Shown piece by piece: positions 1 through 34,900 of a DNA stretch of 34,900 bases. The position numbers and the translations under genes are program-made. Every line of letters begins with the position of its first letter. The stretch's first letter is position 1. The notes beneath the pieces are model-generated. The model was not told the DNA's origin. It saw nothing but the letters and a program-made list of their open reading frames with translations, and made no database searches. Origin of the DNA: an uncultured Saprospiraceae bacterium (GTDB lineage: Bacteria > Bacteroidota > Bacteroidia > Chitinophagales > Saprospiraceae); the NCBI GenBank assembly GCA_937961455.1, contig CALGNN010000120.1:1-34900 (forward strand), in the 5' to 3' direction.

Positions 1-266
1 TTCGTTTTATTTTCTACGGATATTTCCAAACCGTCTGAATACATAATATTATTATGATGCCCCGATAATGAAAATGAACTGTTGAGCTGAGCAAAAGTAA
101 AATCGTAACTTCCTTGAAGCCCAAAATGTAATCTTACGAAGTCTCCATCATTATTATAGCGCTGTCTTTCTGTTGAATTATAATCTATGATATTGTGAGA
201 AATTATCAGTTTGTCAAATTCCCAAGATTTTGAAATTCTGTTTTTTATGTTGTTTGCTTTACTCAT
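1..266 (-). CDS. AraC-type transcriptional regulator, N-terminal part only (runs off the window)
   Basis: An open frame starts at an ATG at 264-266 and stays open for 88 codons to the window edge, so only the N-terminus is present. The translation begins MSKANNIKNRISKSWEF and contains a stretch (LHFGLQGSYDFTFAQL) that resembles the N-terminal sensor part of Bacteroidota AraC regulators. The DNA-binding domain would lie outside the window, so the family call is inferred from that resemblance alone. The start codon is two bases after the stop codon of the outer-membrane barrel gene upstream, so the two genes are probably co-transcribed and translationally coupled. Confidence 0.6.
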   Translation of the reverse strand, partial: MSKANNIKNRISKSWEFDKLIISHNIIDYNSTERQRYNNDGDFVRLHFGLQGSYDFTFAQLNSSFSLSGHHNNIMYSDGLEISVENKT

Positions 267-268
267 TC

Positions 269-802
269 TCATTTATATCTACCTCCAATATTTAATCCTA
301 AACCCAATTCAAAATAATTTGGAAAATCAGTTTTTACTGTATAGTTGTAGTTGGCAGTAAACCTTAAAAACTGCATTTCGTATCCGATTCTCGGAATGAA
401 TCCAATCCCAGTACCTCCAACATCCTCTCCTGATTCCGTAATAGCTTGATTATTAAAAAGGCCTACAGCTAATCCTCCAAAAACTCTTTCATTGATTTTA
501 TTGAAAAGATAATAATCAAATGTAATTGAAGATGTGTTAGTAATTCCAGCACTCCGTACCGGCTCATCAAATAAATCTCCAAAAAATTGCCATTTATAAT
601 TTAATCCAACCGATGTCCTATTATTCAAATTAAAACGTACTTCAGTATTAATGCCTGCGGCACGCCCAATGTTATTTGATGTAGGTATTAAGTAAGACAT
701 ACCTATTACATCCCATTCTAATTTTTTATAGTCCTGTGCTATTGAATCATTTATGGATGATAGCAGTATAAAAGGAAGCAATAAAATTTTAACGATTCTC
801 AT
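269..802 (-). CDS. Small outer-membrane beta-barrel protein
   Basis: The 177-residue product starts with a signal peptide (MRIVKILLLPFILLSSINDSIAQ, cleavage after AQ at about residue 23). The rest alternates polar and hydrophobic residues, with many aromatic and glycine positions (VGLNYKWQFFGDLF, FTANYNYTVK, FELGLGLNIGGRYK), as in an eight-strand outer-membrane barrel. No enzyme motif is visible. It is followed after two bases by the regulator at the window edge and preceded by the VOC gene. Its function is unknown; transport, adhesion or structural roles are all possible. Confidence 0.65.
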   Translation of the reverse strand: MRIVKILLLPFILLSSINDSIAQDYKKLEWDVIGMSYLIPTSNNIGRAAGINTEVRFNLNNRTSVGLNYKWQFFGDLFDEPVRSAGITNTSSITFDYYLFNKINERVFGGLAVGLFNNQAITESGEDVGGTGIGFIPRIGYEMQFLRFTANYNYTVKTDFPNYFELGLGLNIGGRYK

Positions 803-898
803 TTTCTTTGGTTTCTAAATGAAAGATAATAGAAAAGCTCCTGATTCTAATATTTATAAGATTTCCTTCTCCAATAGTATAGAAGAAACTGCAATATT

Positions 899-1345
899 TT
901 ACTCAGGTTTTGTATAAGTCACGATATCTATTCCAATACCATTTGGGTCTACTATGGCAAAATGCCTGTCACCCCAAGCTTCACTTCTTATCTCTATAGC
1001 AATCGGAATATTTTTATCCTTAATATTTTTATAATATTCATCAACATCTTCTACCTCTATGGTTAAATAGGTGCCAACTCCAGAAGATGCCCTTTGAAAA
1101 ATGGGTTCTTGGCTTGGATGATTGGGTAATAAAAAACTAATTTCAGAATCCTTATTTGGGGTGTGCATGAGCAGATAAAAGTCGTTTTCAAATACTACTC
1201 CGAAGTTTAAAACATTTGAATAAAACTCTTTTGACGCTTTGATCTTTTCTGTGATAATTCCTGCATTCATTTTCATCTTTGATTCATTTTGTGCATTCAA
1301 GATTCCTGTAAATCCCATGAATGCGATTAATAATAAAATTTTCAT
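899..1345 (-). CDS. Exported VOC (glyoxalase/bleomycin-resistance fold) protein
   Basis: The 148-residue product has a signal-like N-terminus (MKILLLIAFMGFTGILNAQ, residues 1-19) followed by one VOC domain, about residues 27-145. The VOC pattern is clear: KASKEFYSNVLNFGVVFEND in the first half, then YLTIEVEDVDEYYKNI and the closing HFAIVDPNGIGIDIVTY. VOC domains usually work as pairs of modules in dimers that bind a metal or small ligand, and most are cytoplasmic, so a leader is unusual. An internal ATG near residue 24 or 26 would give an ordinary cytoplasmic VOC protein, but the hydrophobic leader ending in AQ looks like a genuine export signal. The ligand cannot be predicted. An AraC regulator is encoded just upstream. 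Confidence 0.75.
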   Translation of the reverse strand: MKILLLIAFMGFTGILNAQNESKMKMNAGIITEKIKASKEFYSNVLNFGVVFENDFYLLMHTPNKDSEISFLLPNHPSQEPIFQRASSGVGTYLTIEVEDVDEYYKNIKDKNIPIAIEIRSEAWGDRHFAIVDPNGIGIDIVTYTKPE

Positions 1346-1412
1346 TTTTAAATGTTTGTTAATACAAAGATGAAGGCATTGAATTTTTATTCATTGTAAA
1401 AAACGGACAAAA

Positions 1413-2219
1413 TCACTTGAAAGCCTCTGATGGTGTAACACCATAAAAAGTCTTGAATGTTTTAATAAAATGAGCTTGGTCGTAGAAGCCTACATCAAAA
1501 TATATCTTATGCTCTTTTAGGCTTTGTTTAGAAGGTTTCGCATTAAGTATGTATTGAAATCTGACAACGTTTGCAAATGCTTTTGGACTGGTACCTATAT
1601 TCTTATTAAATATTCTTCTAAGTTGGCGAGGACTTAATCCTGCAATCATTTCCTTTTCTACATCTACATTGCCATGCTTTATGAGTATTTGTGATATGGC
1701 TTGATAGAACCGATGGTCAATTTTTTTTGAAACTATTTTTTGTAATACAGATTCAAATTTATCATTAAAAAAATCTTGGAAGTTTTTGTTTTGCTTTAAG
1801 GTCCCTGCCCATAAGGCCAAATCTGGATCGACCCATTCTAATCTTTGAAACTTATTCGATAAATCATTAGCATGGATATTAAAAAACAAAGAGAAGAATG
1901 AAGGGAGAAATCGAATTCCGATATAATTGAATTTTTTCTCTAAATCGAATGCTGTAAATTTTTTACAAAAGCCCATGATGAAACATTCTTCTGTTTGGTC
2001 GGCATTCAAGAAAATGTCGACGCATCCATCAGATACAACTCGGTATGAGAAATTTTCATCAAGAGCCTTGTTCGTTTTTAACTGCCAGTAGCAGTAAATG
2101 TAGTTTTGTAAAGGAATTGAAGGTTTGAATTCTTTATAGGAGATATGCTGGTCTCCCCATTTTATTGAAGGCTGAATAGGTTGAAAATATTTCCTAATTG
2201 AATTGATTTCATCCGTCAT
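1413..2219 (-). CDS. AraC family transcriptional regulator with DUF6597-like sensor domain
   Basis: The 268-residue protein has an N-terminal region of about 150 residues resembling the DUF6597 domain (IYCYWQLKTNK, VVSDGCVDIFLN, YIGIRFLPSFFSLFF). A C-terminal AraC/XylS double helix-turn-helix spans about residues 165-268 (LSPRQLRRIFNKNIGTSPKA, then DVGFYDQAHFIKTFKTFYG and VTPSEAF). Architecture and length are normal for this group. The exported VOC gene follows 67 bases downstream on the same strand, so it is a plausible target or operon partner. The inducer is unknown. Confidence 0.85.
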   Translation of the reverse strand: MTDEINSIRKYFQPIQPSIKWGDQHISYKEFKPSIPLQNYIYCYWQLKTNKALDENFSYRVVSDGCVDIFLNADQTEECFIMGFCKKFTAFDLEKKFNYIGIRFLPSFFSLFFNIHANDLSNKFQRLEWVDPDLALWAGTLKQNKNFQDFFNDKFESVLQKIVSKKIDHRFYQAISQILIKHGNVDVEKEMIAGLSPRQLRRIFNKNIGTSPKAFANVVRFQYILNAKPSKQSLKEHKIYFDVGFYDQAHFIKTFKTFYGVTPSEAFK

Positions 2220-2260
2220 ATTTTTTATTCAAAAGGAGACTTCATAATAAGACGCACCAA

Positions 2261-4084
2261 TTAATGCTTGATTATAAATCTATAAGTATTATAAACTTTC
2301 TGCTCATCGAAAAATGTAATGAAGTACATTCCACTACTTAAATAAGAAACATCTATTGTTGTATCTGTTGAATCCATTTTTTCTGTTAGAATAATTTTAC
2401 CCTCTGAATTCAATATTTTAAATGCATTAATAGTTGAATTAAATTTATTCAAATGAAGTTTATTTTTAGCAGGGATAGGATAAATCAATACATCATTATT
2501 TTGACCTATTGTGCTAATTGAAGTGGTATTGTCTTCTTCTGCGAAAGGTCCAACATCTTGCTCTGTTAAGGGCATAAATCGAATACTCATATTACTAAAA
2601 TGATCCGCTCCAGGGTTGCTAAAAATGGGTCTTTCTTGTCCGTCAATGTCTTCTTGAATTGAAGTAAGATTCAAAGTGTTTTCATAAATCGGAGATGAAG
2701 CACTTGTCCTCCAAACATTTATAGAATTATCAAAATCCATAAAGGGATTTTCATTAATAGCTTCATTATTGTCAAAAGAGGTAATGCTTGCTCCGGTAAG
2801 AATGCTTGCATCTGCTATTGGATACATAAGATTATTTATCCATGTAATTTTATCTCCTTGATCATTATCGGTATCGACTATTTCTACTAAACTATTCTCA
2901 GACCCACTAATAAGATTATAGGCAATAGTGATAGCTTCTAAATCTTTATTGTAATTATCATTGTTGTCAAAACCAATTTCAATTCCATGCGCATTGTTAA
3001 TTAGGGTGTTAAAGGCAATGGTAACTCTCTCAGCTCTAAAATGCTTTGAGAGATTGGAGCTCTGACCATCGATGGCATCCCCTAAGGTAAGCGTAATCGG
3101 AGCGTCCCATCGTGTACCATTTAGACCTTCCATGTAATTATTAATTATTACATGATCCGTCCCGTAAATTCGAATGCCTCCTGTATAGAGTGTTGCTCCA
3201 GAAGCTGATGTACCTATGGGCTTTTCGGATCCAAAGAAGTAGTTGCCTTCGACAAGGTTTCTATTGCCATGTCTTAAAGACAGGGTGCCATAATTTCCTC
3301 TAAATGTATTATGCCTAATTATATTATCACATGATTTAATAGAAACAATTTCTGGGTCGCCATCACAGTCCTCGAATAAATTATGTTCGACAATTGTGAA
3401 CCCACTGCTAAGCGACATTTCACTCCAACCGACGCGAATGGATTCTTGTTCATTGACAGCTCTAGGACCATTGTTTTTAAAATGATTATGATCTATCCTG
3501 TCATACTGAGATTGATAATAGACTTCTTCCGAGCCTGTATTGTCAAACGAACCGTCTATGGTTATGTAATGGCCAGGTGTATCTTTATTTTGAAATAGGT
3601 TATGATCAATTCTATTGTGGTGACTAGGGTAATTAAATGGATAAGTATTGTCATTCCAAACACCTCCTATGAATACCCACTTAATAGATTCGGAAGTTTT
3701 TAATTCAAATACATTTCTGCTGATACGAATGTGATTGCATCCTTCCAACTTTACTAAAGTATCTTCTCCTTCTCCATTAAAAATGAATCCTTCTATCGTA
3801 ACATAAGCAGACTTACGAATAACAAAATGCGAGGCGCCTGTTAGAGTAACTCCTCCAATAGTTTCGGCTTTTATAATAACAGGATTATCTGCTGTGGCCA
3901 TAATCTCAAAAGTTGCTTCGAAATCATGATAGCTGCCGTTTTCAACAATAAATATCCCACCATTAGTGGAAGTGTTGACAGCATCTGCTAAATCTTCTGG
4001 ATTGTTAAAGCTTTGCGCATTTAGATACGAAAACGAAAAAAGGAAATTGGATACAATTAATATATTTCTAAGCAGTATAAGCAT
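2261..4084 (-). CDS. Secreted polysaccharide lyase family 6 (alginate lyase / chondroitinase B fold), T9SS-sorted
   Basis: The 607-residue protein has a signal peptide (about residues 1-24, ending NAQ) and a right-handed parallel beta-helix with repeated turns such as HNRIDHNLF, YDRIDHNHF and DNIIRHNTFRGN. The PL6 signature is visible: D243, E245, K250 (VSIKS) and R271 (LSLRHGN). K250 and R271 carry the same numbers I recall for the catalytic pair of chondroitinase B, and the two acids match its calcium ligands. About the last 75 residues form a T9SS type A sorting domain (VLIYPIPAKNKLHL ... GMYFITFF), so it should be exported to the cell surface or medium. Most marine Bacteroidota PL6 enzymes act on alginate; dermatan sulfate is the alternative. 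It begins 6.9 kb from the uptake and catabolic operon at 10975-15616, with which it probably works. Confidence 0.9.
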   Translation of the reverse strand: MLILLRNILIVSNFLFSFSYLNAQSFNNPEDLADAVNTSTNGGIFIVENGSYHDFEATFEIMATADNPVIIKAETIGGVTLTGASHFVIRKSAYVTIEGFIFNGEGEDTLVKLEGCNHIRISRNVFELKTSESIKWVFIGGVWNDNTYPFNYPSHHNRIDHNLFQNKDTPGHYITIDGSFDNTGSEEVYYQSQYDRIDHNHFKNNGPRAVNEQESIRVGWSEMSLSSGFTIVEHNLFEDCDGDPEIVSIKSCDNIIRHNTFRGNYGTLSLRHGNRNLVEGNYFFGSEKPIGTSASGATLYTGGIRIYGTDHVIINNYMEGLNGTRWDAPITLTLGDAIDGQSSNLSKHFRAERVTIAFNTLINNAHGIEIGFDNNDNYNKDLEAITIAYNLISGSENSLVEIVDTDNDQGDKITWINNLMYPIADASILTGASITSFDNNEAINENPFMDFDNSINVWRTSASSPIYENTLNLTSIQEDIDGQERPIFSNPGADHFSNMSIRFMPLTEQDVGPFAEEDNTTSISTIGQNNDVLIYPIPAKNKLHLNKFNSTINAFKILNSEGKIILTEKMDSTDTTIDVSYLSSGMYFITFFDEQKVYNTYRFIIKH

Positions 4085-4142
4085 GACTTCTAAGAGTGTT
4101 GATTTACCTTTTTAACAAAACAGAATTTTAAGAATGCTCTTA

Positions 4143-4163
4143 AACTAGCACCCAATGCTAGTT
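4143..4163 (-). terminator. Short hairpin over the DUF2200 stop codon
   Basis: There is a perfect 8-bp inverted repeat (AACTAGCA and TGCTAGTT) with a 5-base loop. It overlaps the TAG stop of the DUF2200 gene at 4158-4160. On the minus strand it is followed only by a short T run (TTTAAG), so it is a weak terminator candidate at best. Confidence 0.35.
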
Positions 4164-4535
4164 CTTTTCTTGCCGTAAAATTTTTTCCATTTTACGACCT
4201 TTCGCCAATTCATCAATCAACTTTTCCATTTGTCTGCATTTCCTATACACTTCAAATTCATCTGCAATTTCTTCAATACGATACCCACAAACCACGCCTT
4301 TAATCATGTGCGCATTTGGGTGAATTTTAGCTTTTTGAAAAAGTGTTTTGTAAGTTGCTTTTTCATCTATTACAGCTTGTAATTCCTTCTGATCAAAACC
4401 TGTAAACCATCTAAGTACTTGGTCAAGTTCTTCTTTTGTTTTGCCTTTTTTCTCCAACTTGTTAATGTATAGTGGATAGATGCTAGCAAAAATCATATTG
4501 CCTAATTTTTCATTTTTTTCTGCTGTAACTTCCAT
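4158..4535 (-). CDS. DUF2200 family protein
   Basis: The 125-residue cytoplasmic protein matches the DUF2200 family along its length. It has the FASIYPLYINKLEKKGKTKEELDQVLRWFTGF opening, split here as FASIYPLYINKLEKKG and QVLRWFTGFD. A central IKGVVCGYRIEEI block follows, then the LIDELAKGRKMEKIL ending. The family has no established function. The gene lies 2 bases after the upstream TIM-barrel lipoprotein gene, so the two should be co-transcribed. Confidence 0.85.
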   Translation of the reverse strand: MEVTAEKNEKLGNMIFASIYPLYINKLEKKGKTKEELDQVLRWFTGFDQKELQAVIDEKATYKTLFQKAKIHPNAHMIKGVVCGYRIEEIADEFEVYRKCRQMEKLIDELAKGRKMEKILRQEKN

Positions 4536-4537
4536 TT

Positions 4538-5404
4538 TTATTGGTATTTAGAATTTAGTAATTCAATTCCTTTAATATTTCGATCAAGTACTTGCTTTAC
4601 ATCTTCATCTTTGATGTGCCCTAAAATTCCCCAAGGTCCATCGAATCCTTCTTCTTTTAATTTTAAAATCATTTCATATTCATGATCACCTTCACCTATG
4701 TCTAAGATTTGTGGACCATGCTTCTTTACCCCATTTAGATTTACGTAAGATAAATGTGGTGCAATCTTTTTTGCTATGTCGGGGAATTCATCTACATAGT
4801 CTTGGGCATGATGAAAATTATAAACCAGACTAATGGATGCATCATCTAATTGCTCCAAAATTTCAACTTGATGGTGAGGGTTTCCAAACCAGCCATGATG
4901 ATTGTACAGCGCTAACTCACAATCCAATTCATCTGCTTTCAATTTGATAAACTTAATCATTTCTACAGATAAATTCAATGATTCGTTTTGATCTATATTT
5001 TCAAAAAAGTTTTCGCTAAAACTCAACCATATAACTGGTTTTTGATCTACCTTTTTTAAATTATTAAGTAGTTCTTGATTTGCAGGACTCAATTTTCCAA
5101 TGCTATCTCTTTTGGCATTTAACCAAAGAAAAATGGAACTGATCTCTATTTCATTTTCACTTGCCAAATTGAATTCCTCAATCATGGTAGTCAGATCACC
5201 CTTCCCTTTATTAAAACCATACTTAGAAAGTCCCATTTCTTTGATCATGGATATTCTTTGTTCAGGAGTTCTTTCCATTGCATCAAACCCCAGAATGCAC
5301 CAGGGAGCTACCTCATCAATCTTGATTAATTCCTCAACTTTATTATTGCAAGCAACAAAAACAACAAGTAAAAGAAAAGTAGGTAAAAAGAAAGCGTTTT
5401 TCAT
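4538..5404 (-). CDS. Lipoprotein with sugar-phosphate isomerase/epimerase-like TIM barrel
   Basis: The 288-residue product starts with a lipoprotein signal (LLLVVFVACNN, lipid-bearing Cys at about residue 19). The mature part resembles xylose-isomerase-like TIM barrels (AP endonuclease 2 superfamily): ISMIKEMGLSKYGFN early, ELALYNHHGWFGNPHHQVEIL, SLVYNFHHAQDYVDEFPDI, LSYVNLNG and a GEGDHEYEMILKLKEEGFDG block. The His, Asp and Glu positions are typical metal ligands of the fold. Periplasmic lipoprotein members are common in Bacteroidota sugar loci, often without a known reaction. It is 2 bases upstream of the DUF2200 gene and close to the PL6 gene, which suggests carbohydrate metabolism, but no substrate can be named. 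Confidence 0.75.
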   Translation of the reverse strand: MKNAFFLPTFLLLVVFVACNNKVEELIKIDEVAPWCILGFDAMERTPEQRISMIKEMGLSKYGFNKGKGDLTTMIEEFNLASENEIEISSIFLWLNAKRDSIGKLSPANQELLNNLKKVDQKPVIWLSFSENFFENIDQNESLNLSVEMIKFIKLKADELDCELALYNHHGWFGNPHHQVEILEQLDDASISLVYNFHHAQDYVDEFPDIAKKIAPHLSYVNLNGVKKHGPQILDIGEGDHEYEMILKLKEEGFDGPWGILGHIKDEDVKQVLDRNIKGIELLNSKYQ

Positions 5405-5426
5405 TCGTGACTATTTTTAAAACTTA

Positions 5427-5882
5427 TTATCTAATATAAGTGCTTAAGAATATATAAATCCGTTCAAACCACAGTTGGATATGGTACATCAAAATAATGA
5501 ATAAAGCAAGATTGATATTTATTCGATTTTTTTTTCGCCACAATAGTTGCGTTAGCAGCAATGAAAGAATCATTACTGCGAAATATAGTTTCCAAATAGG
5601 ACCAATGGCCCGATCAAAAAATGCTAATTGTTCATAAAAATAACCAGCATACCAAGCCACTATTAGCTCTACAAAATATGCTAAGAGCAATGTAGTACTT
5701 AGTACGCAGAACATAAGATTGATGATATTTAATGGCCTTTGGTACTGTTCTTTTTTAATGGTAAATAATTTAATCCCAATCAGTGTGATTAGTATAAGGA
5801 GCGCTAGATAAGATAGCAATTGAGTTGCTATAACATAGAACGGATGAATGGTGGTATGCCAGCCTGGTGAAACATCAAACAT
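5427..5882 (-). CDS. Four-helix integral membrane protein, unknown function
   Basis: The 151-residue protein has four clear hydrophobic segments at about residues 17-42, 50-73, 88-112 and 122-147, joined by short charged loops (KKEQYQRP, WRKKNRI). There is no signal peptide or recognisable family motif. Aromatic residues near the helix ends (HPFYVI, WLAYF-like positions, FERIYIF) fit an inner-membrane protein. It lies 22 bases upstream of the TIM-barrel lipoprotein gene on the same strand and may start that transcription unit. Confidence 0.6.
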   Translation of the reverse strand: MFDVSPGWHTTIHPFYVIATQLLSYLALLILITLIGIKLFTIKKEQYQRPLNIINLMFCVLSTTLLLAYFVELIVAWYAGYFYEQLAFFDRAIGPIWKLYFAVMILSLLLTQLLWRKKNRININLALFIILMYHIQLWFERIYIFLSTYIR

Positions 5883-6045
5883 GTGTACATAAATTAATCA
5901 AAAAAAATGGATCGAGATAGGGGATAAGTTGTGTACGCAGCACAGCTAAATTGAAATTAGTTTTAGAAATTATCATCATGTATATTTAATTTCTGTTCTC
6001 TTGATTTTTCTTAATGGGCGGAATCTTCAACTGTATTCCATGAAG

Positions 6046-6882
6046 TTATTCTTGGTTATTATTTTGATTAAATATTTTTTCAAAAGCATAATAAACAGCA
6101 AAGTGTAGTGCATCTCCATGCGTTTTATCTTCCAAAAATTTATAAAATAAATCAGTATTCTTACTTTGACTCATTTTAAGTTTTTCATACAATTCTTTTG
6201 CAGTGCGCACCATTACTTCTCCTTCTTCTCCTCCTGCTATGAAGATGGATTTTTTCGATTCATAGTTTTTTACTTTTCTTTTTAATAGTTTTTCATCATC
6301 CCACCAAAGACTTGGGCTAACAATAATATAATTATCAAAGAGCTCTGGTTTTTCAAATAATATTTCAGTCGCTAAGAGACCGCCTAATGACTGCCCTATT
6401 AAAGTTTTATTTTTAGTTGTTCTAAAATTTGCATCAATAAATGTTTGTACTTCAGTTTCTAGAAACGTAATAAATTTTTCTGACCCTCCAGAACTAGGAA
6501 ATTCTTTTTGGTCAAGGACATTTTCAGAAGGGTAAGTGAAATCTCTTTTTCTATCAACATTTGAGATTCCAATTACTATGGATTCTGGAATCATATTAAT
6601 CCAAGAGAAAGATCCAAACTGAACAATTCCTGATACATGTATAAAGTCCTCATCTTTTGATCCATCTAATAGATAAATTACAGGATATGTTTTTATACTG
6701 TCCTTTGAGTAGCTTAATGGTAAATAAATATTTAAGTCTCTATTTTCATCTAATACAGATGATTTAAAAATGATGGTCTTACCAATTGTAAAATCAGTTT
6801 CACTAATTTGTTCCGGTGGTTTTTGTCCAAATAACAAATTACTTGTCATTAAAAGTATGAAACCTAAAGTCCTATAAATCAT
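6046..6882 (-). CDS. Secreted esterase of the Fes/esterase D-like family (PF00756)
   Basis: The 278-residue alpha/beta hydrolase has a signal peptide (about residues 1-19, ending LLFGQ). Family landmarks are YPVIYLLDGSKD (oxyanion-side strand), the nucleophile elbow LIGQSLGG with Ser165, and a late His in KTHGDALHF at about residue 254. The fold is that of bacterial enterochelin esterase-like and acyl esterase enzymes that hydrolyse ester bonds in the periplasm or outside the cell. The same family recurs at 24168-25349 with similar blocks (ESIVIGISNVDRKRDF against EMIVIGVLNVNRERDF), so they are paralogues. The substrate is unknown; this copy lacks the C-terminal TPR part. Confidence 0.85.
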   Translation of the reverse strand: MIYRTLGFILLMTSNLLFGQKPPEQISETDFTIGKTIIFKSSVLDENRDLNIYLPLSYSKDSIKTYPVIYLLDGSKDEDFIHVSGIVQFGSFSWINMIPESIVIGISNVDRKRDFTYPSENVLDQKEFPSSGGSEKFITFLETEVQTFIDANFRTTKNKTLIGQSLGGLLATEILFEKPELFDNYIIVSPSLWWDDEKLLKRKVKNYESKKSIFIAGGEEGEVMVRTAKELYEKLKMSQSKNTDLFYKFLEDKTHGDALHFAVYYAFEKIFNQNNNQE

Positions 6883-7239
6883 AATTATTGTTCTATCCGA
6901 TTAAATTGAAAATTGCATTACTCATTATAACGCTAGTGTAAAATAAGATATAAATAAGAGCTCCTAAATATTTTGACTACTGTATACTCGGGTAGTCCGT
7001 TTGCGCATCTGATATTTTGATTTCTTCGAGTCATAGCTATATGATATAGTTTACTCTTAATGGATCAAAGTTAGTGAATTGAAAAATTTAAAGAAATTGT
7101 ACAGAATAGAGAACATTAGCAGGGAACTCACGATTATATTGGAGTAAGTGAAGGTATGCTTTTCTTTTAGCTAGTAGATTGGTAAAGCCTTCAAGAGGGG
7201 ACTTGATGATTGATATTAAAACATTAAAGTATTTAAAAT
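6883..7239. other. Intergenic region without a recognised gene
   Basis: These 357 bases separate the divergent esterase gene and the decayed histidine kinase. I see no convincing coding frame. A 6-bp inverted repeat (GACTAC at 6975-6980, GTAGTC at 6992-6997) is the only visible structure. The region should hold the esterase promoter, but I could not pick out an exact Bacteroidota -33/-7 pair. Confidence 0.4.
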
Positions 7240-7883
7240 ATGCTCCAAAATTTAGTCTATTTATCAGACGAAGAGCTTGACAAAATAGTTGCAAGTTATG
7301 GGATAGTTGAAGAGCTAAATCAAAACAAAGAATACTTAGAGGAATATATTGATCTTGCAATGAAAGTTTCGGGATCACCAATATGTTATTTATCAAAACC
7401 GATGTCAGTCCATCGATAATCTCTGGGCTTCAATTGCTTGAAACTGTAGAATTATTACTCTTCCAAGAATTTAAGAATTATAAGGTTCACTTAATCAAGC
7501 CTCAAATTGATGTTCAAATGTTTGGTTATGAAAGTCTTTACAAACAGCTTTTCCAAAATATTATTTCTAATGCCATTAAGTATAGTGACCCCAACAAAGA
7601 TTCTTTCGTGAAAGTAGAATTTGAGTTGTCAGAAAATGCAATAAAATGTTCTATAAGTGATAATGGAATAGGTATATCCTCAGAAAAGCTGTCAACTATT
7701 TTTGATCCCTTTAAAAGAGTTTCAGATAAGGACGTAGAAGGTCTTGGAATTGGTTTGGATACATGTAAAATGATTGTCGAGGATATGGGTAAGATACTCA
7801 GTGTTCATTCTGAACTTGGAGTGGGCAGTACCTTTAGTTTCGAAATACCTACTCATGGGACACAGCAATTAAATATGTCTTAA
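7240..7883 (+). pseudogene. Histidine kinase remnant: GAF-like N-terminus and ATPase domain, middle lost
   Basis: A frame from the ATG at 7240 to a stop at 7417-7419 gives 59 residues (SDEELDKIVASYGIVEEL ... LAMKVSGSPICYLS) that look like the start of a GAF domain. In another frame, from about 7383 to 7883, lies a complete histidine-kinase ATPase domain: N-box LFQNIISNAIKYS, G1 ISDNGIGIS, F-box IFDPFKR, G2 EGLGIGLDTCKMIV and the closing GVGSTFSFEIP. The rest of the GAF domain and the whole DHp domain with its phospho-accepting His are missing between the halves. An internal deletion with a frame change near 7385-7400 explains this. The 166-residue ATPase fragment starting at ATG 7383 could still be translated but could not phosphorylate itself. 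Confidence 0.75.
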
Positions 7884-8410
7884 AGGATAGGTTCCTACAA
7901 AGCGTTTTTTGTAGCGTGTAAGTCTCTTAAAGAAACTGGGTAATCATATACTAGGTAGCAATTTTCTCCGAAATCCATTGATTCTTTTTAGTTGGTTTTG
8001 AAATATAGAATTCTTACTTTGTGCTTGTAACACTTATTCTACTCTTGAAATTATAAGTTTCTCATAAACCGATTTACTAAACACTTTCTATAGCTACACA
8101 GATTCTTTTTTCTTAGATCTACATTTTTACATTTTATTAATGACACGTTTGATGTGTGATTGATTTTTAAAAGAATGGATATTTGAAAAATAGAATAATC
8201 CTAGCAAGGACCTTAACCAGTTGGTTTAGATCCTTATTCGAATTTGAAATTTGATATTCTTTCTTGATGCTTAAGCTTGGTCAGTGAATTAGCAATAACT
8301 GATCATTGTATGAATCATCTTTACAAAGATGGTATAATTAGATTCAAGCTAATAGGTATCAGTATTCATTTATCAAAAAATTAGAAGACCTAAGTTAAAG
8401 CACTTTAATT
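7884..8410. other. Intergenic region between the kinase remnant and the intact kinase
   Basis: No coding frame of note lies in these 527 bases on either strand. Just after the remnant there is a 7-bp hairpin (CTACAAA 7895-7901, TTTGTAG 7908-7914, 6-base loop) without a following T run. The 3' end holds a short palindrome and a TATAAT, listed separately. The region may contain further decayed sequence, but I cannot recognise any. Confidence 0.4.
8316..8338 (+). promoter_or_regulatory. Candidate operator/promoter upstream of the histidine kinase
   Basis: A 16-base palindrome (CATCTTT, two bases, AAAGATG at 8316-8331) is followed directly by TATAAT at 8333-8338, about 75 bases before the kinase ATG. 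It could be a regulator site next to a promoter, but it is a single occurrence without experimental support, and Bacteroidota promoters often use a different -7 element. Confidence 0.3.
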
Positions 8411-9844
8411 ATGGCATCGACAACAAATCAAAAGCACAATAGAATCCATTTTCTTAAGAATATTCACACTTATATAAGTTATTTATTCCCTACTGAGTCT
8501 AAAGAGACTAAGGAAGAGACCTATAAAACTTATGTACTCATTTATTCTGTTTTATTTGGAATAGGCTTGCTTTTAATTATGATGCTTCTGAATCATTTTC
8601 TACATTTTAATAGTTCAGGTGTTTACTGGCCTGCTTTGCTATTTGGAGGTATTTATCTTTTGTGTTTAAAGTTGAATATTAAACTTGCATACATAGGGAA
8701 TATAATTGCTCTTGGATTTTTTATCATAGCTGTAATTGATGCACTCAGCTCAGGAAAGATTTATTACTTAGGAATATTTTGGACCTTACTTGTTCCAATG
8801 TTTGCATTTTGTTTTGCAAATCTAAAGTCAGGTATTTTTTGGACTGGAATTGTAACGCTATATGTTTTTTTATTGTACTACTTAGAAATTAAAGCTGAGC
8901 AAAGTTCAATGGAAATGGTTTTGCAGACTCCTGAAGTCTACCTTATCGCTATTTTAGGATTGCTCTTTTATGTTGCAATGATTTTATACTTTTTTAGAAA
9001 GGGTAATAATTTGATTATTGAAGAATTGAAAGAACAAAAAGAGCTTGTCAAACAAGAACAACAGAAAACGCTTGAAAAGGCTGAAATGTTGGAAAAGCTG
9101 CAGCAGTCTCTTGTTGAGAAAAATAATGGATTGGAAGAGGCAAAACTTCTTTTGTCTAAAAAAAATCTAGAATTAGAACAATTCGCATATGCAACATCTC
9201 ATGATCTAAAGAGCCCATTGCGTACCATTATAAGTTTTTCTCAACTACTAAACAGACACCTAGATCAAAATTCTTGGAAAGATGAAAAAACAGATAAGTA
9301 TATGGATCTTATAATGACGGGATCCAATAACATGAATTCTTTTATTACAGATTTATTGGATTACGCAAGTATTGGAGTAGGTGCAAACGCTCTTGTTGAA
9401 ACAGATTTGAATGAAGTAATAGCACTAGCAAAAGAAAGTTTGCTTGAGCCAATTCAATCAACAAAGACGACGATCATTTGTGATGATCTGCCAAGGCTAA
9501 AAGTTGTTCCAATAAAGATTAATCAACTCTTTCAAAATTTGATTTCAAACGCGATCAAGTTTCGAAAAGAGGATGAGTTATTAATCCTAAAAATTTCTGC
9601 TAAGAAAAAACCTTTGAAATGGGAGTTTAGGATTGAAGATAATGGTATCGGCATCAAAGAAGATCACCTAAATAGTATATTTGAACCCTTTAAAAAACTG
9701 CACAGTCAAGATAAATATAGTGGATCTGGTATTGGTCTTTCTACCTGTCTCAAAATTGTAGATATGCATGGTGGTGAGATTTGGGCTGAGTCCGCATTTG
9801 GAGAAGGCACTTCTTTTTATTTTACAATTTCGGCTAGCTGCTAA
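8411..9844 (+). CDS. Membrane-bound sensor histidine kinase
   Basis: The 477-residue protein has about six transmembrane helices between residues 41 and 196, a charged coiled-coil linker (about 200-258) and a full kinase core. The H-box is FAYATSHDLKSPLRTI with phospho-acceptor His264. The N-box is NLISNAIKF (about 376-384), G1 is EDNGIGI (409-415), the F-box is IFEPFKKL and G2 is SGSGIGLSTCLKIV. The membrane part has no large periplasmic loop, so it may sense a membrane or intramembrane signal. The SHDLKSPL type of H-box is common in orphan Bacteroidota kinases. No response regulator is encoded in the window. The decayed kinase just upstream suggests this was once a two-kinase locus. Confidence 0.9.
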   Translation: MASTTNQKHNRIHFLKNIHTYISYLFPTESKETKEETYKTYVLIYSVLFGIGLLLIMMLLNHFLHFNSSGVYWPALLFGGIYLLCLKLNIKLAYIGNIIALGFFIIAVIDALSSGKIYYLGIFWTLLVPMFAFCFANLKSGIFWTGIVTLYVFLLYYLEIKAEQSSMEMVLQTPEVYLIAILGLLFYVAMILYFFRKGNNLIIEELKEQKELVKQEQQKTLEKAEMLEKLQQSLVEKNNGLEEAKLLLSKKNLELEQFAYATSHDLKSPLRTIISFSQLLNRHLDQNSWKDEKTDKYMDLIMTGSNNMNSFITDLLDYASIGVGANALVETDLNEVIALAKESLLEPIQSTKTTIICDDLPRLKVVPIKINQLFQNLISNAIKFRKEDELLILKISAKKKPLKWEFRIEDNGIGIKEDHLNSIFEPFKKLHSQDKYSGSGIGLSTCLKIVDMHGGEIWAESAFGEGTSFYFTISASC

Positions 9845-9879
9845 AAGTATTTAGTTAACTCGCAGATTTTTGAAAGAAC

Positions 9880-9915
9880 AAACGCCGTTCGCCTACAAAG
9901 AGCGAACCAACGTTT
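9880..9915. terminator. Hairpin between convergent genes
   Basis: A GTTCGC/GCGAAC stem (9887-9892 and 9902-9907, 9-base loop) is nested in an outer AAACG/CGTTT pair (9880-9884 and 9911-9915), with a T-rich flank on the plus side. It sits between the plus-strand kinase and the minus-strand barrel gene, so it is a plausible shared bidirectional terminator. Confidence 0.5.
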
Positions 9916-10031
9916 TACACTTTATACTAATTATTTCCTTTTTAGAATACTGACATTCTTATTCCATCTTTGCAATCTTAAGTTTGTTGAAAGAATAAGT
10001 AATTATGAAGAAGGTATTTGCTACTTATGTT

Positions 10032-10745
10032 CTAGAATCTAAACAAATTGTAAGTAAAATTAAAATGAAGGCCTCTTGATGTAATGGATCCAGGAGAAGT
10101 AAATCCATCTACAGTCTCTCCCGTGAGTTCCTTTAAAGAAGCATTATAGGCAACAGATAAGAACATATTTTTATAAGCGATGCCTAACTCAGGAATGAGC
10201 CCAATTCCACTACTTTTATAATCGGTAAAAATTTCTGTTTCTATATTGTTTGTTATGGCTAAGGGCACATCGCCTAATTCAACCTCTTGCGTTAAATAGG
10301 CTATGCCCAACTTTGCATAGGGTTTTATACCTTCACCTTTTGGTGCATATGTAAAGTTTAAAAGCATGTGCATATTTGCTAAAGCCCCATTTTGTAAATA
10401 ACCATCAATGGTTTGATTATTAACCCTAGCATCTCTAATAAAGTTGGCTTTCGCAAATGCACTATTAAATCCTAAGCCCACATAAAATTTATCAGAAAGA
10501 GCATAGTCTAATGAAGTTAAAAGATTTATTCCTTGTTTAATTTCAGGACTGTAGGTAGCTCCAGAAAAAGAAACACCATCACTATTGCTACCATTCGTAA
10601 AGACGACTCCATTTTCATTTATATTTGGTTGATACAATCCAGCACCAATTTTTAAACTAAATTTTTTTTGGCTATTTCCTTGAGCGAAAATACTTGTACA
10701 TGTGAAATAAAATGAACAAGCAATTAATAAATAGATTTTTTTCAT
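10032..10745 (-). CDS. Outer-membrane beta-barrel protein (PorT/OmpW-like fold)
   Basis: The 237-residue product has a signal peptide (about residues 1-21, ending IFAQ). The mature part is a series of amphipathic strands: FSLKIGAGLYQPNI, YVGLGFNSAFAKANF, KPYAKLGIAYLTQEVEL, GLIPELGIAYKNMFLSVAYN. It ends in an aromatic strand, LHFNFTYNLFRF, as expected for barrels folded by the BAM complex. It stands alone between the plus-strand kinase and the uronan operon. No ligand or transport role can be read from the sequence. It is of the same general type as the barrel at 269-802, without obvious close similarity. Confidence 0.7.
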   Translation of the reverse strand: MKKIYLLIACSFYFTCTSIFAQGNSQKKFSLKIGAGLYQPNINENGVVFTNGSNSDGVSFSGATYSPEIKQGINLLTSLDYALSDKFYVGLGFNSAFAKANFIRDARVNNQTIDGYLQNGALANMHMLLNFTYAPKGEGIKPYAKLGIAYLTQEVELGDVPLAITNNIETEIFTDYKSSGIGLIPELGIAYKNMFLSVAYNASLKELTGETVDGFTSPGSITSRGLHFNFTYNLFRF

Positions 10746-10974
10746 TTCGAATTGATTTTGTTATTGAAGTAATATTTTCAAAACCATATATCGAAACCGT
10801 GGAAGAGGTTACCCTTTGTTCATATTTTTTTATAGATCTATGACAATGACAAAGCCCTAACTGCTACTTTTTAAATATTTTACCCTTTTATTTTGCAAGT
10901 ATTAATGCTTCATGCAATAGAACTACATTTTGAGTAATGATAAAAATGAAGTATGGAAATACAAGGCCTTACTT

Positions 10975-13056
10975 TTAGTATTTGGGTTTATAGCAGATTG
11001 ATTTTATTACATGACCTCGCTTATTACTAATCTTTGAAATCCACTTGCCTTGCGTATTAATATCTTTATAATGAATGTCATGTTTATCCGAGAATAAAAA
11101 TATTTCAGTATGTGTCCCTGACTTGATTTTCACTCCACTGCATCCGTCTCCAAAAATCCTATGTATGTTAAGAGGTTCAGTGGCTTCGTCTTCTATCGTA
11201 CCTTTGGGTTGAAGGACATGAAGAAAGTGCAAGTTTTTGGACTGATTGGAGTTTTCGATTTTAAGCGTCTGGAGACTGATGCGTCGTATATCATTTGGCC
11301 GCTGAGGTGTCATAATCTCTTCTATCAAAGTCTCGGTGACCTCGTCCACTGTGTCCACAGGAAACATAGCAAATACATTTAATGCTCCTCTTCCATCTTG
11401 AATTTCAAAATGATTCTCGGATAACTTTTTGGCTTGTTTTTCAGAGTGCATGCGCCAAGTGTAGGTATGCTCCAGATCACTCTTTAGTTCGTCGAGTATA
11501 ATAAAATAACCCAACTGACTATTAATGATGTGACGTGCAATACGTTTTAATTGCAGCTTTGGATCATACATTTTACTTGCTTCTCCAACTGCATAAATAT
11601 ATTCATCCTTAGCGGTGAATGCTTCGATACATGCACTAGCTGTTTCAGGCACATCTCGCCAAACATTGTGAATGCCTTTACAATTAAGATCGAATCTTTC
11701 TGGATCGCTAAGATCTCCTTCCTCCCAAATTTTTTCACCTATACAGCCCTTGCCATCCACTGTAATCAAATTATGTATCTCTGCTCTCGAAGTTCGATTG
11801 TAGCCTTCGTCCATTGCTAGTAAGGCGCCACGGTGTATAAGTGTGAAGTGATTGAAGTCAACATGATAATGAGTTAAGCTCCGTGTACGCCAATTATTCT
11901 TTTTGTTGATCTCCCAGCTAATTTTCCATTGTTTGTGGCCTCCAGGTGGGCTGGTCTTAAAAGAAAGATGCGTCGCATCTTTATCCCAGCCAGAGCGCAT
12001 TACTACCAATCCTAAATCTGGAAAATATTTATGCAAGGGAAGCTCATTGGGCGATAGTGGTTTGATGGATGGATTATACCACAATAACTCTAAAAAGGCT
12101 TCTGGAAGAATGCCTGGAAATATTTTACTTTGAGAAGCTTCCCTAAACAAAAATTTGGTGCGCACCAATTCTGCTAGCCATTGGGCATATCGATTTTGAC
12201 ACTCTGCAGCCAATTTGTAATAAGCGCATATGGAGTGAGAACTCCTTCTATCATGCACATCACCGAAAGGAATGTTCTCTTCCCAATTAGGGGCTGATTG
12301 ATAAAGCCGAAAGTAAAAAGTATTTTTAAGAAAGTCGGATTCGAAATAATTGGGCCCACCATCTTTACGGATGAGGTGGGCAGTCGTTAAGAAAAATTTC
12401 ATTGCATATCTCCAATAGCCTGTTCCTTCATAGTTGGAACCATCCTCGGGCAAGTATTGGAATACAGTTTTAAAATTTTCTTTTATTGTGTTAATCCATT
12501 GTTCTGCACCTTTATATTCCTTTCTAATGGCGTAAGCAGTGGTCAATAATCCTGTATAGTTGATCCAATTATGATTTTGCCAATAATCTGTTGACCAACA
12601 ATTGCCTTTATTATCTTCACCGTAGTTAAAAATTTTGTTTCCTTGAAGGATGAGTTTAGTAAGGAAGGTTTTGCGTTCTTCGTTTGTCAAATCTTCTTTG
12701 ATCCAATCGTAAGACAAACCTAAGCCATAAAGCAACCAGGATGCACTCAAATCCACATCCACCAAAAATCCATATCCCCAAACTTCATAGCCAGTTGCTG
12801 TAAAGATCCACCGCTTCGCTTCTTGTAAATAATGCTCTTGTCCTGTTAGACGATAAGCCAGGCTTAGATTGGCAGCTGCCATTCCCATATATGTAATGCT
12901 AGTAGGAGGGGGATCGCTTGAAAGAACTTCATTGTAATAAGGTCGACACTGTTCAATAAGCCTATTGAAGTGTTCATGGTGTGTGGTATGGAGTTGTGAC
13001 TTGAGCTGTTCTAAGCGATCATCAATGAGTAGGTAATCCATGTACTTATTTTGCAT
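10975..13056 (-). CDS. Heparinase II/III-fold polysaccharide lyase, probable cytoplasmic oligo-alginate (exo)lyase
   Basis: From the ATG at 13054-13056 the protein has 693 residues; the frame stays open upstream only to non-ATG codons inside the symporter gene. A second ATG at 13039-13041 would avoid the 11-base overlap with that gene. There is no signal peptide. An alpha-toroid occupies the first half, with WQNHNWINYTG (Asn/His pair near residues 161-162) and EGTGYWRYAM (Tyr near 214). The C-terminal half is the heparinase II/III beta-domain, with HYHVDFNHFTLIHRGALLAMD and HNLITVDG. Asn, His and Tyr at these places are the catalytic residues of PL15/PL17/PL21-type lyases. A cytoplasmic location resembles PL15 oligo-alginate lyases that release unsaturated monomers. 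The symporter and reductase genes support alginate; heparin- or other uronan-derived oligomers remain possible. Confidence 0.85.
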   Translation of the reverse strand: MQNKYMDYLLIDDRLEQLKSQLHTTHHEHFNRLIEQCRPYYNEVLSSDPPPTSITYMGMAAANLSLAYRLTGQEHYLQEAKRWIFTATGYEVWGYGFLVDVDLSASWLLYGLGLSYDWIKEDLTNEERKTFLTKLILQGNKIFNYGEDNKGNCWSTDYWQNHNWINYTGLLTTAYAIRKEYKGAEQWINTIKENFKTVFQYLPEDGSNYEGTGYWRYAMKFFLTTAHLIRKDGGPNYFESDFLKNTFYFRLYQSAPNWEENIPFGDVHDRRSSHSICAYYKLAAECQNRYAQWLAELVRTKFLFREASQSKIFPGILPEAFLELLWYNPSIKPLSPNELPLHKYFPDLGLVVMRSGWDKDATHLSFKTSPPGGHKQWKISWEINKKNNWRTRSLTHYHVDFNHFTLIHRGALLAMDEGYNRTSRAEIHNLITVDGKGCIGEKIWEEGDLSDPERFDLNCKGIHNVWRDVPETASACIEAFTAKDEYIYAVGEASKMYDPKLQLKRIARHIINSQLGYFIILDELKSDLEHTYTWRMHSEKQAKKLSENHFEIQDGRGALNVFAMFPVDTVDEVTETLIEEIMTPQRPNDIRRISLQTLKIENSNQSKNLHFLHVLQPKGTIEDEATEPLNIHRIFGDGCSGVKIKSGTHTEIFLFSDKHDIHYKDINTQGKWISKISNKRGHVIKSICYKPKY

Positions 13057-14818
13057 TTTTTTGTTTTCCCAATCTGAGCATCCAGAAGCTGATTCCACCA
13101 ATAACGACCACCAAGCTCAAGATAGCCAAGCGTCCTTCAATTGGATTGGGGATGAATAAGAGTAAAGCAATAAAGCAAGTGATGGCTACACCAAACCCAC
13201 CTATAGCAGTTAATTGTCGTAGGTCATTACCTTGACCAATTTCTTTTTCGAAATCAATCGGAGTTTTCATCAAAGTAAAAAATTGATCGACTTTTTTTCT
13301 GTGAACAGATTCCTTTGTAGGAGCAAATAACATTGACACAAAAAAACCTAGTGTACCTGCTCCAAATACACCGAATAATTTTTGTTGGTAATTCCAGTGA
13401 AAGTCTTTACTAATGGTCTCTGTAAATCCTAAACTACTTATTGGTACTTCGAAGAATGCAAGACAAGAAACAATAAAAGCAAAACCTATTGATAATAAGC
13501 CTGCCCAAGAGGGTGTGTGCCTGAAAAACAAGCCCCACAGAAGTGGCACTGCTATGGGTACCGCTAAAAGTGCTCCTACATCTAACATTATTTCAAAGAT
13601 GCCTTTCCCTTCTTGTTGGGCAAAATATAAAGCCAATATAATAATCAAGGCACCCAAAAACCAAGTATATAGCCTTCCTATTCGCAACAGTTGTGTTTCA
13701 TCTTTTGGTTGCCAACGAAGCTTTTTGGATAACTTTGGGTAAATATCTTTTATTAGAATCGCGACATTGGTATTCAGTCCGGTATCCATTGAACTCATTG
13801 TCGCTGTTAAAATTGCCACCACGATCATGCCTACCAATCCGACAGGAAGTAAACTGATACTGGCTATGGCATAACTCGCTTCGCTTGGTTTACTAATGTC
13901 GATGGCCATAACGGTGTCGTGAAAGAGTAGACGAGCGGTAATCGGAGGAAGGAACCAAATAAAACTTCCTGCAAGCAATAATACGGATGCCAATAGTGCT
14001 GCTTTTTTTGCCTCACGTCCGTCTTTAACGGAAAAATAACGAGGAGCAGCATTAAGAGAATTGTAAACTAGAAATTGTTTAACCATGATTGCACTAATCC
14101 ATCCCCATGTATAAGCGCCTGCAAATAATTCAACAGAATTGACCATTTTATATGCTTCGCTAAGTCCTGCCGCTTTTACTGACTCAAATAAATTTTTGAT
14201 GCCTCCCAATTTGTCTAAGCAGATCCAAGCAATGACTATAGTTAATGGTACCAATATCAACCCTTGTAAAAAGTCAGTTGCCATTACAGCCCAACGACCT
14301 CCTGTTGCAGAATAAATTAAGACTACTACTCCACAAAGAATAATTACATAATTAATATTATAACCGAATACGGCGGAGCAAAAAATACCCAAGCTATAAA
14401 GCGCCATTGAGGAATAAAGAATTCGAACAGGCACTTCATACAAGGCGTAAAAATTACGGGTGGTTTCTCCGAAACGTAAAGAAATAGCTTCAGGAAGTGT
14501 AGTAACTCGTAATTGCCTCAGCCAAGGAGCGAGGAACAGAAAATTCATAAAGTAACCTAAAGAACTTCCTAAGAAGAGAAACATGACCGAGTAACCTGCT
14601 TCATAAGCCATTCCAGCTGCTCCTGTAAATGTCCAAGCAGTAAAACTTCCCATAAATGCACTGGTGCCCACCAACCACCAAGTTCCTTTTGATCCTCCTT
14701 TAAAATAGTCGGCGGTATTGGCGGAGAAGTTTTTAAACACCAGACCCACTACTACCGTCAAAACCAAATAACAGGCTATTACAAAATACTCTATTCCTGA
14801 AATTTCTATTCCTGACAT
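13046..14818 (-). CDS. Sodium/solute symporter (SSS family), probable uronate oligosaccharide importer
   Basis: The 590-residue protein has about 13-14 transmembrane helices and typical SSS sequence: ADYFKGGSKGTWWLVGTSAFM near residues 36-56, the GAAGMAYEAG turn, LPEAISLRFG, YSATGGRWAVMATDFLQG near 170, and ATMSSMDTGLNTN near 340, which corresponds to the sodium-site helix. SSS proteins couple inward sodium flow to sugar, amino acid or organic acid uptake. Here the gene lies 27 bases after the reductase gene and overlaps or abuts the lyase gene. SSS-type transporters are known to carry oligo-alginate and its monomer in marine Vibrio, which fits this neighbourhood. The exact substrate is inferred from the operon only. 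Confidence 0.88.
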   Translation of the reverse strand: MSGIEISGIEYFVIACYLVLTVVVGLVFKNFSANTADYFKGGSKGTWWLVGTSAFMGSFTAWTFTGAAGMAYEAGYSVMFLFLGSSLGYFMNFLFLAPWLRQLRVTTLPEAISLRFGETTRNFYALYEVPVRILYSSMALYSLGIFCSAVFGYNINYVIILCGVVVLIYSATGGRWAVMATDFLQGLILVPLTIVIAWICLDKLGGIKNLFESVKAAGLSEAYKMVNSVELFAGAYTWGWISAIMVKQFLVYNSLNAAPRYFSVKDGREAKKAALLASVLLLAGSFIWFLPPITARLLFHDTVMAIDISKPSEASYAIASISLLPVGLVGMIVVAILTATMSSMDTGLNTNVAILIKDIYPKLSKKLRWQPKDETQLLRIGRLYTWFLGALIIILALYFAQQEGKGIFEIMLDVGALLAVPIAVPLLWGLFFRHTPSWAGLLSIGFAFIVSCLAFFEVPISSLGFTETISKDFHWNYQQKLFGVFGAGTLGFFVSMLFAPTKESVHRKKVDQFFTLMKTPIDFEKEIGQGNDLRQLTAIGGFGVAITCFIALLLFIPNPIEGRLAILSLVVVIGGISFWMLRLGKQKNAK

Positions 14819-14845
14819 TGATTGTTTTGAATTTTCATTCTGGAT

Positions 14846-15616
14846 TTACCTACCCATCCAGCCTCCGTCTACCGTCATGATACTTCCGTTCATATAATCT
14901 GATGCAGCAGAGCTAAGGTACACAATAGGACCTTTAAAGTCTTCCGGTTTCCCCCATCTTCCAGCAGGAATTCTTGCAAGTATGGCTTTTGCTCGTTCGG
15001 GATTGCTTCTTAAGTTTTTGGTGTTGTCAGTTGCAATATACCCAGGTGCAATGGCATTTACCTGCACACCTTTACCAGCCCACTCATTGGCGAAAGCCAT
15101 TGTCAATTGCCCTATGGCTCCTTTACTGGCTGCATATCCGGGGACCGTTATTCCACCTTGATAAGTCAGTAAAGAGGCAGTAAATATGATCTTCCCATTT
15201 CCTCTCAATACCATTTCTTTTCCTATTTCTCGTGTCAGTATAAATTGCGCAGATTGGTTGACAGCAATGACATGATCCCAAAGTTCGTCACCATGTTCTA
15301 TTGCTGGTGCGCGTTTGATAGTTCCAGCATTATTAACCAAAATATCAATTGACTTATTTTCTAATTTTACTTTTTGGATAAATGCATAGAGTGCATCTCG
15401 ATCTCCAAAATCACAAGCATAACTCTTGAATGATTTACCCAATGCAGTAATGGCTTGTTCAACCTCGCTACCTGTTTTTTCAAGGCTGGCACTCACACCA
15501 ATAATATCTGCTCCTGCCTCGGCAAGTGCAATGGCCATAGCCTTCCCTATACCTCTTTTACAACCAGTAACCAAAGCTGTTTTGCCTTCAATACGAAATT
15601 TATCTATGATATTCAT
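14846..15616 (-). CDS. kduD: KduD-like SDR oxidoreductase, probable uronate reductase (DEH reductase)
   Basis: The 256-residue cytoplasmic short-chain dehydrogenase has the cofactor motif TGCKRGIG (residues 17-24), NNAG (95-98) and catalytic Ser148, Tyr161 and Lys165 (TVPGYAASKG). The C-terminal part, NAIAPGYIATDNT followed by RIPAGRWGKPEDF and VDGGW, is characteristic of the 2-deoxy-D-gluconate 3-dehydrogenase (KduD) group. In pectin pathways KduD acts on 2,5-diketo-3-deoxygluconate. In alginate loci close relatives reduce 4-deoxy-L-erythro-5-hexoseulose uronate to 2-keto-3-deoxygluconate. The neighbouring symporter and lyase favour the alginate reaction. It is the first gene of the three-gene operon. 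The kinase and aldolase needed to finish the pathway (KdgK, KdgA) are not in the window. Confidence 0.88.
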   Translation of the reverse strand: MNIIDKFRIEGKTALVTGCKRGIGKAMAIALAEAGADIIGVSASLEKTGSEVEQAITALGKSFKSYACDFGDRDALYAFIQKVKLENKSIDILVNNAGTIKRAPAIEHGDELWDHVIAVNQSAQFILTREIGKEMVLRGNGKIIFTASLLTYQGGITVPGYAASKGAIGQLTMAFANEWAGKGVQVNAIAPGYIATDNTKNLRSNPERAKAILARIPAGRWGKPEDFKGPIVYLSSAASDYMNGSIMTVDGGWMGR

Positions 15617-15696
15617 TTTTAAATGTTTGCTGCTAAAGTCATTCTAAAGCTAGCTGTTTTATAAAATAAACTAATAGGACAGTAATATTTTTCATT

Positions 15697-16860
15697 TTAA
15701 CGTTTTGTATATTCTTTAAATATTTCAGCCCAATCATCATCGTAAAATTCACCTTTTTTTAGTCCATTTCTTATGATAATATAATTTGTCTTAGGATTAA
15801 TAAATATGAATTGTCCCATATGTCCATTTGCCATTATTGAAGGATTTATCGTATTGTCAGGCAATGTCCACCAGAAGTGACCATAACCCCATTCTCTATC
15901 TTCAAACACCTTAATTTTACTAATGGTCTTTGTAAATGCTGTTAGTAAATCCTTATCTAAAATTTGATGGTTGTTGTATGCGCCTTCATTAAGTAGAAGC
16001 CTAGCTATTTTAGCCATATCAATAGGAGTAGCCATAAACCCACTTTCCATTTTTTCAAATCCCTTTTCATCGGTACTCCACTGTGCTTCAAATTCTGCAC
16101 CTATTTTTTTCCAAAAATGTTCCTCTATAAATGCAGAGAGTTTCATGTTTGTTGCTCGCTCCATAATTAAACCCAATAACAAAGGGTTGTAGTTATTGTA
16201 TAAAAATTCTGCATCAGGTGCTTTAGCTATTTTTGATTTTTTGATTGCAACTTTTCTCAAGTTTGGATGATAGTAGGTCATAGGACTATCTCTATTTAGC
16301 CATGGAAAACTTGTTTTTGGCGAGTACTTTATTCCTGATTTCATCCTAAGTAAATCACCAATGGTAATTTTTTTAAAGTCTTTATTTCTCTCTAGTAGTT
16401 CGGGAATAAAAGTTGTAATGGATTCGCTTGTACTCTTAATATATCCAAGTTCAATTGCCTTTATAGTCGCCAAAGACAAAATAGATTTAGAAACTGAAAA
16501 TGTGTTTTGAAGCTGCGCTCTTTTATTATGATCGAAATAATTTTCGACAAGAATGGAGTCGTTTCTTATTACAAGAAAAGCATAGGTTCCTCTTTCTTTC
16601 AAAAATTCTTTAAAATCATTTTTTTCAATGATGTCCGCCAACTTGTGTAATTCATGCTTTGATTTTTGTTCGTGCAATTGATGGAAATGAAATACTTCAT
16701 TATTAGGAGAAATTAAATAACTATCAAATTTTTCATAATCATTATAGTCTGAATCTTGCCATGCAAGTACTCGATAGGTATATTTTGGAGAATAGCATGA
16801 AAATAACAAAGCAGCTAGTACAATGAAACATAAGCTTGAATATTTAAAAGCGTTCTTCAT
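15697..16860 (-). CDS. Serine hydrolase lipoprotein of the beta-lactamase/class C fold
   Basis: The 387-residue product has a lipoprotein signal (VLAALLFSCYS, lipid-bearing Cys22). The beta-lactamase-related fold shows the SxxK motif TFSVSKS with Ser122 and Lys125, a Tyr-x-Asn element in FLYNNYNPLL, and a late HMG in place of KTG (NGHMGQFIF). This pattern is typical of the large 6-aminohexanoate-dimer hydrolase/EstB-like group, which hydrolyses esters or amides, rather than of true antibiotic-inactivating enzymes. It should sit on the periplasmic face of a membrane. It is encoded just upstream of the reductase of the uronan operon, 80 bases apart on the same strand, but no functional link is evident. 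Confidence 0.85.
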   Translation of the reverse strand: MKNAFKYSSLCFIVLAALLFSCYSPKYTYRVLAWQDSDYNDYEKFDSYLISPNNEVFHFHQLHEQKSKHELHKLADIIEKNDFKEFLKERGTYAFLVIRNDSILVENYFDHNKRAQLQNTFSVSKSILSLATIKAIELGYIKSTSESITTFIPELLERNKDFKKITIGDLLRMKSGIKYSPKTSFPWLNRDSPMTYYHPNLRKVAIKKSKIAKAPDAEFLYNNYNPLLLGLIMERATNMKLSAFIEEHFWKKIGAEFEAQWSTDEKGFEKMESGFMATPIDMAKIARLLLNEGAYNNHQILDKDLLTAFTKTISKIKVFEDREWGYGHFWWTLPDNTINPSIMANGHMGQFIFINPKTNYIIIRNGLKKGEFYDDDWAEIFKEYTKR

Positions 16861-17013
16861 AGTTGATTGATTTTCAAGCTTAGCAAAGTATAGTTATTCC
16901 AAAATTTGTTGCCGTCATTTTTGTGTTTTTCATTGTAATCAATGCAAAGTATATACCGCGTATTATCCCAGAGCGAGTAATAATTTTTTATGGATAATTA
17001 TATTGCACTTTTT

Positions 17014-17964
17014 CTATTTTTCAATCCAATATTCATTTGCCACTTTAAACATTTTATTAGCCTTATTCTTTTCATTTATGGAATATAAAACTAAACCTGT
17101 CGCAACAAGCTGAATTAATCCCCAATGCCAAATCGAAACTTTATTCAAACCAGTAATTTTACTTAAGAGATCTAATCGTTGGTTAGTTTTTATTTTACAG
17201 TTTAGGAGTAATTCATCAATCCATTCTCTCATTAATACTCCAAGGTCGTATTCTGGCTCACAAACAATTCCATCAGGATCAATAAAGCTATAGTCGTTTT
17301 CATCTTTACCGAGATTCTTTAATATATTCTTATTATGAGCATCTCCATGAACTAAGACACAATTTTTAAAGTCAAGATTATTTCTTCTTTCTAGAATAAC
17401 CTTATCAACTTTATTTTTTAATTCTGGTGAATAGGGTTCTTTATATTCCTTCCATGATTTGTCAATAAAATTTTGAAACCAATCTAAAATTTCTGTTCCA
17501 TATATAAGTCCTTGAGTTGGCTTATCTATCTTTTTCCAAGATTTTACTAATGTAGTTGATATAATCTTGATTTGCTCTTTTATTGGATAATCAAAATCTG
17601 ATAATGGTTTACCAAGCTTTTCAAGGATGGCATATCCTAAAGCTTGATCTTTAATTAATAGCTTTACGTATCCATTTCCATTTGCAAGTTCTAAAGCTGC
17701 TAATTCTTTTTGAAAGTCTAGTTCGGTTTCATGGTCATTGAATGAAATTTTGGTGACGAATTCTTCACCCTTGATATTTTTAACCACACAAGTAAAGGCA
17801 CTTGTTCCACCTTCTAATGTTTTACTAAAACTTAATTGATGTTTAGTGTTAATGATCTCAAGGATTTTTTTGACATGTTCGATGATTTCTTCGACGTTTT
17901 TGTCTTGCCCAATTTTTCTTTGTTGAATACTCGATAAATGTATGTCAGTTTCGGAATTTTTCAT
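17014..17964 (-). CDS. APH(6)/hydroxyurea-kinase-like phosphotransferase
   Basis: I chose the ATG at 17962-17964 (MKNSETDIHL, 316 residues); the frame also extends 7 codons to a TTG. The protein kinase-like fold has a probable ATP-binding Lys in EFVTKISF, the Brenner motif LVHGDAHNKNIL near residues 204-215, and the metal-binding FIDPDGIVCEPEYDLG. The DPDG form and the EYDLGVLMREW block are those of the aminoglycoside/hydroxyurea kinase family (PF04655), which includes streptomycin 6-kinases. Chromosomal members in environmental bacteria often phosphorylate other small molecules, so drug resistance should not be assumed. The gene stands alone, with no mobile element or resistance gene next to it. 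Confidence 0.78.
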   Translation of the reverse strand: MKNSETDIHLSSIQQRKIGQDKNVEEIIEHVKKILEIINTKHQLSFSKTLEGGTSAFTCVVKNIKGEEFVTKISFNDHETELDFQKELAALELANGNGYVKLLIKDQALGYAILEKLGKPLSDFDYPIKEQIKIISTTLVKSWKKIDKPTQGLIYGTEILDWFQNFIDKSWKEYKEPYSPELKNKVDKVILERRNNLDFKNCVLVHGDAHNKNILKNLGKDENDYSFIDPDGIVCEPEYDLGVLMREWIDELLLNCKIKTNQRLDLLSKITGLNKVSIWHWGLIQLVATGLVLYSINEKNKANKMFKVANEYWIEK

Positions 17965-18105
17965 TGTTAGTATGCTATGGAGCAATTTTGATTGAGCTTA
18001 CTCCGAAATTATAATAGGTACATTTTTGTATATTTTATCTTTGCAGCTAGATCTTAATCATCCTTCAAATATGGGTTCTAGATTCTTTACCATCAATAGG
18101 ATTTA

Positions 18106-18765
18106 TTAATCCTGCAAATTGTAGTTTTCATATTCTTTTATTTGTTCCAATATTTCTGCTGATTTAGCAATTGGCTCCCATTCACTTCCAGATAGAAAAA
18201 AATCTCTAATCTTTGATGCTTTGTGTTTATAACTTAGCTCTTTGTATATCCAGAATGAAATCATTGTCAGGATTAAGCAAACAACTAAGTTTATTCCACC
18301 ATAAGTATACGGGTTTGCTTTTAGGGTTTCTATACTTATCCAGCATACCGACCAAAAAGGTAACTGGAAAACTGCAAAATTTAAACTGTTGAAACTTGAA
18401 ATTTTCAGCTTTGATAATTGTTGTTGGGTGAAGAGGACTTGATCGCTATTTCTAATTTTACTAATTAAATGCAACTGGTAAAAATAATTTCCAAGCAATA
18501 TTGCCATAATTAGAGCTATCGCTCCAAAACCAATTGCAACAAAGTAGGCCTTGGAAATGGATGCAATAACAGTAATACCAATTAAAAGAATGGTGTAAGG
18601 AATTCCAAGAACGATCGCAGTCCATTTCGGACGGTTTAGTCTACGAATTTGTTTATCCAGTTTCTGCATTGAAAGATTGATGGCTACTTCTTTATTTATT
18701 GTGAGCATATTTTGAATCTTTTGGTCATAAGACTTCCAAATATTTTGCAAATCAGTATTATCCAT
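18106..18765 (-). CDS. Four-helix membrane protein paired with an ECF sigma factor (probable anti-sigma or sensor partner)
   Basis: The 219-residue protein has a soluble N-terminus of about 45 residues (MDNTDLQNIWKSYDQKIQ, amphipathic and charged), four hydrophobic segments at about 48-68, 73-97, 128-147 and 155-174, and a charged C-terminal tail. No zinc-finger anti-sigma motif (HxxxCxxC) is present. The gene begins 5 bases after the ECF sigma gene. Such sigma/membrane-protein pairs are common in Bacteroidota, and the partner is thought to hold or modulate the sigma factor. That role is inferred from position and topology only. Confidence 0.65.
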   Translation of the reverse strand: MDNTDLQNIWKSYDQKIQNMLTINKEVAINLSMQKLDKQIRRLNRPKWTAIVLGIPYTILLIGITVIASISKAYFVAIGFGAIALIMAILLGNYFYQLHLISKIRNSDQVLFTQQQLSKLKISSFNSLNFAVFQLPFWSVCWISIETLKANPYTYGGINLVVCLILTMISFWIYKELSYKHKASKIRDFFLSGSEWEPIAKSAEILEQIKEYENYNLQD

Positions 18766-18770
18766 AATAG

Positions 18771-19271
18771 TTATTGTTTATGATTTTGAAATTTAATTTT
18801 GAGCTTCTTTTTGATTCTGGAAATTTTGCTTGTAACATTGGTTTGTGTTAAAGCCATGATATTCGCAATTTCTTTACTGCTCAATCTTTCAAGATGTAAG
18901 AGAATTAAAGCCCTGTCTATTTCTTTGAGTTCTTGTATGAATCTTTTAAGCAGGAGATAATTTTCGTCATCGGAAGATTCCTCACTTGCATTTGTAATTT
19001 CAATTACCGAATTAAGGTCTTCGGTTTTTTCTTTATGGGTTTTATTTTTTCGATAGTGGGAAATTGAAGTGTTTAAAGCAATCCGATAAATCCAAGTTGA
19101 CCATTTAAATTGCTCGTCGAAATTCTCCATGGATTTCCAAATCTGCAAAGTTATTTCTTGAATTAAATCATCTTGGTCGGACTTATCATAGCAGTAGGCA
19201 TTAGCTACCTTGTATATGATACCTTTGTGGCTTTCAAGAATTTTTAAGAATATTTTTTCTTTTTCGTCCAA
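18771..19271 (-). CDS. ECF-type RNA polymerase sigma factor
   Basis: The 166-residue protein has a sigma-70 region 2 (SDQDDLIQEITLQIWKSM, then WSTWIYRIALNTSISHYRK, about residues 28-76) and a region 4 helix-turn-helix (LSSKEIANIMALTQTNVTSK, then ISRIKKKLK, about 127-160). This is the usual ECF layout without regions 1 or 3. The start is taken as TTG at 19269-19271, because no ATG lies before the conserved region in this frame. It is 5 bases upstream of the membrane partner gene. Target promoters are not identifiable here. Confidence 0.88.
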   Translation of the reverse strand: MDEKEKIFLKILESHKGIIYKVANAYCYDKSDQDDLIQEITLQIWKSMENFDEQFKWSTWIYRIALNTSISHYRKNKTHKEKTEDLNSVIEITNASEESSDDENYLLLKRFIQELKEIDRALILLHLERLSSKEIANIMALTQTNVTSKISRIKKKLKIKFQNHKQ

Positions 19272-19416
19272 ATTGAAAACTGTTTATTCCATTATTCGCA
19301 TCAATAATCAATTTGTCACACTTTTACTATTTTATTTTTGTGGGTAACTGACAATATATCGATCATCTCACCGAGCAGCGAATAAAAAAGATCTGATATA
19401 TATAATCATATGGTAT

Positions 19417-20343
19417 TCAATTTAAGTGTCTATATTCTTTTGGACTTAATCCTGTTTTTAATTTAAATAAGTTACTAAAGTGTTGTGGATATTCAAATCC
19501 TAATGAGAAAGCAATTCCACTTATTGTATCAGAAGAATTGAGAAGACTATTTTTGGCTTTTTCAATTAGAAAATAATGAATGTGCTCTAATGTTGTTTTT
19601 CCTGTTTCTCTTTTAAGCAAGTCACTCAAATAGTTTGGTGATAAATTAAGCTGCTTTGCGCAAAATTCTACGCTCGGCACTCCGTTTTGATGTGCTTCCT
19701 CAGACGAGAAATAGTTGATTAGTAGACGTTCAAATTTTGATATGGTATCGCTGTTTAAATTAACTCTTGAAAAAAACTGTCTATCGTAAAATCTTAAGCA
19801 ATAGTCCAGAAATAATTCAATATTGGATATTATCAAATCTTGACTATGTCTATCCAGCATTTGACTATATTCTTGAACTATTTTCTCTAATAGATTTTCA
19901 ATAGAAGCCCTTTCTTTATCAGATAAATGCAAGGCTTAATTAGAGTCATAATGAAAAAAAGAATACTTATTTATTTTATGAGATAATTTTGACTTCCTAA
20001 TAATATCAGGATGAAATACCAATGACCAACCATCTGGATCTATTGGTTCATCTTCTGCAGTATCATTTTCAAATTCCATTACTTGTCCAGGTGCTGTAAA
20101 AACTAAAGTGCCCTGCTCATAGTCATATGAACTTCTACCATATGAAAATGAGCTGCAAACATTTGAGGACTTAAAAATAATCGTATAGAGATGATTGATT
20201 ATCTTAACTCCTTTCATAGCCGATACCGTTTTTAAGTCCTTATTGTAAATAAGACTAACAAGGGGATGATTGGGTTTTGGTAAATCTCCCATTTGATGCA
20301 TTTCAGAAATTCTCTTTATTTCGATGACTTGCTTCATGATCAT
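19417..20343 (-). pseudogene. AraC family regulator interrupted by one in-frame TAA
   Basis: Two consecutive open stretches in the same frame form one normal AraC protein of 308 codons. The first (ATG 20341-20343, 135 residues) is the cupin-type sensor: SAMKGVKIINHLYTIIF, GTLVFTAPGQVMEF, DPDGWSLVFHPDII, ending SFFHYDSN. Then comes TAA at 19936-19938. After it the frame continues ALHLSDKERASIENLL and the C-terminal double helix-turn-helix (EFCAKQLNLSPNYLSDLLKR, then ISGIAFSLGFEYPQHFSNLF and TGLSPKEYR). In relatives this joint usually reads with Glu before AL, so GAA to TAA is the likely change. The only possible restart for the second half is a TTG at 19930-19932. The intact hydrolase gene lies 30 bases upstream on the same strand. 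Confidence 0.85.
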
Positions 20344-20373
20344 TGATTTTCGATAGTGCTAAATTTATCTCGA

Positions 20374-21333
20374 TTAATGAATATATGTATCGTAAAACTC
20401 CTCAAAAGCATCTAATTGAAATTTATTAGCTTCCATTGCGATTTGTGCTTTAGGAGAGCCTACTTCAAATCCATGGTAAGCACCCTTGTAAATTTTGAAT
20501 TTAACAGGAACAGATGCTTTTTTTAATGCTTCAATATAGGCAACATTTTCATCATAGAATGGTTCTAAATCTCCAACAAAACTGATCGTAGGAGGGAAGT
20601 CTCTATAGTCTTCATTTAAAGCTGGAGAAGCATAAGTAGGAACATTTCCTTTGATGTTTTTTAAGTAAAGTCCCCATGCTCTTTCATTAATATTTGCATC
20701 CCACATAGTTGATCCTTGCATTTTTGAAGAGGCTGTAATCATCCTATGGTCAAGCATTGGATAAATAGGCATTTGAAAAATGGGCTTCACATCTTTTGTG
20801 TCTCGAGCTTTTAATGTAATGGCTGCTGCCATTCCACCACCTGCACTATGGCCTGCGATAATAATTTTATTCGAGTCTATTTTAAGTTTTTTTGCATTAT
20901 CGCGGATCCAAAGAAGTACGTCATAACAATCATTAAAGCCTGCGGGAAAAGGGTCTCTTTGAGATAGCCTATAGTCTGGTGAAAAAATAGTTACCTTTTT
21001 TCTTTTTAACACATCTTCATAAAACACATTTGCCATTTCAGGTATTCCCATCATATATCCACCGCCATGAAAGTATATCATAGCAGGAAGCGTCTCGGCT
21101 TCTGTTCCTTCCGGCCTAAATACTCTTGTGCGAATTTTATGATTTTTTGTATGAGTGCTCGAAACATGGAGTGTTTCATTTATGATTCCCTTTATTTTTT
21201 GACCCTTGGTCATTCTGACAAGGCTGTTCATAATTTTAAGTCCCAATTTTTTTGAATTTATTGAAACTAAGGTTCTAAATTGACCATATTGAGCTTGTAG
21301 TTCTTTGTCATGCATGTTTTTGGTAACCTTCAT
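20374..21333 (-). CDS. Alpha/beta hydrolase of the hormone-sensitive lipase/esterase family
   Basis: The 319-residue cytoplasmic hydrolase has the HGGG oxyanion motif (YFHGGGYMMG, residues 89-92) and the nucleophile elbow GHSAGGGMAAA with Ser163. A catalytic Asp probably lies near FVGDLEPFYDE, and the His is in YKGAYHGFEVG, near residue 290. This is the bacterial HSL (family IV) esterase pattern; such enzymes act on short acyl esters. There is no signal peptide. The interrupted AraC gene follows after 30 bases and may have regulated it. The substrate is unknown. Confidence 0.88.
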   Translation of the reverse strand: MKVTKNMHDKELQAQYGQFRTLVSINSKKLGLKIMNSLVRMTKGQKIKGIINETLHVSSTHTKNHKIRTRVFRPEGTEAETLPAMIYFHGGGYMMGIPEMANVFYEDVLKRKKVTIFSPDYRLSQRDPFPAGFNDCYDVLLWIRDNAKKLKIDSNKIIIAGHSAGGGMAAAITLKARDTKDVKPIFQMPIYPMLDHRMITASSKMQGSTMWDANINERAWGLYLKNIKGNVPTYASPALNEDYRDFPPTISFVGDLEPFYDENVAYIEALKKASVPVKFKIYKGAYHGFEVGSPKAQIAMEANKFQLDAFEEFYDTYIH

Positions 21334-21524
21334 GTTTTTACTTCTTTGATTAATAATAGTTACAAAGTAAAAGCATGCTTAAAACCAGAACTAAAGGATT
21401 TCAATGAGATTCTAAATGATTTTACATTTATGCTTATTGCACGCCAAGCAGTTTTAGATAAACAGTAGGAGGCATATATGAGCTATCCCCATCATAGACA
21501 TTATTACGATAGCTTCCTTTTTAT

Positions 21525-22166
21525 TTAGTCATCGTAGTGGGGAATATTTAAACCTAAAATTATATCTCTATGCCCAATTAAGATTCCATTTTCTTCAGTA
21601 AGATTTATTAGTCCAGAGCCTCCTCTTTTCTTTAGCGAATTAAAATCTTCTTGCTGTAATGTTGGGTCATCAAGGAACATATAATTATCAATATAGTAGG
21701 GGATCTTATCTGGTTCTTGTACATACATGTGAATATGTTCAGACTCTCGAGCTAGAGGATAAGGCGCAGGTCTAAATGTGTAAAATGTATATTCCCCTTT
21801 GGAATTGGTTTTTAGCCATCCTCTATTTTTACCATGGCGCCTTTCCCATCCTATTGGATTCTTACTTGGTTCGTAGATGCTATCTCTATTGGTATGATAG
21901 ATATAAAGTATAACATTTTCAGCAGGAGTTTTTCCATCTGATTTATAAACCTTACCCGAGATTTTTAATTTAGGATTCGTTTCAGAATACCCTGGTAATG
22001 AATCAACCGATTTAAGAACTAGATCTATTAATTTATAATCTAATAAAGCTTCGCAATCTGCACATGGACCTCCAATTAATTTTCCGTCATTCTTAATTGA
22101 TTGGCCTTTGCAGGTAGAGAGGATGAGTCCGAGAAATAGAAATCCGATTATTTTATAATTCATCAT
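21525..22166 (-). CDS. Lipoprotein related to intradiol ring-cleavage dioxygenases
   Basis: I place the start at the ATG pair 22161-22166 (MMNYKIIGFLFLGL, about 213 residues); the frame extends further upstream only to GTG. A lipoprotein signal follows (LILSTCKGQ). The domain is the intradiol dioxygenase beta-sandwich (PF00775): NVILYIYHTN with a candidate ligand Tyr, GEYTFYTFRPAPYP with a second Tyr, and SEHIHMYV with the His pair, matching the two-Tyr/two-His iron site of catechol 1,2-dioxygenase. Known family members in the cytoplasm open aromatic rings. Exported relatives exist in Bacteroidota and fungi with mostly unknown substrates. The GPCADCEALLDY block near the mature N-terminus has two close cysteines. 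No other aromatic pathway gene is in the window. Confidence 0.82.
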   Translation of the reverse strand: MMNYKIIGFLFLGLILSTCKGQSIKNDGKLIGGPCADCEALLDYKLIDLVLKSVDSLPGYSETNPKLKISGKVYKSDGKTPAENVILYIYHTNRDSIYEPSKNPIGWERRHGKNRGWLKTNSKGEYTFYTFRPAPYPLARESEHIHMYVQEPDKIPYYIDNYMFLDDPTLQQEDFNSLKKRGGSGLINLTEENGILIGHRDIILGLNIPHYDD

Positions 22167-22228
22167 GCTTCTTTTTTTTGCTAATCGATGCCGAACGACT
22201 GGCTTCATTGAATGCACTTGGCTGGTAG

Positions 22229-23482
22229 CTAATTATGCTTAATGATTTTTTGCAACACTAATTGGTTGTTTGTCAAATTGCTGGCCTTGACAAAAAAAAT
22301 GCCTTGAGGTAAATCAGAGATGTCAATCGTGTGCGATGTGTCAGTGCTATAAATCACTTGGATGAGTGTACCTGAGGCACTTAGAATTTCAATTTGATAG
22401 TTAGACAGATCGCCAACTATAGTAAAGTCGTTTTGTGTCGGATTTGGAAATAGTTGAATTGAAGTCTGATCGACTTGTAAGTTTGAGGTCTGTGTATCTA
22501 ATGAGCAATTAGCAGAAATAGCATGTGTCATAAGTGTTGAGGAACAGTTATTACAAAATTGACTTTTAAAAAAACAGCTTGCTCTTTCAATACGAAATTC
22601 TAAACCGACACTGTTTGTATAAATGCCATGTCCACCTAAAGAATCTACTGTTAACTCTGAACATATACCATTTGTCTGTAAGACATCATGGACAATTCCG
22701 GATCCTATAAAAGCTATATTACCTGTAATGCTGCTGTCAATGGGCACTGTATTATCCTGTCCACCATGAAAAGAAATGGTAGGAAGTAATTCAGATGGAT
22801 TAATAGAAGATGACATGGCCATTCCCCAATTATTAAAAATTCCCTTTAGGGTAAATGAGTGTGTCAAATTATTTCCAGAAGTATCTAAAGCCCCAAGGTC
22901 TGCTTCGATCCCAGGGAATGCTATTTCCCATTCTTGTTGATCTATATAGGCCGAAAAAAATGAACCAATAGCTCCAGCACTTTGGCCACCGATAAACATT
23001 CATGAGGTATCAATGTCAACTACAGCTGCATGCTCGACAATATACCTCAAAGCAGCGTACACATCTTGTTGGACTCGATAACCTGCTCTTACTTGATCAA
23101 CTGGTATTGATGTATCCCATCCTTTCCTGTAATCCATTGTCGCCGCAACGAAGCCTTTTTTTGCAAATTCAATACAATAATCTGTCATCAGAGATCTATT
23201 CCCAGACTGAAATCCTCCTCCGTGCAGCAAAAGCACAAAAGGTCTTCCAGTTAAGGTTTCACTTGTTGCAGAAGGAAAATAAATATCGAAATCTAAGTCT
23301 TGTGTGATCCCCAAGCCATCAGTGACATTAGTAGCAAATGTGACATCTTCTATGGATGAAATTTCATTTGCTGTGAAATAGTCTAGCTCTGTAAATCTTG
23401 TGTCGGAAGTGCAATACTGGGCTATTGCAACATTGGAAAACATTGTAATAAAGAAAATAACAAGGTAGCTAGTAATTTTCAT
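22229..23482 (-). pseudogene. T9SS-sorted secreted esterase interrupted by one in-frame TGA
   Basis: Two adjacent stretches in the same frame make one 417-codon esterase. The first half (ATG 23480-23482, 160 residues) has a signal peptide ending AIAQ, the oxyanion motif FVLLLHGGGFQSG and the block QDVYAALRYIVEHAAVVDIDTS. Then TGA at 23000-23002 is followed directly by ATG. The second half continues MFIGGQSAGAIGSF with the nucleophile Ser, FHGGQDNTVPID with the probable acid and GGHGIY with the probable His. It ends in a T9SS type A sorting domain (QLFPNPTQNDFTIVG ... GIFFVKAS). A Trp codon TGG changed to TGA explains the break. Because ATG follows the stop at once, coupled re-initiation is conceivable, but the second chain would lack a signal peptide. 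Confidence 0.85.
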
Positions 23483-23651
23483 CCCTTAAGTGCTTGTCTC
23501 TTAAAGTTAAGAAAATAAATACGGTGCACTTCTTAAAAATCTGAATACACTTGATGATGAACTTTGAATTGAAAGAGATAAGTACTATTTACAAAATCAT
23601 TCAATCGTTTGAAAAATTACGCATACTGTTTGTGCCATCTTATAAATCTTT

Positions 23652-24062
23652 TTAAAATCCCAGTTGCTTAGATACTAAATTCCTATTGAAAACTTGCGTA
23701 TGTCCAGAAATCAAGTCACCATTGAAATGATAAATGGTTATCCCATTTGTTTTAATTTTCTTCATTGTCGGAGGAAAATCTCCAATCTTTCCGAGGTTAG
23801 TTCCAGTTAAAATCCAGTTTATCGCAACATGATTTTCATCTTCGATTGCAGAAGTAATTTCAAAATTTATATCTGGAAAGGAGTTGAATGAAAAATCTAA
23901 TCTTCTTTTAAATTCTTCGTAGTTCAATACTTTTCCTTCCCAATTATCTCCTGTATCTAAATGAATTTGATAATTTTTATCAATAAATTTTTCGACCAAA
24001 TCTTTTCTTTGTTGGTTCCAAATTTTTTCCATAAACGCTCTTACTATTTCTTCTTTTGTCAT
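23652..24062 (-). CDS. SnoaL-like polyketide cyclase/NTF2-fold protein
   Basis: The 136-residue protein fits the SnoaL-like NTF2 fold: EEIVRAFMEKIWNQQRKDLVEKFI at the start (read as EEIVRAFMEKIWNQQ then DLVEKFIDKNY), FKRRLDFSFNSFPDINFEI in the middle, and HVAINWILTGTNLG with PPTMKKIKTNGITIYHFNGDLI at the end. These small cone-shaped barrels bind hydrophobic ligands and can be enzymes (isomerases, cyclases, hydrolases) or binding proteins. There is no signal peptide. The ligand is unknown. It sits between the interrupted esterase gene and the TPR-esterase gene on the same strand. Confidence 0.8.
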   Translation of the reverse strand: MTKEEIVRAFMEKIWNQQRKDLVEKFIDKNYQIHLDTGDNWEGKVLNYEEFKRRLDFSFNSFPDINFEITSAIEDENHVAINWILTGTNLGKIGDFPPTMKKIKTNGITIYHFNGDLISGHTQVFNRNLVSKQLGF

Positions 24063-24167
24063 CTATCGATTTTCATTTTTGCTTTTAGGAATAATCATCA
24101 ACTTCGGAAACAACATTCATTTTATTATATGTCGGATTTCTAAGTTTTAAAGATGTATAAATACTAG

Positions 24168-25349
24168 CTATTTATTTTTGCCATCAGCATCTTTTAATTT
24201 GTTAATCATTTCAAGAGCATTTTCATTTTCAGGATTTAATTCTAATGATATTGTAAAATTTTCGATCGCTTCATTACGATTATTAAGGATGTAGTATGCT
24301 TCTCCTAAACTATCAAAGACATTATATGATTGCGGATAGTTTTTAGCATTTAATTCAAAAAATTTCAATGCTTCTTTTTTAACTAACTTATCATTACTTC
24401 TCATGAGATGATAAGCAATTCTATTTACCAATTCTTCAGGAGGTTTAAAATCATAAGAGTTCCTAATTGAAAATTCTTGATAATGATTTATAAACTTCTC
24501 GAAATTGTCTACTTGTCTGTAAGATTTATTATACCCTTTGAAGATAAAGTTTAAGCCATCATAAAAAGCAGGCAGAACAACCGAGCTGTGATTTTTTGAA
24601 GGGTAGTATTGGTGATAAGCATTTAGATTTTTTGTTTTTGAATTTAGCAATTCAAAGAACCGAATATGTCTATCTCTATTTCTTAGATTCCTTTGTCCCC
24701 AATTCGCAGTTGCAATGTAAAGGGGTTTGTTCAATATTTCATTTGTACTATTATTTAATTTTTCATCCATCACTTTTTCATCCCAAGTTCCAAAGCTGGG
24801 ATCAATAGAGATAAAAGAATTAAATAATGAATTTTGTTGTAAGTATGAATGAGCTGTTATCAAACCACCCAATGAATGTCCAACCAGTATTCTATAAGGA
24901 GCAGTCCTAAATTCACTATCTATTTTTGGAATTAATTCGGTTTCAATAAATGATAAAAAATTATCACCACCACCAGTTTCATTCTTCCTTTTTGTTATAA
25001 TTTTATCTGGAGTGAAATCTCTTTCTCTGTTAACATTTAGTACTCCAATAACAATCATTTCAGGAATTTCTCTTTTATCAGAGTTTCCGCTACTCATAGA
25101 ATTTACCATACCAGAAGCAAAATGAAAGTGCGTATTTCCGTCAAGAAGAATAAGTACGGGATATTTTTTATAGGACTTAAATTCGTCTTTGTATGATTCT
25201 GGCAAACTGATCCAATATGCTCTTTCTTCAGATAAAATATCTGAAGTTATATGATGCTTTGAACCAATAACAATTGGTTCATTTGATTGCGCATTCAAAT
25301 GAATGAATCCCAAACAAAGTGTAATAATTGTAGACATTATTTTATGCAT
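24168..25349 (-). CDS. Secreted PF00756-type esterase with C-terminal TPR
   Basis: The 393-residue product has a signal peptide (about 1-21, ending LNAQ). An esterase domain spans about residues 25-285: YPVLILLDGNTHFHF, EMIVIGVLNVNRERDF, nucleophile elbow LVGHSLGG with Ser159, and a His in SKNHSSVVLPAFYDG. A tetratricopeptide-like tail follows at about 325-390 (VFDSLGEAYYILNNRNEAIE, then SLELNPENENAL). Esterase-TPR fusions are frequent in Bacteroidota, and the TPR may mediate protein contacts. It is a paralogue of the shorter esterase at 6046-6882. Export through the general pathway is expected; no T9SS tail is present. The substrate is unknown. Confidence 0.87.
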   Translation of the reverse strand: MHKIMSTIITLCLGFIHLNAQSNEPIVIGSKHHITSDILSEERAYWISLPESYKDEFKSYKKYPVLILLDGNTHFHFASGMVNSMSSGNSDKREIPEMIVIGVLNVNRERDFTPDKIITKRKNETGGGDNFLSFIETELIPKIDSEFRTAPYRILVGHSLGGLITAHSYLQQNSLFNSFISIDPSFGTWDEKVMDEKLNNSTNEILNKPLYIATANWGQRNLRNRDRHIRFFELLNSKTKNLNAYHQYYPSKNHSSVVLPAFYDGLNFIFKGYNKSYRQVDNFEKFINHYQEFSIRNSYDFKPPEELVNRIAYHLMRSNDKLVKKEALKFFELNAKNYPQSYNVFDSLGEAYYILNNRNEAIENFTISLELNPENENALEMINKLKDADGKNK

Positions 25350-25446
25350 CGTTGTACTCTTTTGTTATGCACGAGAATTTAGATGAGCTATTTTATACAT
25401 ATTAAAGTTTTGAAATATTTTTTGATGTTTTCTTATTAATGATCTT

Positions 25447-25988
25447 TTATATTAGCCAGTTATCACTTAAACTATTGTCGATTAGTTTGTCCTTCCAGAT
25501 TAAATTGTCCACATTAATAAACTGAGATGCAATGTTCCTTGATTCTTTTTCATCTTCCAATTCAGAAACAACTCCGTTAAATTTTGCAGTTTGCTTTATT
25601 TTAAAAGGGACTAAGCTTTTAGTTGGATAAGTTTCTGGATTTAGATTTACGGTTCCTTGGATATTTATATCAAATTCTACATTTGATAAACGAATGATTT
25701 TCACACTGCACTCAAAATAGTGGGCATCAAAAATAAAAAAACACCAATCCATTTTTCTTCTAGTGTGTCGTATGCTGATGTTGATTTCCACAAGAAATTT
25801 TTGTTATAAGAAAAGTCATTTGTTTCTTCTAAATCAGTAAAGCTAAATTTTGGTATAACATTTTGACCTTCTAATTCTGATTCATATGCATATAGGTCTA
25901 TTGCCCATTTTAATTTTCTATCGCTTGTGACAACAGCAATAATTGCGGCATTATCAATGACAAAATTTGAATTATTTATTTGATACAT
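25447..25988 (-). pseudogene. Unrecognised cytoplasmic protein broken by a one-base frameshift in a T7 run
   Basis: From the ATG at 25986-25988 the frame runs through NNSNFVIDNAAIIAVVTSD, WAIDLYAYESELEGQ and STSAYDTLEEKWIGVF, then leaves sense after a homopolymer. In the next frame the protein continues FDAHYFECSVKIIRLSN, FDINIQGTVNLNPETYP and IKQTAKFNGVV to the stop at 25447. The joint is a run of seven A on the plus strand (25735-25741). One extra base there restores a single frame of 181 codons. Alternating strands suggest a small beta-rich protein of about 180 residues, but I do not recognise the family. Sequencing error, slipped-strand mutation or programmed frameshifting would all look like this. 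Confidence 0.7.
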
Positions 25989-26087
25989 TATCTCTTTACT
26001 AATTAAGCTTTTTTAATCTTCGAATGCATTTAAAGATGTTCATAAAATGTACATCATGCTGCATAGCATTTATAGATGTTTTATTCT

Positions 26088-26564
26088 TCAATTCTTTTTT
26101 GAAGTAAATAACATGGTCCAATTTGTTTCCCATTCCTTTTTTTGTTCATCGTAATATGCTTGCTCCCAAAGTGCTGTTTGTGTTGATGGTCTCTTCCAAA
26201 TAAATCTCAATTTGACTTCTTTGCCTTTATATAATTCTTTACCATAAAATGCTCCAATACCGTTTTTAAATTCCCCAGAAACTTGCTCTTTTAAATAGTT
26301 ACTTGGATTAGAAGTATCTGCCCAAAATATTTTCCAAATATTCGTTTCGGGATCGCACATTCTTAGGCTTAAGCCAATGAAATTATCACCGTCATGAGTT
26401 GATTTCATTTCGTCGATTAAAGCTAAACCATTCAATATACTTTTGGTTTCCATTTCAGCTTGGAATTCAGTCCATTCATTACAATTTTCTAAACGCTCTT
26501 TCAATCTTCTATTTAAAACTGACCATTTTCCTATCAGAAAAGTAAAATCTTGAATCTCCAACAT
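26088..26564 (-). CDS. DUF1579-like lipocalin-fold protein
   Basis: The 158-residue cytoplasmic protein has the pattern of small lipocalin-like proteins of the DUF1579 type: DFTFLIGKWSVLNRRLKERL at the start, a WTEFQAEMETKSILNGLALIDEM block (here ILNGLALIDEM), RMCDPETNIWKIFWAD and IWKRPSTQTALWEQAYYDE towards the end. Such proteins form a beta-barrel around a small hydrophobic pocket; no reaction is established. There is no signal peptide. A strong 12-bp hairpin lies just upstream and separates it from the preceding gene's transcript. Confidence 0.65.
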   Translation of the reverse strand: MLEIQDFTFLIGKWSVLNRRLKERLENCNEWTEFQAEMETKSILNGLALIDEMKSTHDGDNFIGLSLRMCDPETNIWKIFWADTSNPSNYLKEQVSGEFKNGIGAFYGKELYKGKEVKLRFIWKRPSTQTALWEQAYYDEQKKEWETNWTMLFTSKKN

Positions 26565-26639
26565 AATTTAAGTTTTAAAATATTATGTGCTTTGAAATTA
26601 TTTTTTCAATCTGAAGTCTGTGCCTTAGAATATAAACGA

Positions 26640-26682
26640 TTGCATCTATTTTTATTATTTTAACTTTTATAAATAGATGCAA
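26640..26682 (-). terminator. 12-bp perfect hairpin downstream of the peptidoglycan-binding-like gene
   Basis: TTGCATCTATTT (26640-26651) and AAATAGATGCAA (26671-26682) are perfect inverted repeats with a 19-base loop, starting 12 bases after the stop of the gene at 26695. On the minus strand it is followed by TCGTTTATATTC, which is only moderately T-rich. It is probably a terminator or a 3' stabilising stem. Confidence 0.55.
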
Positions 26683-26694
26683 TTTTTATTGGAA

Positions 26695-27486
26695 CTAGTA
26701 ATTTATATTTAATGCATCCAAAGTCTTTAAATTAAGTCGACCAATGGGCAATTTATTATCTTTTTGAAATTTCACAAATGCTCTTTGTAGATCAATATAA
26801 TTTATGCCATCTTTTTCATCAAGCTCATATCCTTTTTCATTAAGTCTTCTTTTGATTTTTTTAATTTTCATTTTATTTAAATCCTTTACACACAGGCAAG
26901 GTTCATATCTCTTATAACCTCCTTTTTCAATTGTTTCTTTTCTTTGAATTACTCTTAGTTCTCCATGGGAATTAATGGTATCTAAAATTGTTTTGATATT
27001 ATCTTGTATGAGGTTTTTTTCATAACACAAGAATGCTCCTTTTTTAAAGTATAAAAATTGTAGATTAATATCTAACGCTTTTAAGGTTTCTACACTGTAG
27101 TATCCAATTGCTAAATTATTCTCCTTTTGATAAAGACTTAGAGGAATTAATAATTTATCAACCATAGAAACTTGTATATTATTTGTGTTATATCCTTTCT
27201 CTTGAAGTGCTTTTCTTATTTTATTTAATCGATGCTTTGTTAAATCTTTTTCACAAAGTATGGGTATTGATTTAGCGTCTTCTTTTTTTATAAATTCTAA
27301 TTCTTTTACACGTTTATTATCATTTGGATTTAATAATTCTTTTTCTATCGTTTTATGTTTTGATGGAATTATTATCTCTGCATAGCACCATTTTTCTTTT
27401 TTTACTTTAAATGGATATGCGAGTAGTAAAAAAAATACAATTGAAAAATATCCATAACTAGTAAAACTTCTCATTCTAGGATACAT
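26695..27486 (-). CDS. Membrane-anchored or exported protein with two peptidoglycan-binding-like repeats
   Basis: The 263-residue protein has a hydrophobic N-terminal segment (YFSIVFFLLLAYPF, about residues 13-26), a signal peptide or anchor. Two similar repeats follow, at about 76-140 and 197-263. Each opens with Cys-x-KDL and a KIRKALQEKGY or KIKRRLNEKGY helix and closes with a Y/FQKxNxLxIGxxxxxTLxALxI element (SLYQKENNLAIG, VKFQKDNKLPIG). That is the pattern of the three-helix PG_binding_1 domain in Bacteroidota envelope proteins. The middle (about 141-196) has further cysteines. It may attach to cell wall or to another envelope protein. No catalytic domain is visible. Confidence 0.65.
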   Translation of the reverse strand: MYPRMRSFTSYGYFSIVFFLLLAYPFKVKKEKWCYAEIIIPSKHKTIEKELLNPNDNKRVKELEFIKKEDAKSIPILCEKDLTKHRLNKIRKALQEKGYNTNNIQVSMVDKLLIPLSLYQKENNLAIGYYSVETLKALDINLQFLYFKKGAFLCYEKNLIQDNIKTILDTINSHGELRVIQRKETIEKGGYKRYEPCLCVKDLNKMKIKKIKRRLNEKGYELDEKDGINYIDLQRAFVKFQKDNKLPIGRLNLKTLDALNINY

Positions 27487-27622
27487 TTTTAGTTTTATTA
27501 AAAAGGTATTTTGATTTCCAATTTTGATATTCTGTTTTTCAGAAAATTCAAAATCTCATTTATGGTATTTGGCGTCTTAGCTTTTCAATTAGAATCCTAA
27601 ATTGTTTCAAATTATTAAAGTT

Positions 27623-27668
27623 ATTGGATTGTATAAGCGGTCTTTTAATACCACTTATACAAACCAAT
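27623..27668 (-). terminator. Long imperfect hairpin after the amine oxidase gene
   Basis: TTGTATAAG (27629-27637) pairs with CTTATACAA (27654-27662). It is extended inward by GGT/ACC past one mismatch, and outward by ATTGG (27623-27627) with CCAAT (27664-27668) past another. It begins 53 bases after the amine oxidase stop, as a terminator or processing stem would. There is no long T run on the minus side. Confidence 0.5.
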
Positions 27669-27720
27669 TTGTGCAGTAAATATAAATGCTCGCAATAAGT
27701 TCAATGATACAAAGAATCGA

Positions 27721-29388
27721 TTAAATTGTAGAATTTGGATTCTGGCAGCCAATATACACTTCATTTATTTTTTTTAATCCAAATTCGGATAAGACTAAAT
27801 CAGTAGATCGTAAGGAACCATTTACCCAACCTTGCATATCTGACCAAGACTCATTACAGCTATAAATTTCTTCATCAACAATTAGCTTTGTCATGCGTTT
27901 GATAACTTTTTTGTCATCCGAATTTAAAGCCCATTGGTGATAAGCATAACCAAAATTATCTTTACCATCCCAATTACGGTAACTAGTCATTACTGGATTT
28001 GGAACATAGTGGGTTTTAAAGAGTTGCTTAAATTGTTTTAAGGCTTCGTCTACTACTGCTTGTGAAGCTGCAAATAAAGTTTGCGGAGGTTTGCTATGTT
28101 CTCTTTGAAGTTCAGAATCGAATAGGGGTCCAACATTCTGTAATCCTTGCCAATAATTTGTATTGTTATAATCACAATAAATCGTAAGGGCAGCAGCTTG
28201 AGTATCAGATGGACCATTTACAGGGTAAAATGGGTATACTGCATTTACAGGAAGATCTGTAAAAGATGGTCCGAAAATAATTTCTGCTTGGCCAGTTTCT
28301 CCATTTTTCCACCAAGGTTTATCGAAATATAAGTTGATTTTTAACAAGCGCATATTGACAATAGAATGGATGTCCTGCCATATTTGCGAAGCATTTTCAG
28401 CATCATTTAATACAGGAGAATTAATGAAAACCTGTTGCATGGCATTACTAGCTATGGCTAAAATAATCTTTGACGCATTGATTTTTGTTTTCTCCTTGCT
28501 AGATGTATTTAGAATAATTTTTTTGTTAGAAGCTACTTTACAAAGTTCTATTGCGTATCCGCCCTCCAAAGATTTTGAGATACTATCAAGGTTTGTACTT
28601 AAGAAAATTTCACCACCTAAATCTTCAACTTCCTTTTGCAAAGCTTTAATCAATGTGCTAAATCCGTATTTGAAAGTGTGATAATGTGGATTTTTAGGGA
28701 AATCTTCTAGGATTTGCCAAGCTTCACCTGCACTAACTGTAGATAAAAACGGCGCTTGAAAACCAACTGTATCAACCATCATGTTAATACATTCTTTGGT
28801 ATAGCCCATATCACTGAACAAACCACCCATTTGCCATTTGTTCAAAGTAATTCCTTTCCATTTAAATTCTAATCGGAATTTTTGCCAAAACTCAGGCGTT
28901 GGATTCGCAGGAGCTACATCAACTCCATTAGCCTTTAGAATTCGATTATAGATTGTGTTTAATATCGTGCCCGGACTTTGATTTTGCTCAGCAGGAGCAA
29001 GCTTGTACAATTTGCTCCAAATGGCATTGTTATTAGCTGATGCCTCGTCTGCCGTGAAACTACATCCACGGACAAAAAAACGATTTGTAGTCATTGGGAA
29101 ATCCACAATTTGTTCGCATAGTTTCAGACCGTAAAAAAGAGACATCAATTCTTCCATTTGATAATTGAAACGCATGCCACCTTCTTCATCTCTAACAACT
29201 ACAGCTTCGTTAGTTTCATCATTAATTTTAATTAAATCTGTATCCAAACGACCACCTGTTCTGTTCAATCTTTCTACGATAGTCACTTTTCTATTAGGAT
29301 CCTGTTTTAAAAGTCGCCAAGCAGCGTAGAGTCCTGAAACTCCAGCACCAACAATAAGTATATCTGTTTTATTTGGTAATGATTTCAT
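27721..29388 (-). CDS. FAD-dependent amine oxidase (L-amino acid oxidase/monoamine oxidase-like)
   Basis: I place the start at the ATG 29386-29388 (MKSLPNKTDILIVGAG, 555 residues); the frame extends 13 codons to a TTG that lies inside a terminator stem. The Rossmann FAD motif DILIVGAGVSGLYAAWRLL is at about residues 9-27, with VTIVERLNRTGGRLDT following. The C-terminal flavin amine oxidase region has SWSDMQGWVNGSLRSTDLVL. No signal peptide is present. Flavin amine oxidases convert amines or amino acids to imines and release hydrogen peroxide. The gene follows the haem-barrel gene, separated from it by an intrinsic terminator. The closest functional analogues would be L-amino acid oxidases, some of which are antibacterial through peroxide, but the substrate cannot be read from the sequence. 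Confidence 0.85.
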   Translation of the reverse strand: MKSLPNKTDILIVGAGVSGLYAAWRLLKQDPNRKVTIVERLNRTGGRLDTDLIKINDETNEAVVVRDEEGGMRFNYQMEELMSLFYGLKLCEQIVDFPMTTNRFFVRGCSFTADEASANNNAIWSKLYKLAPAEQNQSPGTILNTIYNRILKANGVDVAPANPTPEFWQKFRLEFKWKGITLNKWQMGGLFSDMGYTKECINMMVDTVGFQAPFLSTVSAGEAWQILEDFPKNPHYHTFKYGFSTLIKALQKEVEDLGGEIFLSTNLDSISKSLEGGYAIELCKVASNKKIILNTSSKEKTKINASKIILAIASNAMQQVFINSPVLNDAENASQIWQDIHSIVNMRLLKINLYFDKPWWKNGETGQAEIIFGPSFTDLPVNAVYPFYPVNGPSDTQAAALTIYCDYNNTNYWQGLQNVGPLFDSELQREHSKPPQTLFAASQAVVDEALKQFKQLFKTHYVPNPVMTSYRNWDGKDNFGYAYHQWALNSDDKKVIKRMTKLIVDEEIYSCNESWSDMQGWVNGSLRSTDLVLSEFGLKKINEVYIGCQNPNSTI

Positions 29389-29422
29389 GTTTAATGTTTT
29401 TTGAGATAGGTTCAGAAAAAAA

Positions 29423-29452
29423 CTCAACTGAAGTTAATTTACCTCAGTTGAG
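29423..29452 (-). terminator. Intrinsic terminator between the haem-barrel and amine oxidase genes
   Basis: CTCAACTGA (29423-29431) and TCAGTTGAG (29444-29452) form a perfect 9-bp stem with a 12-base loop. On the minus strand a run of seven T follows at once. It begins 10 bases after the stop of the haem-barrel gene and ends 35 bases before the amine oxidase ATG. This is a textbook rho-independent terminator, placed so that it would limit read-through into the oxidase gene. Confidence 0.8.
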
Positions 29453-29461
29453 CTGTGTTAA

Positions 29462-30769
29462 TTAATATTTTGAATGTCCCATTGGACAAACGATAGGTGC
29501 TGGGCTACCTGGAACTTTTTCATCAGATTCCGAAGGGATAAGGATTCCTGCTAATCTTTTATTATCTGGAATGTCTTTTAATCGTCTTAAAGTATTTACT
29601 TGAATATGAGGCCATTGGGTAGTTCCACCATTTGAACCAAACATGAATTCAAAATCTACGATTTGCTCATATTGTAATTGTTCTATAAGTCCTCCAAAAT
29701 CATCGTCGTAAACTTCCTCTAACCACATACGAAAACGTACCCTTGTAACTTTGCAGTAACGATCAATCATCACGTTATTAATCATTCCACCTTGAACACC
29801 TGTTTCATGGAAAGAATCCAATGAAATCAATTGATACTTTTTAAACTTAAGATCTTTGTTAGCGTCAATCAACTTTAAGTTTGGCTGAACTGTATATGGA
29901 AATTTTGCACCAAATTTATCGTAGTTGAAAACTTTTAAGAAATACGCACGCGCACTGTTTAAACCACTTTCTCTGGGTCCACCTTCAGGATTTTGATCTT
30001 CCCTTGGCAGTTTAGTCCAAGCTGGTTTATCACGACAATCTTTAATAAGGTCCTTCTCTGGTTTTATTCCCATAGTTTTAGATACTGCTAAATATTGTGG
30101 GTCCCATAGTTCTGCTATAGGCGGGGCTTGCCCTTCGACAGGTTCAGAAGCATTCCCAGTAATGTGTATGGTTGTGCCGTGAGGAATCACTCCCGAACGA
30201 GAAATTGTATAGGGAGGAATGAACTGAGGTCCTAGTTCACCTGGTCCAATAACGGGTTCTCCACCATCTTCTTTTACAGATTCTTCATCGGATGAGTGCT
30301 TGAATAAGTTTGGAGGATTTTGGGTCGGACTGTCTGCACTCCAAGGCATAATATTGTCACCTAACCAAAGGTACATTCCATCTTCAAAATGTTGCAATAA
30401 GTTATCATTGTCAATAATAGCAGTTTCGTATTTAACGGCTGCGTTAAACTGTTCGTTTGATCCTCCACGGTTTCGCACAGGAGCATTTACTTGAGTAAAC
30501 TTTAGTTGCTCTCTATATTCTTGAGATTTAAAATGGAATACACCAAATACGGTTTCCGAAGATGTCCCAGGAGAAGGCATTGGAGTGGTGTGTAATCCTT
30601 TAGGTCCATCCTTCCAGTTTACCCAAGTACCATGAAGTTTGGATAAAATTCCAAATTGGGCTCCATTATAATCACCGCCTTCTGGAAGTCTTGGTTTCCA
30701 TTTTGTGTATGGTTTTACCGAAGACTTTTGGGTTTTTTTAGCATTAGGATTTTTGTTTTCTTTTTTCAT
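29462..30769 (-). CDS. Nitrobindin-like haem-binding beta-barrel protein
   Basis: I use the ATG at 30767-30769 (MKKENKNPNAKK, 435 residues); a TTG two codons earlier is less likely. The N-terminal 50 residues are basic and low in complexity. The core, about residues 45-215, resembles haem-binding barrels of the nitrobindin type: GILSKLHGTWVNWKDG, a YREQLKFTQVNAPVRNRGG strand with the NRG element, LLQHFEDGMYLWLGD and VIPHGTTIHITGN. The C-terminal 200 residues (FRMWLEEVYDDDFGG, FEFMFGSNGGTTQWPHIQV) are not assigned. It is cytoplasmic by prediction. The amine oxidase gene follows directly, so the product may handle peroxide, or bind haem or a ligand, next to a peroxide-producing flavoenzyme. That link is inference. 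Confidence 0.65.
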   Translation of the reverse strand: MKKENKNPNAKKTQKSSVKPYTKWKPRLPEGGDYNGAQFGILSKLHGTWVNWKDGPKGLHTTPMPSPGTSSETVFGVFHFKSQEYREQLKFTQVNAPVRNRGGSNEQFNAAVKYETAIIDNDNLLQHFEDGMYLWLGDNIMPWSADSPTQNPPNLFKHSSDEESVKEDGGEPVIGPGELGPQFIPPYTISRSGVIPHGTTIHITGNASEPVEGQAPPIAELWDPQYLAVSKTMGIKPEKDLIKDCRDKPAWTKLPREDQNPEGGPRESGLNSARAYFLKVFNYDKFGAKFPYTVQPNLKLIDANKDLKFKKYQLISLDSFHETGVQGGMINNVMIDRYCKVTRVRFRMWLEEVYDDDFGGLIEQLQYEQIVDFEFMFGSNGGTTQWPHIQVNTLRRLKDIPDNKRLAGILIPSESDEKVPGSPAPIVCPMGHSKY

Positions 30770-30832
30770 GATCAATTTTTTTTTGAATTAATAAGCTTTT
30801 TTTGAAGGTTCGTAGGCATAATCAAGACTTCT

Positions 30833-30991
30833 CTAGCAATGTAATGTTGAGCTGTAAATTTGGGAATTTGAATACTGAAGTAATTGTTTAAAATACCTTA
30901 CGTGTGCTTTGTCGTTGTTGTAAATTGCGGGACTCATCAGCTGATCTAAATATTCAACGGGAAGAGAATGTACGCCTTTAACAACGGACAT
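30833..30991 (-). CDS. Possible small protein of 52 residues, unknown function
   Basis: An ATG at 30989-30991 opens a frame of 52 codons ending in TAG at 30833-30835. The product begins MSVVKGVHSLPVEYLDQLM and continues with AIYNNDKAHVRYFKQLLQYS. The amino-acid mix is that of a soluble helical protein, not of random AT-rich sequence. An in-frame stop lies two codons before the ATG, so it is not an obvious 3' fragment of a longer upstream frame. It ends 63 bases before the haem-barrel ATG on the same strand and could be the first gene of that transcription unit, a leader, or a remnant. I do not recognise it. Confidence 0.4.
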   Translation of the reverse strand: MSVVKGVHSLPVEYLDQLMSPAIYNNDKAHVRYFKQLLQYSNSQIYSSTLHC

Positions 30992-31394
30992 GAATTTCTA
31001 TAAGTCCATAAGAATAGCGTTTGTTTTTAAAAAATAATTATGTGAGTTTGAGTTAGAACATTTTTATCCTTAATTAGATATTAAATGAGCATAACAAACT
31101 TGTTAAATAGCTGAAAAGCCTATTGGCTAGATTCAGCAATCCTAAGTCTAGATGTTGAAATTGATAAAAGATGAAAATTGCAGCACTGAAAAAAATGTTT
31201 TCATATTTATTATTTCTTTGATTCCATATGCATTTTGAAATCAAAAAACTATCTAAAAACTTGATTTGAAGTTAAAGGGAAGAGGGCAACATATCAATCA
31301 CATGAAAATGTGTCCTTAATAAATTCCTGTATATTACTGATTGTAGTTTTGCTAAACTTTGTATGGGCGTTCTAGCATTTGTTGTCGATATTAT
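30992..31394. other. Intergenic region without a recognised gene
   Basis: These 403 bases lie between the lamin-tail-domain gene and the small frame at 30833-30991. They are AT-rich, with frequent stops in all frames and no convincing repeat or RNA. The region probably carries the promoter of the haem-barrel/amine oxidase genes, but no exact TAnnTTTG element was found on the minus strand. Confidence 0.4.
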
Positions 31395-32129
31395 TTAATT
31401 CAATCGTACTATCTTTTTTAAATAAGATCCTTGTCCAGCATGTATTTTTAGAACATACACATCGGGAATTAAATTACTTAGGTCTACAGTAAATGAATTA
31501 ACGTAGTACGCTTTTTCTAGTAGCAGTTTGCCATTTATTGAAAATAGATATAAATTAATGACTTCACTCGAAGAGACATTTAGGTCAACATGAATAATAC
31601 CAGTAGTAAGAGTGGGATAAATCATCCAATCATTGTTAACATCATAAGTACTTGTAAGCTGACAATCATTTATTGTTAATGGAGTTGGGTTATCTATTAC
31701 AGTCCATTCTCCATTCAAACACTTTCCATAACTTTGATCTTCCATCAAGGGTGGGATATTAACAGATTCGATCTCTGTTAAACTATCTGATTCAAATAAG
31801 CCAAGAAATTCTCCATTCGTTGCTGAAAGTCTGAAATTGGTATGGTAATCACCTTGATGTTCTTCATCATCTGCCCAAAGCAAAAAATATTCATTAGGGA
31901 GAAGGATGGTGTTAGCTGGTATTTGCCAGGTGTCTACATTATCTTTTAAAACAAGTCCTCCAATATCAACTTGGAAATCTTCTGGATTATGAATTTCAAT
32001 CCAATCATCATATTCACCAAAATTATCAGCAATTGTAGATGAGTTTGAAGATTGTATCTCATTTATTACTACTTGAGAATAACAAAATGAGGAAACAAGT
32101 ACCATTAATGTTGTAAACAATAGCTTCAT
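31395..32129 (-). CDS. Secreted lamin-tail-domain protein with T9SS sorting domain
   Basis: The 244-residue protein has a signal peptide (about residues 1-18, ending FCYSQ) and a lamin tail domain at about 19-115: VVINEIQSSNSSTIAD, YDDWIEIHNPEDFQVDIGG and LLPNEYFLLWADD. Residues from about 168 form a T9SS type A sorting domain (IYPTLTTGIIHVDL ... DVYVLKIHAGQGSYLKKIV). Bacterial lamin tail domains are immunoglobulin-like modules found on surface proteins with CotH kinases, nucleases or adhesins. Here the module stands alone without an enzyme, so an adhesive or structural surface role is the cautious reading. Confidence 0.85.
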   Translation of the reverse strand: MKLLFTTLMVLVSSFCYSQVVINEIQSSNSSTIADNFGEYDDWIEIHNPEDFQVDIGGLVLKDNVDTWQIPANTILLPNEYFLLWADDEEHQGDYHTNFRLSATNGEFLGLFESDSLTEIESVNIPPLMEDQSYGKCLNGEWTVIDNPTPLTINDCQLTSTYDVNNDWMIYPTLTTGIIHVDLNVSSSEVINLYLFSINGKLLLEKAYYVNSFTVDLSNLIPDVYVLKIHAGQGSYLKKIVRLN

Positions 32130-32163
32130 TTTATTTTATTTTAACAGCGACAAGGCATTCCCA

Positions 32164-32195
32164 ATAGGTCAGAACTGTTCTCAGTGCTGACCTAT
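32164..32195 (-). terminator. Hairpin after the DUF4174 gene
   Basis: ATAGGTCAG (32164-32172) pairs with CTGACCTAT (32187-32195). Inside it ACTG (32174-32177) pairs with CAGT (32182-32185) round a 4-base loop, with one mismatch between the two stems. It begins 28 bases after the DUF4174 stop. No T run follows on the minus strand, so it may be a stabilising stem or operator rather than an intrinsic terminator. Confidence 0.45.
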
Positions 32196-32222
32196 GTGGA
32201 TTGTTATACGCTGTATTTTTTG

Positions 32223-32672
32223 TCAATTTTTTCTAACGCTATTCTTTAATTCTGATTTTCTCATTGGCATCGAATCAATTATACTAAACAGTTCTTCTTT
32301 CAATACCACTTCTGTTTTTTGAAGTTTTACTCCTCCATCTAATCCTATCAAAATTATCTCAAAGTCGTATGCTTCATTTAATATTTCTTTGGTCAAATTT
32401 GATGATAGCTCACCAGTCTCTTCTTGGTTACTATTTCCATAATCTTTCAACATGTATCTAGATCCTATTATTTGATACACTATCAATTTTCTATCATTCA
32501 GCCCTTTTACTGAATTGTCAAATTCTTTGAGTTGTTTTTGATATTTACTTGACTGTGCATCATGCGTTTTTACAATTAGTATTCTGTTTTCCCAAGTATG
32601 ATCTTTCAAATTTTGACCATTCATAATTGAAGATATTAAGCATCCAATCATTATTAAAATTGTTTTGTTCAT
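32223..32672 (-). CDS. Exported DUF4174 family protein
   Basis: The 149-residue product has a signal peptide (about residues 1-19, ending MNGQ). The mature part matches DUF4174: HTWENRILIVKTHD, YQKQLKEFDNSVKGLNDRKLIVY, the FEIILIGLDGGVKLQKTE strand-turn and the closing SIIDSMPMRKSEL. The family has a thioredoxin-like appearance but no active-site cysteines, and no function is established. It precedes the lamin-tail-domain gene on the same strand, with a hairpin between them, so separate transcripts are likely. Confidence 0.82.
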   Translation of the reverse strand: MNKTILIMIGCLISSIMNGQNLKDHTWENRILIVKTHDAQSSKYQKQLKEFDNSVKGLNDRKLIVYQIIGSRYMLKDYGNSNQEETGELSSNLTKEILNEAYDFEIILIGLDGGVKLQKTEVVLKEELFSIIDSMPMRKSELKNSVRKN

Positions 32673-32940
32673 TTCTAGACAATTTTTTCAATTTTTTATT
32701 CTGACTTCCTCATGGTATGCAATGGTAAATATTAGCTGTGAGGGTCCGTATAATTTCCGTTAAGTTACTTTTACAACTTACGTTTATTAATAATGACTAA
32801 GTACCGTTTAACCATTATAAGTGTTTTACGTGTCAGATTCTTTGTTATAGCCTTTTATCTTTTCTTAACTCAAGTCAATGAATGCCATGAAAGTTTCCAT
32901 GACTTTTGTAAAGTAATTATTGTTAATGAAATTTCAATTT

Positions 32941-33882
32941 ATGAAAGCAATTATTTGGAGTAAATATGGAAAACCTGAAGTATTAAAATTACAAGAGTTT
33001 CCTAAGCCCACTCCTAAAAATAATGAAGTCTTAATAAAGATTTACGCAACTGCAGTTACAGCGAGTGATGTTTTGTTACGTGGATTACAAGCTCCATTTA
33101 TTTATCGTTTTTTAATGCAGTTAATGATGGGATTTAGAAAACCTAGAAATCCTATTATGGGAATGGTATTATCTGGAGTTGTCGAGCAGGTGGGGAAAAA
33201 TGTTGTTTCTTTAAAAAAAGGAGATCCCGTTTTTGCATCTTGTTCTATGTCAGCCTTTAAAATTCGATTTGGAGCATATGCAGAATATATGTGCTTACCT
33301 GAAGATTGGAATTTAACGATCAAACCCTCAAATGTAAGTTTTGAGGAAGCTGCTGCTATTCCTTATGGAGCTGGACTGGCTTGGTATTATTTTAAAAAAA
33401 TGAAAATTAAACCGAATCAAAAGGTTTTAATATATGGAGCATCTGGCAGTGTAGGATTATTTGCTACTCAAATTGCTAAAAAGGAAGGAGCAAACGTTAC
33501 TGCTGTTTGTAGTAGTAAAAATTTTAAATTGGTAAAATCCTTAGGCGCAGATAAAACAATCGATTATACCCTTTCCGGTTCAGTATCGCAATTAGAAAAA
33601 TATGATTTTGTGTTTGATGCTGTGGGAAAGACGAAAACGTCTAATTTAAAAATGCATTGTAAAAAATCATTGACACCTAATGGAAAATATATTTCAGTAG
33701 ATGATAGCGCTCCGACAACTTCAAAAGCTGATTTTATCAAAATCAAGAAATTTGTTGAACAAGGAATACTCAAAGCTACTATTGATAGAATTTATTCTTT
33801 AGAGCAAATTGTGGAGGCTCATAAATATGTGGAGCAAGGGCATAAAAAGGGGAGTGTAGTTATTTCAATAAATAATAATTGA
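32941..33882 (+). CDS. Zinc-independent MDR dehydrogenase (quinone oxidoreductase-like)
   Basis: The start is set at ATG 32941 because the family begins MKAIIWSKYGKPEVLKL; in-frame TTG 32920 and ATG 32926 would add a non-conserved leader. The 313-residue product has the GroES-like catalytic fold (about 1-120, with VTASDVLLRG and MGMVLSGVVEQVG) and an NAD(P)-binding Rossmann fold with VLIYGASGSVGLFATQIAKKEGA near residue 165, here IYGASGSVGLFATQIAK. Zinc-ligand cysteines are absent, as in quinone oxidoreductase and enoyl reductase members. These enzymes reduce quinones or activated double bonds with NADPH. It converges on a Crp/Fnr gene 6 bases away. Confidence 0.85.
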   Translation: MKAIIWSKYGKPEVLKLQEFPKPTPKNNEVLIKIYATAVTASDVLLRGLQAPFIYRFLMQLMMGFRKPRNPIMGMVLSGVVEQVGKNVVSLKKGDPVFASCSMSAFKIRFGAYAEYMCLPEDWNLTIKPSNVSFEEAAAIPYGAGLAWYYFKKMKIKPNQKVLIYGASGSVGLFATQIAKKEGANVTAVCSSKNFKLVKSLGADKTIDYTLSGSVSQLEKYDFVFDAVGKTKTSNLKMHCKKSLTPNGKYISVDDSAPTTSKADFIKIKKFVEQGILKATIDRIYSLEQIVEAHKYVEQGHKKGSVVISINNN

Positions 33883-33888
33883 TTTATG

Positions 33889-34482
33889 CTATTCCTTTTT
33901 TAATCGAAGGTCTGTCGCAATTCTTTTTCTTATCCTACTTAATGATTCTGGCTTCACACCTATATAGCTTGCAATTTGATATTGAGGAACTCTGTTTATT
34001 AATTCTGAATGATTTTTCTGCAAGTCAATATATCTTTCTTCTGGCGATTGGTTAACATATTTAGCTATTTCATTTTGTTGTCTTATTATTTCTTTTTCAA
34101 GAATTAATTGAGATGTTTTATAGAATTCAGGAAATTCTTCAAGAAAATCATTTCCTTGTTTATCATCTGCAATAACCAAATGGGAGTCTTCTATACATTC
34201 TAAATAGCATGCAGATTTTCCATCTTTATTAATATTTGTAAAAGGGAGAACCCACTCTTCTTCAATAAAAAAGTTTGATGTTTTTTCTTCACCATTTTTT
34301 AAATAGTATTGCCTAATACTCCCCTTAATAATGAAATAGTTGTCTTTAGGAATTTGACCTTCTTTGAGAAGAATTGTGCCCTTTTTGATTACACGAATTT
34401 CAGTGTCATTACGAATGATATTTTTTACATCTTCAGAAAGTGCTTGAAATTTTGAAAAATACGCTATTAGTTTTTCAATCAT
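33889..34482 (-). CDS. Crp/Fnr family transcriptional regulator
   Basis: The 197-residue protein has an N-terminal cyclic-nucleotide-binding beta-roll (IRVIKKGTILLKEGQIPKD, YFIIKGSIRQYYLKNGEEK, about residues 30-120), a dimerisation helix (LEKEIIRQQNEIAKYV) and a C-terminal winged helix with YQIASYIGVKPESLSRIRKRI, here read as QIASYIGVKPESLSRIRK. It lacks the cysteines of oxygen-sensing Fnr. Bacteroidota contain many such regulators with unknown ligands, often next to an oxidoreductase or transporter they control. Its convergent neighbour is the MDR dehydrogenase. Confidence 0.87.
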   Translation of the reverse strand: MIEKLIAYFSKFQALSEDVKNIIRNDTEIRVIKKGTILLKEGQIPKDNYFIIKGSIRQYYLKNGEEKTSNFFIEEEWVLPFTNINKDGKSACYLECIEDSHLVIADDKQGNDFLEEFPEFYKTSQLILEKEIIRQQNEIAKYVNQSPEERYIDLQKNHSELINRVPQYQIASYIGVKPESLSRIRKRIATDLRLKKE

Positions 34483-34900
34483 TTGTTGTTTTTAATTCCA
34501 TATACCGGATGAATATAAGAATAGTAGCGATGAACGAGCTATTAATTTTCTCTAACAAGCTTTCATTTATTCCATAAATTCGATTAGTTCTTTCATTTCA
34601 ATTCATTACCACTAAGGGATGAAGATTCCCTGTTAATCTCAAAGTAGGAGAGATGTGTTGTGGATTCCTATTGTTACTTGTTGTTGCATTGATCTATTTT
34701 TAGTTTGTATTTTTTTTTAAGAAAAATAGTTATTTATTTTTTTTGTTTTAATCTACAGACTATTATAAATGTTACTACCTTAAACTGATATTTGCTAGCA
34801 GTTGGGTTTAAAGTTCTTGACTTTTGTTTAAGTGAGCTAGGTGGATATTGATTATTCACCTTCAAAACAAAATGTCTTTGAGTTCATTTGTTTACAACAT
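34483..34900. other. Intergenic region at the window end without a recognised gene
   Basis: These 418 bases upstream of the Crp/Fnr gene contain long A/T runs (about 34706-34750) and stops in all frames. No coding frame, repeat, tRNA or clear terminator is visible. The regulator's own promoter should lie at the 5' side of this stretch on the minus strand. Confidence 0.4.

Follow-up and report, generated by a model that had tools for sequence, protein, structure and literature searches.

A putative haem protein of predicted nitrobindin fold and its recurrent gene partnership with L-amino acid oxidases and other redox enzymes in bacteria

Why does a gene for a haem-barrel protein lie beside a flavin oxidase gene in an uncultured Saprospiraceae bacterium, and do the two proteins work together? 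The window analysed in our study was a stretch of 34,900 nucleotides (contig CALGNN010000120.1), in which an earlier note had recognised two neighbouring genes and had proposed that they form a functional unit. Both genes were found on the minus strand (Table 1), with the ATG of the haem gene as first given. The oxidase reading frame stayed open up to a TTG at 29427 (27721-29427); since the first ATG lay downstream and this TTG lay inside a hairpin, the shorter form is the likely gene. The hairpin is terminator-like and lies within the 73 bp that separate the two genes, which makes a single transcript of both uncertain. Promoter-like sites in the wider region were no more frequent than expected by chance.

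Table 1. Coordinates of the features found in the window.
Feature	Position	Strand	Details
Haem-barrel gene	29462..30769	minus	435 aa from ATG 30769; 437 aa (29462-30775) from TTG
FAD L-amino acid oxidase gene, putative Pl-LAAO/AncLAAO type	27721..29388	minus	555 aa from ATG 29388
Terminator-like hairpin	29421..29454	minus	14 pairs, loop of 6, then T run; dG -19.5 kcal/mol, z -5.3
Presumed promoter region	30776..31394		~620 bp upstream of the haem gene; no ORF >=80 aa listed

The description of the oxidase as a flavin amine oxidase was borne out by the match to PF01593 (66.9 bits, cut-off 19.8) and by the similarity to PDB entry 7og2 (E 1e-138, residues 10-560 in two stretches). The similarity to 7og2 and 7c4k covered nearly the whole length and the FAD- and substrate-binding residues were conserved. 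Judged by its sequence, the flavoprotein is an L-amino acid oxidase of the Pl-LAAO/AncLAAO type, about 100 residues shorter than these enzymes. The residues G27, G29, G32, R60, G83, G84, R86 and K363 were common to at least 95% of the 39 rows of the LAAO cluster, and are presumed to have FAD- or substrate-binding roles. Numbered from the TTG, the dinucleotide-binding glycines, the E81-x-G83-G84-M85-R86 motif and K363 were conserved across the wider LAAO cluster. The top NCBIfam match was VioA (61.7 bits, E 7.6e-17), far under the cut-off of 600. The window copy would be expected to oxidise amino acids and to make H2O2 from them. Pl-LAAO produces H2O2, which kills bacteria, and it was detected in the culture supernatant despite the lack of a predicted signal peptide (PMC6316408). 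No signal peptide was obvious by eye in either of the two window proteins.

The haem protein was found to be a member of NF040571 ('peroxidase, FMP-type'; 488.8 bits, cut-off 300, model positions 15-359 of 360) and of NF040572 (heme_bind_FMP; 196.6 bits, cut-off 150), and the NCBIfam match spanned residues 36-399. Since this family had been named before, the haem protein cannot count as undescribed, which goes against the claim of an undescribed system; the family name is silent on an oxidase partner. Haem-dependent peroxidase activity of the window member is putative and is suggested by the family name, for which we traced no experimental source and found no paper under 'FMP-type peroxidase'.

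The AF2 model of the haem protein (pLDDT 86.4, haem absent) was aligned by VIA-align with 2fr2 (Rv2717c) at Z 15.3 and rmsd 2.0, with 160 of 161 residues aligned. The Z scores against nitrobindins ranged from 12.9 to 15.3; all rows with Z of at least 12.2 were nitrobindins or the related Rv0813, and the following row had Z 9.4. A short relative of the haem protein gave Z 14.7-17.2 against nitrobindins, where the next unrelated row had 11.0. Foldseek alone gave no match for the model at E<=1e-3; VIA-align placed nitrobindins first among the same candidates, and the leading Foldseek rows (thioesterases, porins, pore complexes) were for that reason discounted as noise. According to the model, the protein has the nitrobindin barrel fold, and it probably binds haem. 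The earlier note had described a haem-binding barrel followed by a C-terminal part of 200 residues; the nitrobindin-like barrel stood, whereas a separate C-terminal domain was ruled out by the model and the structural alignment, in which the match to nitrobindin spanned residues 36-400 and the C-terminal strands 310-398 formed part of the barrel. The AF2 secondary structure contained insertions between barrel strands at about 138-190 and 210-300, and the protein ended in the tail CPMGHSKY. No match of the window protein to the nitrobindin profile PF08768 was found at E<=1. The relative in locus L040 scored 18.9 bits (cut-off 25), no match was found in 40 genomes (the window genome and 39 relatives), and five weak matches (E<=0.01) in the 23 genomes of loci all stayed under the cut-off. 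Neither the 67-protein haem profile nor the single sequence found a solved structure by sequence.

The residues R103, H129, E131 and H199 (haem-protein numbers count from the TTG) were invariant in the 67 aligned rows. Profile comparison placed H129-x-E131-x-G133 on H76-x-E78-x-G80 of Arabidopsis nitrobindin (At-Nb), with hhalign E 1.5e-5 and probability 79% for seven short FMP proteins against six nitrobindins, and E 4e-4 and probability 34% for the full 67-row profile. The haem protein thus contained the distal His-x-Glu motif of nitrobindins, in which His occupies the H76 position in just one of the six nitrobindin rows; E78 and G80 were invariant among the six. H199 fell on Thr98 of At-Nb in the profile alignment. 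W-P-H390 resembled Q-P-H158 of At-Nb by eye; the hhalign match stopped short of H390, and in the structural alignment, which ended at 399 against 166, H390 lay one residue off His158, so that a one-residue gap is needed. H390 is the likely axial (proximal) haem ligand, and H129, E131 and H199 are candidate distal-side residues. Since WPH[IV]x[VI]NTL served as the seed of the genome scan, the conservation of W388, H390 and N394 in the rows so found is in part built into the sample; H390 was also present in all 12 rows found without the WPH seed. The axial His expected by the earlier note was not refuted, as H129, H199 and H390 occurred in 67/67 rows, H390 partly by construction. The barrel and the alignable H-x-E-x-G motif are held in common with the nitrobindins (THAP4 C-terminal domain, At1g79260, Rv2717c; PF08768), whereas the absence of a PF08768 match, the length (more than 2.5 times that of At-Nb, owing to barrel insertions and ends), the extra invariant His and Arg and the different gene partners set the window protein apart.

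The best 80 of 266 relatives were taken as the locus sample, and 77 loci contained a readable haem gene; L070, L082 and L098, for which clustering gave no haem ORF, and L031-L042 are outside the 77. An LAAO-family gene adjoined the haem gene on the same strand within 400 bp in 24 of the 77 loci, in agreement with the expectation of the earlier note that the two genes recur together in other genomes. LAAO-family genes occurred anywhere in 27 loci, and adjacency in 24 of these compares with 7.25 expected and a maximum of 17 in 100,000 draws. Some flavin or quinone oxidoreductase was found within 6 kb in 42/77 loci, or in 30 if the GMC enzymes of Chryseobacterium are set aside. No partner family was found within 6 kb on the same strand at 32/77 loci, where short contigs may conceal partner genes; Marinigracilibium, Pseudoalteromonas, Undibacterium and others contained the haem gene without these partners. 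Among the 27 closest relatives, 17 had a linked oxidase-family gene, and eight of the ten others contained a strong Pl-LAAO elsewhere in the genome. Gene orders differed, and the partner state changed at least 17 times on the tree (the tree and the haem alignment A3 used rows of <90% identity and excluded the truncated ORF of L062).

The oxidases at these loci were of several kinds. Only ten of the 26 loci with an LAAO-cluster gene within 6 kb (L044, L047, L051, L053, L057, L058, L062, L071, L088 and L091) contained a Pl-LAAO-type member, 45-78% identical to the window oxidase, and the members at the other 16 were 21-26% identical. One member of each main kind among these 16 was compared with solved structures, with matches to 7x7i (L050) and to 7eih/7eii (L105). 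LodA-like genes were the partners in 4/77 loci (L056, L077, L081 and L096); these proteins scored over the PF17990 cut-off, the L077 protein fell under the NCBIfam LodA equivalog cut-off, and the clusters also contained the maturation gene LodB. In Chryseobacterium (12/77 loci) the partner was a GMC flavoprotein accompanied by an FAD-SLDH-like small subunit. Its nearest solved relatives were glucose and fructose dehydrogenases (E about 1e-53 to 1e-46), compared with E 3e-14 for the best pyranose oxidase; the GMC partner looks by sequence like a dehydrogenase and need not make H2O2. No fusion of a haem protein with an oxidase was seen among the clustered ORFs. In our study, the partnership of haem protein and oxidase was thus found to recur in many unrelated bacteria, at times with quite different redox enzymes.

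Co-occurrence extended to unlinked genes. The haem family was found in three of 100 relatives (window genome included), and an LAAO at E <1e-90 was present in the same three, in one of them on a different contig from the haem gene (p 6e-6; this 'strong' limit was picked after the results had been seen). At a limit of 1e-20, five of the 100 genomes contained an LAAO (p 6e-5). At most three LAAO candidates per genome were scored in one survey step, and the LAAO counts there are lower bounds. In 32 genomes with partnerless loci (31 of the 32 loci without partners, plus L082), an LAAO (E<=1e-20) was found in 13, LodA in 15 and neither in 11, including five of five Undibacterium and four of six Flavobacterium genomes. 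The remaining locus, L079, was left out; its LAAO and thiamine-diphosphate (TPP) enzyme genes lay on the opposite strand, 1.8-3.6 kb from the haem gene. The window genome contained no LodA_N match and no catalase match to PF00199, the scope being this profile alone, with KatG outside it.

The proposal of a functional unit was well supported by the repeated adjacency, the unlinked co-occurrence and the partner switching. The best explanation, to which we give about even chances, is an oxidase-peroxidase couple, with the haem protein using up peroxide that the oxidase makes. The flavoenzyme would convert L-amino acids to 2-oxo acids, ammonia and H2O2, and a His-ligated ferric haem protein, with an insertion-enlarged nitrobindin fold and a His/Glu distal side, would meet it in the cell and turn over the H2O2 so formed, be it as a true peroxidase that oxidises a second substrate or simply to protect the producing cell. 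Peroxide handling by the haem partner, as suggested earlier, agrees with the name of the family and with most kinds of partner, and sits badly with the dehydrogenase-like GMC enzyme of Chryseobacterium. More tentatively, it is possible that FMP proteins of the nitrobindin fold have a general role as haem partners of bacterial peroxide-forming amino-acid oxidases; they would have joined at least two unrelated classes (flavin LAAOs of several subtypes and the CTQ-type LodA-like enzymes) and perhaps a GMC enzyme, and fresh H2O2 would drive a dedicated reaction, of peroxidase or peroxygenase type, and not simply be detoxified.

A chance placement of two genes whose products have unrelated roles would explain the partnerless haem genes and the terminator-like hairpin in the window, but this is very improbable and is disfavoured by adjacency far over the within-locus expectation, the varied gene orders, the many changes of partner state and the unlinked co-occurrence. 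A biosynthetic pair is a rather unlikely alternative with more to recommend it. In VioA/VioB and RebO/RebD, an FAD amino-acid oxidase is paired with a haem protein, as in the window; here too the oxidase might make a reactive imine or 2-oxo acid, which the haem protein, with the co-produced H2O2, would couple, oxygenate or otherwise change to give a small molecule. VioA was the top NCBIfam match of the oxidase, far under the cut-off, and the clusters of relatives often contained a TPP-dependent 2-oxo-acid decarboxylase gene (11/77 loci) or a gene for a PF12902 ferritin-like protein (19/77; that of L077 matched VioB at E 1.2e-4); an indolepyruvate decarboxylase gene belongs to the Pl-laao cluster of P. 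luteoviolacea (PMC6316408). Against this, neither extra gene was found near the window pair among the ORFs scanned, the window contained no recognisable gene of the violacein or rebeccamycin pathways, and VioB identity of the haem protein was ruled out by the absence of a TIGR04492 match at E<=1. The likely substrates of the partners also differ (amino acids, and sugars or alcohols for GMC), which does not suggest a single shared intermediate.

It is improbable that nitric oxide or peroxynitrite is the target of the haem protein within a general oxidative and nitrosative stress unit. The fold and the H-x-E distal motif would suit such a role, since nitrobindins bind NO and isomerise peroxynitrite (PMC10094804; PMC10135655), but none of the identified recurrent neighbour families concerns nitrogen oxides, and the extra invariant H199 and the large barrel insertions distinguish FMP proteins. 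An equally improbable reading makes the haem protein an electron acceptor or maturation partner of the redox enzyme, as LodB is for LodA, rather than a peroxide enzyme. The dehydrogenase-like GMC partners, whose relatives hand electrons to haem subunits, speak for it, as does the LodB gene already present in LodA clusters; we know of no electron-transfer role for nitrobindins. Recombinant Pl-LAAO, cloned alone, was active in E. coli (PMC6316408), so a maturation partner is unnecessary for that enzyme.

A defence system was rejected, as PADLOC gave no match for the haem protein and a single one for the oxidase ('C-3?,4? desaturase', E 2.5e-5). Viral or plasmid carriage was not indicated: the WPH-seeded scan of viral contigs gave three stretches and no relatives, no plasmid match was found, and the search of viral folds produced no hit at E<=1e-3.

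We found no description of the LAAO/haem-barrel pairing in the papers searched, and the genes listed for the published P. luteoviolacea region do not include one for a haem barrel (PMC6316408). If the oxidase-peroxidase couple is real, a little-studied haem family called peroxidase would gain a physiological source of peroxide, antibacterial LAAO clusters would gain a missing partner, and the range of folds found in bacteria as partners of peroxide-forming oxidases would grow by a nitrobindin-type barrel. A self-feeding pair of this kind could be of practical use in biocatalysis, and its parts are single proteins of moderate size that can be tested directly. The systems of LodA/GoxA quinoprotein oxidases, which include LodB, likewise tie a peroxide-making amino-acid oxidase to an iron or haem protein, some LodA-like proteins being fused to catalase-fold domains and others lying near PF12902 proteins (PMC4417212), whereas in the window a flavoprotein is the oxidase and the predicted fold of its haem partner is that of nitrobindin, not of catalase.

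The haem gene, which belongs to the FMP-type peroxidase family, and the adjoining gene of an FAD-dependent L-amino acid oxidase (LAAO) were separated by a gap of 73 bp in the window. The oxidase reading frame extends open as far as a TTG at 29427, and its ATG was chosen as the start because the TTG sits within a hairpin. This hairpin contained 14 pairs and preceded a run of T's (dG -19.5 kcal/mol, z -5.3), and equal stability was found in 0 of 200 shuffles. Since fewer than 30 bp lie between the T run and the oxidase ATG, transcription of the oxidase probably depends on partial read-through or on initiation within the haem gene. The gaps of ten relatives were folded for comparison, and nothing like the window hairpin was found in six of the ten (L044, L047, L050, L053, L057, and L088). 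L034 contained a long perfect inverted repeat separating the oxidase and haem genes, the L062 gap a short G+C-rich stem with T's after it, and L058 and L071 longer, structured gaps.

Coordinates of the gene pair in the window and gene orders at loci holding haem gene relatives (L-numbers)
Feature	Location	Strand	Remarks
Haem gene	29462-30769	-	ATG at 30769, 435 residues
Flavoprotein (oxidase) gene	27721-29388	-	ATG start, 555 residues
Order haem-LAAO	window, L044, L053, L058		
Order LAAO-haem	L062		
Order TPP-LAAO-haem	L048-L050		
Order LAAO-haem-LAAO	L047, L057, L064		
Order haem-TPP-LAAO-ferritin	L040, L041		
Order haem-ferritin-LodA-LodB	L077		

The oxidase scored 66.9 bits against Pfam Amino_oxidase, and its nearest solved structures were 7og2 (E 1e-138) and the ancestral LAAO 7c4k (E 2e-137). 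We took 7og2 to be the Pseudoalteromonas luteoviolacea enzyme (Pl-LAAO) or a near relative, by its length of 653 as in the available text of PMC6316408. According to that text, Pl-LAAO is found in the culture supernatant, has no recognisable signal peptide, accepts a broad range of L-amino acids and kills bacteria via H2O2 (PMC6316408). By analogy with this relative, the window oxidase may have the same substrate range.

The haem protein matched NCBIfam NF040571 ("peroxidase, FMP-type") with an E of 9e-147; no Pfam family matched at E<=1, and a sequence search found no solved relative. In VIA-align, nitrobindins ranked top for its AF2 model, which was built from 67 relatives (pLDDT 86.4, pTM 0.85): 2fr2 had a Z of 15.3, THAP4 14.3, the Arabidopsis proteins 12.9-13.6 and the related Rv0813 12.2, the following row being only 9.4. 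A shorter relative (312 aa; model from 7 sequences, pLDDT 72.0) gave the same ranking, with Z of 17.2, 16.0, 14.7-15.3 and 13.8, followed by 11.0. Foldseek alone gave no significant match for the haem protein model. The predicted barrel spans residues 36-400 (counted from a TTG at 30775), interrupted by insertions. The profile of short FMP proteins matched that of six nitrobindins with an E of 1.5e-5 for a single comparison (probability 79%), where H-x-E-x-G fell on H76-x-E78-x-G80 and the IPHG His (H199) paired with T98; the full 67-row FMP profile matched in its N-terminal part only, with an E of 4e-4, likewise for a single comparison (probability 34%). The iron ligand of At-Nb is His158, and His76 is placed across the haem, too distant to bind the iron (PMC10135655, available text). 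H390 of the haem protein falls near the barrel end in a P-H motif like that of At-Nb and is the likely counterpart of His158, graded no higher because the structural end ranges map it one residue off.

A C-terminal Cys-Pro/His tail (window 29462-29490) recurred in many of L044-L069 and L094-L122, as in CPMGHSKY, CPVMRHTR and GCPYHKG. CP..?H was present within the last 20 residues of 30 of 90 haem ORFs, besides longer variants, and the Pseudoalteromonas proteins kept MxH and not CP. This tail resembles the N-terminal KCPFH of KatG.

Among the 100 relatives, the haem family exceeded the cut-off in one, the window's own genome, and among the 395 genomes of the phylum in three; with a limit of E<=1e-3 the numbers were 3 and 11, own genome counted in. 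A scan of named genomes found 266 relatives, of which the best 80 were kept. The 27 closest of these 80 (L043-L069) were 63-82% identical and came from Bacteroidota, Gammaproteobacteria and one Verrucomicrobiaceae MAG; identity so high across phyla suggests horizontal transfer.

ORFs of at least 100 aa from L031-L122 and the window were clustered with no families picked beforehand. After the haem family, the widest clusters were the flavin amino-acid oxidases (33 loci, window and L042 included) and the PF12902 ferritin-like proteins (24 loci), the next-ranked cluster having 15; no haem-oxidase fusion was found among the clustered ORFs. Among the 77 loci with a readable haem gene (from the best 80 of 266), LAAO adjoined the haem gene in 24 and was encoded on the same strand no more than 6 kb away in 26, followed by PF12902 (19), FAD-SLDH-like (13), GMC (12, every one Chryseobacterium), TPP decarboxylase (11), SoxA-like (10), LodB-like (5) and LodA-like (4) partners; LAAO, LodA, GMC or SoxA was present in 42 (30 without GMC), and 32 had none of these partner families. 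After the haem proteins were thinned to <80% identity, a partner enzyme was found in 18 of 33 rows (14 without GMC; L115 counted twice). A quick 67-row tree had at least 17 changes of partner state, its deep part being unsure because several long branches meet there.

A 1028-aa ORF adjoining the haem gene (L064:11949-15035) is an apparent fusion of a SoxA-like oxidase and an LAAO-family protein. In L042 (~7893-8114; genome G270, contig 15), a short, stop-containing haem-family remnant directly followed the LAAO gene; close relatives of that LAAO gene (L104-L106, L119) had an intact haem gene at the same place, and G270 retained another haem copy on contig 24. The haem-linked LAAO of L105 (7961-9718) was a very near relative of 7eih/7eii ("FAD dependent L-Lys oxidase"), and that of L050 (7856-9955) was a clear relative of the solved 7x7i; their haem partners could be tested alongside these enzymes. 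In Chromobacterium subtsugae (L073:6739-8847), a multicopper-oxidase-family gene was present two ORFs upstream of the haem gene.

The two families also co-occurred without linkage. Strong LAAO (E <1e-90) was found among the 100 relatives only in the same three haem-family genomes, the window genome, G016 and G022 (p 6e-6; 2e-4 without the window genome; kinship ignored), and in G016 the two genes were on separate contigs. With the limit at E<=1e-20, LAAO was present in 5 of the 100, including all three (p 6e-5, kinship ignored). In the 395-genome sample, 4 of the 6 LAAO-positive genomes (E<=1e-20) fell among the 11 haem-positive ones (p 5e-6; 1e-4 without the window genome; kinship ignored); the overlap with LodA was weaker (9 genomes, 2 haem-positive; p 0.02, kinship ignored). 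Ten of the 27 closest relatives (best 80 of 266 kept) had no linked oxidase, and eight of the ten, namely 7 of 8 Pseudoalteromonas and the Cytophagales MAG L045, contained an LAAO elsewhere in the genome, 43-47% identical over the best stretch; L059 had just LodA, and L043 no more than a 32% relative. The available text of PMC6316408 gives the frequency of Pl-laao in Pseudoalteromonas genomes as 20.4%, against which 7 of 8 has a binomial p of 1e-4 (kinship ignored).

An oxidase-peroxidase couple is the best-supported reading of the window pair, and we give it an even chance of being correct. The main rival, a VioA/VioB-like biosynthetic pair, is favoured at loci where decarboxylase and ferritin-like genes join; among the ORFs scanned, no such genes join the window pair. 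We consider this rival rather unlikely. Against the oxidase-peroxidase couple, besides the lack of a fusion among the clustered ORFs, stand the 32 searched genomes without a linked partner: LAAO (E<=1e-20) occurred in 13 and LodA in 15, and 11 had neither, including all 5 Undibacterium and 4 of the 6 Flavobacterium. The Chryseobacterium partner looks dehydrogenase-like; a claim that every partner yields peroxide is therefore not warranted. Catalase (PF00199) had no match in the window genome and exceeded the cut-off in 10 of the 30 genomes examined, where some of the matches were to catalase-fold parts of LodA proteins; thus, the haem protein does not just stand in for a missing catalase.

LodA-type oxidases show a like tendency in their catalase-fold fusions, and the fungal ones have PF12902 genes nearby (PMC4417212, available text); the word "peroxidase" was absent from the main text of that paper, as available. 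No paper on the name "peroxidase, FMP-type", the accession NF040571 or the oxidase pairing was found in a literature search that covered few subscription papers. In the Pseudoalteromonas rubra genome G505, where the haem gene lacks a linked partner, a single open frame (contig 45, ~10863-12440) encoded a LodA-like protein that had a catalase-fold match at its N-terminus.

Elsewhere in the window (2261-15616, minus strand), a chondroitinase-B-type lyase with a T9SS tail, a heparinase II/III and DUF4962 protein, a sodium:solute symporter and an SDR were encoded on one strand, and this region resembles a section of a locus for alginate or uronate utilisation.
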